Shown here piece by piece: positions 1 to 64,000 of a stretch of DNA of 64,000 bases. The translations under genes were made by a program, and so were the position numbers. Source of the DNA: Branchipolynoe longqiensis (lineage: Eukaryota; Annelida; Polychaeta; Phyllodocida; Polynoidae); NCBI GenBank assembly GCA_030323885.1, contig CM059193.1, positions 51,984,749-52,048,748 of the forward strand, in the 5' to 3' direction. Below the pieces are notes generated by a model. That model ran no database searches. It was not told the origin of the DNA and was given only the letters and a program-made list of their open reading frames with translations. Within the stretch, counting starts at the first letter, position 1; each line of letters begins with the position of its first letter.

Positions 1-19
1 TCTCTGTCTACCAGCCTCT

Positions 20-231
20 CTCTCTTTTAATAGAATTTAATAGAACATGTTACTGTAGACTTTTGATGTGCATGTTTTCATTTCAAATATCTGCAAATAT
101 AACCTTTTAAAATCAAAGCTAATCCTACTTCAACATGAAATGAGGTAGATTATAATGACCAAATTAATACAATTCTCCCTGAGGGGGCAGGCAGAAACTC
201 CAAACTATTGGACTATGCAACGGAAAGCTTA
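20..231 (-). mobile_element. MITE-T fragment (3' half)
   Basis: Degenerate partial copy of the TTAA-flanked MITE family seen complete at 27823-28169, in reverse orientation. The recognisable pieces are the 'aacatgttactg' block, the 'caaatatctgcaaatataacc' type block and the terminal 'ttggactatgcaac'. The outer end beyond about 221 has decayed. No coding capacity. Confidence 0.7.
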
Positions 232-1682
232 AAGACTTACCTGTTACAGATTGATTTCCAATTAGTCTAATTTTATATCAAGCCACACTAGGTGTACCCA
301 ATAGCCTATGGTGTATGTTGAGATGTTAATATGCACTGTTCATGTATGTATGCATATTTATCCAGGTATTTAGACTCCCCTGTAACATGCGCAGTAGATA
401 GTTCAATGTCATTGTAAAGTCCACGGCGGGAATCAGTGATTGTGGAGGCAGGTTATAGTGAAATCAATACAGGCAAAGAGAAGGGAAGAGTATAAAGAGT
501 GAAAGAAGAGAGAGAGCCAAGCCCTCAGTTTCATTATGTATATGGTACGTGGATCCAGTATAGTATATCACCTGACCACATTCTCCCAATGAGAATCAAG
601 CATCTACAGCTCTACCAATGAGAATCAAGCATTTCTATGTCCCCATGGTTACAGTGATCTTCCCACCACCACCCCGCAGTGAGGCTCCCTTGGCCACCAC
701 CTGCCCTGAGCTGAGTGTGTGGTGATCCATGACTAGCAGAGGGAGTAGTTGGTAGAGCTCCAAGTGCCCCTTACACACTATCTGACTAACACACAATGAC
801 TATTTACCCATGAATCAAGTACCACCAGCAACTACATAACATCTATGCACCTGGCCATATATACCCGTTTCACAAATAGAACATTTGCATTCCCCCACCA
901 GTGCATCATTATCGGAATATTTTACACCATGTCACCAGCAAAGGCCGCATTCATGGCTGAAAGCTAGCGGTAGCTATTCCGTCAGTTTTGTCAATCAAAT
1001 TCGTGATGCATAATCTAGTATGCCAATATTATTGAGGCTGCAGTGTTGCATACCTCAACACTTCTGTTTTGCTCTATGTTGTTCATATGTGTGTTTGTTG
1101 TTATTAGGAACTATGCATTTGTTCTTTACATTGGTAGAGAGCTTCAGCATGCTATTTACATTAAACGTGCGTTGACACATTCAAGTCGCAGTATGAGTGG
1201 AGTCGGCACAGACGTCCAATGTACTCAGGGCTGGCTTTCCCTTCAGTACACATATGGCATCAAGTGAGGACTACTGAGTCCCGCCGACACCCATCATGAC
1301 ATTGTGTATGACATGTTCTTCAATGCACGGGATCATGCTATGCAACTTATTGTTTGGATGTTCATCTCATTCATGTTGCCATTTTGATTTGATATATTTG
1401 AGAATATGCGGTCTCAGATGAGCATGAGGGATTTCAACCTGGTGCTACAACACCATTCACAGCCATTCTCACTCATTGCTAAAGTCATGTAGGTTACAAT
1501 GATCAACCTAATCTATTTATCTAAAAAGAAAATAAGGGTACACATTCAAAAGTATTACATTTTAATTATCGGATCTAATAATTATAAAAACATAGCTGTA
1601 CAAAGTACAGAAGAAAGTCACATATCAGGCCGATACCAGCCTGAAACATCACACGTATCCAACATGACACATCCTATTTCAT
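232..1682. other. unassigned non-coding stretch
   Basis: I see no gene here. The only open frames are short (74-77 codons) with no recognisable motif. There are no clear terminal repeats or tandem arrays. Composition is AT-rich and ordinary for this window. Confidence 0.5.
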
Positions 1683-1697
1683 TGCACTTATTTTGGT

Positions 1698-2027
1698 TGG
1701 TTGTTGGAGTGTTACGTCCTAGCAACATCTAAGGTCATATCAGGACAGGTACCGACTTGTGATAGTGTGCACTCATGGCGACTTTATAGTGCTTCCCCAC
1801 TGGGAAATCAGATCACTGGCACCGTGACCTTATATCCCACTCAGTCACATTATCCTGACCCTGAGCTAACCAGTCCTTGCCCTATCCTATGAATACTGAG
1901 CACTAGGGTAGGACTGCGGAAAGACAGTATTAATTTTATAAGTCATTGGTTTCACTCGACTGGGAACTGAACTCCCGATCTCCCGCACGCGAGGCCCGCG
2001 CTCTACTGATTCGGCCACTGCGCCCGG
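1698..2027 (-). mobile_element. SINE-1 (tRNA-derived), full length with target duplication
   Basis: A tRNA-like head lies at the right end, read on the minus strand, with an A-box-like 'gccgaatcag' and a B-box-like 'agttcccagtcg' region. The body is shared with more than ten copies in the window, and the tail is (CCAA)n-like, seen as 'ttggttggttgttgg' on the plus strand. A 15-bp imperfect target duplication flanks it: TGCACTTATTTTGGT at 1683-1697 and TGCACTGATTTTGGT at 2028-2042. Such elements are transcribed by RNA polymerase III and mobilised by a partner LINE; that is family knowledge, not shown here. Confidence 0.9.
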
Positions 2028-2042
2028 TGCACTGATTTTGGT

Positions 2043-3360
2043 ATCGTCATAGATAATCTGGTAACCCACAACATGTATGAAAATGATGGAGAGCATTCTT
2101 CATTCATGAAAATCAAATTGAATCATTGATAAGCATTTGATAATGGCCTTGTTTAATAATAGACACAATAAAGAAAGACTGCATGGAAACTGGGAACTAT
2201 ACAAGGCTTTACAATATCTGCCTCATCCCTTTTGAGTTGGTGCCATATTTGTATGTATAGTACTTTATTTCAGTTAGAAGTAACTCTTCTCATACATAGC
2301 TAACTTCGGAGTTATTTGCAGTGAAAACATATAAAATAATGTTCCTGTGCATTTTCGAAAATAAGGGGCTTATATGATTTGCAGGAATGAGAGGTTATAT
2401 TAAATTCACTTAATATTCGTTCATTGCAGCAATTGAGATATTGGAAAATATGTTAGAGATTTCTAATGCATCTAATTTAATAACTTCATTCAGGAATACT
2501 TCATTAACGGCTATGTGTTTAATAATATTTAAACCTTTATTTCAGTAGCAGCGCAAGGCATGAGACAATATGTTTTCTGTGTTCACACCACAGAGTGGCA
2601 ACCAGCAGAAGGTCATGCAACAACGAATATCAAGATAACAACATGAGCAACAATCAATGATGGTATCAAAATGAAACATATCAGGTTAAAAATATGTGTA
2701 ATATAACTGGAATGCCCGGCCGTCAGAGCCCCAGAAATACCACTTACTCTTCCCAGGTGCGTTCTGACAACTGTCTGTCAGTTCACACCTGATGCCCCTC
2801 TCCAACAAACTCATAAGCAAGAAAGGGAAGACAAGTCGTGCAAGATTGAGAGTGAAGAAGTTGTGCTTTATTGGCATCAACTCTTGTTCACCTAATGGCG
2901 ACCTATCACCCTGATTCCTTACCTTCTGTCCACACAGAGCCTCATTACTCTCTTTAGTATGTATATGAATCAGTGCCTACAGCCCATTGAACTGGAGTCC
3001 CATGGTTGTTGCACACATCTCAGTTTGTATACGAAAGGTGGAGCATCAGACAGAGTGTCTGGGTTCCTGCCCAAGAGAAGAGTGTGTCTCACTCAAGAGT
3101 CAAGAGTAGAGTGTTCACTTCAAGAGTCCATCCAGAAGTCCCCTGCTCAGAGTGTCTGGAGCAGTGTGTATAGGATAATCAATATCAGAATGAGGCTTGT
3201 GTGGTCAGGTGGGGAAAAGGGGTGCAGGTTACTGCGCCTCCCACAGTCAGCCAGTCGTTGAATGTAGGTTAGATTAAGGTATGGCAGATTTTGGTTGATC
3301 ACCCACCTAATAGTACGGATAAATACGTTACAGTGTGGATCCCGGTCATTGCCTTGAGTT
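2043..3360. other. unassigned non-coding stretch
   Basis: No gene or clear element recognised. Around 2230-2340 there is weak resemblance to the MITE-T interior, too diverged to call. The 100-codon open frame at 2959-3261 shows no motif. Confidence 0.4.
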
Positions 3361-4005
3361 CTAAAGCCCTGGTCACATAGCCGTTAGTGGACGATGTGGA
3401 ACGTAGTGGAGGTTAATGTAGTTGAAAGTAGTTGAAAGTAGTTTGAAAGTAGTTGAATGTAGTTGAACATAGTTGAACGTACTTGAACGTACTTGAACGT
3501 ACTTGAATGTACGGTCATCCGTACTAGTCCTTGATGTTAACTTGGTAATAACGTGGGTGAGCCGTGATCTCTAATAAAATTGTTGTACATGTTCAAAAGA
3601 GCGGTATGTTAGAAGCTGAAATTCGAACGTAGTAGAACGTAGTAGAACATACCTCTCAATGTACTCTATCATACTCTAGCATACTCTAGAGTAGTCTAGC
3701 AAACTCTACCGTACGTTGACCTGCACAAAACCATGGCTGTTCCATGCCGCGCATGCCGTGGTCACATAGCTGTTAGTGGATATAGTTGAACATAGTTGAA
3801 CGTAGTGGAGGCTAATTTAGTTGAAAGTAGTTGAACGTAGTTGAACGTAGTTGAACGTCCGGACCATGACGTATTTATCTGTATCATTCGGTGGCAAAAG
3901 GTGCCGTATCTTAACATATTTCAAAGTAATTTAACAAACTTACACCACGTTTGAACCACGTTAGCCTCTACTACGTTCAACTACATCCACTACCAGCAAT
4001 TAATC
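3361..4005. mobile_element. non-autonomous element with 11-bp subterminal repeats
   Basis: Two direct copies of a 'cctggtcacatagc' type start lie at about 3369 and 3763. Each is followed by tandem 'gtagttgaacg' 11-bp repeats (3418-3510 and 3786-3855). The right end at 3945-4000 carries the inverted complement ('cctctactacgttcaactacatccac'-like, given only in part here). The layout suggests a MITE or fold-back element with repeats near its ends. No coding capacity, no resolved target duplication. Confidence 0.6.
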
Positions 4006-4973
4006 GGCTGGTGTGGATGGGTGGGTAAGTAATAGTGAGACGGGATCTGCTGAGTGATGGGGATTATTTTAATTCCGTCCACTCACCTGGAATATTAATG
4101 TTGAGCCTACACATCTTACTTTTATGGAGAGAGGCCTTCTGCATGGTCAAATAGCATTAGCATCATATGAAATTCCGAGAATACACTTAGTAGAGTTGCA
4201 TGGCTTTATGTCCATACTTGTAGGTGCTACAATAATCCTTGTGTGGGTGGACTGACTTCAAATGGGCCTTTGGCTTCAGTTTATTTGTAAACACATCATC
4301 CACAAACTATGCCTACGTGTATGTACAATTATTATCTTTCAGCTACATATTCTAATACCGGGTTATTCTTGTGGTTCTTTATTGTGTGTGTGCTCTGTCA
4401 AACAGCAGTACTCCATGAAGGCGAGGCATTAATCGGGAATAAAGGGTCTTTTATTGCGGAATATTGTCCGATGGGTTCAGGAATGTAGTCAAATTGAGGA
4501 TGCCGGTTTGACGCCCCCCTACCAAGCACTCGCCACAGTTCTCCCTGGGGACCATCAAGGCCTGACGGAGGTTGGATTTTAACTCTCAACCCTTTTGTAT
4601 GTCTCTCATACAAAGAGGTGTGGGTGGGTGGGTGGGTGGGTGAAGAGATGGGAGGTGCTAGAGGAATGGCGGCTGCAGCAGTTGTGAATCCGGTGGTTTG
4701 ATTTTAAATTAAAGTCACGTGACCACAGTTCGGGTGGTTGGACTGGTGGTGCCACCTGGAGTGACCGGCGTGCAATGTTTATCGGTTAGCCGCCTGGATA
4801 GTGGTGTGACAACTTTGCTTGCAGCCGCTCGATGGTTCAGATCTGTTGGTTCGATCCGCCATCTACAGTAGGTGGCGCCACCTCCTTGGTGGTCAGTATT
4901 AAGTCAATGGTATGGTTCGGCCATTGTGTACCACCCATGAATTGCCCATGTTACGAATAACATGAACCATCTA
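4006..4973. other. unassigned non-coding stretch
   Basis: No gene recognised. A short (GTGG)n microsatellite lies at about 4619-4643. The rest shows no terminal repeats I can pair. Confidence 0.4.
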
Positions 4974-5172
4974 CCGTAAACCCTCCCAGACCTCTCTAAC
5001 CTCCAACCTCCAGAGATCGACCACTCCCTATGTCATTGTCAATTGCTTTATCCCAAACACTCGCCCATACAATGCCATTGTAACGATAAAACACACTCTC
5101 TAAACCGACCACTTAAAGTGGACCATTTAAAGTTAGTCCAATGGACGGTCGATTTAAAGAGTTTTACTGTAC
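4974..5172 (-). mobile_element. pogo/Tigger-like MITE, degenerate
   Basis: Diverged reverse-orientation relative of the element at 40494-40667. It shares 'cgcccatacaatg', 'gataaaac', 'ggaccatttaaagt' and the end 'aaagagttttactgta'. The family termini (CAGTAAAACCTC type, TA flanks) are typical of pogo/Tigger members of Tc1-mariner. Internal, non-coding. Confidence 0.65.
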
Positions 5173-5279
5173 TATGAAATATTAAATAATGAAAACTATG
5201 ACCGAATAGGTAAGAGCAGGCAGGTCGCGGTTTCGAGGTCTGGTATTCAGCTCTTGGCATGTTTGGCATGTTTGGCATT

Positions 5280-5395
5280 TTTTTACATCAAATATCTCCA
5301 ACGTTATCCATTTATTATTTTTTTAAGTTACTTCAAACCAGACGGTTAAGTCTAATGACTTGTTTTTGATGCAAAACAGTAATAGTATCGTGGTT
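5280..5395 (-). mobile_element. possible MITE-T remnant
   Basis: The block containing 'catcaaatatctcc' followed by 'aagttacttcaaacc' resembles the interior of MITE-T in reverse orientation. Ends are lost. Confidence 0.3.
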
Positions 5396-5415
5396 CCCCT
5401 TGTTTTGTAGCTATC

Positions 5416-5556
5416 TGTAATGTATGTAATGTATGCACGCATAACTAATTAGCCCACGGACGTCGGTATGACACAGGTCCCGATAGGGGCACCGGGCTGA
5501 TATTGAAACCTAATAAACACTTGTTACCCAGACTCCAACGTATCCACATCATTACA
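5416..5556 (+). repeat. 5' LTR of Gypsy-type retrotransposon
   Basis: The 141-bp LTR has perfect 7-bp terminal inverted repeats, TGTAATG at the start and CATTACA at the end. A related sequence starting at 10515 is the truncated 3' LTR. It contains a 'taataaa' polyadenylation-like motif near 5509. It is followed immediately by a primer-binding site and gag, which fixes the orientation. Confidence 0.88.
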
Positions 5557-5574
5557 TGGTGTCAGATGTCAGCC
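5557..5574 (+). promoter_or_regulatory. primer-binding site of the Gypsy element
   Basis: The sequence beginning TGGTGTCAGA directly abuts the LTR end, the expected place for the tRNA 3'-end complement that primes minus-strand synthesis. This TGG-start form is common in animal Gypsy elements. The tRNA identity was not determined. Confidence 0.7.
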
Positions 5575-5589
5575 GCCTAACAGCACAAC

Positions 5590-6360
5590 ATGGCGTTATC
5601 GGGGCTGAAGCTGCCAGCACCACTAAATCTGCAGGAGAACATGGCCATGATCTGGAAAACCTGGCTAAGCGCATATCAAATATATGCAACAGCCACAGGT
5701 GTGATCAACAAACTGAGAAGGTACAGTGCTCCATATTTTTACATGTGGCGGGCATTGAGGCCCAAACATTATACCGAACAATGAAAATCCAGGTATCGAA
5801 ACAGGATAAGATAGCACCCATTTGAAAGGCATTTGAAACATACTGTGAGGGCAAGACAAACATTATAGTAGTCAGGTATCAGTTCAATTCGTACAATAAA
5901 AGTGATGAGAGCATGGACACATTTATATGTGAACTGAAGATCAGAATCACATATTGTGACTACGGCAACAAGGAAGAATGCATGTTTTGCGATAGGATTG
6001 TGTGCGGTGTGAAAAACAACAAACAATGGGATCTACTACTACACACACCAAAGCTTACACTCGATTGCTGCATCGAGACATGCCGCCTGAGCGAACACAC
6101 CACCAAACAGCTAAACAAAGACAAAGAAGAAGGAGCAGAAGCCCGAGTAGACCACATAGTAAAGCACAAGTGGAGAAACACAAGAAATTGGACACAACGC
6201 GACCCATAAAACAAACAGTCGACACAATGCAGAAAAAGTGGATATCTATACGCAATAGGAGTGTGTCCTGCAAATGGAAAAGAGTATGCAGGATGCAAAA
6301 AGATAGGCCACTTCATAAAAGTATGCAAAGCTCCAAAACCAAGACCTCTCAACGAAATCA
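5590..6360 (+). pseudogene. gag: Gypsy Gag, frameshifted and interrupted
   Basis: The capsid-like region starts in one frame (MALSGLKLPAPLNLQENMA) and moves near 5715 to another frame reading 'KVQCSIFLHVAGIEAQTLY'. A TGA at 5823-5825 interrupts it, and it continues through 'DTFICELKIR' and 'DRIVCGVKN', which are typical of Gag from K02A2.6-like Gypsy elements. A second stop ends that frame at 6209. A nucleocapsid knuckle follows at about 6285-6325 in the same frame: the last three ligands of a C-x2-C-x4-H-x4-C pattern are present (GCKKIGHFIKVC) but the first Cys position is Tyr. Gag would package element RNA into virus-like particles; this copy cannot make an intact protein. Confidence 0.8.
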
Positions 6361-6361
6361 T

Positions 6362-6790
6362 GGTAGACCGGAACAACATCCCGAAAGCGAAGAAGAAACC
6401 TCAACAGATAATGTGTCAGACGAGGAGGACAAGCTCTTCATTGGTGAGATAGCTGACAACAAACACGGGAGGACGAACCTATGGTCCACAGACAACAACA
6501 TTGGTGGAACCAGCATACGGTTCAAACTAGACACTGGATCTGAGGCCAATATTGTACCCATCGTACTGATAAAAACAATGCAGAACATAACAGTACAACC
6601 GACAGCATGCCACCTTATCACTTACTCATGCGAGAAGATCAGCCCGGAAGGTGAGGCGGCCATCAAGGTGAATGGCACACAACTACGTTTCCAAGTGACG
6701 AAAGAGGGCAGCCCAATCCTTGGCAAAGAAACGTGTGTCAAACTCAACCTCCTAGTGCGAGTGGACAAAATCGGAGCTGCACGAACATAC
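6362..6790 (+). pseudogene. pol: Gypsy Pol: aspartic protease domain
   Basis: The open frame 6002-7381 carries, after an acidic linker (SDEEDKLFIGEI), a retropepsin-type active site DTGS at 6530-6541 followed by 'EANIVP' and a hydrophobic flap region. The protease would process Gag-Pol. The upstream part of this frame overlaps gag in another frame and is probably not translated as written. The frame change from gag to pol could be natural or mutational; I cannot tell from one decayed copy. Confidence 0.8.
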
Positions 6791-7500
6791 GATGACAAGG
6801 CCAAAGAAATGGTAAATAAATATGAGGATATTTTTAAAGGCATTGGTACCATAAAAACTAAAACTAAAGTACATGTTGATAATACCATAGAACCTGTCAT
6901 AGACCCACTGAGGCATATTCCACATGTCATCAAAGATGATGTAGATAAAGAATTAGATAAAATGTTAAAGTTAGGGGTGATTGTGAAGCAATGTGGAGCA
7001 ACTGCATGGGTCAACTCGATAACTATAGCCCGAAAACTGGGAAAGATGAGGATTTGTTTAGACCCCACTAAATTAAATAAAGCAATTCTTAGAGGCCCGT
7101 ATCCAACGAGAACCATCAAAGAGGTAGTAGCAAAAACACATGGTGCCAAATATTTGTCTGTACTAGACGCAAATAGCGGATATTGGCAAATCGGTCTAGA
7201 TGCTGAAAGCTCTAAACTGTGCACATTTAACACACCCTGGGGGAGATACTGCTACACCAGGCTGCCATTCAGCATAAAAACGGCCCGGGATATTTTCATA
7301 TACAAAATTAATGAAATTCTAAAAGATCTACCAGAGTCAATGTCATCACAGCTGACATTTGAGTATATGGAAATACAGTAGAGGAACATAACAAGAATTT
7401 ATTATGTGTGCTAGACAGAGCTAGAAAGGTAGATCTATGACTGAATCCAAATAAATCCATAATATGTGCAACGCATGTCAACTATTAGGTCACATCCTAA
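6791..7500 (+). pseudogene. pol: Gypsy Pol: reverse transcriptase, catalytic YxDD box lost
   Basis: The expected Gypsy RT order is seen: 'GVIVKQCGATAWVNSITIARK', 'MRICLDPTKLNKAI', 'YPTRTIKEVV', 'YLSVLDANSGYWQIGLD' (first catalytic Asp near 7166) and 'CTFNTPWGRYCYTRLPFSIKTA'. Where the YxDD box should follow, the frame reads 'FEYMEIQ' and stops at 7379-7381. The downstream RT text ('EEHNKNLLCVLDRARK') resumes in another frame. A small deletion therefore removed the catalytic Asp pair. The enzyme would copy element RNA into DNA; this copy is dead. Confidence 0.85.
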
Positions 7501-8160
7501 CGCAAACCAGCCTTAAGCCGAACAAACAACAAATCGAGGCAATAATTAACTTGCCCACACCGAATGATAAGCCACCCATTCTAAGATTCTTGGGGATGAT
7601 GGGATACGTAAGTAAATTCATTCCAAACATGGCGTAAGTTGCAAAGCCGCTACAAATTTTGTTTAACAAAGACACAGCATGGCACTGGGAAGATGCGCAG
7701 AAAAAAGTATTTGGCGAATTAAAAACATAATTGATGGATGCACCGGTTCTAGCATTCTATGACGTAAGAAAGAAATCCAAATTGCAAGTAGATGCATCAA
7801 ATTGGGGGCTCGGGGCCACTCTATTCCAAGACGGGAAACCGATCGCTATGGTATCGAAAGCTTTGGATGATAGAAAGAATTGTTAGCAATTTGTTTTGGA
7901 TGCACCAAGTTCCATGAATGTATATCTATGGTAAAGAAGTCACAGTAGACTCTGACCACAAACCCCTAGTGGTCATTATGATTAAATTGTTACATAAACT
8001 CTCAGCACGAATGCAATGCATGAGAAGGAGACTGCAAAATTATAAGTTAACTATCACACATGTAAAAGGATCAAAAATGTATTTTGCAGACACCCTTTCC
8101 AGAGCGTATGTAAACAACACGGAACCGAATAACCTGTTTGATGCCAAAATGTTGTCCGCA
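7501..8160 (+). pseudogene. pol: Gypsy Pol: RT connection and RNase H
   Basis: Text from more than one frame reads 'LPTPNDKPPILRFLGMMGYVSKFIPN', 'LQILFNKDTAWHWEDAQ', then RNase H-like 'KLQVDASNWGLGATLFQDGKPIA'. A further block, 'EVTVDSDHKPLVVI' to 'HVKGSKMYFADTLSRAY', is typical of the end of Gypsy RNase H. Stops near 7634, 7728 and 7885 interrupt it. The intact 151-codon frame at 7918-8373 is the 3' part of this domain and runs into the spacer before integrase. Confidence 0.85.
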
Positions 8161-8369
8161 GCAATCAACATGGTAGACGCCAACATCAAACGCATCAAAC
8201 AACACACCAAACGAGATGATACACTAAAAGAGTTAGTAAGAGTCATCCAGGCCGGCTGGCCTAACCAAAACAACCAAGTAAGGCATGACATAATACCATA
8301 TTTCACACACACACACAAAATCACAATGCACAACAAGATTACACTGAATATAATAATAATACCAAAATC

Positions 8370-9390
8370 ATGACAAAAAGATATGTTAAACAAACTGCAT
8401 GAGGCCCATTTAGGGACAGTCAAAACCAAACAGCTAGCGCAGGATTATATGTTTTGGCCCGGAATGGACAAACAAATCGAAGATAAAGTGGACACGTGTC
8501 AAATATGCCAAAGTTTCAGAGATTTCCAGCAATCTGAACCACTAATCAATCATGAAATACCCGACATACCATTTGACAAAATTGGCATTGTTTTCTTCCA
8601 GATAAAGGATAAAACATTCCTATTAATTGTATACTACTATTCAAAATTCCTTGAAGTCATTGAAATGACAAACACGTCAAATAAGAATAATATGAAAGAA
8701 TCGAAGTCTGTATTCGGCCATTACAGCATACCACACATGGTAGTATCACACAATGGTCCACAATTCTAAAGCGGAGAATATAAAGAATTTGTGAAAGAAT
8801 ACAATTTCAAGCGCTGTTTCTTGAACCCAATATACCTACAAAGCAACGGACAGGTAGAAAGATACGTTCAGACAATAAAGAGAATGATAAAAAAAGGCCA
8901 AACTCGACAACAAAGACATGAACATTGCATTATTAAACTACAGAAATACAACATTGACAGGTATGAACACATCACCAGCATAACTACTCATGAGCCAGAA
9001 ACTAAAATCATATCTCCCGACAGAAGCAAAACAATTGAAACCGAAACAACAGAAATCTAAAACAAATCAAATAATAATAAATCAGCAACAACAAAAAAAC
9101 TTTGACAAAAGAAAAAAAAAACACACAAACCGCCACACATCAGGAACAAAGTAAAATACCAAAACCACAGAAAAGAATGGGCATCAGGACACATAACAAG
9201 GACTAACAACCCAAGAAACAGAGACTATGAAATAATGAACACAGAAAACAACACAATACGCAGAAACAGAATACAGATTTTTAAAGTAGCTGAAAACAAC
9301 GACAACCAGCAACCAGCCGAAAGTCAATTATATAGAACAAAATACTGTAGGCAGCAAATAAGACCTGTAGAGCGCATGGGAATAACATGA
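8370..9390 (+). pseudogene. pol: Gypsy Pol: integrase with altered catalytic triad
   Basis: The zinc-binding HHCC region is well kept ('LHEAHLGTVKTKQLAQDY', 'MDKQIEDKVDTCQIC'). In the DDE core the first Asp position reads 'KIGIVFFQIKDK' (Val), the second reads 'VSHNGPQF' (His for Asp), and the third, in 'SNGQVERYVQTIKR', keeps Glu. A stop follows 'GPQF' at 8767-8769. After a gap of A-rich, frameshifted sequence, a Pol C-terminal tail ending 'RPVERMGIT' stops at 9388-9390. The enzyme would insert element DNA; this copy is inactive by several independent lesions. Confidence 0.83.
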
Positions 9391-10094
9391 TTAAACTGCC
9401 ATTAAAACATAACATAACATTAATGTAACATAATATAAATTAATGAAAGCATAAAGATAAGGAGGCGGGGAGTGACCGAGCCAATAGCCATTAAGGCGAA
9501 ACACACACACCAATTAAAGATAAGAAACCCAAATCGACAACCTTATCAATAAAAGGCCTCATTAAAAAGGGGATAAGGTAGACCAGGCTCACAGCGAGCG
9601 ATGGGAAATGGAAACACAACTGCTCACTTGGAGCACACAGTGGGAAAGTCTGACAATATCTGAAACCCACCTGAAAATGAAACAATGTAATCTCGATGTT
9701 AGTCTAAGATGTGCATGCTCATTAAATATAACCTTTGTAAATTGGCTAAAGCGTACATCAGCTATCGGACACTAAAGAGGGCACCTGATTACAAAGAAGA
9801 GACACCCAGAGACTGTAACAAAGCCAAACACGACTAAACATATTTATCCAAGACATATATTTATTTCGGCAAACAGACACAAACTATTATATAAAACATT
9901 ACGCCTGTAGCATTGTATATTGCACTTGACCGAACATGTGTTATTCTAGGATGCACCCAGACATCTGAGTATCATGTGACTATGTTTTTATTGCAGCAAA
10001 CGAAACCTGAACATTCAAGCACGACAAGTGCATTATAGCTGTCACTCAGTTATATAGCGGTATAGCGAATGGTAGACAGGAAGTGTGAACACTT
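9391..10094 (+). other. 3' internal non-coding region of the Gypsy element
   Basis: Lies between the Pol stop and the SINE-2 insertion. A purine run at 9459-9474 resembles a polypurine tract but is not followed by the known LTR start; a better tract sits at 10506-10514. No further gene (no envelope-like frame) is seen. Confidence 0.5.
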
Positions 10095-10440
10095 ATTTGT
10101 CTCTCATTTTTGTCGTCGTCGTTTTTTTTTTTTTTTTTGGTACATTAGTTGTCCGAAGCAGGGGATATCCCAGTCACAGACAACTGGTCTTCCCCTCTCC
10201 ACTGCTGGTCGCTAGAAAGCCAGAGCCTACACTTTTACCGACCCAAGGGATTTTTAACCTCCCACACCACATAGACATGGTATGAGAGCAACCGGCCTTT
10301 GATGACGCTGTAAGTTATACACAGCGGTGTAAATCCAAATTGGCAGAGCTAGGGGCACGGGGAATCGAACTGCCGACCCTCAGATTAGGAGTCTGACCTA
10401 GAAAAAAGTCAGACACTCTAACCACTCCGCCACAGAGAAC
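10095..10440 (-). mobile_element. SINE-2 (tRNA-derived)
   Basis: Read on the minus strand, the right end is tRNA-like: 'gtggcggagtggttagag' (A box) and 'ggcagttcgattcccc' (B box), followed by a body and an A-rich tail, seen as a T run at 10120-10138. A second copy lies at 63750-63992. It appears inserted between the internal region and the 3' LTR of the Gypsy element, hence is younger than it. Confidence 0.85.
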
Positions 10441-10505
10441 GCCACTCTGAGTAAATACTCGGTCAATTGATTACCATGTACAATTAATTGCATGACGGTT
10501 CCTGT

Positions 10506-10514
10506 GAAAGGGAG
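10506..10514 (+). promoter_or_regulatory. polypurine tract of the Gypsy element
   Basis: The run 'aaagggaga' immediately precedes the start of the 3' LTR-like sequence, the expected position of the plus-strand primer. Confidence 0.6.
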
Positions 10515-10588
10515 ATATAATGTATGTAATGTATGCATGCATAACTAATTAGCTGACGGACGCCAGTATGACGGGGGTCCCGAAAGGG
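10515..10588 (+). repeat. truncated 3' LTR of the Gypsy element
   Basis: Matches the first about 75 bases of the 5' LTR (start 'taatgtatgtaatgtatgc', then 'gcataactaattagc' and 'ggtcccgaaaggggcac') with scattered differences. It ends abruptly after 'gggcac'. The missing 3' half means no right target duplication can be read. Confidence 0.8.
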
Positions 10589-10734
10589 GCACTATCTAGT
10601 GCATGAATTCTTTTTCTCCTCCCACATCTCCCGACCTACTGTGAGTCTGTTAGTTCTACAATTTGTTAGTTGCTTGGTTATCGTCAGTTGTTTTCCCTGA
10701 CTGCCTTCCTCTTGTTGTGTTAGTGGTTATTAGC

Positions 10735-10785
10735 TATCTCAAAGCAAGGCAGAAACTCAAAACCATCGATCTATGCAACTTTAAA
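10735..10785 (-). mobile_element. MITE-T terminal fragment
   Basis: Contains 'ggcagaaactcaaaacc' and the end 'ctatgcaactttaa', the standard terminus of MITE-T plus its TTAA. Confidence 0.7.
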
Positions 10786-11110
10786 TGATAACACTCTATA
10801 CACATTTAGCACTCATTTCCAGAATTGGCACACGACCCGAGTTTTATCAGAGTGTGCGTGTGTGTGGGGGTGGGGGGTGGGGGGACAACCTTATTAACCA
10901 ATCCGAGCTCCTCAGGGAGTTGTCTGACAGAGTCTTCAGAGCAAAGGGACTTTGGCTATTAGGGCTGAACCCCGTCCACCCACCCATCACAAGCCCCCCT
11001 CCAAACACACACTCACAGACACACACCCAACCACCCTCAACCTTTTTTCCGGCCAATAAGCTGATCCGAAAGCATAAATTCCTCATTTTTATTCCCAGTG
11101 AAACAGATTA

Positions 11111-11385
11111 GGTTTGTTGGGGTTTTACGTCCTGGCAACATGTAAGCTCAGAATGGGTACAGACTTGTGACAGTATCACAGTGTCTTGAGACAGTGAGCA
11201 CTTTTGGTGAATATTTATAGTGCTGCCCCCAATGGGATACCGTGCTGCCGGCGTCGTGACCCGATAAGCCTCCTCTCCTCCCTCACCCCGTCAGCAAGCA
11301 CACACTCAATCACATTATCTTACTGCTGAACATACCAGGCATTGCGCGTGCCTGATACTTCCGAGTAAGTCAATTAGTTACTGTT
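11111..11385 (-). mobile_element. SINE-1 copy, degraded
   Basis: Tail 'gttttacgtcctggcaacat', then 'tttatagtgctgccccc' and 'cacattatctta', all diagnostic of the SINE-1 body in reverse. The tRNA head is largely lost. Confidence 0.75.
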
Positions 11386-11396
11386 TCCTCATTGAA

Positions 11397-12751
11397 TTAA
11401 GTAGTTGGGGCGGTGGGGAGGGTGGTTGAGGAGGTGGGGAGGGAGGTAGGGAGGGTGGTTGGGGAGGTAGGGAGGGTGGTTGGGGAGGTAGGGAGGGTGG
11501 TTGGGATGTGGGGAGGGAGGTAGGAGGGTGGTTGGGGAGGTAGGGAGGGTGGTTGGGGAGGTAGGGAGGGTGGTTGGGGATGTGGGGAGGGTGGTTGAGG
11601 AGGTGCGGAGGGTGGTTGGGGAGGTGGGGTAGGGTGGTTGGGAGGTGGGTAGGGTGGTTGGGGAGGTGGGGAGGGAGGTAGGGAGGGTGGTTGGGGAGGT
11701 AGGGAGGGTGGTTGGGGAGGTAGGGAGGGTGGTTGGGGAGGTAGGGAGGGTGGTTGGGGAGATGGGGAGGGGGCTGAGGAGGTGGGGAGGGTGGTTGGGG
11801 AAGTAGGGAGGGTGGTTGGGAGGTAGGGATGGTGGTTGCGGAGGTAGGGAGGGTGGTTGGGGATGTGGTGAGGGTGGTTGAGGAGGTGGGGAGGGTGGTT
11901 GGGGAGGTGGGGAGGGGGTGGGGAGGTGGGGAGGGTGGGTTGGGGAGGGAGGGAGGGTGGTGGGGGAGGTGGGGGGGTGGTTGGGAGGTGGGGGGGGGTG
12001 GGTGGGGAGGTGGGGAGGGGGGTAGGAGGTGGGGGGGGTGGGGAGGGGGTGGGGGGGGTGGGTGGGGGGGGTAGGGAGGGTGGTGGGGGAGGTGGGGGGG
12101 TGGTTGAGGAGGTGGGGAGGGTGGTTGGGGGGTGGGGGGGGTGGGTGGGGAGGTGAGGGAGGGTGGGGGGGGAGGTGGGGGGGGTGGGGTGGGGAGGGTG
12201 GGGGGGGAGGTGGGGAGGGTGGTTGGGGGGGGTGGGGAGGGGGGTGGGGAGGTGGGGGAGGGTGGTGGGGGAGGTGGGGAGGGGGTTGGGGGAGGTGGGG
12301 AGGGTGGTGGGGAGGTAGGGGGGGGGTTGGGGGGTGGGGAGGGGTGGGTGGGGGGGAGGGTGGGGGGGGGGGATGGGGGAGGGTGGTTGAGGAGGTGGGG
12401 AGGGTGGTTGGGGAGGTGGGGAGGGTGGTTAAGGAGGTGGGGAGGGTGGCTGAGGAGGTGGGGAGGGTGGTTGGGGAGGTAGGGAGGGTGGTTGGGGAGC
12501 TGGGGAGGGTGGTTGCGGAGGTGGGGATGTTGGTTGAGGAGGTGGGGAGGGTGGTTGGGGAGGTGGGGAGGGTGGTTGGGGAGGTGGCGAGGGTGGTTGG
12601 GGAGGTAGGGAGGGTGGTTGGGGAGCTGGGGAGGGTGGTTGCGGAGGTGGGGATGTTGGTTGAGGAGGTGGGGAGGGTGGTTGGGGAGGTGGGGAGGGTG
12701 GTTGGGGAGGTAGGGAGGGTGGTTGGGGAGGTAGGGAGGGTGGTTGGGAGA
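11397..12751. repeat. G-rich minisatellite, about 21-bp units
   Basis: Roughly 1.35 kb of tandem units of the type 'ggttggggaggtagggag'. The array is more regular at both ends and degenerates to GGTGGGG runs between about 11930 and 12370. The G runs on the plus strand (C runs on the minus) are expected to form G-quadruplex structures. Long open frames on both strands (476 codons on the minus strand) come from the absence of stop codons in the repeat and are not genes. Confidence 0.95.
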
Positions 12752-12784
12752 ACACAGTTGTCACTTGAAATTAAATCTACCTCG

Positions 12785-12815
12785 TCCGATGGTTTTGAGT
12801 TTCTGTCATTCGGCA
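12785..12815 (+). mobile_element. MITE-T fragment
   Basis: Short block 'gtccgatggttttgagtttc' of the MITE-T 5' end, next to the minisatellite. Confidence 0.55.
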
Positions 12816-12869
12816 CCAAGGTTCCACTTTGGGGTGACTCCTCTTTCTGATATTTGTTTAAGACCTACC

Positions 12870-13690
12870 ATTACTGTCTGCCACAGCTACTTTCACACTT
12901 TTTTCGGATGATGCTGTTTTCACAGTGCACAATAAATACATAATTCTAGCAGCTACTATAGCAACCAATGCCTTAAGAAAGGTCAATGCATCGTGTGCTG
13001 ATAACAAACTTACATTAAACACAGACACAAATCGGAATATGTGATATTCGGAATAAATTCTAGAAACACTCAATAGAACTATGTATAGGCAATGCAGTGC
13101 TGAGAGAAGTGAACTCGTACAAATACTTAGAAACCACACTTGATTCTACACTGAATGCATCTGAGCTGAATCTAATTATAGCTATGAGAATGACAACCTT
13201 TAGAAAAATAAGGTGCTACATGAGTGAGAACACCACACTCAAACTGTATAAGGCAACTATGTTGTCACTAATAAATTATAATGAGCTAATCTATGGCCTT
13301 TTAACAAAGCAAGAGAATAAAATCAGGGAGAAATCAAAACTGGGCTCTTAGAACAGTACATAGCGGTGAAGTGCTCTCAGTGAATGAGATGCACAGATCT
13401 AATATCACATACCTGATCCAAAGGAGAGATCCACATCTGCTATCTCTTATGTTTATCAGAGCCAATGATGAAAACTACATAGACAATACCACCAGAGTTA
13501 CCAGGCACGGGGAAGCTACACTCCTCAAAGTTATTAAACCACTCACAAATAAACTGACGAGAACATATCTCCAAAAACAGCAAACTATGGAATGAATTAC
13601 CAGTCAGAAATAGACATGCACAAACACAACTAGAATTCAAGAATCTGGTAAGAATTCACCAAGCCAATCAGGCCCTTCTACATGCCTAGT
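12870..13690 (+). pseudogene. non-LTR retrotransposon RT fragment (CR1/Jockey-group-like)
   Basis: Begins just before the RT catalytic box, read as F-S-D-D at 12901-12912, then 'NALRKVNASCADNKLTLNTD'. It continues in other frames through 'VNSYKYLETTLDSTLNAS', 'MRMTTFRKIRCYMSENTTLKLYKATMLS' and 'SNITYLIQRRDPHLLSLMF' to about 13640. This is the palm and thumb order of an animal LINE RT C-terminal half. Frameshifts near 13040 and 13090 and a stop at 13349-13351 break it. Everything upstream of the FxDD box, including endonuclease, is missing (5' truncation or replacement by the minisatellite). Clade assignment is tentative. Confidence 0.75.
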
Positions 13691-14100
13691 GATGAGGTCA
13701 CCATGTTTAATTATCTACCTATTATAATCTCCTATGGCCACCCACGCTCCAATCCACACCATGTTCCCTCCACACTTACGCTTTCCCAAATTCCACCTTC
13801 CAAATTATTTGCCCAACAACATCAGAAAATTCCCTCACTAGCCTATATATCAGTGTGGTGGTATTGCTATAAAGATAGCCACCAAATACTGTACTAGCTA
13901 CTAACTGACTGAAGCTTACAATCCTCCAGATATAATTTATCCCATCATTACTAACAATGTACTTACTCAAACTACTTCATGTAGTCAAAAGCACACCCAG
14001 GTATTAATCTTTTAAGCAGAACCCTGCACCTAACCACACTCCATCTAACAGAATAAACAAATCTTCAGGTGGGTTATGCACATAGGACGTGATGTAATGA
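13691..14100. other. unassigned, possibly LINE 3' UTR
   Basis: No motif recognised; may include the 3' untranslated part of the preceding LINE. The 71-codon frame at 13682-13897 is not convincing. Confidence 0.35.
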
Positions 14101-14450
14101 TATCATCATCATCATCATCATCAATCCCTTAACCACTTAATCATTGGGCACCACGGATGACTTTTCACTTTCCAACCAGTTTTCTCCAGTTTCCCCTGTT
14201 CTCCGCTGCCCTCTGGGACTTGCCAAACTCCACACCTGTCCATTTCCTGACGTTGTCATCCCACCTCTTCCTTTGCCTGCCTTGTCTTCTTCCCTCGTTC
14301 ATTGTGTCTTGATTGCCTATGCTACAATCGTTTTCCTGTAGATTGCAGTGTAATTGTGTTGACAACTCTTCTATATTAAATGAAACCCCACTTCCGGTGT
14401 GTCTGTGTGACAGGATGCAGCCCTGCAGTGTTTCCCTGACTACCATTGCC
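14101..14450 (-). pseudogene. RTE-type LINE 3' end
   Basis: On the minus strand the C-terminal end of a LINE polyprotein reads 'TMNEGRRQGRQRKRWDDNVRKW' then 'EFGKSQRAAENRGNWRKLVGK'. A (GAT)n-type tail, seen as (ATC)n at 14103-14122 on the plus strand, lies at its 3' end. Short trinucleotide tails are a hallmark of RTE-clade elements. Only the last 70 or so codons remain; the copy is severely 5'-truncated. Confidence 0.75.
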
Positions 14451-14463
14451 AGGGCCTGACTAG

Positions 14464-14624
14464 TGTACTACATGCGTAGTAGATTTACAGGCACGTGCTA
14501 GAACAAAGGAATCGTTAACTGATCACGTGATAGGAGCGTGGGAGTCGGCTGTTGTAGTGCCCCGGACGGCGAATAATGTCACTCTTTAACCAGAAGTCAA
14601 ATCCTTCAGACGCTTACTTTCACA
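14464..14624 (+). repeat. solo LTR with 5-bp target duplication
   Basis: Starts TGTACTACATGCG and ends CTTTCACA. Perfect ACTAG direct repeats flank it at 14459-14463 and 14625-14629. It resembles the 158-bp solo LTR at 55181-55338, especially in the last 35 bases ('ccagaagtcaaa' ... 'ttcagacg' ... 'actttcaca'). Solo LTRs arise by recombination between the two LTRs of a full element. No internal region is present. Confidence 0.85.
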
Positions 14625-14883
14625 ACTAGTGGCTGGGTGCATCACCAACGTTGGTGTCTCGGAAGTGACGTATTGTGGCCAGCATGTCGGCCACACACCG
14701 GCGGCTTTCGTGATGTAGATCGTTTCAGCAGAGCATGCACAACCAGCTGAAACTCGGCTTGTGACTCAACCAACTCTTTTTCATTGATTGATTGGTGGTT
14801 TCTTTACGCCGTGTCGGCAGCATAGGCCATTTTCACAGTGAGAATTGTTTGTTTTTTATTCACCCATCGCTTTTATACAGAGT

Positions 14884-14950
14884 GGTTGGTTGGTTGTTGG
14901 AGTTTTACATCCTGGCAACATCTGAGGTCATATCAGGATGGCCCACAGAG
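14884..14950 (-). mobile_element. SINE-1 3' end fragment
   Basis: Only the tail end 'ggttggttgttggagtttta' and 'tcatatcagga' remain. Confidence 0.75.
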
Positions 14951-15706
14951 TGTAAAAGCATAAATCAATTATGTGTCAATAGACACTATGAATTTTTAAA
15001 GCTCCTAATTAAGGGAAATAAAATTCCAGATAAACATTAAAGGTTTTATTGACATTAATTGATCAAATGGGTTTAATAGACTATATGAGGTGGTACAGCT
15101 AGACCAGCTGTCCTCAAATAGCCTCAAATGTTTTCTAGTTTTACTTTAGTGAAAAGGTCATGCATACTGTCTACAGTGTAAAATTGTTGGTGCAGGGCCA
15201 AACAATCAACATAACGTAATCAAATTTGTTTGAGTTTCAGTGGGGATAGGCACCCAATGCATTCAGGGGGAGGGTCCCTCTTGAGCAGGAAAGCATATGT
15301 AAGCCACGAGTGGCCAATACGGCAGTGGCTAAGGACCACTTGATCGCACTGACCTGCCGCATGAGTCTGTGGTGGCTTTCTCACAGATGGTTCAATTTCA
15401 TGAACTTTGTTAATTTTTTCATCCAAACTCTGGGAGTGAGTGCTACGTTTGTATGGAGTTAGTATTGGGGTTCTTCCCCTTAGGAACCTTTAATCTCACC
15501 CGCTTCGGAATGGACTAGTTAATATAGGAATGGCATTTTGCAGTCAATTATTGTAAATTGTATACATTGAGCTAAGAGTAGAGTATTTCGGAATTTGCTT
15601 TACTAAAAACATGAAAGTTTGATAATATTTGATTAAAAGCGCTTATTATGCAACTGCAAAGACTCATACCTCACAGTGTCCAAACCATCTGAATTAGGAA
15701 ATGAAT
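14951..15706. other. unassigned non-coding stretch
   Basis: No gene or element recognised. AT-rich with no paired ends. Confidence 0.4.
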
Positions 15707-15814
15707 GTTGCATAATCCGATGTTTTTGAACTTCGGCTGTATTTGTGTTAGATGAATATCATAATTATGTTGATCTTTATTATCTATCTTACTTTAGTTT
15801 GAAGGATTAACTTT
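15707..15814 (+). mobile_element. MITE-T-like 5' part, interrupted by SINE-1
   Basis: 'gttgcataatccgatg' followed by 'ttatctatcttactttagtttgaa'-type sequence matches the first 110 bases of MITE-T. Its end, GGATTAACTTT at 15804-15814, is the target site duplicated by the SINE-1 insertion. The sequence resuming after 18072 does not clearly continue the MITE consensus, so the host of the SINE may be a rearranged copy. Confidence 0.65.
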
Positions 15815-15993
15815 GTTTTGTTTGTTTGGGCTTTGACATTTTGGCAATATCTCAAGTCATATCAGGACAGGTACTTATTTGTGGGATGGTGACTTTATAG
15901 TGCTGGCCCACTGAGGACCAGCTCACCAGCACCATGACCCAATTTCCTACTCAGTCACATTATCCTGAAACTGCGCTTGAGCTATCCTTGTGA

Positions 15994-16192
15994 TACGCAG
16001 CGAAGGAGGAAGTCAAGGGAGGAAGTGGAAAATAAAACACTTTATTATATATATCAAGTGGAGGAAGTAAGCAATGCACAATGATAAGTAGAAGGATATA
16101 ATAAAGTCAATGTTGAAAGTAAATAATGAAGGGAAGAGGATAAAAGTGACTGTGTCCATGTTAGGGGAGGTGCCCCGAAGAGCCCACCGCCC
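15994..16192 (-). repeat. B2 repeat of the YR element
   Basis: Starts 'tacgcagcgaaggagg' and ends at 'gccccgaagagccca'. Near-identical to B1 at 16431-16659 apart from a roughly 30-bp internal tandem duplication present in B1 only. Confidence 0.9.
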
Positions 16193-16231
16193 TATGAGGT
16201 AAAAGCAGAAAGTATGGGTGAGTGGGTGGAG

Positions 16232-16430
16232 AAAATAATGAAGTGTGCATCTGGCAGGGCGTGGAGGCGTAGTGACTGGAGGAGGCTGGGGAGCCGCTTA
16301 TAAGGCCGAAGGAAGGGGGGGGGGGGTATTATGTAACCCCAGCGGTCGGTGGCGGGCTGGAGGAGGGCCGGGGGGGGGGGAGCACTCCTCCTCCGCCACG
16401 AATCAAACGCAATGCAAGCATTACGACCAA
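16232..16430 (-). repeat. A2 repeat of the YR element
   Basis: Matches A1 (17779-17930), including 'ctggcagggcgtggaggcg' and the end 'gcaagcattacgaccaa'. It carries about 50 extra G-rich bases at 16315-16380. On the minus strand it contains a TATA-like 'cttataagc', a possible promoter element. Confidence 0.9.
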
Positions 16431-16659
16431 TACGCAGCGATGGAGGAAGTCAAGGCAGGAAGTGGAAAATAAAACACTTTATTATATATATCAAGTGGAG
16501 GAAGTAAGCAATGTAGATTGATAAGTAGAAGGATATAAGCAATGTACAATGATAAGTAGAAGGATATAATAAAGTCAATGTTGAAAGTAAATAATGAAGG
16601 GAAGAGGATAAAAGTGTCTGTGTCCATGTAAGGGGAGGTGCCCCGAAGAGCCCTCCGCC
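16431..16659 (-). repeat. B1 repeat of the YR element
   Basis: Directly abuts A2. Contains the end of the recombinase frame (stop at 16575-16577) and an internal duplication of the 'gataagtagaaggatata' block. Confidence 0.9.
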
Positions 16660-17774
16660 AAAAGGGAGGAGAGGGCGCGAGGGGCGCCAGAGGGGGCGAG
16701 GCGTGGGAGGTAGGCATGAACCGCCCCGGAGGTCCAGGTGCCCTGGGCCATGATGTCGGCCAGGGAGACCCCCGCCCTCTGGCAGGCCTGCGCCGCACCC
16801 CGACGTAGGCTATGGAGGGTGTAGCTGTCGGGGGCGGAAATGGCAAGCACACGGAACGTGCCTCTCAGGAGTGCAGTGAGGGTCCGAGGGTCAAGGGGCC
16901 GGCCCGAGGGCATGATGAAGGCGGGGTCATCTGGAGCGGCGGGGACAAGGGCCAATGATGCCAGCCAGGCCGCGACTGGGCAGAGGCAGGAGCCCGGCGA
17001 GGGGACGAAGAGGGCGACTGCCCCCGAGGGCAGGGCGATGGTCTTTGACGTCCTGAGGGTGATGCCGAGCCCTCCAGGGGCGGGGGCCACGTCGGCACAG
17101 GTGATGGTGTGGGGGCTGCGGGAAAGGGGAGGGGGAGGGGGGAGGGGAGGAGGTGCGGTTGTTGTGCGGTAAAGGTTGGGCGAAGTCGGCGGGCGAGGAG
17201 GGGAGGGGGGCCCATAGGGCCTGGGGCGTGGGAGGGCGGGGGGTGTGGGGGGGAGATGCCGGGAAGGTTGTGTAGGTAGGCGGTGTCGCCGGGGAGGGCG
17301 CGAGAGGGCGCGAGAGGGCGGCGGTGGAGGGGGCAGGGGGAGCGGGAGCGGGTGTAGGTGGGGGGAGGGCCGCCAGTCGTTCCAGTTCCGAGGGAGGTGA
17401 GGGAAGCGGGGGAGCTGGTGCCGGCGTGGGGGCCGGTTGCGCCCCCTGGGCTGCGAAGGCGAGCAGGCTCTCGTACAAGTCCACGTGAGGCGGTTTGACG
17501 GCGAAGGGCGTTTTTTGGCGTCCGATGCGGCAGCACATCGCGGCACCGCACCAGTCCAGGGCCTCCTCCCGGGCGGATTGCCGGGGGCTGGAGGGAGCCG
17601 AGGTCGCAGAGGCGGAGTCGGCTGTGGAGGTTGGAGGGGTGTTGGCTCACCTCCTGGGTCCGCGGCGTGCGGTGCGTCGGCCTCGTCCTCAGGGCATGTA
17701 GGACGGCGATTCGTGTGGGTCACGGAGGCGTGGAGGCATGGAGGCACCGGCAGCTTGGGGGCGAGGAGAGCCAA
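16575..17774 (-). CDS. tyrosine recombinase-like frame of the YR retroelement (399 codons)
   Basis: The C-terminal third resembles a YR-retrotransposon recombinase: 'HTITCADVAPAPGG', 'CPVAAWLASL', 'FIMPSGRPLDPRTL', then the H-x-x-R box 'HSLRRGAAQACQRAGV' at residues 321-336, Trp-347 in 'AQGTWTSG', and the candidate nucleophile Tyr-355 in 'AVHAYL'. The N-terminal 200 residues are very Pro/Arg-rich and show no fold I recognise; a second open minus-strand frame (16927-17538) overlaps there, so an old frameshift is likely. Starting 5 bases from A1, the frame is probably a fusion of the original first gene's start and the recombinase end, produced by internal deletion. The enzyme would integrate circular element DNA. 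Activity is unproven. Confidence 0.75.
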   Translation of the reverse strand: MALLAPKLPVPPCLHASVTHTNRRPTCPEDEADAPHAADPGGEPTPLQPPQPTPPLRPRLPPAPGNPPGRRPWTGAVPRCAAASDAKKRPSPSNRLTWTCTRACSPSQPRGRNRPPRRHQLPRFPHLPRNWNDWRPSPHLHPLPLPLPPPPPPSRALSRPPRRHRLPTQPSRHLPPTPPALPRPRPYGPPSPPRPPTSPNLYRTTTAPPPLPPPPPLSRSPHTITCADVAPAPGGLGITLRTSKTIALPSGAVALFVPSPGSCLCPVAAWLASLALVPAAPDDPAFIMPSGRPLDPRTLTALLRGTFRVLAISAPDSYTLHSLRRGAAQACQRAGVSLADIMAQGTWTSGAVHAYLPRLAPSGAPRALSSLLAEGSSGHLPLHGHRHFYPLPFIIYFQH

Positions 17775-17778
17775 AATA

Positions 17779-17930
17779 TAATAATGAAGAGTGCGTCTGG
17801 CAGGGCGTGGAGGCGTAGTGACTGGAGGAGGCTGGGGAGCTGCTTATAAGGCCGAAGGAAGGGGCAGGGGGGTGGGGGGGGGCACTCCTCCTCCGCTGCA
17901 AATCAAACGCAATGCAAGCATTACGACCAA
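17779..17930 (-). repeat. A1 repeat of the YR element
   Basis: The 5' terminal repeat on the minus strand. Ends share 'attacgaccaa' with A2. A TATA-like 'ttataag' motif near 17846 lies upstream of the open frame and could serve as its promoter. Confidence 0.88.
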
Positions 17931-18261
17931 GGCTGAGCTTCAGGCTAAGCAGAAACAAGTATCAATTGTGTAAGTCATTGGGTTTGACGTGGCCGAGTTC
18001 AAACCCCCGACCTTTCACACAGGAAGCCTGCGTTCCTACCGATTCGGCCACCGCGTCCAGTGGATTAACTTTAAACAATTTAATTGAAAATATGCAAAGA
18101 AATAGTTTTAGCGTGAGCACCAAAATGATGGACACATATTTTGTCGATCCCTTTTCGAGTATGGTGGTGTGGCACCTAAGCACCAGACTGCTATTCAGAA
18201 ATGATTGTGATTACACAATCATGTTTAATTCATTACAGGCCAAGCCCAAATTCATCGTTAA

Positions 18262-18570
18262 ATTTGCACAATCCGATGGTTTTGAGTTTCTGCAATTCTT
18301 CTGAGATAAAGACATTACATCGATTGTTATGATCTACTTTTCTTTAGTTTCAAGTAACTTATATTTTAAATGTCTAACTTTTGAGATATTTGAAGTGCAA
18401 ATGTGTAAACTGAATGTTGGCAAGCACGCCAACACTGCATAGGATTCTGCAGTAACAGGTTCCTTTAAATGGACTCAATTTTCCCTGCTATGTGATAAGA
18501 AATGCTTAATAATTTCATCAGTATTTAAGTTGGATATGTAGAATCAAATCAAGATAATCAGACAGCCTTC
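18262..18570 (+). mobile_element. MITE-T, 3'-truncated
   Basis: TTAA at 18258-18261 precedes a start 'atttgcacaatccgatgg'. The body carries the family's 'gagatatttgaagtgcaaa' and a 'ttggcaagcacgccaa' palindrome. The 3' end is lost near 18570. Confidence 0.85.
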
Positions 18571-18870
18571 CATTTGGAAATGAACGGGTTGTCTTTACAG
18601 AGTTTACGTTAAATACAGTGTGATATGCCAAAATCTTCAATGCTGAACCCGCGCCATGTTTAAATTAACATCCACATGTAGTATTGGATGAGACAACATC
18701 TACTCCTATTGTGTAATGGCAAGTCGGCTTTTATAAATACAAACATCCTTCCTCTTAAGTTGTTATGTCTGCATAAGATTCATGAATGCTGGCGTTGTCC
18801 TTAATGTGTTCTGGGAAATCTAAACGCTGCAATACAAACACCTTAACTTCATTGGTAATACTACCAACAT
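18571..18870. other. unassigned non-coding stretch
   Basis: Nothing recognised. Confidence 0.4.
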
Positions 18871-19235
18871 ATATATATATATTAATTGTACCTCGGTACT
18901 AAGCCTCTTGCTACATATTATGCGTATATACATATATGTTTACTGCACAATCACAGTGTATATATGTGCTACTGATTTATAACGCATTATACAAGTATAA
19001 AAACTAGGGGAACATATATAGAGCCTACTTTGCTACTTACTCCATCGGCGCATTGGAGTGCCCCCCCCCCCCCCCCGCCCCTAGCTGTCGGGTGGGTTAT
19101 ATACGGGTGGCCTCCCTCGCACCATACACACTGGAGGAATTGTTCTTATATATATTTCTTATATATATATATACATATATTTACTGGGCAATCAGAGTGT
19201 TAGGCAGAAATAGGTTACAAGTAGCAATTGCCTGA
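18871..19235. repeat. AT-rich repeat shared in inverted form with 48740-48945
   Basis: Shared landmarks are 'gcattatacaagtataaa', 'ctccatcggcgc' followed by a homopolymer C run (19061-19076 here), and flanking (TA)n tracts. The copy at 48740-48945 is in the opposite orientation. Probably an uncharacterised dispersed element; ends not defined. Confidence 0.65.
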
Positions 19236-19544
19236 CCCCACACTTGATATTATAGTGTGCAAATAGCCTCGCTTTCAAATGCAATCGAGGTGAGTGCTGA
19301 GATATCTGCTATATGCCTAGTGAACACCTAGAGGTGCAGACGCACTCACCAGCGCAGCTGTAGTGAAAGGCCACCTTTTCCGACACACCGCTGACGTCAG
19401 TTTCAGCATCCATGTCCTGACACTTTCTTTGTCTGCATCCATGTTCTTAAACACTTCCACTCCTTTATGTCGTATGGGTACCATCAGGTGGGCAACTAAC
19501 CTCGTTTTCGATTCAAGATGGCGTAATTGTGGGATCGGTCAGTT
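19236..19544. other. unassigned non-coding stretch
   Basis: Nothing recognised. Confidence 0.4.
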
Positions 19545-19784
19545 GCCAGTATTGTACTGGTGCATGCATTTATTAAGTATGTGTTTCTGCATAGAAGGGA
19601 AAAACAAGTCAATGTAATAGAACCTGTTACTGCTGAAACTTAAGGTGACATAGCTTTGGCGTTCTTCTGCATGTTTGCACTTTAGATATCTCAAAATTAC
19701 CCATTCAACGATAAACATATGATAAATATAAAATATGTATCTTTAAAAAATGGCAGAAATTCAAAACCATGTGAGTAGGCAGCC
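19545..19784 (-). mobile_element. MITE-T copy (reverse)
   Basis: Contains 'gtgcatgcatttattaag', 'aatagaacctgttactgctg' and the terminus 'gtaggcagcc', followed by TTAA at 19785-19788. The other end is missing. Confidence 0.8.
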
Positions 19785-19788
19785 TTAA

Positions 19789-20158
19789 AGTTGCATAATG
19801 CGATGGGTTGGAGTTCCGTGTTTTCAAGATAAATATATTAGGTTGATAATGATATCAAATACTTTGGATTGAATTAACTTTCATCTGAAGTGGTTAACTT
19901 GGATATGTGTTATTGCTTTATTGCTTGATTGTTGAAAACATAAATGGGTTTGACTGAGTAAGCGAATCGGGAAATGCTGGACATTATACTATTTATAGGC
20001 TTCAACAGTGACAGCTTCTAGTAAATTGACTTAGTATTTTTGTTAAAGCAAATAAATGTTCGGTAAGTCCTCCAGTGCCTGAGTTGAACATTTAGGGTCA
20101 AATCTAGCTGAGTATTGTGACTTTTGAAGCTGTGATGCTTTGATGGGACTATGCAGCC
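19789..20158 (+). mobile_element. MITE-T copy (forward), abutting the previous
   Basis: Starts 'agttgcataatgcgatggg' directly after the shared TTAA and ends 'gactatgcagcc' followed by TTAG, a mutated TTAA. Head-to-head with the preceding copy, so one TTAA served both. Confidence 0.82.
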
Positions 20159-20329
20159 TTAGGACCGTGATTAGACGTACATAAAGCGCGGATATCCGTG
20201 TCTTTGGGGTAATTTATATCATAGTTAAGTCACCGATAAGTCGGCCTGTCTTGGCTTTGTGTGTGATTGATTTAACACACCTTAACTGTAAGCAACAACA
20301 GAATCCACTTCCTACCACAATCCCCCTGC

Positions 20330-20779
20330 ATACTTAGCTTCTTACCCCCTGTCTTTTCGCGTACTCCCCGCCCCCCCCCCCCACACCCACACCCATCCCT
20401 CTCTCCAGCCTCTTCTCAGGCGATGTCGTCCTGCAGCTTCACTCTCCCAGCACGTCTAAAAATACACGCTCCCATTCGTCAGTGTCGGGCACTCCTACCT
20501 CCCACTTGTAAAATAGCATCTGGCTGATGCGTCGCTAATACCACCCCCACACAAACCTCCTGGTACACCCCCACACATCCATACACACCTGGCACACACT
20601 TCCACACACTTGCCTCGCTCTCCCCCACACACCTCCCACGCACTGCTACTTCACTCCCACACACACCTCCTCCTCCTACACATATCCCACGCACACCTAC
20701 CTCCCTCTCCCTACATACACATACTGCTACCCACCACCCACACACACCTCCTCCTAAACACCTCCCACACACAACTAAC
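20330..20779 (+). repeat. left part of C-rich 52-bp satellite
   Basis: Repeats built of 'cctcccacacacaactaac' and 'ctccctcc' modules, irregular on this side. The array resumes at 25460, so it was one array split by the fold-back element. Confidence 0.85.
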
Positions 20780-20816
20780 CAGGTAGAGGCCACGTCTTGG
20801 ATTTCAAAACGTCTTG

Positions 20817-20846
20817 AAAAATCAAGACGTTTTGAAAAACCAAGAC
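20817..20846. repeat. hairpin near the fold-back terminus
   Basis: 'aaaacgtcttgaaaaatcaa' continues as a palindrome around the CGTCTTG/CAAGACG pair. The corresponding hairpin in the right arm lies at about 25405-25435. Could be a subterminal recognition site. Confidence 0.6.
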
Positions 20847-21284
20847 AGTTTACATATAGAAACAAATAGGGGTGACCTGTCACAGTCTGCCACTACTTTA
20901 ATATTGAGGATGGAACCTAACAAAATACATCATTAAAATGGCTATAAGTAGCTCTTCAAAGTTTCTATGAAGAAAATGCTCCTGTCTATAGTATGTTCAT
21001 ACTATTCAATTAAAACTACATTAAAATAAAGAGATAATCTTATTTTGCCTATAACATTGTGCTGTTTTTATTCTGGAATTAGTCATTTTTACTGGTGAAA
21101 CACCATGGTCTATTTAAACAAGTATTTTTCTTAGAATCAAAATCCTGGACATAGTTAATGAGAAATAACCAACAATATGAACAAATCATGATGAATAGCA
21201 TCATATATGCCATTACTCTAATGTACACAGGCAGATGGGTTGTTGTTTTAGCAGTCTACTACACAAGGATGGCCACTGGAGTTG

Positions 21285-21330
21285 GGTGTGGGTGTGGGGT
21301 GGGTGTGGGTGTGGGTGTGGGTGTGGGTGA
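21285..21330 (+). repeat. GTGTGG-type simple repeat in left arm
   Basis: Tandem 'gggtgt' units, matched by 'cccaca' units at 24914-24965 in the right arm. Confidence 0.85.
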
Positions 21331-21379
21331 AAAGTGGGATTTCTCTCTGTGTGGTATATCCACCATACAATATGTGTAT

Positions 21380-21790
21380 GTGCATATACAGACAGAATAT
21401 ACATGTATATATATATATATGCATATATAGGCATAATTATAAAGATATAGTGATATACACGCATATATGTGCATATATGTGCATATATATGAATATGTAC
21501 ACATATATACATGTAGATATGTATATATACACATATATATGCGTATATATACGCATATATATGCATATATACGCATATATATGCATATATACGCATATAT
21601 ACACATATATATATGCATATATACATATATACACATATATATGTGTATATATGTGTATATATGCACATATATACACATACATACATGTAGGTATGTATAT
21701 ACACACATATATACACATATATACATGTATATATGGGCATCTATATGTGCATATATATGTGCATATATATATACATAAATGTATGGATGT
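21380..21790. repeat. TA/CA-rich simple repeat in left arm
   Basis: About 400 bp of 'catatatacacatatatg'-type alternating purine-pyrimidine sequence, mirrored at 24465-24850. Long open frames rich in Tyr, Ile and Cys in several frames are an artefact of this composition. Confidence 0.92.
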
Positions 21791-21968
21791 ATGGATATAC
21801 TGGTACTGGTAGTACCCCTATCCTCAAACTTAAAAACAAGGTTTGGCAGCAGTCATGGCTCAATGACCATGACTCACATCCCCACTAAGTTTTTCAGTTA
21901 GTCAGTTTACAGATGCATCCCCACCCTAGCTTCTTTGTGTTGGTGTCACCCTGTCAGCCATATAGACC

Positions 21969-22286
21969 AGGGCCGCGTTCAGGGTCCGTCTCGGAGGCGC
22001 CTCGGCGACGTCTCGGCGATGCTTTTTGGCCTATTTCCGTTCAGGGTGCGTCTCGGAGACGTCTCGGAGACGCCTCCCTTTTCAGGTTGGAGACAAACAG
22101 CGCCTCGAAAATGGCCGCCGCATGCAGTGGTTTCATCCAATCAGAGCGCAGCATTTCGATGCAAATGGCCGCCTCCTATGGGGGCGGCCATTTTCGAGGC
22201 GACCAAGGTGGCTGTTGTTGTTCAGACTAGCCTGACGTCACGGGCGCCTCCGAGGCGCCTCCGAGACAGAGCCTGAACGCGGCCCA
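21969..22286. mobile_element. GGGCC-type TIR element inserted in the left arm
   Basis: Inverted termini GGGCCGCGTTCAGG and CCTGAACGCGGCCC enclose about 320 bp with repeated 'gtctcggaggcgcc' motifs and CpG-rich sequence. The right arm preserves the empty site: 'gccatatagaccggttagtg' in complement (near 24300-24325), against 'tatagacc' and 'ggttagtgg' at the two junctions here. No target duplication longer than one base can be read. Confidence 0.85.
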
Positions 22287-22611
22287 GGTTAGTGGTAGTC
22301 ATGCATGGTTGCCCCAGCTGACACCTCCCCCACCACCCACACACACAAAGTAAGACAATATCCACACAGCAACACTGGTCTGCCATCCACACCCCCACCA
22401 GCCCACTTGTAGCCACACCATCCTGGTCAATGATGATGTGGTGATATTTATTTTTATTTTATTTTTATTTAAATTGATTTATTTATTATCCTTACTTTTT
22501 AATTTTTTTCAGATTATTTCTATCCATTGTTTGCTCATTATTCACATGCTGTCAGGACCTCCCAGCATTCTGCCACCAATTGGACCACTCTGGGATTAGC
22601 AGTTGCTCTAT

Positions 22612-22672
22612 AGCTCAGATGGCAGAGTGTTGGTCTCCAGATCAGAGGGTAACTGGTTCGAATCTTGGAACT
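22612..22672 (+). repeat. tRNA-like segment in left arm
   Basis: 'tatagctcagatggcagag' resembles a tRNA A-box region and 'ggttcgaatct' a B box, with a CCA triplet in the anticodon position. No acceptor stem is evident, so I regard it as a tRNA-derived relic rather than a gene. In the right arm (24110-24150) only the B-box half survives. Confidence 0.6.
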
Positions 22673-22747
22673 AGAATACTTTTTTTGTAAAGAATGTCTT
22701 AATAATTTTTTTTTTAAATGCATAATTATATTAATATTAGTCAAATT

Positions 22748-24025
22748 TACCGGGCTCGACTTTACCCCGGGTCGACTTTACCCCGGGTCGACATTAGCCC
22801 AGCTCGACTTTACCCCGGTTCGAGTTTACCCCGGCTCGACTTGACGTTACCCGCCTCGACTTTACCCGGCTCGATGTGACCCGCCTCTATGTTACCTGGC
22901 TCGACGTGACCCGTCTCGATGTTACCCACCTCAACGTTACCCACCTCAATGTTTCCCACCTCGACATTACCCACCTCGATGTTACCCGCCTAAACATTAC
23001 CCGACCCAACTTTACCCAACCCGACTTTACCTGACCCAACTTTACCCGACCCGACTTCACCCGACCTGAGTTCACCCGACCACACTTTACCCGACCACAC
23101 TTTACCCGGCCACACTTTACCCGGCCTGACTTTACCTCACCTCACTTTATCTGACCCGAGTTTACCTGACCCGAGTTTACCCGACCAAACTTTACCCGAC
23201 CACACTTTACCCGACCACACTTTACCTGACCACACTTTACCCAACCCGACTTTACCTCAGCTCACTTTATCTGACCCGAGTTTACCTGACACGAGTATAC
23301 CCGACCCAACATTACCCGACCTGATGTTACCCACCTGGACTTTATGTTGAGGCGGGTAACATTGAGGCGGGTAACATTGAGGCGGGTAATGTCAAGGCGG
23401 GTAACGTCGAGGCAGGTAACATTGAGGCGGGTAACATCGAGGTGGGTAACGTCAAGGCGGGTAACATCGAGGCGAGTAACGTCGAGGCGGGTAACGTCGA
23501 GGCGTGTAACGTCGAGGCGGGTAACATCGAGGCGGGTAATGTCGAGGCGTGTAACGTCGAGGCGGGTAACGTCGAGGCGGGTAACGTCGAGGCGGGTAAC
23601 GTCGAGGGGGGTAAAGTCGAGGCGGGTAACGTCGAGGCGGGTAACATCGAGGTGGGTAACGTCGAGGCGGGTAACATCGAGGCGGGTAACGTCTAGGCGG
23701 GTAACGTCGATGCGGGTAATGTCGAGGCGGGTAACGTCGAGGCGGGTAACATCGAGACGGGTAACGTCGAGGCGGGTAGCGTCGAGGCGGATAACTCGGG
23801 TCGGGTGAACTCGGGTCAGGTGAAGTCAGGTCAGGTGAAGTCGGGTCGAGTGAAGTCGGGTGGGGTGAAGTCGAGTCAGCTGAAGACGAGTCGGGTAAAA
23901 TTGACCTGGGTAAAGCTGATCCGGGTAAAGTAGAGCCGTGTAAAGTAGAGCCGGGTAAACCTGAGCCGGGTAAAGTAGAGCTGGGTAAAGCCCAGTCAGA
24001 TAACGTCGAGCAATGTCGAGTTAGG
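22748..24025. repeat. central 15-bp tandem arrays, head-to-head
   Basis: From 22748 to about 23344 the units read as 'gttacccgcctcgac' variants. From about 23345 to 24025 they are the complement, 'gtcgaggcgggtaac'. The right half is far more regular (23345-23790). The two halves meet near 23340, the symmetry centre of the whole element. The 15-bp period yields open frames with 5-residue repeats on both strands, which are not genes. Confidence 0.93.
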
Positions 24026-25459
24026 TAAAGGCATATTTATTAATATTGATATAATTATGCATTACAAAAAAAAGTAGTATGACATTCTTTTAAAAAAAAG
24101 TATTGCAGTTCCAAGATTCGAACTGGTTACCCTCAGATCTTGAGACCAACACATCATCATTGACAAGCATGGTGTGGCTAGAGGGGCTGGTGGGGGTGTG
24201 GATTGCAGACCAGTGTTGCTGTGTTGGTATTGTTTTACTTTGTGTGTGTGGGTGGTGGGGGAGGTGTCAGCTGGGCAACATGCATGACACACTAACCGGT
24301 CTATATGGCTGGCAGGGTTACACCAACACAAAGAAGCTAGGGTGGGGATGCATCTGTAAACTGACTAACTGAAAAACTTAGTGGGATGTGGGTCATGGTC
24401 ATTGAGCCATGACTGTTGCCAAACCTTGTTTTAAGTTTGAGATAGGGGTACTACCAGTACCAGTATATCCATACATATATGTATATATATGCACATATAG
24501 ATGTCCATATATACACATATATACACATATATATGTGTATATATGTGTGTATATACATACCTACATGTATGTATGTGTATATATGTGCATATATACACAT
24601 ATATACACATACATGCACATATATATGAGCATATATGTATATATGCATATATATGTGTATATATTTATATATGCGTATATATACGCATATATATGTGTAT
24701 ATATACATACATACATGTATATATGTGTATATATGCATATATATGCACATATATCCACATATATGCGTGTATATCACTATAATTATGCCTATATATGCAT
24801 ATATATATATGTATATGCATATATATATATATACATGTATATGTCTGTCTGTATATGCACATACACATATACTGCATGGTGGATATACCACACAGAGAGA
24901 AATCTCACTTTGCACCCACACCCACACCCACACCCACACCCACACACACCCAACACCCACACCCAGCTCCAGAGGCCATCCTTGTGTAAGTAGACTGCTA
25001 AAACAACAACCCATCTGCCTGTGTACATTAGAGTAATGGCATATATGCTACTATTCATCATGATTTGTTCATATTGTTGGTTATTTCTCATTAACTATGT
25101 CCAGGATTTTGATTCTAAGAAAAATACTTGTTTAAATAGACCATGGTGTTTCACCAGTAAAAATGACTAATTCCAGAATAAAAACAGCACAATGTTATAG
25201 GCAAAATAAGATTATCTCTATATTTTAATGTACTTTTAATTGAATATTATGAACATACTATACACATGAGCATTTTCTTCACATGAACTTTGAAGAGCTA
25301 CTTATAGCCATTTTAATGATGTATTTTGTTAGGTTCCATCTTCAATATTAAAGTAGTGACAGGTCACCCCTATTGGTTTCTACATGTAAACTGGCTTGGT
25401 TTTTCAGAACGTCTTGCTTTTTCAAGACGTTTTGAAATCCAAGTCGTAGCCCCTACCTG
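24026..25459 (-). repeat. right arm of the fold-back element
   Basis: Inverted copy of the left arm without the GGGCC element and without 189 bp that appear deleted between GTG trinucleotides (arm text 'gatgatgtg' joined to 'ttggtctc'). Confidence 0.92.
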
Positions 25460-27235
25460 CTAACTCCCTCCCACACAAACACATATACCACTCACTACAC
25501 ACCTGTCACACACAACTAACTCCCTCCCACACAAACACATTTACCACTAAACACCTCCCACACACGCCTAACTCTCTCCCATACAAACACATCTACCACT
25601 ACACACCTTCCGCAGACAACTAACTCCCTCCCACACTAACACATCTACTACTACACATATCCCACACACAACTAATGCCCTCCCTCACAGCCCATCTAAA
25701 ACTACAGACCTCCCACAAACACATCTACCACTAAGCACCTCCCGCCCACAATTAACTCCCTCCGAGGTAAACACATCTACCACTACACACCTCCCACACA
25801 CAACTACCTCCCTACCACACAACCACATCTACCACTACACACCTCCCACACACAACTAACTCCCTACCACACAAACACATCTACCACTACACACCTCCCA
25901 CCCACAACTACCTCCCTCCCACACAAACACATCTACCACTACACACCTCCCACACACAACTAACTGCCTTCAGCACAAACACATATACCACTACACACCT
26001 CCCACCCACAACTACCTCCCTCCCACACAAACACATCTACCACAATACATCTCCCACAGCAATTCACTCCTCCCACACAAACATATTTCCCACTACATAC
26101 CTCCCGCACACACACAACTCCCTCCCACACAAACACATCTACGACTACACATCTCCCACACACAAATAACTCCTCCCATATACACACATCTACCATTACA
26201 CACCTTCCAGAGACACATAACTCCATCCCACACAAACACATCTACCACTCCACAACTCCCACACACAACTAGCTCCCTCCCAAACAAACACATCTACCAC
26301 TAGACACCTCCCACACAAAACCTATTCCCTCCCACACAAATACATATACCACTACACACCTCCCTCCCACAGTAACCCCTCCCACACAAATGCATCTACC
26401 ACTACACACCTCCCACAGACAACTAACTCCCTCCCACACAAACACACCTACCACTACACACCTCCCACACACAACTAACTCCCTCCCACACAAACACATC
26501 TACTACTACACACCTCCCAGACATAACTAACTCCCTTCCACACAAACACATCTACCACTACACACCTCCCTCCCACACCTAACTCCCTCCCACACAAACA
26601 CATCTACTACTACACACCTCCCACACACAACTAACTCCCTCCCACACAAACACACCTACCAATACACACCTCCCACACAACTAACTCCCTCCCACACAAA
26701 CACATATACCACTAAGCACCTCCCACACACAACTAACTCCCTCCCCACACACGCATATACCACTATACACCTCTCACACACTACTAACTCCCTCACCCAC
26801 CCACACACGCATATACCAATATGCACCTCCCACAGACAACTAACTCCCTCCCACACACCCGCTGGCACAATCAGAGCTTCACAGACAGCTCTGCCTACAC
26901 ACCTCGCTCCGACCCACGCCTTCCTCCTTCACACACACTCTCCTCCCACAAACACACTTCAGCATACATGTCCCTCTTCACACACTCCTCACACCTCCCT
27001 CCATACACACATCCCCCCACACATCCCTCTTCCCGTCGCTCCTCCCACAAACACCCCTCCTACACACACCTCCCACTCCACACGTTTTCGTCGCACTCAC
27101 ACCTTCCTTACCCACACCTTCTCCACACACATACCCCTCATATACTCCTACAAACACACCTCCACTCCCACACACACACACGCACGTCCCTCCCCATTCA
27201 GACGTCTCTCCCCATACCTTAAATCCCTGGTGGGC
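25460..27235 (+). repeat. right part of C-rich 52-bp satellite
   Basis: About 28 regular 52-bp units from 25465 to about 26900 (landmark 'ctaactccctcccacacaaa'), then more diverged C-rich repeats to about 27235. Minus-strand frames with Val/Cys/Gly repeats are composition artefacts. Confidence 0.95.
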
Positions 27236-27254
27236 CACACCCTAAGAACAGCTC

Positions 27255-27484
27255 CTGGCAACAGTCAAGAGAAGGAAGGCGAGCACGGTTCTGTCACGTG
27301 ACTATGACACGACACCCTACGGAAGACGATCCTGCGGCGCACCTTGGAGAGCAGATGGCGCCATGGACACCAGAAGAGCTGAATCGACAATGTGAACGAG
27401 TCAACAGCCCTCTCCTTGCTAGAGCTACTCACCACAGCTCGTGAGAGACAGAAATGGCAAAATATTGCAACGCCAGGTTCTCCG
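27255..27484 (+). pseudogene. LINE C-terminal fragment (RTE-like)
   Basis: One frame reads 'TILRRTLESRWRHGHQKS', a stop, then 'IDNVNESTALSLLELLTTARE' and 'RQKWQNIAT'. This is the pattern closing many RTE-type polyproteins (compare 'RQGRQRKRWDDNV' at 14101-14450). A stop and probable frameshifts show it is dead. It ends where the next element begins. Confidence 0.7.
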
Positions 27485-28639
27485 GGGCCTGTATTCATGT
27501 AGTGGTGCCAGGCGTAGCCGGTGCTACACGCTAGCTCTGGGGTAGCTATCCGTGGCTAGCGGCAGGTTGGAGAAATAGGTCAAGTGGTATGCACCAATGT
27601 ACTAGCTGGGGCGGATAGCTAACCGCAGATTCGACAATACGAATAACGCCGCCAATGTGGCTGCGGCATTAATATCGGTTCGAATTTAGTTTGTTTTGTT
27701 GATATGCGACAGTATGGATATCAACGTCGAAGCTCTCCGCCGATGCTGTGCAGCTTTAATATCGGTTCGAATTTAGGGTTAATTTGATCAAATTTCACTT
27801 ATTGAGTATGTAATTCTGTTAAAGTTGCATAGTCCGATGGGTTTTGAGTTTCTGTCATTTTCTGAGATAAACATATTAGGGTGATCCTTATAATCTACCC
27901 TACTTTCACTTGAAGTAACTTTTATTTTAAATAGCTAACTTTTGAAATATTTGAAGTGCAAACAAGCAAAATTAGTTTTGGCAAGCTTGCCAAAACTCTT
28001 ACACCATAGGTTTCTGCAGTAAAAGGTTCTATTAAATTGCCTCAGTATTCCCTTCTATGTGGTGACAAATGCTTAACAAGTGCATCAGTATTTAAGTTAG
28101 ATATGTAGAATCAAATTGAGATACTTGTTTTGGTTTTGAAAATTTGATGCTTCATCGGACTATGCAGCTTTAAATATGACAGCATTGAATAGATTTGGGC
28201 CTAATATATTGCCGCCGATTCGGCGGCGGTGGCGGCGATGTGTGTTTAGTTGACGTTCGACAGTATGGATATCGACGTCGATGCGGCGGCGGCGATTTGT
28301 TTACTTTACATTCGTTGATTCGACAATATGAATAATGCTGCCAATGCGACGGCCGCGTTAATATCGGTTAGAATTTAGGGTTAATTTGATAAAATTTCAC
28401 TTATTGAGTATGTAATTCTGTTAAATATGATAGCATTGAATAGATGGAGACCCACACACGCACACTAACCGGCACGGCTTGCAGTTAAAACATGTTTTGA
28501 AAGTGGGGTAGCTTAGCCTAGGCTACGGTTGGTGGTTACCACTGGCACCGGCACATGAATGCGGTTTTTCCACCATTAGCGCTGTGGGGCTACCGTAGCC
28601 GCGGTTAAGGCACTGGCACCAGCACATGAATACCGGCCC
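27485..28639. mobile_element. TIR element, GGGCC-type ends, with nested MITE-T
   Basis: Termini GGGCCTGTATTCATGTAG on the left and, complemented, GGGCCGGTATTCATGTGC on the right, followed on both sides by 'tggtgccag'. The 1.15-kb interior is non-coding and holds an internal duplication of about 60 bp (27753-27818 and 28362-28420) plus 'cggcggcgat'-type CpG-rich blocks. No transposase. Target duplication not resolved. Confidence 0.82.
27823..28169 (+). mobile_element. MITE-T, complete reference copy
   Basis: 347 bp, ends AGTTGCATAGTCCGAT and, complemented, AGCTGCATAGTCCGAT. TTAA flanks lie at 27819-27822 and 28170-28173. The host repeat has a second copy without the MITE at 28362-28450, where a single TTAA (28421-28424) sits in the same context, which proves the boundaries and the TTAA target duplication. 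The interior has a 'ttttggcaagcttgccaaaa' palindrome. Non-coding; mobilised in trans if at all. TTAA is the target of piggyBac-like and Kolobok-like transposases; the ends do not match textbook piggyBac. Confidence 0.95.
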
Positions 28640-28850
28640 AGATGAATAAGTAGGTCATGAATAATGAATGAGAGCATCCAGAGAGCATGCGCGGTGGGAG
28701 CGGATGCCCAGACTAGACAAACTCTACTCGTGCAAAGCCATCTTGAACTCCCCTCCCAACGAAAACTTAGAGTAGGTTTTATAAGTAAATAGCTCTGGCT
28801 ACCAATTGAAGTGCCAGCATGTGTAAGGTGGAGATATGTGGGGAAGCATT

Positions 28851-29543
28851 AAGGAGTCTTACAGTTAGTGCACACACTGACTATTAGGGAGTCTTACAGT
28901 TAGTGCACACACTAACTATTAGGGAGTATTACAGTTAGCGCACACACTGACCATTAGGGGGTCTTACAGGTAGTGCACACACTGACTATTAGGGAGTCTT
29001 ACAATTAGCAGACACACTAACTATTAGGGAGTGGTTCAGTTAGCACACACACTGAATATTGGGGATTCTTTCAGTTAGCGCACACCCTGACTATTAGGGA
29101 GTATTACAGTTAGCACACACACCGACTATTAGGGAGTATCACAGTTACCGCACACACTGACTATTAGGGAGTCTTACAGTTAGCACACACAGTGACTATT
29201 AGGGAGTATTGCAGTTAGCACACACACTGACTATTAGGGAGTATTACAGTTAGCACACACACTGACTATTATGGAGTCTTACAGTTAGCACACACAGTGA
29301 CTATTAGGGAGTATTACAGTTAGCACACACACGGACTATTAGGGAGTATTAGAGTTAGCACACACACTGACCATTAGGGAGTATCACAGTTACCGCACAC
29401 ACTGACTATTAGGGAGTATTACTGTTAGCACACACTGACTATTAGGGAGTATTACAGTTAGCACACACACTGACTATTAAGGAATCTTACAGTTAGCACA
29501 CACACTAACTATTAGGGAGTATTACAGTTAGCACACACACCAA
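28851..29543 (+). repeat. 35-bp tandem satellite
   Basis: About 20 units with landmarks 'ttagggagtattacagttag' and 'cacacacactgactatta'. A single-base or short variation distinguishes units. Non-coding. Confidence 0.95.
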
Positions 29544-29689
29544 TAAATTGGTCGAGTCATCAGCTGGAGATCCTGGACTTTGGCACCCTGAGTGCTAATT
29601 GGGACAGAACTAAGAGGGTTAGTGCATTGCACCCGCCACGCTAAGAATAAACACTGAATTTAGCGACGTCAGCCCGAGATCTGATTGTC

Positions 29690-30720
29690 GATTTCCATAG
29701 CCGAACCGTCCTCTGCCAGAAACGGTAATAACTAATGATGTAGCAGCAGCTCACTGAGTAGAATGCAGAGTGGAAAAGGACATGTAGAGGATATTCACCT
29801 GGCAACCCGCCCTCTGACGGCAGCAATAAGAACTAGTACTAGTGATGTAAGTAGCAGCTCACATAAGGGGCGGCCATTTGCAATCGAAAAGAACAGCTCT
29901 GATTGGCTCAAATTATGGAAATATCCCATTATTCATTTAGTAGTTTCTTGTTCAGACATAGTTACACATATATACATATCTTTTGCACAGATTAAAGTGC
30001 TTTAAGTATATTTTTAATTTATCTACATCGACTTCTGATTAAATGACACAATATCAGGATTTAAAGAATGGGAAACTATTCATGCAAGGGTATGCTCAAT
30101 AGGGGACAGTGGTCACCCGTTTTTCCTCCTTTCCTCGCTGTGGACCCTTCTCCTCTGGGTAGGGTACTATATACGATTTCCACCGCTACCCTGCCCTCTG
30201 GTGGCAGTGGCGAGACCAAACAATGTCGGACGCAGCTCACTGTGCAGTATGTTCTGTGGAAAAAGTCTTATTTAGAAATTCCACCACCAACCTGTCCTCT
30301 GGTGACAGCGGCAAGAACTAATGTTGTGAGTAGCAGGGAAAATGTCTTGTCATGGAAGGGTTACTGCAAATACACGAACATTGTGCCTAGAGCGGTACTC
30401 GAACCGGTACTTCTACCATTCCGGAGCTAGCGTCCTAACGATTAGATCGCCATGATACACTCGCACTACCTGTGTCTACCTGACTATGTGGGTCCTTGTT
30501 TGTGAGGTCAGTGTACACTAATACATGTGGAGGATTTCCATCACCAACCTGCATTCTGATGGTATCGACAGGTAATAGCTCACTGTGCAGCATGCTTTTT
30601 GAAAAGTGCATTATTGAGGATTTCCACCATCAACGCGCCGCGTCCTCTGATGGGAGCGAAGTCACGTAATTTTGTGGGTAGCGGCTGACAGCAAATTCTT
30701 TATGGAACAGGTATATTATC
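29690..30720. repeat. diverged repeat, about 100-125 bp units
   Basis: At least five related blocks, near 29780, 30175, 30280, 30530 and 30620, carry 'gaggatttccaccaccaacc'-like, 'ctctggtggcagcgg'-like and 'gtagcagctcactgtgcag'-like text. They are too diverged to be recent. A SINE-3 copy is embedded. Confidence 0.65.
30370..30535 (-). mobile_element. SINE-3 (tRNA-derived)
   Basis: On the minus strand 'gcgatctaatcgttaggac' is A-box-like and 'ccggttcgagtaccgctc' is B-box-like. The flank 'ttgtgcctagag' and the region with 'gtgaggtcag' are shared with 53095-53240. Confidence 0.65.
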
Positions 30721-30784
30721 TCCCTCACAAGGGTGAGATGAGTGAGGTGGGTTTCTTTTTCAGCAATAATAAAATGCTCAATAA

Positions 30785-31116
30785 AGTTGCATAGTCCGAT
30801 CAAGTATCACATTTTCAAAACCAAACCAATTATCTAGATGATATTCTACATATCTAACTTAGATACCGGTGCACTTATTAAACATGTGTTTCTGCATATA
30901 AGGGAACACTGGGTCAATTTAACAGAACCTGTTATTGCAGAAGTCTATGGTGTCAGAGTTTTGGCACACTCGCCAAAACCAATTTTACATGTTTGCACTT
31001 CAAATATCTCAGAAGTTTACAATTTAAAATAAAAGTTACTTCAAGTAACAATGACCAATCTAATATGTTTTTCTCAGAAAGATGACAGAAACTCAAAACC
31101 ATCTGAGTATGCAACT
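30785..31116 (-). mobile_element. MITE-T copy, full length
   Basis: Starts 'agttgcatagtccgatcaag' after ATAA (a changed TTAA) and ends 'gagtatgcaact' before CTAA. All interior landmarks are present. Confidence 0.9.
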
Positions 31117-31120
31117 CTAA

Positions 31121-32440
31121 CAAATGGGAAGAAAAAGAATTATTATCAAGATTTATTTAGCAACAATTTCTTGTCCTGCATTTTCAAATATCTGCCTTTG
31201 TTGGATAGGGTGAGTGGGTGGCTCAGAAGGGCACATTTATTTTGCTATTTGATCTGTAATTCCAAGCGCAGTTACTGTCTATACTAACCCTTAATCCAGC
31301 TACCCACCAAGCTGTGTGTATGCAGCAGAGCACACGGCTGTGCTGGCAGTGCACCAGTCACATTAAACAGTTAACGTCCACGTCTGCTACCCTTTGTTCT
31401 TTGGTGTGGGGCGGAGGGGGGACATAGTTTTGCCAACTCTCACGAAATCCCCGTGAGAGTCACAGCAATTTAAGATTCTGATCTCTCACCTCACGAGTCA
31501 TGGGTCGACCCCAAAATCACACAAATTTTGCACAAATTTCTCTGTACTTTGAAACAAAATCCCACGATTTTTTTTGTTTCTGAATGAAATTTCTGTACTT
31601 TTGATTAAATACAAGTAAATATCATGTTATAATATGCTAAAATATCAGCCATTAACCCCTTGGAAATTCCCTCAAATAGCCCATTTTAAAGCCAGTTTAA
31701 AGAAATGCCCCCGGACATCCCATAGCAAGCTTGCAGCTACCGCCACTTGGGTTCCATGCCCGTAACACAAAACCTCAAGGATTCTCAGTTTCTCCAGGTT
31801 GGCAACACAGGGGACATGCAGGGTCTGCTGCTACCCTACATGCACACTGCTTCACTTTCCCGGAATACTATAACGTACATGCAGTGTGCATGCAGTATGC
31901 ATGTAGTGTGACATGCAAATAATATGCAAAGACAGCAGTACTCAGCAATTAACTGCTACTTGTGAAGGACGTTGGAAATGAACAAGGATTGCCAACCCAC
32001 CATCCTTTTTTTTCTTCTCTCTTATCTCAGTCTTTGCCTATCATTCATACCAACACTTTGTTTTGTATTGTCTTGTAATTGCCCACCTATATTCCTATGA
32101 TTTTGTTTAGTCTGTGGCAGAATTTGGCATTAGGTCTGGAAGACGAGTGTATCAGGACTGACAACCTGCTTTAGTCAGAGGTATAAGACCGCTTGAATAA
32201 AAAGAAGAAAAAAAGAATTAAGCAAAAATCCTTTTTTTGTGTATATAGCCATTATCAAATCAGTAGTTCAATGCAAACGGTGAATCTATATATATGCTGT
32301 ATAAGCCATTTTACGAGTATAATAAGCCAGAAGATCCATCTATTCCCCCCAGCCTCTAAGTCATCGGCTGGTCACCTACTCATCAGCTCATCTACTTGTT
32401 CCTCATGACCTGACCCGTGGCGCCACCTACCGCCCACACC
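31121..32440. other. unassigned non-coding stretch
   Basis: No gene or element recognised. A patch at 31850-31925 has repeated 'catgcagt' motifs. Poly-A/T patches near 32190. Confidence 0.4.
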
Positions 32441-32472
32441 TCAGCATTTTCTCACTGCACCGCTGAATTTTT

Positions 32473-32661
32473 CTAAGGAGGAAATTGAGTCGGCCAAGGA
32501 CGAGATAGAGGCCCTGGAACTAGAGGATCAGCTCCTGGAGCTGGCAGCATGGCACGACCGACTTATCAAGAAGCGGGCAGCAAAAACGGAGCGTGAGAGA
32601 TGTGACCAAGATGGCCGCGACCCCTCGGCACATGACCCAGGGAAGGAGGAGCACCGCTCCC
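32473..32661 (+). pseudogene. gag: Gag N-terminal segment of the YR element
   Basis: One frame reads 'FSKEEIESAKDEIEALELED' then 'QLLELAAWHDRLIKKRAAK', strongly charged with coiled-coil character. No clear ATG is seen in this frame after the upstream stop. The frame is cut at 32662 by the inserted TIR element and resumes after 33258. Confidence 0.65.
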
Positions 32662-33258
32662 GGGCCCGGTGTCAGCGTCTCACCTCCCACAAGTCTCACT
32701 TCCCAAACATCGCTTCTGCGCATGCGTCAGAATCCAACAGCGTCGTCTGCGCATGCGTCAAAAATGAGCCTGTCTGGTTCTCCACAAGAAATATGCATCC
32801 TCCTGTTTAACTCCAATAAATTCTTTAATATATGCGTCAATATTCTAAAAGTCAGAGAATATTGTTCTCCACAAGCAATATGTATTCTCCTGTATTCTTG
32901 GGTTTAAACTCATAAGAATAACCGCTAAAAAACAAATAGCGATAATCAGGTCGAGCAACCGACCAGAAGTAAACAACACGGCGATGTCAACTCTACCGTA
33001 CCTGCAACCGAATCGGTTTTTCGCCTTTAATATATTCACCAATATTCTCAAACTCATAGAGAATATTGTTGTACACGTTTCCTCCAGTATTCTTGGGTTT
33101 AAAGTCATAAAAACGCTACGAAACACTGGTAAATGAGACTTGTTGGAAATGAGACTCTGACAATCTGAAGTCTGCATTCGTCACTCGAATCCGCGCATGC
33201 GCAGAAGCGATATTTGGGAAATGAGACTTGTGGGAAATAAGACGCTGACACCGGGCCC
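32662..33258. mobile_element. TIR element inserted in gag
   Basis: 597 bp. Ends GGGCCCGGTGTCAGCGTCT and its complement. The inverted repeat extends about 65 bp on each side and includes 'cgcttctgcgcatgcg'. Interior AT-rich with repeated 'ttcttgggtttaaa' motifs. No transposase. The target duplication is not visible. Confidence 0.87.
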
Positions 33259-33269
33259 ACTCTGACCGC

Positions 33270-33905
33270 GTGGCCGGACACTCCAACTACGGCACCCGCT
33301 CCAGGAGGAGGTCACGCAGCAGGCGGCATAGGAGGAGCACCTCTGACTTGCGCAGCCGCTCATCCAGCTCCGCCCCCAGGCAGAAAAGTAAGTGGTCTCT
33401 CAAAAGATTTACTGTCGATGATCGGGAAGTTCGCAAGGTAAATGGTTACGCTATAATCGCCGCCACGACTGAGTGGGCCCTTGACATAGATCGCATGACG
33501 GTCAAGGACTACAAGGCGCTGTTTGAGCATATAAACTTTATTGCTGTTTGTGCCATTGATAACGACTTCAAAGATACCGCCCATGTTGCCTATGACAGGT
33601 CGGTTCGCAAGAAGGCAGCTGTCTATGGTTTCTCTGCCTTTTCTGAGGCTTATAACGGCGGGAGTGTCCTCTACTATGGAACACAGCATCTTAGATACAA
33701 AAAGCCCAGAACCAACGACTCTGGGCGCGGCTCTGGTGCCACTGACCGCAAACGCCCATGTTTTAGATGGAACAAGGACACAGTTTTGCGGCAGCTCTGA
33801 CTAAAAATGTACCTATGCCCATGTCTGCTCTAAATGTTGGAGCAAATCTCATAAACGCACTAAATGTACTAGGGACTGACGTGGAGAGGGGGCAGGGACC
33901 GGTTT
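33270..33905 (+). pseudogene. gag: Gag core and zinc-finger region of the YR element
   Basis: An Arg/Ser-rich stretch (RSRRRSRSRRHRRS) precedes a globular segment with 'FTVDDREVRKVNGYAIIAAT', 'EWALDIDRMTVKDY' and 'GFSAFSEAYNGG'. It then reads 'PCFRWNKDT' and stops at 33798-33800 in a shifted frame. In the alternative frame, zinc ligands continue as 'KCTYAHVCSKCWSKSHKRTKC' with a stop just before. Together this is a CCCH-like finger followed by a C-x2-C-x4-H-x4-C knuckle, as in Ngaro/DIRS Gag proteins. One small indel near 33780 and a stop break it. Confidence 0.78.
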
Positions 33906-34371
33906 TATTGACATTAATGCTGCCTCCCCCGACACTGCCGCTGTTTCTGTCAGACTTAACGTTGTTGATTATCCCACTCGTAATGGCCATAATACCTATG
34001 TCCACGAGGGGGAATCTACTGATATTGCCACTGAATATAATGAGAGGGCCGCTGAATCTAATGATATAGCCGCCGATTGTGATTGCCTCGTAGTGTTTCT
34101 GTTTATTGTATACATGATGGCGCGGTGGCTGGGAGACCGCCCCCCCCCCCCCCTGCCCATGAAGCCCGTTTTGGCCTTCACAGTGTGGCCGCCATGTGCG
34201 ATCAAGAGGGCGGGGTCGGTGTTGCCCACCATGAAGTGACCGCCACGTGCGTCCAAAATGGCGGAATTAGTGTAGGCCGCTGTGGTGGGCCGCCGCCTCC
34301 CGACAAGATGGCGGATGCTGGGCCGTTAAAAGTGGCGGCAATACCGCCTATGACAGCCGCGTCCCCACGTG

Positions 34372-34402
<31 letters not shown>

Positions 34403-34755
34403 AGGGCCCGGCCTGGAGTTGGAAACCAGATAGCCGCTTCTCCACCCCCTAGTGGCCGAATGCTCTCTACCCCTCCGCTCTACCCGCGTGTGTGAGGGGG
34501 GGGGGGGGGCGCTCAATGCCCTGATGCTGTTGCGCAACCCCCCGCTGACGGCTGCGCTGACACAGGCACTTGGAGCCCCCCCCCCCCAGTGGTGGGGGGG
34601 GAGGGTGCCGGTGCTGCCCTAATCGACCACACCCACTCCCAGGGGGGCGGGGCTGCTGGTGGTGCCCCTGCCTACGCCGTCATCGCGGCCTGGGTCGCCA
34701 GTGATCCGGGCCCTCAAGACTGGTTCCGTGTCGACCATAATGACAACACCTAAGG
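33906..34755 (+). other. GC-rich spacer between gag and RT of the YR element
   Basis: Contains homopolymer C (34141-34154) and G runs (34374-34402, 34497-34509) and Pro/Gly/Ala-rich frames. Frames here carry no recognised domain. Homopolymer lengths may be unreliable in the assembly. Confidence 0.6.
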
Positions 34756-35999
34756 GTGACCACCAAGGAAGCTCCTGGCCAACCTGATTGTGTTTTTGAC
34801 GTCTCTGATGATTGCGCGGCCGGTGCTTGCGTATGTGCCCACTATGTGGCTGGAATCCCTGTCCAGCTCAAACCTTGTCGGGTCTTCTGCGAGCTCTTCC
34901 TCCGGGGTGAGACTGACCCGGACTTTGAATATATACTCAGGGGTGCTATCTTCGGCTTTAAAGTTATTAACCCCCACTGTGCCTTTGACTATGACTGTCG
35001 CCATAGGACCATCATAGACGGCGCTGACAGGGCCAAGCTGACCGCCGAGATCGACCGAGGTTGCATCTCGGTCGTCGGCCCCAGGCCGACCTGCGTTCAT
35101 GATGTCTTTTGTGTTCCCAAAGATGGGGGCGGGGGCAGGGCCATTGTCGACTGCAGCCGCCCCTGTGGCTGCTCTGTGAATGTCTGCACCGATCAGGTTT
35201 GCATCAAATTCAAATATAACGCTCTTGACAGTGTGACTGAGCTAATGGAGGTTGGTGATTATATGTGCACGGTAGACATCAAGGATGCCTACTGAGCTAT
35301 CTCCATTCATCCTAGTGACTGTGACAGGCAGGGCCTCCATTGGGACTTTTCGGTGGGTGGGGGCCACGTACATGAAGGACAACGTCTCTGCATGGGACTC
35401 TCCTCCAGCCCCTTCGTCTTCAGCAAGGGCATCAGAAGACTTGTCAACACCCCGACGACTTCTGCCTCAACAGCCCAACTTTTGATGATGGCTGCCATGA
35501 CCAGGGGAAGCTCATCGCCATCCTCCGCAGAGTTGGTTTCCTTGTCAGCTTCCCAAAACTCTCCTCACCTAGTACCCTGGTCCGCTTCCTCGCCATTAAC
35601 ATTGACCCTGGCCGGCTAGAGATAAGCCTCCCTGCTGATAGGCTTTCACGCCTGCTCGCCATGCTCCAGGACATGGCGGGCAGGAGGAAGGTGACCAGGA
35701 AGACCCTCGAACATCTAGCTGGCCTCTTGGCCCACTGCAGCAAGGTCGTTAGGGGGGTCCACACTTTCTGCCGTAGGGTCTATGATAGTGTCGCTAGCGT
35801 TTGTGAGCCCCACCACCTTGTCCGCCTATCCAGAGGTTTCCGAGGCGATGTCGGTTGGTGGTGGTGCGAGTTTGCTGCCAGATTCAATGGTAAGGCCCGG
35901 ATCCTTGGGCACTTCGCCCCACAAATCTCCACCTACAGCGACACCTCCGACACCTCCGACGAGACTAGACAAAGAACTGGAAAATTACAAACAAACTAA
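34756..35999 (+). pseudogene. reverse transcriptase/RNase H of the YR element
   Basis: The DIRS/Ngaro-type RT shows 'HDVFCVPKDGGGGRAIVDCS', 'CIKFKYNALDSV', 'MCTVDIKDAY' (first catalytic Asp), a TGA at 35293-35295, then 'AISIHPSDCDRQGLHWDF' and 'CMGLSSSPFVFSKG'. After a frame change near 35440 the active-site box reads P-D-D-F in 'DDFCLNSPTFDDG', so both Asp codons survive. The thumb region follows: 'KLIAILRRVGFLVSFPKLSS', 'RKTLEHLAGLLAHCSKVV' and 'HHLVRLSRGFRGDVGWWW'. The frame ends just inside RNase H ('TYSDTS'). One stop and one indel inactivate it. Confidence 0.85.
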
Positions 36000-36164
36000 C
36001 ATAGGCTATTACTAGCAACCAACATTGCAGAAGGCTGACCTGAGCAGACACAGGTAAACACTCCTGGGCGAAGGAACAGATCAAGACAGCACCACAGCTG
36101 TCCAGCATTGAAAACAAGCACCCTCACGGAAGCTTATACGTTATGGACAGAGTAAATATCTTGT

Positions 36165-36375
36165 CAATAAAAAAAATGAACAATCCGCTCTATGACTTTC
36201 CCAGGCAGGGGTAGGATTGAGATTGGCTGCAGCTCACTGCATCATCTAGGGTTATTGGACTTTGGTTTCGGGGATGACCATGGCCACCTTCCATGGGTCA
36301 AGAAAGACACCAGTGGCCAATATTCGGTTGTAGAGATGAGTGAACTCAGATATTAGTGCAACCATTGCTCCTTTA
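36165..36375 (-). pseudogene. LINE reverse transcriptase fragment
   Basis: On the minus strand: 'ALISEFTHLYNRILATGVFL' followed by 'DPWKVAMVIPETK', then, after an indel, 'SQSQSYPCLGKVIERI'-like text. This is the fingers region of a Jockey/CR1-group RT. Only about 65 codons survive. Confidence 0.55.
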
Positions 36376-36389
36376 ATATATAAGGCGCT

Positions 36390-36582
36390 GCTGTTCTGGA
36401 TGCCTGATCATTTATATGGTGATAGTTTCTCAAATAATATTTAAAATATCTAAATATTTAAAATAAAAATTGTTTCAAACTAAAGTTAGACGATCGGCCA
36501 TACAATACAATTGTAATGATAAAAAAAAGCTATTTATTTCAGAAAATTGCAGAAACTCAAAACGATCGGACTATACAACTTT
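36390..36582 (-). mobile_element. MITE-T fragment
   Basis: Contains 'gcagaaactcaaaacgatcg' and 'actatacaactttac' at the end. A patch 'ccatacaatacaattgtaat' resembles the pogo/Tigger-like MITE interior, suggesting a composite. Confidence 0.6.
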
Positions 36583-36762
36583 ACTAGGTCATGGGATACG
36601 AACCCATGGCTTCCAACACTGATTGATTCAAACTAATAACTTTAGAATTTATACTTGTTGCTGGAATGAGGAAGACCAATTGTCCGCGATTGAAAATTCC
36701 CCAGCATACCCCCAGACAACACCCCCCACCCCTCTCTAGCCACTCGCACCTTTGGCACTCAA

Positions 36763-37020
36763 CCGTGCGCCGTGGCCTAGTGCACGGGAGATTGGGATTT
36801 CGGTTCCCGGTCAAGTGAAACCAATGGCTTATAGAATTGATACTTGTCGCTTCCTAGTCTGGCGCTCAGCATTGCGATATTCGGTCATGGTGCCGGTGGT
36901 CTGATTTCCCAGTGGGGCAGCACCATAAAGTCGCCATGAGTGCGCACTGTCACAACTTAATACCCATCCTGATATGACCTTTGATGCTGCCAGGACATAA
37001 AACTCCAACAACCAACCAAC
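36763..37020 (+). mobile_element. SINE-1 copy, internally deleted
   Basis: tRNA-like head ('cgccgtggcctagtgcacg', 'tttcggttcccggtc'), body missing about 80 bp, and tail 'aaaactccaacaaccaacca'. Confidence 0.85.
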
Positions 37021-37682
37021 CTTTGGCACACATGGAGGTGATGATTCCAGCATACAGTGTTTATCTACATTGGCATAAAGTTGATAAAATCTGAGAGAAT
37101 AGGGACAAAACCAAGATGGCGGCGACTAGATGCTCTCGATTCGACTTTTAAAGACTATGAATCGACATCTTTTCACAAATTCTTCACTCAAGAAATAGTG
37201 GTCTACGATAAATAAGCATTTGAACCATATAGTTAGCACAGTACATTACAAATGCATGTGGTTACGTTCGTAAATCATCCTTCCAACACTTTTTCTATGA
37301 GGTTGCTTAGCAACCCTGTTGCTGGAGTAACTAACCAAACTCCCACAATCCTCTTTTAGTGAGGTCATCAGGGAATACAGCAAATGGGTCGCATGTACTC
37401 CTAGAATACTAACTAACACCAGTAATGGGTCATGTGAGTTGACGGCATGCACTACTGCCTAACCTAATTTACCTACACTTCAAAGCTGTTTGCATGGAAA
37501 CACAAAAGTCATGCATTATTCCTTCAACGGGGCAACCTCAGGTTGCTTGCAATGGCTTGTTCTCACTATCTTTTATTTTAATTTTATTTATTTTAGGGGG
37601 TAATAGTTTTTATTATCAGAATAACACATTTGTCATCATGGAGGCAGTGAATACTGGTTGTATGTTTGCTCATTTCTTTGTA
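37021..37682. other. unassigned non-coding stretch
   Basis: No gene or element recognised. Confidence 0.4.
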
Positions 37683-37940
37683 TGGGTTTTGCGTCCTAGC
37701 AACAGGAAGGGTAGAGACATGACTGCGCACTCATGGCCGCTTAATAGTGCAGTCACACTGGGACATTACGATGCTGGCACCCTGAACCGATATCCCACTC
37801 AGTCATATTATCCTGACCACTGTGCTAACCAGTCCTTGTCATATCCTACCAATGCCTACGTAGTGGCAAGTATCAATGTTGCGTGTCATTGGTTTGAACT
37901 GGCGACCTTCCGCACGATTCGGCCACCGCGTTCGGTGATC
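37683..37940 (-). mobile_element. SINE-1 copy
   Basis: Tail 'gcgtcctagcaac', body 'cactcagtcatattatcctg', head 'cgattcggccaccgcgttcg'. Part of the tRNA-like head has been lost between B and A boxes. Confidence 0.85.
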
Positions 37941-38114
37941 CTGGTTGGTAGATGCTGGAAGTTATCTACACAAATCATTTCGATGGCGAATAATTTGGCG
38001 ATTGGAATTGGATGAGTAATAAACAAAATTGTGTATATGGATACTTGTTGATTGATGATGGTAGCTATGATGATGATGAGGATGAGTCCCCTAGTGTAAG
38101 AGTAGTTGCATTGG

Positions 38115-38640
38115 TTATGGCATGTGTGTGTGGGTAGGAGGGGATATACGGAAACATGCATATATTGGCTAAATGTGTGTGTGGGTAGGAGGGGATATAC
38201 GGAAACATGCGTACGTTGGGTAAAAGTGTGTGTGGGTAGGAGGGGATATATGGAAACATGGGTACATTGGGTAAAAGTGTGTCTGCGTAGGAGGGGATAT
38301 ACGAAAACATGCGTACATTGGGTAAAAGTGTGTGCGGGTAGGAGGGGATATACAGAAACATGCGTACATTGGATAAAAGTGTGTGTGTGTAGGAGGGGAT
38401 ATATGGAAACATGCGTACATTGGGTAAACGTGTGTGTGGGTAGGAGGGGATATACAGAAACATGCATACATTGGGCAAAGGTGTGCGTGGGTAGGAGGGG
38501 GAAACGGAAACATGCATACTTTGGGTAAAAGTGTGTGTGCATAGGAGGGGATATACGAAAACATGCGTACATTGGATAAATGTGTGTGTGGGTATGAGGG
38601 GTAAACGGAAACATGCGAACATTGGGGAAAAGTGGTAGTA
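38115..38640 (+). repeat. 51-bp tandem satellite
   Basis: About ten units with landmarks 'gtgtgtgtgggtaggagggg' and 'aacatgcgtacattgggtaa'. Since 51 is divisible by three, every frame without a stop stays open, giving 17-residue repeat frames on both strands, including a 252-codon one. I do not regard these as genes. Confidence 0.93.
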
Positions 38641-38674
38641 GCACAATTCTGGTGGTTTTATGTTAATATTGCTA

Positions 38675-38991
38675 TGCTTGCTTGTTTGTCGTTGCTTTAT
38701 GTTCTATGGTCATATCAGGATGGGTACCAACATGTGACAGTACCACTCATGACGACTTTATTGTGCTGCCCCACCGGGAGACCAGGCTACCGGCACCTTG
38801 ACCCAATATCCCACTCGGTCACATTATCCTGCTACTATCTAACCAGCCCTTGCCCTATCCTATTAATGCCGAGCGCCTATCTAGATAGCTACAAGTATCA
38901 ATTTCATAAGTGATTAGTTTGACTGAGCTTCGAACTCCCGACCTTACGCATCGGAGGACCTGCGCTATACCGATTCGGCCACCGCGTCCGC
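38675..38991 (-). mobile_element. SINE-1 copy, near full length
   Basis: All landmarks are present: 'gctttatgttctatggtcat', 'cactcggtcacattatcctg', 'tatcaatttcataagtgat', and the head 'accgattcggccaccgcgtc'. Confidence 0.88.
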
Positions 38992-39029
38992 TAAGTGTTT
39001 TGTAGATTCAGGTCCGTGGTCAGTTGGAT

Positions 39030-40335
39030 GCTCTTAGGGGAGGCATGAGAGGAGGGTCCAGATGTGACGGAAGGTGGCAGCGGGAGGGCAGGGCGAGGCA
39101 GGCGGGGGCAGGATGAGGCAGGCCGGGGACGCAGAGCCAGGTGGCAGCGGGAGGGCGGGGCGAGGCAGGCCGGAGGCGGGGTGAGGCAGGCCGGGGACGC
39201 AGAGTCAGGTGGCAGCGGGAGGGCGAGGTGAGGCAGACCGGGGGCGGTGTGAGGCAGGCGGGGGGCGCAGAGCCAGGTGGCAGCGGGAGGGAGGGGCGAG
39301 GCAGGCCTGGGGCGGGGTGAGGCAGGCCGGGGACGCAGAGCGAGGTGGCAGTGGGAGGGCGGGATGAGGCAGACCAGGGGCGGGGTGAGGCAGGCGGGGG
39401 GCGCAGAGCCAGGTGGCAGCGGGAGGGCGGGGCGAGGCAGGCGGGGGTCGGAGTGAGGCAGACTGGGGGTGCAGAGCCAGGTGGCAGCGGGAGGTCGGAG
39501 TGAGGCATGCCGGGGGCACAGTGCCAGGTGGCAGCGGGAGGGCGGGGCGAGGCAGGCAGGGGTCGGAGTGAGGCAGACTGGGGGTGCAGAGCCAGGTGGC
39601 AGCGGGAGGGCGGGGTGAGGCATGCCGGGGATGCAGAGCCAGGTGGCAGTGGGAGGGCGGGGCAAGGCAGGCGGGGACGGGGTGAGGCAAGCCGGGGGCG
39701 CAGAGCCAGGTGGCAGCGGGAGGTCGGGGTGAGGCATGCCGGGGGCACAGTACCAGGTGGCAGCGGGAGGGCGGGGCGAGGCAGGCGGGGGCGGGGTGAG
39801 GCAGACTGGGGGCGCAGAGCCAGGTGGCAGCGGGAGGGTGGGGCGAGGCAGGCAGGGGCGGGGTGAGGCAGGCCGCGGGCGTAGAGCCAGGTGGCAGCGG
39901 GAGGGCGGGGTGAGGCAGGCGGGGGTCGGAGTGAGGCAGACTGGGGGGGCAGAGCCAGGTGGCAGTGGGAGGGCGAGGTGAGGCAGGCGGGGGGTGCACA
40001 GCCAGGTCGCAGCGGGAGGGCGGAGCGAGGCAGGCGGGGTCGGAGTGAGGCAGACTGGGGGCGCAGAGCCAGGTGGCAGCGGGAGGGCGGGGCGAGGCAG
40101 GCGGGGGGCGCAGAGCCAGGTGGCAGCAGGAGGGCGGGGCGAGGCAGGCGGGGATCGGAGTGAGGCAGACTGGGGGCGCAGAGCCAGGTGGCAGCGGGAG
40201 GGCAGGGCGAGGCAGGCGGGCGCGGCGTGAGGCAGGCCGGGGGCGTAGAGCCATGTGGCAGCGGGAGGGCGGGGCGAGGCAGGCGGGGGTCGGAGTGAGG
40301 CAGGCCGGGGGCGCAGAGCCAGGTGGCCAGCAGGG
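39030..40335 (+). repeat. GC-rich minisatellite, composite units
   Basis: About 1.3 kb of modules 'gagccaggtggcagcggga' and 'gggcgaggcaggcggggg' repeating with irregular spacing of roughly 58-78 bp. Minus-strand frames of 508 and 349 codons (Pro/Ala/Leu/Arg-rich) span it. Confidence 0.92.
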
Positions 40336-40493
40336 TGGCCCTTATCAATCGGTGAGACGAAGGGCCTGTCCAGTGAGGTGGTTTTAAGAGTAGAACTGAA
40401 TCCCAGTTATTTTGGAGCCCCTCTACGCCAGATATGAAGGCGTGAAGGCAAATCTTCTCGTAGGATTGCCAAGGTGTCGGAGCCATATACATA

Positions 40494-40668
40494 TAGTAAA
40501 ACCTCTTTAACTCGACTGACCATGGGGCCGACTTTAAATGGTCCATTTATGTGGGTGGTCGGTTGTTTTATCATTACACAGGTATTGTATGGGCGATCAT
40601 TTGGAACCCAAATAAAGCGATCGTGGTCGGTCTGTGGAGGTGGTCGGTTAAAGAGGTTTTACTGTATA
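40494..40668. mobile_element. pogo/Tigger-like MITE
   Basis: Left end 'tagtaaaacctctttaac' and right end 'gttaaagaggttttactgta' are inverted repeats. TA dinucleotides flank. About 175 bp, non-coding. The CAGTAAAACCTC-type terminus is typical of pogo/Tigger transposons (established family knowledge). Confidence 0.87.
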
Positions 40669-41490
40669 TATATATATCTGCTCAATAATCTATTATGGGA
40701 ATATAAACAAGGACACTATCTATCTTCAGTGCCATATACTATACTGTACTCACTATATCATATTTACTGATCCTATGTAGTTACAGTATTGGCCACATCG
40801 GTGCCACCTGTGAGGGGCTCTGACCACTTGTATACCAGCTGTGTCTTGTCGTTAGCACCTACAGACCTCTTGGACAGTGGTGACAGAGGTGACCTTCCTG
40901 ACTGTACACCAAAATGATGCTTTGCAAGCTATTAATATATTGTGTTTGCATCCTTCAGTCTTGGAGACTATGGAGTAGCACATGAGGAGGTGGTTGAGGA
41001 ACATCCTCATGTATGGCTGTAGAGACTAATCCTCAATTTGCACACTCTGTCGGAGCCCTGGCACGTGAAATCATATGCATCCTGTTATTCTGTGGAAGTA
41101 ACTTCTTCGTTTTGATGACTGGCCCTCTTGTCCTAATAATAGCTGACTGACAAAATTAATGTATACATGTACACAATCTATCAGTGTAGCAAATGACATC
41201 AAGATACATCAGATGTAAGAAAAACATGGGATGTAATTGTTTATCAAGATAATTGAGGTGATCGATTAATTATATATATGAAGAGTTCAGGTGCAGATCT
41301 CCATAAACAACAATCCAGGAATGTACACAGTACTGCTTGTACACGTGGTGTATGATGTGCTTGAGTACAAGCAGGTCAGTGCACACAGCCACCAGTGCGT
41401 TTTGTGGAAGTAGTGCAGGAAAGGTGGGTTAGAAAGCAGGCACGGTGTAATACCCCGCCAGGTCTGTCCACGTGACACACACAGCACATA
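40669..41490. other. unassigned non-coding stretch
   Basis: No gene or element recognised. Confidence 0.4.
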
Positions 41491-41680
41491 TGTTTGTTTG
41501 TTGTTGCTTTACGTCCTAGGAACATTTAAGGTCACATCAGGACGGGTACCGACTTGAGACAGTGGGCACTCATCGCGACTTTATAGTGCTGTCCCACTGG
41601 GAAACCAGGCTGCCAACACCATGACCCGATATCCCACACAGTCACATTATCCTGATACAAGCCTGGCGTTCGGCATTACT
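41491..41680 (-). mobile_element. SINE-1 copy, head missing
   Basis: Tail 'ttgttgctttacgtcctagg' and body to 'cacattatcctgata'; the tRNA-like head is absent. Confidence 0.83.
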
Positions 41681-42373
41681 AGGAAAGAGAAAGGAAGGGT
41701 AGAATGAGGAAGACACATTTTTCGTTATTGAAATTTCCCCAGCTTAATTAACGAATGTAACAAAAGAAAACAAACAAAGAAACGGAATGATCGCTTGCAT
41801 TAAGCTTCAGAGCCGTATGATAACTCACAGACATTACCACGTTGTCATGGCTTCATCAGTACTTATATGCAGTACAGACATAATTCAATATGAAAGAATG
41901 GAAGCAGTAATATTCAACTGTGAAATGTGATGGTGAATGCACTCTGGTTTAAGCAAACACAAGTGGCAGAATTGCCTCACTGCATACAGAGTTCTGATAC
42001 TTCCATCACATTTCCCTTAAATAACTGGTCTCTTCATTTGAACTGGTACTCTTTACATAGATATTCACTATAGATACATAATACTTATTTATAAATAAAT
42101 TTGTACAATATGCTTTGTACATATCTATATATAGTATGTGTGCATATAGTTTGTGTATATTTATAAATAAAGTCCACATATATCTAGTACAGAAAAGACT
42201 GCCGAATGTAAATAATATTTAGAATAGAACTGCTAAATACATGTGACGTCAGGCAGGGAAGCAATAGATTGAATCACATATGCCATATAGAATAGCTAAA
42301 TGATTATCATTGAAGGGAGGCTCCGGATGCTTTCTTTTGGAGTTTTATGACACCTTTCTATTGCAGTGGATTG
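41681..42373. other. unassigned stretch
   Basis: No gene recognised. A block at 41700-41752 ('gaatgaggaagacac' ... 'ttccccagc') resembles 36660-36710. Confidence 0.4.
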
Positions 42374-44190
42374 CTTGTTTAAAGCGAGCTATAACGAGTA
42401 TTACGTACCAGGTCCCCATCCTGATATTGTTTAAAGTGTACTATAACGAGTATTACGTACCAGGTCCCCATCCTGATATTGTTTAAAGCGGGCTATAATG
42501 AGTATTACGTACCAGGTTCCCATCCTAATATTGTTTAAAGCGTGCTATAATGAGTATTACGTACCAGGTCCCCATCCTGATATTGTTTAAAGCGTGCGAT
42601 AATGAGTATTACGTACCAGGTCCCCATCCTGATATTGTTTAAAGTGTGCTATAATGAGTATTACATACCAGGTCCCCATCCTGATATTGTTTAAGGTGTG
42701 CTATAACGAGTATTACATACGAGGTCCCCATCCTGATATTGTTTAAAGCGTGCTATAACGAGTATTACGTACCAGGTCCCCATCCTGATATTGTTTAAAG
42801 CGTGCTATAACGAGTATTACGTACCAGGTCCCCATCCTGATATTGTTTAAAGTGTGCTATAACGAGTATTACGTACCAGGTCCCCATCCTGATATTGTTT
42901 AAAGCGTGCTATAACGAGTATTACATACCAGGTCCCCATCCTGATATTGTTTAAAGCGTGCTATAACGAGTATTACGTACCAGGTCCCCATCCTGATATT
43001 GTTTAAGGTGTGCTATAACGAGTATTTCATACCAGGTCCCCATCCTGATATTGTTTAAAGTGTGCTATAACGAGTATTACATACCAGGTCCCCATCCTGA
43101 TATTGTTTAAGGTGTGCTATAACGAGTATTACATACCAGGTCCCCATCCTGATATTGTTTAAGGTGTGCTATAACGAGTATTACATACCAGGTCCCCATC
43201 CTGATATTGTTTAAAGCGTGCGATAATGAGTATTACGTACCAGGTCCCCATCCTGATATTGTTTAAAGCGGGCTATAACGAGTATTACGTACCAGGTCCC
43301 CATCCTGATATTGTTTAAAGTGTGCTATAATGAGTATTACGTACCAGGTCCCCATCCTGATATTGTTTAAAGCGTGCTATAACGAGTATTACGTACCAGG
43401 TCCCCATCCTGATATTGTTTAAAGTGTGCTATAATGAGTATTACATACCAGGTCCCCATCCTGATATTGTTTAAAGTGTGCTATAATGAGTATTACGTAC
43501 CAGGTCCCCATCCTGATATTGTTTAAAGTGTGCTATAACGAGTATTACATACCAGGTCCCCATCCTGATATTGTTTAAGGTGTGCTATAACGAGTATTAC
43601 ATACGAGGTCCCCATCCTGATATTGTTTAAAGCGTGCTATAACGAGTATTACATACCAGGTCCCCATCCTGATATTGTTTAAAGTGTGCTATAACGAGTA
43701 TTACATACCAGGTCCCCATCCTGATATTGTTTAAAGTGTGCTATAACGAGTATTACATACCAGGTCCCCATCCTGATATTGTTTAAAGCGTGCGATAATG
43801 AGTATTACGTACCAGGTCCCCATCCTGATATTGTTTAAAGCGTGCTATAACGAGTATTACGTACCAGGTCCCCATCCTGATATTGTTTAAAGCGTGCTAT
43901 AACGAGTATTACGTACCAGGTCCCCATCCTGATATTGTTTAAAGCGTGCTATAACGAGTATTACATACCAGGTCCCCATCCTGATATTGTTTAAAGCGTG
44001 CTATAACGAGTATTACATACCAGGTCCCCATCCTGATATTGTTTAAAGCGGGCTATAACGAGTATTACGTACCAGGTCCCCATCCTGATATTGTTTAAAG
44101 CATGCTATAATGAGTATTACGTACCAGGTCCCCATCCTGATATTGTTTAAAGCGTGCTATAACGAGTATTTCATACCAGGTCCCCATCCT
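42374..44190 (+). repeat. 52-bp tandem satellite, about 35 units
   Basis: Very homogeneous array; unit landmarks 'tgtttaaagcgtgctataac' and 'gtaccaggtccccatcctga'. Variation is mostly at CpG-like sites (acg/aca, cg/tg). The part 'gtaccaggtccccatcctga' resembles the SINE-1 tail region as seen at 46750-46772. Confidence 0.97.
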
Positions 44191-46310
44191 GAGTGAATGT
44201 AGGGAGAGTGAGTAGGGGGAGGGGAGTGGGAAGGGACGGGAGTGGGAGGGCACGGCAGTGGGAGGGGACGACAGGGGGATGGGACGGCAGTGGGAGGAGA
44301 GGGCAGGGGGAGGGGATGGCAGGGGGAGGGGACGGGAGTGGGAGGGGACGGGAGTGGGAGGGGAGGGCAGTGGGAGGGGAGGGCAGTGGGAGGAGAGGGC
44401 AGTGGGAGGGGATGGCGGGGGGAGGGGACGGCAGTGGGAGGGGAGGGGAGGGGGAGGGAGGGCAGGGGGAGGGGACGGCAGGGGGAGTAGATGGCAGTGG
44501 CAGGGGACGGCAAGGGGAGGGGACGGGAGCGGGAGGCGACGGCAGCGGACGGCAGGGTCAGGGATGGAAGTGGGAGGGGACGGCAGTTGGACGGGATGGT
44601 AATTGGAGGGGACTGCAGTGGGAGGGGCCGGCAGTGGGAGGGGATGGCAGTGGGAGGGGACTGCAGTGGGAGGGGCTGGTAGTTTGAGGGGACGTCAGTG
44701 GGAGGGGGGGGGGGAAGTGGGAGGGGACGGCAGTAGGAGGGGCTGGTAGTTGGAGGGAACGGCAGTGGGAGCGGATGGCAGTGGGAGGGGACTGCAGTGG
44801 GAGGGGACAGCAGTGGGAGGAGAGGGCAGTGGGAGGGGATGGCAGGGGGAGGGGACGGGAGTGGGAGGGGACGGGAGTGGGAGGGGAGGGCAGTGGGAGG
44901 GGAGGGCAGTGGGAGGAGAGGGCAGTGGGAGGGGATGGCGGGGGGAGGGGACGGCAGTGGGAGGGGACGGCAGTGGGAGGGGAGGGGAGGGGAGGGGGAG
45001 GGACGGCATGGGGGAGGGGACGGCAGGGGGAGTAGATGGCAGTGGGAGGGGACGGCAAGGGGAGGGGACGCAGCGGGAGGAGACGGCAGCGGACGGCAGG
45101 GTCATGGATGGAAGTGGGAGGGGACGGCAGTTGGACGGGATGGTAATTGGAGGGGACTGCAGTGGGAGGGGATGGCAGTGGGAGGGGACTGCAGTGGGAG
45201 GGGCTGGTAGTTGGAGGGGACGGCAGTGGGAGGGGCTGCTAGTTGGAGGGGACGGCAGTGGGAGGGGACTGCAGTGGGAGGGGCTGCTAGTTGGAGGGGA
45301 CGGCAGTGGGAGGGGACGGCAGTGGGAGGGGCTGCTAGTTGGAGGGGACGGCAGTGGGAGGGGCTGGTAGTTGGAGGGAACGGCAGTGGGAGCGGATGGC
45401 AGTGGGATGGGACTGCAGTGGGAGGGGACAGCAGTGGGAGGGGAAGGCAGTGGGAGGGGACGGCAGTTGGAGGGGACGGCAGTGGGATGGGATGGCAGTG
45501 GGAGGGGATGGCAGTGAGAGGGGATGGTAATTGGAGGGGACGGCAGTGGGGGGTGACGGCAGTGGGAGGGGATGGCAGTGGAAGGAGACGGCAGTGGGAG
45601 GGGTCGGCAGTGGGAGGGGATGGCAGTGGGAGGGGATGGCAGTGGGAGTGGACGGCAGTGGGAGGGGGCGGCAGTGGGAGGGGGGCAGCAGTGGGAGGGG
45701 GCAGCAGTGGGAAGGGACGGCAGTGGGAAGGGACGGCAGTGGGAGGGGACTGCAGTGGGAGGGGATGGCAGTGGAAGGGGACGGCAGTGGGAGGGGGCGG
45801 CAGTGGGAGGGGGCGGCAGTGGGAGGGGACAGCAGTGGGAGGGGATGGCAGTGGGAGGGGACTGCAGTGGGAGGGGACGGCAGTGGGAGGGGACGGCAGT
45901 ACGAGGGGATGCTAGTTTGAGGGGACGGCAGTGGGAGGGGGCGGCAGTGGGAGGGGGCGGCAGTGGGAGGGGACAGCAGTGGGAGGGGATGGCAGTGGGA
46001 GGGGACTGCAGTGGGAGGGGACGGCAGTGGGAGGGGACGGCAGTACGAGGGGATGGTAGTTTGAGGGGACGGCAGTGGGAGGGGGCGGCAGTGGGAGGGG
46101 ACAGCAGTGGGAGGGGCTGCTAGTTGGAGGGGACGGCAGTGGGAGGGGACTGCAGTGGGAGGGGACGGCATTGGAAGGGGGCGGCAGTGGGAGGGGACGG
46201 CAGAGGAAGGGGGCGGCAGTGGGAGGGGATGGTAAGGGGAGGGGAGGGGGGAATCAACAGTGGTGGAAGGGTAGGGGGTAGTGGGAGGGGAAGGAGTTCA
46301 CCTCTGTAAT
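44191..46310 (+). repeat. G-rich minisatellite, 16-bp units
   Basis: About 2.1 kb of 'acggcagtgggagggg' variants, beginning right after the 52-bp satellite. Contains larger internal duplications (44240-44530 resembles 44810-45090). A 16-bp period cycles through all three frames, so long open frames appear on both strands. Confidence 0.96.
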
Positions 46311-46319
46311 ATATGCGAC

Positions 46320-46663
46320 CGGACGCGGTGGCCGAATCGGTAGGTACGCAGGCTTTCAGGGCAGAAGGTCCGAAGTTCGAATCTCGGCCGAGTCAAAGCA
46401 ATGACTAACAGTAACATAATTGATATATTTCGCTACCTAGCCTGGCACTTTGCATTACTAGTACGGGGCAATGACTGGTTAGTTCAGTGTCCGGTCAATG
46501 TTAGTTGTTACTGAGTAGGAAATCGGGTCATGTGCCAGCAGCCTGGTATCCCAGTGGGAGGAGCACTATCATGTTGCAATGAGTGTATACTGCAACACAC
46601 TGGTACCCTTCATGATATGACAGTAGCCTACATGTCGCTAGGACTTAAAACGCCAAACAAACC
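46320..46663 (+). mobile_element. SINE-1 copy, full length
   Basis: A-box-like 'gtggccgaatcgg' at 46328-46340 and B-box-like 'agttcgaatct' at 46374-46384, then the body and tail ending 'cgccaaacaaaccaatcag'. Best copy for reading the tRNA-like head in forward orientation; leucine/serine tRNA ancestry is possible but not shown. Confidence 0.9.
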
Positions 46664-46740
46664 AATCAGGTATGTGAACTATATTCAATCATATTTATAT
46701 TCATTGTTCACGTGTTAGTTTGACATAGAGTTTACTTAAA

Positions 46741-46800
46741 GAGTATCACTTACCAGGTCCCAGTCCTGATATGACCATAGATGTTGCTACACGTAAAACA
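46741..46800 (+). mobile_element. SINE-1 tail fragment
   Basis: 'accaggtcccagtcctgat' 'atgaccatagatgttgc' and 'gtaaaacacaaacagac': only the 3' end. Most satellite-like of all the SINE-1 tails here. Confidence 0.75.
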
Positions 46801-47086
46801 CAAACAGACACACTTACCAAGTTAGAGCTTAGCCCATTCTGTGACGTCATGCAGACAGGGGTATGTGGAATTGTATTGGCTGGAAGGCATAGTAAAAGGG
46901 TTCCAAATCGACTATAATCAGCGTAGGCTCTGTGAGACTTTCCTTTGAGAACTGTATTGCAGTGAATTGAACATGTTAATCTTAACATTCACGGGCCGGG
47001 GCCGGGACCGACAGCTAGAACTGCCTCACATACATACGATTGAGACCCACCACCAGACCCTGCAGTCAGCATATCACAAAAAGACC

Positions 47087-47150
47087 CGTCCTGTTATGAC
47101 CTTAGATGTTGCCAGGACGTAAAACTCCAGCAACCAACAACCAACAACCA
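47087..47150 (+). mobile_element. SINE-1 tail fragment
   Basis: 'tgaccttagatgttgccagg' followed by 'aaaactccagcaaccaacaa' repeats. Confidence 0.8.
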
Positions 47151-48587
47151 ATAAGGATTTGTTATCCATACACGGCAGTGGAGCCGCGTGAAGGGAACCT
47201 TGAACTAACCGAACTACACTACTAGGTACTCCAAAGTGATTTTTTTTCCAACATGTCAGTATCACCAATTATATATCTGTACTGATCTTTTAAATCGGAT
47301 ATCAATGATAAAAATCATTTAGATCGATTGAATAGCTGCAGAGTTATGACTGTTTAAAGATTTATTTTTTACCCTGATTTGTGCACATTTCCAAATTAGC
47401 CAAATCTTGGTTTTTAGGGTCCCACCTGGAAGCTATTTTGCATATGATCTGTCCAATATTAAAGAATCTCATTCTCTATAGTACAGATAAGAAGCTCAAT
47501 TTTGTACAGACCATCACTGTTAGTATTCTTTCTGAAATTTCATGTCAAACTTGCTAAATTCCTTAATTTCTATCAACCACCAATAATGAATTCAGTAAAA
47601 TTAAGAAAAATAGCATAACTCCTGTTCTAATTGTCCTATCACTGCAGTGATAACAATATAACCAGAATTAAAAGCTCTACATGATGATATCATTTTCTAA
47701 CTGATCAGAGAAAGAAAGACAAAATTCACTTTAAGGCATTGCGAGCTGACAATAGCCAGATTCTTGCAGCAGTCAGTTCTCAGACCAACCTTGATGAGCA
47801 TGATATAAATCTCAACCAAATAATGTTCTGGTTAGGTAGAGTAAGACTTGAGCTTTCTGATGATAACATTTTCAACACGATCCTGATCAATTTTCAAGGA
47901 GGATTGATGTCTTAATGTTTTCACTCTTTCAGTTCAATCAAATTTCCCACTTAAAAACAGCCATGCTTCATATGCTAATGAAGCCTAGTTTCTTCTCTGT
48001 CTTTCTTTGGTGGTTATTTTTAGCTCAGGTCACTTTGCTCACCAAGGTATCAATTTTAGGGAAGGGAGTAGCTCAGACTGGATGAAAACAAACTCAGCGA
48101 GCATGCACAGAGCTGCCGATGGTACCCCCAAATAAGTTTCCATGACTCTAATTTATTTCATAATGCTAACTAAAGACAATAGAACAAGCTTTAATTTCAT
48201 ATAATTTCTATTTCAAATGAAGCAGAATTAGTGGAGATTGAAGTGTTTTAAAAAGGGTTAAAATATGTCAAATTGTGCACTGCGGACACCGTATTGTGTC
48301 GTCCAATTATGAGCTTCACACAGATTAGTGTTTACAGATACAGTTTAGTCTTATCATTTATACATAGAATTTGGACAATACTGCTTTCCAACACATTGTT
48401 TTTCTGTAATGATAATCATTTATGGTGTACACAACGTGTATAATAAGTGATGAATAAAGTTTATTGCAAAAAATCAGGCATTATTATAATAATCTGCACA
48501 TAAATTAGTGACTAACCATACTGCTGCCTGGTTTGTTTGATTCCTAGTGTGGATGACATGGTACTCTAGGTGTAGTAAACCACATTC
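47151..48587. other. unassigned AT-rich stretch
   Basis: 1.4 kb with no open frame above 64 codons, no tandem array and no paired ends that I can see. Possibly an old non-coding element. Confidence 0.4.
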
Positions 48588-48735
48588 AGGGATTTTGTGA
48601 AATAACTGGAGCATCATTTCAGTGATTATGTGAAATCCCTGGACATTTTAGGGATTTCATGAAATCCCTAAGTGAAACAGTGATTTCGCGAAATCTCTGA
48701 AAGTTTTAGGGATTTCGTGAAATCTCTGATTACCC
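48588..48735. repeat. palindromic repeat cluster
   Basis: Four to five copies of an inverted motif around 'agggatttcatgaaatccct', each a perfect or near-perfect 20-bp palindrome separated by short spacers. Confidence 0.8.
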
Positions 48736-48739
48736 AATC

Positions 48740-48945
48740 TTACTGTAACATATATATATACATATATATAGCATGCTTCCGTGCTGTCAAGGGGGGGGAC
48801 CACCGTAACACATTACCCCAACACATGGTGGGGGGTGGGGGGGGGGAACTCCCCCAAAGCGCCGATGGAGAAATCACAATAATACAGTAATGTTCCCTTC
48901 CAATTTATACTTGTATAATGCATTATCCAATATATATAGGGTATG
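48740..48945. repeat. AT-rich repeat, inverted relative of 18871-19235
   Basis: Shares 'gcgccgatggag', 'tatacttgtataatgcatta' and a G homopolymer stretch (complement of the C run at 19061). Confidence 0.65.
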
Positions 48946-49389
48946 CAGGTATAGCAATACCTCAGGCAGTTTGATGCCCCTGCCTTGCAGAGTTCTAAAC
49001 CACTGCCTTGTGGTACAGGTCCTTGACAGAAGCGAAGGCTAAGGGAGCAAACCCTAAACAGAAAACCATGTCACTGTGGCAGCACTTCAGGGCGGTTGAT
49101 GTATGGAACTCCCAACATCTCCCGACCAGCCACTGCAGCGACAAATAGTTTTGTGCCTGTCTTGACATGTTCTTGCTGGTGTGAAACCTCTATTTGCTCC
49201 CCGAGAGAGTGCCGCTGGTAACTTGCAAAAGCCAGCAGCACTACAACACTTTTGCAGGCAGCTTTCATGAAATGTACAACCGCACAAAACACCATACCGG
49301 CTCGGTCGTCGCCCTTGGTTACCAAGGACCGCGCTGCTCGAGCTCATCTTCCGTCGACAGCGGAAAATCAGCTAGGAGGAACACAACGC

Positions 49390-50240
49390 AACACAACACA
49401 ACTACTGACAATTGCCCAATGGAACGTCAGGACTCTTCTCGACTGAGAAGCAGCTGACCGACCAGAAAGACGTACGGCACTAGTAGCAATGGAACTGGCA
49501 AAATACAACATCGACATTGCTGCCCTATGCGAAACAAGGTTCTCAGAGTCTGGTAGTCTCAATGACCTGGAATACTCTTTCTTCTGGAGTGGCAAACCCG
49601 AAGGAGAGAGAAGGGAGGCAGGAGTAGGCTTTGCTATCAAAAAGGACATCGTCACAAAGCTGACAGAAATGCCACGGCCAGTAAGTGACAGAATCATGAC
49701 GATGAGACTACCTTTGAGCAAGGACCACTTTGCTACAATTATCAGTGTGTACGCTCCAACAATGACAAACCCAGATGATAACAAGGAGGCCTTCTACAAC
49801 CAGCTGGCAAGTACGCTCAGTGACATCCCTCACACTGATAAGCTACTGCTGATAGGAGACTTCAATGCAAGGATAGGAAGAGACAATGACAAGTGGCCCT
49901 TGGTCATGGGCAAACATGGAATCGGGAAATGCAACTCCAATGGTGAGCTCCTACTGGCTTTGTGCTCTGAGTTCGAACTGATAGTGACAAACACCATGTT
50001 CAAGCAGAAGGATGAACGCAAGACCACTTGGATGCATCCTCGTTCCAGGCACTGGCATATGATCGACTTCATCATCACAAGGTGCCGGGATAAGATGGAC
50101 ATCCACAGTACTCGAGCCATGCGTGGAGCTAACTGCTGGACCGATCACCAGATGCTAAGGTCAAAAGTGGCATTCAGAATACGAGAAAAACACAACAGGC
50201 AGGGGACAAATAAACCAACAAAGCTCAACACAGCAAATTA
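49390..50240 (+). pseudogene. RTE endonuclease domain (apurinic-type)
   Basis: Begins 'LLTIAQWNVRTLLD' with the catalytic Asn region, then an in-frame TGA at 49444-49446, then 'MELAKYNIDIAALCETRFSE' with the catalytic Glu. It continues through 'VYAPTMTNPDD', 'LLLIGDFNARIGRD' (Asp/Asn pair), 'KTTWMHPRSRHWHMIDFIIT' and 'TDHQMLRSKVAF' (final Asp-His). All signature blocks of the exonuclease-endonuclease-phosphatase fold are present. The enzyme nicks target DNA to prime reverse transcription. The TGA could be a CGA-to-TGA change at a CpG (inference). The frame ends at 50239-50241, where a one-base shift separates it from the RT frame. Such proteins are often misannotated as craniofacial development protein 2-like. 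Confidence 0.9.
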
Positions 50241-50276
50241 AGTACCATCAGTCACAGGGAGAGCTTCGAGCGGGAG

Positions 50277-52406
50277 ATGGACAGCGCTCTCGCACAATGG
50301 GAGGAGAAGGAAAGCCCAACACCAGATGAGGAATGGGCAGCGTTGCAACAGGTTGTATACAACACAGCTAAAACTTATCTCAGCAAGCCAGACAGAAAAC
50401 ATCAGGACTGGTTCGACCCCAACAATCAGGAGCTACAGAATCTTATGAGCAGAAGAGACCAAGCCCACCAGAGAGTGTTGCAGACCAGGAACACTAGATC
50501 CACCACTGCAGCATACAAAGATGCCTGCAGATTGCTACAAAAATGCACCCGTGCATTGAAGTCAGACTGGTGGGAAATGAAGGCAGAGGAGCTGCAGAGA
50601 GATGCAGACAGAAACAACATGAAGGGCTTCTACAGCGGACTGAAGGAAGTGTGGGGACCCGTGAAGAAAGGAGCTGTTCACCTGAAATCAACAGATGGAA
50701 CGGAGACCTTTTCCGACAACAAGAGAGTTGTGGCAAGATGGAGCGAACACTTCCAGAAGCTACTCAACGTCCCTGGCGACATAGATCACAAAGCTCTGAA
50801 CAACATCCAGCAGCGCATTACCAAAACATGCCTCGATGAGATTCCAACCATGGATGAGATGGCTAGAGCAATCGCCAGCCTGAAAGATGGCAAAGCACCT
50901 GGGGGTGATGGAATTCCTGCCGAGGTATGGAAGCATGGAGGAGACAATCTGCTCAACAGACTGCACCAACTAATCACCAATGCCTGGGAGGAGGGTTCTG
51001 TACCCCAAGCATGGAAGGATGCCAGCATTGTAACCATCTACAAGAAAGGTGATCGAACAGACTGTGGGAACTATAGAGGAATCTCTCTTCTTTCCATGGC
51101 AGGGAAGATCTTCGCCAGGATCCTACTCAACAGACTATCTAGTCACATAACACCTGGTGTACTTCCGGAGTCACAGTGTGGCTTCAGAGGTAACCGGAGC
51201 ACTGTGGATATGATATTTTGTCTCCGACAGATACAAGAAAAGTGCATTGAGCAGGACCGACCACTGTACATGGTATTTGTCGATTTCACTAAGGCATTTG
51301 ATACAGTCGGGAGGACCGGGCTATGGCAGCTACTGAGGAAGTATGGATGCCCAGAGAAGTTCACAACTATGATCGAGGCTCTACATACAGGAATGATGGC
51401 GAACGTTAGTGCTGGAGGGGAAGTCTCGGAATCGTTCGGGGTTACCAATGGGGTCAAGCAAGGTTGTGTACTGGCCCCCACGCTCTTCTCCATCTTCCTA
51501 TCAGCAATGCTAGACGAGGCTTTCCGAGACATGGGGGATGGCATCTATATACAGTCCAGACAGAGCGCTGACCTATTCAATGTCGCACACCTCAGAGCGA
51601 AGACCAAGACTACTCAGATACTGGTGAGAGAGCTACTATTCGCAGATGACAGTGCACTGGTTGCCCACTCTGCTGAAGAGACCCAGAAAATAGTGGACAC
51701 TTTCTCCGATGCATCAAAGAAGTTTGGCCTGAAAATTAACATCAAGAAGACGGAGGTGCTGTACCAACCCAACTCTACAAGATCCCAAGAGGAGGAGATC
51801 ATGGTTGACGGAAACAAGCTGAACTCTGTTCCGGAATTCACCTATCTCGGAAGCACTATATCAAGTGATGGACGCATTGATGCTGAGATACAGAGGAGGA
51901 TGGCCAAGGCTAGCGCATCTTTCGGCCGACTACGCCAGAGACTCTGGAACAACCACCATGTGTCCATTCGGGTCAAAGGTAAGATCTACCGCGCAATCGT
52001 GCTATCCACCCTACTATACGGAGCCGAGGCCTGGACAGTGTACAGACAGCAGGTGAAAAAGCTGCATGCCTTCATGATGCGACATCTGCGTTCAATCATG
52101 AGGCTAACCTGGAAGGACAAAGTGACGAATAAGGAAATACTCGAACGGATGGGGCTGCCCTCTATGGAAGATCTTCTGATCAAAAAGAATCTCCGGTGGA
52201 CTGGACACCTCATGAGGATGTCATCAGACAGGCTACCAAAGCAGATCCACTATTCTCAACTGTCTTCTGGCTACAGAAAGAGAGGGCGCCCCCGTCTCCG
52301 GTTCAAAGATACCATCAAGAGAAACCTGAAGCTGAGAGACATTAAGACCGACTCATGGATGCAACTCTCACAGCAGAGAGATAAATGGAGAGCGGCAGTC
52401 AAGTAA
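50277..52406 (+). CDS. RTE reverse transcriptase frame (709 codons)
   Basis: In-frame sequence extends upstream to about 50236 ('STISHRESFERE'), so the ATG at 50277 is not the true start; the frame belongs to the polyprotein begun by the endonuclease. RT blocks in order: 'AIASLKDGKAPGGDGIPAE', 'WKDASIVTIYKKGDRTDCGN', 'YRGISLLSMAGKIFARIL', 'GFRGNRSTVDMIF', 'MVFVDFTKAFDT' (catalytic Asp-336), 'VKQGCVLAPTLFSIFLSAML' and 'ELLFADDSALVAH' (FADD, residues 455-458). The C-terminus follows with 'LRWTGHLMRMSSDRLPKQ', 'RKRGRPRLRFKDTIKRNLK' and 'QRDKWRAAVK'. All catalytic residues are intact. The enzyme would perform target-primed reverse transcription. Confidence 0.92.
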   Translation: MDSALAQWEEKESPTPDEEWAALQQVVYNTAKTYLSKPDRKHQDWFDPNNQELQNLMSRRDQAHQRVLQTRNTRSTTAAYKDACRLLQKCTRALKSDWWEMKAEELQRDADRNNMKGFYSGLKEVWGPVKKGAVHLKSTDGTETFSDNKRVVARWSEHFQKLLNVPGDIDHKALNNIQQRITKTCLDEIPTMDEMARAIASLKDGKAPGGDGIPAEVWKHGGDNLLNRLHQLITNAWEEGSVPQAWKDASIVTIYKKGDRTDCGNYRGISLLSMAGKIFARILLNRLSSHITPGVLPESQCGFRGNRSTVDMIFCLRQIQEKCIEQDRPLYMVFVDFTKAFDTVGRTGLWQLLRKYGCPEKFTTMIEALHTGMMANVSAGGEVSESFGVTNGVKQGCVLAPTLFSIFLSAMLDEAFRDMGDGIYIQSRQSADLFNVAHLRAKTKTTQILVRELLFADDSALVAHSAEETQKIVDTFSDASKKFGLKINIKKTEVLYQPNSTRSQEEEIMVDGNKLNSVPEFTYLGSTISSDGRIDAEIQRRMAKASASFGRLRQRLWNNHHVSIRVKGKIYRAIVLSTLLYGAEAWTVYRQQVKKLHAFMMRHLRSIMRLTWKDKVTNKEILERMGLPSMEDLLIKKNLRWTGHLMRMSSDRLPKQIHYSQLSSGYRKRGRPRLRFKDTIKRNLKLRDIKTDSWMQLSQQRDKWRAAVK

Positions 52407-52455
52407 TGAAAGCAGTCTTTGTCGCATCGCGACCGACAGCATGATGATGATGATA

Positions 52456-53094
52456 TGTGTGTATGTGTGCAATTAAAACAAAGAAAGACGGATGTAGATA
52501 CTTGAAAGTGCCATGTAACACTCCTTATGCGTGGGTGGAATGATTTCAAGTTACACTCACTTAGGTCAATTACAAATCACTCCGCCCATTCACATTGCAT
52601 TGTTCATACCTGGCAAAGTCTCACTCATTGCATCAAATAATGATCAAATATATCAAATCAGTACTCACTTCCAGAGTCAAATCGTAACCTCAGTTACCGC
52701 TGAATGTGCAGGCTCTCGTGGGTGCAGTCCAATACCACGTGGTGTGAGGCCGTCTTTAAGTGTAAGTGCACAAACTACTTTCTGTTGTGGAAGTTTCCTC
52801 ACCGTGCACCGTCGCCTCAATTACGCATTGGCGCGCTCCAAATATGTGCTTGGTAAATTGAGTTCCCTGAACCCATTTTAGTTCAGTTATATGTAAACAA
52901 ATTTCACACGCCTCCATGGGCGGTGCTGTGCTGTTTATCTAAAAGTGGGCAGTGGACAGTGCTTGGTGTTGTTTTGTAATCTAAAAGTGGACTGTGGATA
53001 GGAAAGTGACAAGAGAAACGCAATTTTCGGTCAGTTCCATTTTCACTAATCAGATGGTGTCGTGGGGCGGGGGGGGGGGGGGTGAAAATGGGAA
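52456..53094. other. unassigned non-coding stretch
   Basis: No gene recognised. A G homopolymer run lies at about 53066-53082. Confidence 0.4.
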
Positions 53095-53240
53095 ATATTG
53101 TGCCTAGAGAAGGATTCGAATCCACACTTCTTGCCATTCCAAGAATAGCATGCTAACAGTTATGCTACCTGTAATCACCATATTGACACCTACATGGCTG
53201 TGTGGATCGTTGCCTGAGAGGTCAGAGCAGACTACTAGCA
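53095..53240 (-). mobile_element. SINE-3 (tRNA-derived)
   Basis: Minus strand: 'ggtagcataactgttagcat' (A-box-like) and 'gtggattcgaatcc' (B-box-like). Shares flanks 'tgcctagaga' and 'gagaggtcag' with 30370-30535. Confidence 0.65.
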
Positions 53241-53439
53241 CTACAATCACCCAGCTGGAATTGTAAGTCTCTTAAATGGTTTACATCCATAAGTCGGTTA
53301 AATGTTTACAATTACATACAGGCAGGCATTCCATTTACATATACATACACAGCATGTAGCTTTACAGGATTCTGGTCATGGAACCAGTGTCATGTGGGTG
53401 ATGAAAATGGAGGAAATATGCACCTAGAGCTGGTGCACA

Positions 53440-54366
53440 CTGCCTCGACTTGGTGGTGAGCGGGTGGTCACTGCCTCGACTTGGTGGTGAGCTGGTGGTC
53501 ACTGCCTCGACTTGGTGGTGAGCTGGTGGTCACTGCCTCAACTTGGGGGTGAGATGGTGGTCACTGCCTCGACTTGGTGGTGAGCTGGTGATCACTGCCT
53601 CGACTTGGTGGTGAGATGGTGGTCACTGCCTCAACTTGGTCGTGAGATGGTGGTCACTGGCTCAACTTGGTTGTGAGCTGGTGGTCAGTGGCTCGACTTG
53701 GTGGTGAGATGGTTGTCACTGCCTCAACTTGGTTGTGAGCTGGTGGTCAGTGGCTCGACTTGGTGGTGAGATGGTGGTCACTGCCTCAACTTGGTGGTGA
53801 GATGGTGGTCACTGCCTCAACTTGGTTGTGAGCTGGTGATCACTGCCTCGACTTGGTGGTGAGATGGTGGTCACTGCCTAAACTTGGTTATGAGCTGGTG
53901 GTCACTGCCTCGACTTGGTGGTGAGCTGGTGGTCACTACCTCAACTTGGTTGTGAGCTGGTGGTCAATGCCTCGACTTGGTGGTGAGATGGTGGTCACTG
54001 CCTCGACTTGGTTGTGAGCTGGTGATCACTGCCTCGACTTGGTTGTGAGCTGGTGGTTACTGCCTCAACTTGGTGGTGAGCTGGTGGTCACTGCCTCGAC
54101 TTGGTGGTGAGCTGGTGGTCACTGCCTCAACTTGGTGGTGAGATGGTGGTCACTGCCTCGACTTGGTGGTGAGCTGGTGGTCCCTGACTCGGCTTGGTGG
54201 TGCGCTGGTGGTCACTGCCTCAACTTGGTTGTGAGCTGGTGGTCAATGCCTCGACTTGGTGGTGAGATGGTGGTCACTGCCTTGACTTGGTTGTGAGCTG
54301 GTGGTCACTGCCTCGACTTGGTTGTGAGCTGATGGTCACTGCCTCGGCTTGGTGGTGAGCTGGTGA
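53440..54366 (+). repeat. 31-bp tandem satellite, about 30 units
   Basis: Unit landmarks 'tcactgcctcgacttggtgg' and 'tgagctggtgg'. Variants alternate at two or three fixed positions (cga/caa, gtggt/gttgt, gct/gat). Confidence 0.96.
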
Positions 54367-54461
54367 CCCGCCCGAAATGACCCCCTACACACCTACGTAG
54401 CGCGCCCTTGTCATTGTGTCAAACTGCTTGTCTCAGCTCTCTCCCGTATCACCTTATAGGT

Positions 54462-54785
54462 ATATAATCCGATGAAGCATCAAATTGTCTAAACCAGAGG
54501 ATTCCTCTAGAATGGATTCTACACATGTAACTTAGATACTGATGCACTTATTAAGCATCTGTTGCCCCAGAGGAGGCAATGTAATAGAATATATTACTGC
54601 TGAAACCTTGAATGTCACAGTGTTGGCCAAAACTATTTTTACACGTTTGCACTTCAAATATCTCAAAAGTTAGCTGTTTCAAATAAAAGGTACTTCAAGC
54701 TAAAGTGATGTACACTAGAACAATCAGTTTAATATATCAATCCCAGAAAAATTACAGAAACTTAAATCCATCGGACTATGCAACC
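54462..54785 (-). mobile_element. MITE-T copy
   Basis: Ends 'ccatcggactatgcaacc' followed by TTAA at 54786-54789. The left terminus is decayed ('ataatccgatgaagcatc'). Confidence 0.85.
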
Positions 54786-54921
54786 TTAAACCAAACTCTA
54801 TCTACCTGCACTTCTGCACTCCGTAGCAGTGTATTTCCTCTGTCGAGTCTAACAGATATCTATCTATATGGAAGATCGTTTTTTAAAATTTGTAATGATT
54901 TATATAATTGCTGTTCCTTAA

Positions 54922-55430
54922 AGTTGCACAGTCTGATGGATTTGAGTTTCTGTCATTTTCTTAGATATATATATTAAATTGGTTGCTATAATCTATCTTA
55001 CTTTGGTTTGAAGTAACGTTTCCTTTAAATGGCTAACCTTTGAAATATTTGAAGTACAAAAATGCTAAATTAATTTTGGTAAGCACACAAACACTCCGAC
55101 ACCATAGGCTTATGCAGTAACTGGCTCTATTAAATTGACTAAGTACTCCCTTCTATGTGACAACAAATGCTTAATATGTGTGTGATATATATGCGTAATA
55201 GACGTCTAGACATGTCTGTAATATATGCAAATGAGATGACGTCATGGACAAGTTTGGCCGGCTATGGTTTGAGCCCTGGAGGGGAATAAAGTCATTCACC
55301 ATCCAGAAGTCAAAGTGTTCAGACGTTGTACTTTCACAATGTGCATCAATATCTAAGGTAGATATGTAGAATCAAATCTAGGTAAGAGTTTGGGGTTTGA
55401 CAGTTTGATACTTCACCGGACTACGCAGCT
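54922..55430 (+). mobile_element. MITE-T copy containing a solo LTR
   Basis: TTAA flanks at 54918-54921 and 55431-55434. Start 'agttgcacagtctgatgg', end 'ggactacgcagct'. The interior is split by a 158-bp LTR at 55181-55338. Confidence 0.92.
55181..55338 (+). repeat. solo LTR inside MITE-T with 5-bp target duplication
   Basis: TGTGATATATATGCG at the start, CTTTCACA at the end, giving TGTGA/TCACA inverted termini. ATGTG direct repeats at 55176-55180 and 55339-55343. Contains 'gaataaag', polyadenylation-like, near 55279. Same family as 14464-14624. Confidence 0.92.
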
Positions 55431-55434
55431 TTAA

Positions 55435-56034
55435 CTAAACGCTAACACTTTTCTATGAGATGATCCCCCCACCCCCCAATATTTCCGCACACCAGAGTAG
55501 CACATGTGCAACAATGTTTATTTTAAAACACCGACATTGAGCTTTCATAAGGAGAGTTTCTCTTCTCATTCTCATCATGATGTAGTCTACTTAGCAATCG
55601 GAAATCGGAGAAGCGTCCGTCTGCTTACCAGCCACAATTCGATTAGGTGCTCCCTGGGGTGGCCGGAACAGCTGCTAAATCGCCCCCCACCCCGACCCTA
55701 CCCCCAAACCCCATCTTCCTTCCTCCTCGTACTTTTAAAATGGTTATTTCTATTTTCAGAAGTTATTAAAATTTATATTACCATCATTTCTATTTTGCTC
55801 CTTCCACTTCCACTCGTCCATGCTCTGGTTAATAATAATAATAATAATATATTATCTTTTAAGAAATGACATCTGCTGGCGATTAGGAAGCTCTGCTCGT
55901 GGTAATTGCCGGATTGATAGTGTTCGCGGAATGTTTCACCCAACGTTCTCTTCAGGTAGAACTCGGTCTAACAGTAATTGATATCCTGTAGTGGTGTCAG
56001 GTTAGGACCTGACAGTGGGCGAGTATTCACCCTG
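55435..56034. other. unassigned non-coding stretch
   Basis: No gene recognised. An (AAT)n microsatellite lies at 55831-55850. Confidence 0.4.
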
Positions 56035-56039
56035 GTGGT

Positions 56040-57291
56040 GTTGACTTGTGATGGTGTGAGATCATATTCTAACTCCCATAATACAGTGACTCCCCAGTCA
56101 CTTCATTATGCATAATATAGAAACTCCCGCTATCATATTGTGATAGTAGGTCAATGGATCTTTGTGTTGTGTTAGGGGATATGTGAACTCTTTTAGTTAT
56201 TTTAAAGACATGATATGTATAGCAGTTTCATGTGTTGATGTATTTGTGTGTATCGTATTATAGAATATGGTTTGTTTGAGATAGATTATGTTGCATTGGA
56301 GCATATTTTCGAATTGTGGTTGATTCGGCGGGGGAGCCGACGCGCCGCCCTAGTGGAGGCGCCCGGAACCTCTCACGTCAGAAAGCAATAGACTCTCACT
56401 CGGCATTCTTTTAACCAAGAGTAACAATCAATTCATATTAGAAAAGAATTAAACATTATATCAAACGAAACTTGGTGGGGATTCACAATATTTGAGGGGA
56501 AACACTTCATTACGCATATTAAAGTGACTGGGCAGTCACTTTATTATGCATATTAAAGTGACTGGGCAGTCACTTCATTATGCATATTAAAGTCACTGCG
56601 GAGTCACTTTACTATGCATATTAAAGTGACTTGGGAATCACTTTATTGTGCATAATAAAGTGACTGGGCAGTCACTTCATTATGCATATTAAAGTGACTG
56701 GGGAGTCACTTTATTATGCATATTAAAGTGACTGGGGAGTCACTTTAATATGCGTAATACAGTGACTGGGGAGTCACTTCATTACGCATATTAAAGTGAC
56801 TGGGCAGTCACTTCATTATGCATATTAAAGTGACTGGGCAGTCACTTCATTATGCATATCGAAGTGACTGGGGAGTCACTTTAATATGCCTAATACAGTG
56901 ACTGGGGAGTCACTTCATTACGCATATTAAAGTGACTGGGCAGTCACTTCATTATGCATATTAAAGTGACTGGGCAGTCACTTCATTATGCATATCAAAG
57001 TGACTGGGGAGTCACTTTAATATGCCTAATACAGTGACTGGGGAGTCACTTCATTACGCATATCAAAGTGACTGGGCAGTCACTTTATTATGCATATTAA
57101 AGTGACTGGGGAGTCACTTTAATATGTGTAATACAGTGACTGGGGAGTCACTTCATTACACATATTAAAGTGACTGGGCAGTCACTTTATTATGCATAAT
57201 AAAGTGACTGGGGAGTCACTTCATTACGCATATTAAAGTGACTGGGCAGTCACTTTATTACGGAAGTTAGAATATTATCTCACACCAGCAC
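56040..57291. mobile_element. inverted-repeat element carrying 34-bp hairpin repeats
   Basis: Left end 'ttgacttgtgatggtgtgag' and right end, complemented, 'ttgaattgtgctggtgtgag' start a terminal inverted repeat of about 50 bp that runs into the sequence 'cagtgact'. The interior contains unique sequence (56130-56500) and a tandem array (56505-57265). No transposase. Target duplication not resolved. Confidence 0.8.
56505..57265. repeat. 34-bp tandem array of hairpins, about 22 units
   Basis: Each unit carries the palindrome AGTGACTGGGCAGTCACT or its GGGGAG variant, followed by 'ttattatgcatattaa', itself nearly palindromic. One odd copy of the unit lies outside the array at 56090-56125, next to the left terminus. 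Confidence 0.95.
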
Positions 57292-57334
57292 AATTCAAGG
57301 AGGCGTTATGTGCGCCGTTTCACATTAGGTTCAG

Positions 57335-57530
57335 TGATGTCAGCACCTTGGCACAGTCTCCCACTCAGTCACATTATCCTGACACTCAGCTAACCAGTCA
57401 TTGCCCTATCCTAGCAATTCTCGAGCGCCAGCTTAGGTGGCGACAGGAAACAAATACATAAGTGTTCGGTTTTGACACAGCCGGGGATTGAATGAACCAA
57501 GCACGCACGCTCTATCAACTCAACCACTCA
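57335..57530 (-). mobile_element. SINE-1 copy, variant head
   Basis: Body 'cccactcagtcacattatcc' and 'ttgccctatcctagcaatt' are standard. The head has a different tRNA-like sequence ('caactcaaccactcaggttg'). Tail missing. Confidence 0.7.
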
Positions 57531-57854
57531 GGTTGTGCGCCTATAATTGATATGTTCTGCATTGGTTCCTGGGGTAGGTCGTGTGGTTTTATGTATATGT
57601 TTTTGTATGCTTCAATGGATTTAATGTATCTGGTTGTGCTCGGTTGTGGAGGAAACATGACTAAGCTTCCATCTGAGTGGGAAGTTTGGCACGCAGGCCA
57701 GCGAAGTCTTAACAGTTTCAAAAGAGGGCAACCAGCTGAAGTTGATACACCACGCTGTCAGCTAAGCAACATGAATATAACCCAGGTGAAAGAGTAAGCA
57801 ATGACCCACATAATGATCACAGCGCGGCACAACTAGGTCAGGTAGTGAACGTTT
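57531..57854. other. unassigned stretch
   Basis: No gene recognised. A 68-codon minus-strand frame and a 101-codon plus-strand frame lack motifs. Confidence 0.4.
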
Positions 57855-58158
57855 GTTTGCTTTGTGTGTTGTTGTTTTACGTCCTAGCAACATCTCATGT
57901 CATATCAGGACGGGTGCCGACTTGTAGCAGGGTGCACTTATGGCGACTTAATAATGCTGCTCCACTGGGAGATCGGGCCACCGCACCATGACCCTATTTC
58001 CCACTCAGTCACATTATCCTGATACTGTGCTAACCATTCCTTGTCCTATTCTATTAATGCCAAGCGCCAGGCTAGGTAGCGACAAGCATCAATTTTATAA
58101 GTCGATGGTTTGAATCAGCTGGGATTAGAACTCCCGACCTTCCACACAGGAAGCCAAT
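57855..58158 (-). mobile_element. SINE-1 copy, head truncated
   Basis: Tail 'tgttttacgtcctagcaaca' through body to 'acttccacacaggaagcc'-like head part; A box lost. Confidence 0.87.
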
Positions 58159-58364
58159 CAGTGAATGAGCGCTTTGGACGCCTACTTTGAAGATAACCAT
58201 TAGGCAGGGAGGCAACTAACCAATTAGGTCAATCTCATGACCTCAGTAGTCTTGCCATCATTCTAAGGCGACCAGGTTACCAGTTTTATATCGTGAGTGG
58301 GAATTCAACTCACAGAAACAAATTACATGTGGCAATACAATATAAAGGTCACTGAGAACAGTAC

Positions 58365-58466
58365 TAAGATCAGTAATAAGTGCACCAGTAAGTTAGATAT
58401 GTAGAATCAAAATTAGATAATTGTTTTGATTTTTAAAATGTGATGTTTTCATCGGACTATGCAGCT
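58365..58466 (+). mobile_element. MITE-T 3' end
   Basis: Block 'ttagatatgtagaatcaaaa' through the end 'catcggactatgcagct', followed by TTAT (changed TTAA). Confidence 0.85.
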
Positions 58467-58470
58467 TTAT

Positions 58471-58706
58471 AGTTGCATAGTCTGATGACTTAGGGCATTG
58501 CGAGATGACAATCTGAGCCATAGCTACAGGAGTTTTGGAAAGCTTGCCAAAATTATTTTGTTTTTTCAGCTCAAATTGCTAAAAAGAATATTAGCCATTT
58601 TTCATTAAAGTTACTCTGAACTAATGAGTAATAGTTGGAGTCGTGAAGCTGATATATTTATATACGAAATAAAGCCAAAATGCAAAAGTCATCGGACTAT
58701 GCAACT
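58471..58706. mobile_element. short MITE-T subfamily member (236 bp)
   Basis: Starts AGTTGCATAGTCTGATGAC and ends GTCATCGGACTATGCAACT, with TTAT on the left and TTAA at 58707-58710 on the right. The termini match MITE-T but the interior is shorter and mostly different, sharing only a 'ggaaagcttgccaaaa'-type core. Confidence 0.85.
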
Positions 58707-58710
58707 TTAA

Positions 58711-59064
58711 AGCTGCATAGTCCGATGAAAACATCAATTTTTCAAAACCAAAACAATTATCTAGATTTGATTCTACATATCTAACTTAGATACTGGTGCA
58801 CTTATTAAACATTTGTCGCCACACAGAAGGGGATACTGAGACAGTTGATTAGAACCTGTTACTGCAGAAGCCTATTGGGTCAGAGTTTTGGCATGCATGC
58901 CACAAATTATTTTTCATGGTTGCACTTCAAATATCTCAAAAGTTAGCCACTTAAAATAAAAGTTACTTCAGGGTAAAGAAAGGTAGGGCCTACAGCGTAA
59001 TGATCAACCTAATGTATCTATCTCAGAAAATGTCATAAAGTCAAAGCCGTCGGATTATGTAGCT
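58711..59064 (-). mobile_element. MITE-T copy, full length
   Basis: Starts AGCTGCATAGTCCGATG after TTAA (58707-58710) and ends 'cggattatgtagct' before TTAA (59065-59068). One of the least diverged copies. Confidence 0.93.
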
Positions 59065-59198
59065 TTAACGATCAAGTTGAGCATTGACGCGTGTTTTGAT
59101 TAGTTTAATAACATTTATTTCAGCGGAGAAAAACGGGTTGATAATAATGGGTCACTGCTTGCGAATTTTACTCGTCTTTTTAGTAGAGTACCTACATA

Positions 59199-59844
59199 CA
59201 ATCAGAGAGCGTGTATATAAACAGATGAGAGAGACAACTCCCGCGAAAAACGGTAACACAGGCTACAGTGGCGTTCCTGGCGGTTAGTGTTGAACAAGCC
59301 ATGAGTTTGCCGGTACGCTCAATGCAAAACATTTGTTTTTATTCAAAATTAATAGAAATCCAGAAGCCTAACCTTATCAATTTAATATAATGTTTTTGGT
59401 AAACATGTTTTCTATGTGTATTCCAATCAGTTTGTTTCTAGGTGTTGCGGTTTTAGAGATATTTAACGTTTTCTGTATGAAGATTGCTCACTGCCATTGA
59501 CAATGCATTGAGTTTGCAGTACGTGCAGAGAAAAACGTTTATTTTATTCAAATTTAGTAGAAATCCAGAACCCTAACCATATCAATTTAATATAATCTTG
59601 TTGGTAAACATGTTTTCTATGTGTATTACAATCAGTTTGTTTCTAGGTGGTGTAGTTTTAGAGATATTTCACTTTTTCTGGATGAAGATTGCACACACCC
59701 ATTGACAATGCCTTGAGTTTGACAGCTGGGTCATGTACTGTTCAACAACCACCACTTGGAGCGCCACAGTCGGCAGCTGTTACAGGGTCTAGTATGGGAG
59801 TTGTCTCTCTCATCTGTTTATATACACGCTCTCTGATACAATGT
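59199..59844. mobile_element. inverted-repeat element with 206-bp direct repeats in its loop
   Basis: Left arm 59199-59283 and right arm 59740-59844 are inverted copies: 'atcagagagcgtgtatataa' continuing into 'cagatgagagagacaactcc'. Between them lie two copies of a roughly 206-bp unit (from 59312 and 59518) related to the 204-bp units at 62521-63110. Each arm has a TATA-like 'gtatataaac'. Confidence 0.75.
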
Positions 59845-60307
59845 CCACAACGTACACACCACCACCTGGTGGGCGTGGACAGAATTAACTTGCGAGTAAG
59901 GCTTGTGAACAAATGTCTATTTTGTTCTGTTTGCGGGAGCACTACGCACCTAAAACACCACAAGCCAGTACAAAACTGAAACCAAACTGTAGAAATACCA
60001 GATACGAAAATACAGCTTATAAAGGCAGAGTGTTTGCATACCGGCTAAGCTCAGTGTGTCTAGGACTCGTTACCAAACTCATGTAGACTCATTTGACACT
60101 GGCATTTCGATCTAGAAAAGCGTACAGTTGGAGGTAGACCAAGAATAATAGTAATATTGAAGGTATTTTTCTTTCTTATTTTCATGTTGTCTTCATTATT
60201 TGTGGTGGTTCATATGAGTTATTGTGAAGAAACATTTGAAGCAGGTTCCTGTTCACGAACTGCATTTTACATTTTCTGCATGTAGGTCTTGATAATTCTA
60301 GCATTCG

Positions 60308-60311
<4 letters not shown>
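59845..60311. other. unassigned stretch
   Basis: No gene recognised. Confidence 0.4.

Positions 60312-60376
<65 letters not shown>
60312..60376. repeat. (TA)n(TG)n microsatellite
   Basis: Dinucleotide TA run followed by a TG run. Confidence 0.98.
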
Positions 60377-60521
60377 ATGTGGTGTTAAAAATAGAAGTGA
60401 GGGAACGCAGGTTTGGATTTATTTGAAATAGTAAGGGAACGCTGTTCCCCCTCCAAAACAAAGTAGGGGACCCCGTTCCCACGCGTTCCCATAACTCCAC
60501 ACAAGTGTGTGTATGCGTCTA

Positions 60522-60523
60522 TG

Positions 60524-60568
<45 letters not shown>
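60522..60568. repeat. (TA)n microsatellite
   Basis: Continuous TA dinucleotides; a further TA-rich patch lies at 60716-60765. Confidence 0.97.
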
Positions 60569-60571
<3 letters not shown>

Positions 60572-60957
60572 TGTAGGCCCTACCCTATAATTCATTATGT
60601 GGATATAAACGGAGCCTCCATTTCTAACCACCATGATATTTGCTGCGGAGCGGTCATTCTCTCCTTGTTGCTTCCTCTAAACTGTGAGCCAAAGGCCATC
60701 CTGCTCACTTTCAATATAGATATATGTATATATGTATATATATATAGGTATACATATACATATATGGGTGGCTGAGGGAGAATGTGAACACAGTAGCAAG
60801 GAGTGGAAGCACACCGACTTCACGGCTGAAGTATGAGTCTTCTGACATATTGACGCTGAGACCCAGCTGGCCACTAATCAGGCTAGGACGGGGATGAAGC
60901 ACACTGCATTACTTTTGCTAAAGTGGTGCAGTGTAGCTACCAGACACTGGGCAGTTA

Positions 60958-62050
60958 TGCTAGTTACACACCTACCGTTTACGACTCACGCACTAAAGCT
61001 TTGCACCCGATGCGACCCGATCACGACCCGATCGCGATTAAAACCGAAGATAAGGGATGCGCACATATACCGACTGGCGCGTGCACATATACCGTCCGAT
61101 TCGCCACTGCGAGCCACGCACCAGGTGGGTTTTGTGCGAACTACATCACCATCAGCGCCATCTAGCACTTTCCTTGCGCCGATTCACGACTGCGGTGCAC
61201 GCATCAGGTGGGTTTTGTGGGAACTACGTTGCCATCAGCGCCATCTAGCAGTTTCCTTGCGCCTGCCACGGGTCGGGTTTTGCGCGAACCTGAGCGCCGT
61301 CTGGCATTATTCTGTGGCAGGAGTTGAGTTTCTCTATGGAAGCCCCCTCCCCTGCCAGTTGGGTAGTGTGGGGGCTTCTCTCCCTCACCTGGCAGCAGGG
61401 GCGTGGGGGGGGGGGGCGATCCCTGCAACGAGCAATGAATCCGGGTCGGGTTTTGCGCGAACCTGAGTCTCTCTGTGGAATTTCCTTGCGCAGTCCGTAC
61501 ATATATCGTCGGTGTTCTCGACTTCGATCCACGCATCCGCTGTGTTTTGCGCGAACTACATTTACATCAGAGATGGTACCCCGTTCAACCTGACTGTCCA
61601 ATCTCTGCTGTCATCTCCGCCAACGCAGCAGCCTTCTTTATCCGATTGGAATAATCGGGGGAGGACACGTCGAAGAGACAGGGCCGCGTTTCCCACATTT
61701 CCACCATCGCAATCTCTGTCTCGCTCGTCCAGTCTGCCATTTTTATCAGTTGTGTATGGACAACGTCACATGAGCGTTTTCCGGCCCGGCGATTGGTTGT
61801 TCGTTAAAACTCAAAAGCGACTGGTCGGCGGCTAGCACGCATATACCGCTTAAGATACGACCGACCGCACGCACCTCCCGATTTGCAATCATCCCGATTC
61901 GTTTTTCGAATTGCTTGCGATTTCAGTTTTAAGCCCTAAAACTGAGTTGTAATCGCAAATCGCGGATGTCTGGTGTGCTAGGGGTCCGCACCCACCTAAC
62001 GACTAACGAGATCCTATGCGCGAATCGCGTCGTAAACGGTGTACCTAGCA
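60958..62050. mobile_element. Harbinger-like non-autonomous TIR element
   Basis: 1.09 kb. Left end TGCTAGTTACACACCTACCG and right end, complemented, TGCTAGGTACACCGTTTACG; both arms contain 'accgtttacgac'. TTA direct repeats flank at 60955-60957 and 62051-62053, the three-base target typical of PIF/Harbinger. The interior has repeated blocks 'tgggttttgtgcgaacta' and 'atcagcgccatctagca' of about 100 bp (61090-61310). The 190-codon frame inside has no recognised domain. Confidence 0.82.
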
Positions 62051-62378
62051 TTAGAATGCGATGTGGTGCACTGACCGGGTAGCAGCCAGCCCTGCTGCCT
62101 GCACAGAGGGATGGGAAGGGTGTGTGCGAGGAGGAGGGGTTACTATGGTTAATAATTAGGTCAGAGATTGAGTGACAAGTGCTACCACTCTGTAGTTTGG
62201 GGTGTCAAAGTCGGGGTAGTGGCGAACACACATCCAAGGAGTGGTATTTTAATCAATTCAACATATTTGCTAGGATAATCTCACGGCAATATATATTTGA
62301 CGCACACAATGTGCATGTAGCACTAAGGCTACTCAATGTGGGGGTCAGCACCCACGTGTCAATGCGTTCAAGGTGAGC
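62051..62378. other. unassigned stretch
   Basis: No gene recognised. Confidence 0.4.
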
Positions 62379-62382
62379 TTAA

Positions 62383-63386
62383 AGCTGCATAGTCCCATCA
62401 AGCATCAACTTTTCAAAATCAAACCAATGGGGGACATGTGGCGTAGTTCATTTTCCGACACTTGGTGGCGCATCGGTAGTAGTGGGCCAACACGGTCATT
62501 GACAATGCTTTGAATTTGCCGGTACGCGCAGTGCAATACGTATATTTTATTCAAAATTAATAGAAATACAGAACCCTAACCTTAGAAATTTAATATAATC
62601 TATTCTTTGTTTGTTTTCTATATGTATGCCAAGCGGTTTGTCTCTAGGTCTTGTGGTTTTAGAGATATTTGACTTCTTCTGTATGAAGATTGCTCACGGC
62701 CATTGACAATGCACTGAGTTCGGCGGTACGCCCAGTGCAAAACGTTTATTTTATTCAAAATTAATAGAAATACAGAACCCTAACCTTAGAAATTTAATAT
62801 AATGTATTCGTTGTATGTTTTCTATATGTATGCCAAGCGGTTTGTCTCTAGGTCTTGTGGTTTTAGAGATATTTGACTTCTTCTGTATGAAGATTGCTCA
62901 CGGCCATTGACAATGCACTGAGTTCGGCGGTACGCCCAGTGCAAAACGTTTATTTTATTCAAAATTAATAGAAATACAGAACCCTAACCTTAGAAATTTA
63001 ATATAATGTATTCGTTGTATGTTTTCTATATGTATACCAAGTGGTTTGTGTCTAGGTCATGTGGTTTTAGAGATATTTGACTTCTTCTGTATGAAGATTG
63101 CTCATAGCCATTGGGTTTGCAGTGTGACAGTGTGCCGAATAGGCCCACTAGTTCAGTGGAGACGCGAACGGCAGGAATTTGAACTAAAAAGTCGGAGGTC
63201 CCCCATTAGCTAGATTTGATTCCACATATCTAGCTTGGATATGCATGTACTTATAAAGCATTTGTTGCCACATAGAAGGGAATACTGAGCAATTTAATAT
63301 AACCTGTTACTGCTGAAGCCTATGGTGTCAGAGTTTTGGCGTGCTTGCTAAAAATGACAAACTCAAATCCATCGGACTATGGAACT
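62383..63386 (-). mobile_element. MITE-T copy split by a 775-bp insertion
   Basis: Left part 62383-62429 and right part 63205-63386 together form one MITE-T with TTAA at 62379-62382 and 63387-63390. The interruption is the element at 62430-63204. Confidence 0.92.
62430..63204. mobile_element. AT-duplicating element made of 204-bp repeats
   Basis: Begins GGGGGAC and ends GTCCCCC. AT at 62428-62429 and 63205-63206 is a 2-bp target duplication, since removing the insert restores the MITE-T text. It contains three tandem 204-bp units starting at 62521, 62725 and 62929 ('ggtacgcccagtgcaaaacg' landmark). A 2-bp AT duplication is known from ISL2EU-type elements; with so short a terminus the assignment is tentative. 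Confidence 0.85.
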
Positions 63387-63390
63387 TTAA

Positions 63391-63749
63391 AGTAATGTGG
63401 CTTATACTGAAGGATAGGCCTGACAGACAAACAGTTGCCACTTTTGGGTGTGCACCCACACCAGGTCACAGCTTCAGGCCCTTCCGGGGAACCAGCGGCC
63501 ATGAATCATGAATGCGCACGCGTGTAGTTGTCTGCACTGACCTTTCAGGCAAGGAGGTACATAGACAGGTAGTTGTCGACAGGGTGCTTGCATCAGGGAG
63601 CCTCAGTTGTGTAATGGTTAACACGCTGGCATCGGAATTGCACAAATTGGCAAGAACTAATGTTGTTATATTATTTTTTATTGAAGATTTATACTGCCTA
63701 TCATGGATAAGTCTGAATAGTCTTATTTTCAGCATTAGAATGTTGGTCG
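63391..63749. other. unassigned stretch
   Basis: No gene recognised. The 103-codon frame at 63512-63823 has no motif and runs into SINE-2. Confidence 0.4.
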
Positions 63750-63992
63750 ATATAATTATAAATCCCGAGCCTACACTTTTACTAACCCAAGGGATTTTTA
63801 ACCTCCTACATCACATCACATAGACATGGTATGAGAGCAATTGCCGTTTGTGGATGCTTTAACTTATACGCAGTGGTAGAAATTCAAATTGGCAGAGGTG
63901 ATAGCATAGGGCACTGAACCATCAACCTTCAGATTAGGAGTCTGACCTAGAAAAACATTCTGATTCTCTAACCACTCCACCACAGAGAACAC
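63750..63992 (-). mobile_element. SINE-2 (tRNA-derived), second copy
   Basis: Matches 10200-10437: 'gagcctacacttttac', 'aagggatttttaacctcc', 'gacatggtatgagagcaa', 'agattaggagtctgacctag' and 'accactccaccacagagaac'. The poly-T tail side is missing here. Confidence 0.85.
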
Positions 63993-64000
63993 CATAATGT

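Follow-up and report, generated by a model that had tools for sequence, protein, structure and literature searches.

Fold-back elements are distinguished by long inverted repeats that form much of the element, by tandem repeats in their interior, and by target-site duplications (TSDs) of constant length. In sea urchins, TU elements are fold-back elements that carry 15-bp tandem repeats at the outer end of their arms and produce TSDs of 8 bp. More generally, kilobase-sized palindromes are usually considered to be unstable or homogenized.

Several fold-back systems have been described, and we rely here on the consulted portions of those descriptions. Galileo, a P superfamily element of Drosophila, produces TSDs of 7-8 bp with the consensus GTATTAC, and the arms of one 9021-bp copy in D. 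willistoni measure 4246 and 4680 bp and include both tandem repeats and nested elements (PMC4168063). Tm1, a Mutator/Foldback element of root-knot nematodes, generates TSDs of 8-10 bp, mostly 9, without a clear target consensus, and carries two end motifs, A1 and A2, with the arms of one element being on average 93% identical (PMC3169594). Tetris, from Drosophila virilis, has TSDs of mostly 8-10 bp (PMC4079207).

RESULTS

A 4680-bp palindrome inserted in a satellite

The window (the whole stretch of 64,000 nucleotides analyzed here) belongs to a host genome of 1.85 Gb, annelid by protein matches, and contains a palindrome of 4680 bp at positions 20780-25459, with ends CAGGTAG...CTACCTG and CTAAC on both flanks. 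Among the protein matches, a retroelement points to Lamellibrachia (92% over 81%), whereas an innexin is closest to Helobdella (66%, against 46% for the Lamellibrachia innexin among the matches listed). The first-pass annotation had described a fold-back element within a satellite, and its size, ends, 5-bp TSD, and module order were confirmed by re-reading the sequence. The features of this copy are as follows (window positions, strand, description, and basis).

20775-20779, no strand: left TSD, CTAAC (read in sequence; satellite register; 5-bp TSDs in other copies)
20780-21279, +: left terminal arm, A-type lineage, unique AT-rich part, starting CAGGTAGAGGCCACG (arm alignment; match starts of other copies)
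20796-20844, +: terminal hairpin of the left arm, stem near-perfect (75-mer folded, -25.0 kcal/mol, without shuffle control)
21283-21338, +: GGGTGT-type microsatellite, left arm (repeat analysis)
21377-21777, +: TATATG-rich low-complexity block, left arm (repeat analysis)
21797-21968, +: module U2, left arm (present on both sides in 14/14 complete copies)
21972-22283, +: private nested element of 312 bp, terminal inverted repeat GCCGCGTTCAGG (CCAGG at 21967-21971 and 22284-22288)
22289-22440, +: module U3, left arm (comparison between copies)
22599-22674, +: tRNA-like segment, with a T run downstream of it at about 22680 (read in sequence)
22746-23344, +: A-side 15-bp array, diverged, of similar length among copies (repeat analysis; copy comparison)
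23345-23990, -: G-side 15-bp array, commonest unit GTTACCCGCCTCGAC, of variable length among copies (repeat analysis; copy comparison)
24105-24152, -: tRNA-like remnant, right arm, 5' part deleted (arm alignment)
24153-24470, -: U3 and U2 modules, right arm (arm alignment; copy comparison)
24475-24863, -: TATATG-rich low-complexity block, right arm (repeat analysis)
24913-24965, -: GGGTGT-type microsatellite, right arm (repeat analysis)
24980-25459, -: right terminal arm, G-type lineage, unique part (arm alignment; genome search with the right arm)
25395-25443, -: terminal hairpin of the right arm, some mismatches in the stem (folded, -16.4 kcal/mol, without shuffle control)
25460-25464, no strand: right TSD, CTAAC (read in sequence; satellite register)
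25460-26857, +: 52-bp C-rich satellite, host of the insertion (repeat analysis and register check)

Excision of the element with one CTAAC had been proposed to restore the satellite unit. The flanks without one CTAAC do continue in register, since the left flank stops 5 bases into the 52-bp unit and the right flank begins at base 0, and the final 24 bases on the left match the unit at 23 positions. Only about one degraded unit is recognizable on that side, the regular 52-bp array lying on the right.

The claim that the arms pair over their full length was upheld only in part. The best ungapped pair spans 374 nt at 97% identity (20887-21260 with 24989-25362), and longer ungapped pairs fall in the 15-bp arrays, at about 71%. 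These central arrays pair at 71-79%, the left arm contains the private 312-bp insert, and at 24152 about 189 bp are missing from the right arm, among them the 5' part of the tRNA-like segment. The two arms of the window copy are about 4% different, with private indels. The nested element had no match in 20 fetched loci (L009-L028), and an empty site, GACCAGGTTAG, is present at its place in 25 of 26 other arms. As for the tRNA-like segment reported in each arm, the left arm contains stretches similar to tRNA A and B boxes and, after them, a run of T, with a remnant in the right arm; ARAGORN and Rfam recognized no gene at default thresholds, and ARAGORN with lowered thresholds gave differing, inconsistent calls.

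The palindrome belongs to a dispersed family with 5-bp target duplications

The element is multi-copy. A genome search with the left arm returned 1717 first-look candidates, the best 40 scored being all 99-100% identical; all 40 of these long matches start at query bases 1-6 (window 20775-20780), and a further 40 matches, short (about 53 bases) and on the opposite strand, correspond to the terminal hairpin. The right arm gave 1671 candidates (96-100% for the best 40 scored). Copies were sampled from these top-scoring matches, the best 40 of about 1700 per arm, and are thus biased toward young copies. Among 20 loci read around them (L001-L008, identical places to fetched loci or the window, were left out), 13 have both ends and all 13 are palindromes, so that with the window copy 14/14 complete copies are palindromic, as is typical of the fold-back class. 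In five loci (L014, L018, L023, L024, and L026), the second end was not visible in the readable stretch. Copies sit on many contigs, with unrelated flanks and TSDs of their own. The check for other copies, set beforehand, thus turned up further genomic copies with common ends and 5-bp duplications. L032 and L033 share a flank and may be a single insertion in duplicated DNA.

In 21 copies, one of them the window copy, TSDs could be read on both sides; 18 are exact 5-mers, two others have one mismatch, and that of L016 is offset by one base. An identical 5-bp duplication is expected by chance in about 1 in 1000 per copy, so these duplications exceed chance, and their constant length is that of a fold-back element. 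At 40 arm ends (A-ends), the target reads N-T-W-A-N, with T in 35/40, A or T in 35/40, and A in 36/40 at positions 2, 3, and 4, respectively, and no strong motif was found outside it. An orientation bias of targets, considered from 14 copies, was dropped because the motif looks symmetric with 40 ends.

Two arm lineages are kept in every copy compared

Each of the 14 copies compared has one A and one G arm, the two types being separated by 12 fixed substitutions over 480 bases. A 10-base deletion was ruled out as a further fixed difference, being present only in the right arms of the window copy and L016. Divergence between A and G arms of the same copy was nearly that of A and G arms overall: 4.31 versus 4.32% for the terminal arm, 2.65 versus 2.67% for U2, 6.15 versus 5.86% for U3, and 10.42 versus 10.51% for the tRNA-like segment. 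The nearest neighbor belonged to the same lineage in 28/28, 27/28, 23/26, and 22/22 cases, respectively, after leaving out segments covering <75% of a module (which kept 13+13 of 14+14 arms for U3 and 11+11 for the tRNA-like segment). Since every copy has one arm of each type and within-copy divergence equals between-copy divergence, these comparisons indicate that a single palindromic founder gave rise to all compared copies and that conversion between arms was limited; the three U3 segments and one U2 segment closest to the other lineage imply that some conversion or misalignment exists. The 15-bp arrays are present in 12 of the 14 complete copies, and length varies mainly in the array of one side (663-2264 bp, versus 362-523 bp on the other). 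One junction pattern matched in 8 of the 12 array-bearing copies, with no match in the other 4.

No coding capacity was recognized in the copies examined

No transposase was recognized in the family copies examined. Among 64 higher-complexity open reading frames (ORFs) of at least 100 aa from the 14 complete copies, the 10 scanned against Pfam matched no family. A Pfam scan of eight ORFs from five loci gave four matches (an innexin in L018, an aspartyl protease in L025, and a reverse transcriptase in both L013 and L014), and the ORFs without a match were three near L026 and one in L025. The ORF list of 13 of the 20 loci held no shared frame, and a protein search with the 100-aa ORF at 24065-24364 returned nothing at E 10. 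One exact pattern searched in each of the viral and prokaryotic contig collections had 0 matches, which says little given that these collections hold viruses and prokaryotes. A fold-back family with CAGGTAG ends was not found in the literature searched, part of the results being off topic.

DISCUSSION

These data make it very probable that the CAGGTAG family is a non-autonomous class II cut-and-paste fold-back transposon that derives from a single palindromic founder and was mobilized in trans. An ancestral inverted duplication would have created one palindrome, with its junction within a 15-bp tandem array, and this founder would then have moved on many occasions, presumably by cut and paste, through a transposase acting in trans. 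Such an enzyme would recognize the CAGGTAG ends and make 5-bp staggered cuts at N-T-W-A-N, leaving 5-bp TSDs. Every copy retains the A and G arm lineages; the array on the G side varies in length, other elements have inserted, and deletions would account for shorter or truncated copies. Mobilization in trans is what we infer, since no transposase with CAGGTAG ends was found.

Palindromes from chimeric reads or assembly are a known class of artifact, but the arms here differ and have private indels, and many unlinked copies with their own TSDs carry the same arm-specific differences, which excludes a chimeric-read palindrome and brings the probability of an artifact close to nil. The founder palindrome itself probably came from an inverted duplication; a segmental inverted duplication within the satellite, with no transposon involved, is nevertheless refuted for the family by copies on many contigs with unrelated flanks and distinct TSDs, and is extremely improbable. 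It is also very improbable that the element is a Galileo/P-type or Mutator-type fold-back, as its layout might suggest. The long arms of the D. willistoni Galileo copy and the A1/A2 end motifs of Tm1, as far as the available descriptions go, do recall the long arms and the A/G arms of the family, yet TSDs of 5 bp in 18/21 copies contrast with 7-8 bp in Galileo and mostly 8-10 bp in Tm1 and Tetris. The earlier comparison with FB/Galileo elements survives as far as the layout and the probable way of moving are concerned, but not for membership, given the 7-8 bp GTATTAC duplications reported in the consulted part of the Galileo description (PMC4168063).

Within the preferred reading of a non-autonomous fold-back transposon, the mobilizer becomes a well-defined target, namely, a transposase that makes 5-bp staggered cuts and goes with CAGGTAG ends. 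hAT elements end in CAG and their 8-bp targets have T in second and A in second-last position, a rule that nTWAn obeys; the ends and target of the family thus hint at a hAT-like enzyme. That a hAT5-like element supplies the transposase is a substantial possibility, if somewhat short of probable, and would specify rather than replace the best explanation. The family also shares with hAT5 transposons the 5-bp TSD given in the portion of the source consulted (PMC12730594). The host genome has hAT genes (34 PF05699 and 14 PF14291 matches), and at L052 a 791-aa frame with DUF4371 and a hAT dimer domain lies in an element that ends in CAGGGG and is flanked on each side by TATGT. Against this, no CAGGTAG terminus was seen in the 30 hAT loci read (23 of the 34 PF05699 matches, which were the above-threshold part of 76 candidates, and 7 further PF14291 places). 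Of these loci, 18 showed a recognizable terminus, similar to that of either L048 or L052; in part of the set, most stretches span just the 3' flank and may stop before the element end. The best resemblance to the family ends in these stretches, 12/15 bases in L053, lies inside the transposase ORF. L052, although a 5-bp-TSD hAT of the same genome, differs from the family in its ends and target pattern, and the L052 family is an unlikely mobilizer because T occupies position 2 in only 2/15 ends (bases counted by eye). Transib elements, with CACWRTG ends and GC-rich targets, do not fit CAGGTAG and nTWAn. A mobilizer from the wider CACTA/Mirage/Chapaev/Transib group is unlikely as well, even though the consulted part of the source gives this group mostly CA..TG termini and TSDs of 2-5 bp (PMC12730594), in line with the CA...TG ends and 5-bp TSD seen here.

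In contrast to the usual view of kilobase palindromes, the arms of the CAGGTAG family persist, the element spreads as one unit, and a record specific to each arm is retained; palindrome stability, arm conversion, and array growth thereby become measurable across the many copies of one founder. The family resembles the TU elements in its 15-bp arm repeats, but these form a central array with a 5-bp TSD, whereas TU elements have outer repeats and an 8-bp TSD. The remaining comparisons rest on the consulted parts of each description. Like Galileo, it has very long inverted arms, and Galileo likewise includes arms with tandem repeats and nested elements and many non-coding copies; it differs by its 5-bp nTWAn target, as opposed to a 7-8 bp GTATTAC duplication, and by the transposase borne by some Galileo copies, none being recognized here (PMC4168063). 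Tm1 also has composite arms of variable length and two end motifs per element, but its 8-10 bp TSDs have no clear consensus, in contrast to 5 bp and a strong motif here (PMC3169594). Tetris is similarly a non-coding fold-back with tandem repeats in its arms and no autonomous copy found, but its TSDs are 8-10 bp and its arm repeats seed satellites, whereas the window copy inserted into one (PMC4079207). The CAGGTAG family is thus a new fold-back family, set apart from Galileo, Tm1, and Tetris by their descriptions, and its two arm lineages and length change mainly in one side's array are new here. We suggest, more tentatively, that it may represent a fold-back class whose transposase is of a type not yet described and cuts nTWAn with a 5-bp stagger, with arm lineages kept separate throughout a transposition burst and length change largely in the array of one side, unlike the described fold-back lineages compared.

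Structure of the window copy

The fold-back palindrome flanked by a 5-bp repeat that had been described in the first-pass annotation was recovered at the base level, and the proposed insertion into a 52-bp satellite also held, both flanks being in phase with the 52-bp unit. The final 24 bases of the left flank match this unit at 23 of 24 positions and stop 5 bases into the repeat; on the other side of the element, the flank begins at base 0 of the unit.

Features of the element
20775-20779, CTAAC, left repeat
20780-25459, fold-back element
21972-22283, nested element of the left arm; TIR GCCGCGTTCAGG, 5-bp target-site duplication (TSD) CCAGG
25460-25464, CTAAC, right repeat

Alignment of the two arms revealed 92 identical bases among the outermost 100, complete identity (100/100) at 21080-21179, and two large private differences: the left arm carries the 312-bp nested element, and the right arm has lost ~189 bp between two GTG triplets. 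The site of the nested element is empty in 25/26 other arms of complete copies.

Other genes and repeats were also identified in the window.

Retroelement genes of the window
5996-8766
16578-17843
34744-35996
49447-52403

Pfam assigned a Gypsy-like RT with an integrase zinc finger and a LINE-type endonuclease-RT to these genes, while retroelement ORFs without a Pfam match appeared tyrosine-recombinase-like and DIRS-like (both by eye only). The window is rich in minisatellites, three of which (11404-12748, 42375-44192, and 44216-46245) each exceed 1.3 kb. The nearest named relative of a host innexin was from the leech Helobdella (66%), and one host retroelement was close to a Lamellibrachia retroelement; these matches place the host among the annelids.

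A family of palindromic copies

The 1.85-Gb assembly (1914 contigs; window at G000:C8:51984749-52048748) was searched with both arm ends. The left query gave 1717 first-look candidates, the best 40 of which were scored, all at 99-100% identity and all starting at query bases 1-6; 40 additional short opposite-strand rows reflected the terminal hairpin. With the right query, there were 1671 candidates, the best 40 of which scored 96-100%. Because the arms are ~96% alike, the two lists probably overlap, and their sizes thus do not give the copy number. Since the sample was drawn from the best-scoring slice of the family, it is biased toward young copies. No published description of the family was found in the papers searched.

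Both ends were present in 13 of 20 loci, each covered by a 9.9-kb stretch. The ends were spaced 2739 to 7603 bp apart, and all 13 copies were palindromic, as was the window copy. For L013 and L025, the far ends were among the best 40 right-arm matches, at ~10.4 kb and ~17.7 kb, and the intervening DNA includes retroelement sequence; for L014, L018, L023, L024, and L026, no second end was found in the sequence read. Where present, modules follow a conserved order (end, U2, U3, tRNA-like segment, 15-bp array), with some copies lacking single modules (e.g., the A-side tRNA-like segment in L010) and two, L015 and L027, having no 15-bp array at all. The complete copy at L027:6554-9399 lies within an apparent Gypsy-type pol reading frame (judged by eye).

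Two arm lineages

The outer 480 bases distinguish A-type from G-type arms (14 + 14 arms) by 12 substitutions and one gap column, all of them fixed, and each of the 14 complete copies carries one arm of each type. Seven additional single ends were all A type, as expected from their selection with an A-type query. In four modules, A/G divergence inside a copy equals the mean of any A versus any G arm, and the nearest neighbour was of the same type for 28/28, 27/28, 23/26, and 22/22 arms. Within types, G-G divergence averaged 1.72% in the outer module, where G arms were not query-selected; the tRNA-like module gave 1.64% for A-A and 1.65% for G-G comparisons. Taken together, these sequence comparisons argue that the palindrome predates the spread of the sampled copies and that conversion between arms is rare. 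Unlike ends have a precedent in Tm1 elements (PMC3169594).

Array lengths, obtained by a periodicity scan and summed per side using the assigned arm types, were 362-523 bp on the A side and 663-2264 bp on the G side. With 299 occurrences, GTTACCCGCCTCGAC was the most frequent exact unit, and a single pattern for the junction where array orientation switches (ACTTTAYGTTGAGGCGGG) matched 8/12 array-bearing copies. Unequal exchange or slippage could produce such one-sided length change. A second nested element of ~436 bp (L017:5579-6014) lies within the G-side array of L011, L017, L019, L020, L021 (which carries it twice), and L022, with a broken copy in L024; it apparently spread together with its carrier copies.

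Target sites and candidate mobiliser

TSDs were scored at both ends of 21 copies (the 13, the window copy, and 7 with separately located A- and G-ends). Identical 5-mers were found in 18; the other three are L012 and L021, each with a single mismatch, and L016, in which the repeat is offset. Across 40 A-type ends, the target had T at position 2 in 35, A/T at position 3 in 35, and A at position 4 in 36 (nTWAn), with no strong preference outside these 5 bp. Two of these ends, L032 (G000:C17:8250395) and L033 (G000:C17:4928315), share 12 identical flanking bases and perhaps therefore represent one insertion inside duplicated DNA.

The longest open frames of the 14 complete copies, up to 617 aa, include translated arrays, and a Pfam scan of 10 of the 64 higher-complexity frames of at least 100 aa gave no match. 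Most simply, the copies would be mobilised in trans by a transposase of the DDE type that cuts with a 5-bp stagger. A hAT enzyme is the leading guess: 5-bp TSDs are made by hAT5 (PMC12730594), hAT genes are present in the host, and one locus, L052, has CAGGGG ends flanked on each side by TATGT, together with a 791-aa frame bearing DUF4371 and a hAT dimer domain. The genome-wide transposase gene search covered the hAT superfamily. However, the CAGGTAG terminus of the fold-back family was seen in none of 30 hAT loci read, 18 of them having a recognisable terminus of their own, and the nTWAn pattern is missing from the target sites of the L052 family, with T second in only 2/15 (by-eye count). 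Another hAT element, L048:395-3937, combines CAGGGATGAAAG ends with a 621-aa frame and carries CTTATT as a 6-bp repeat.
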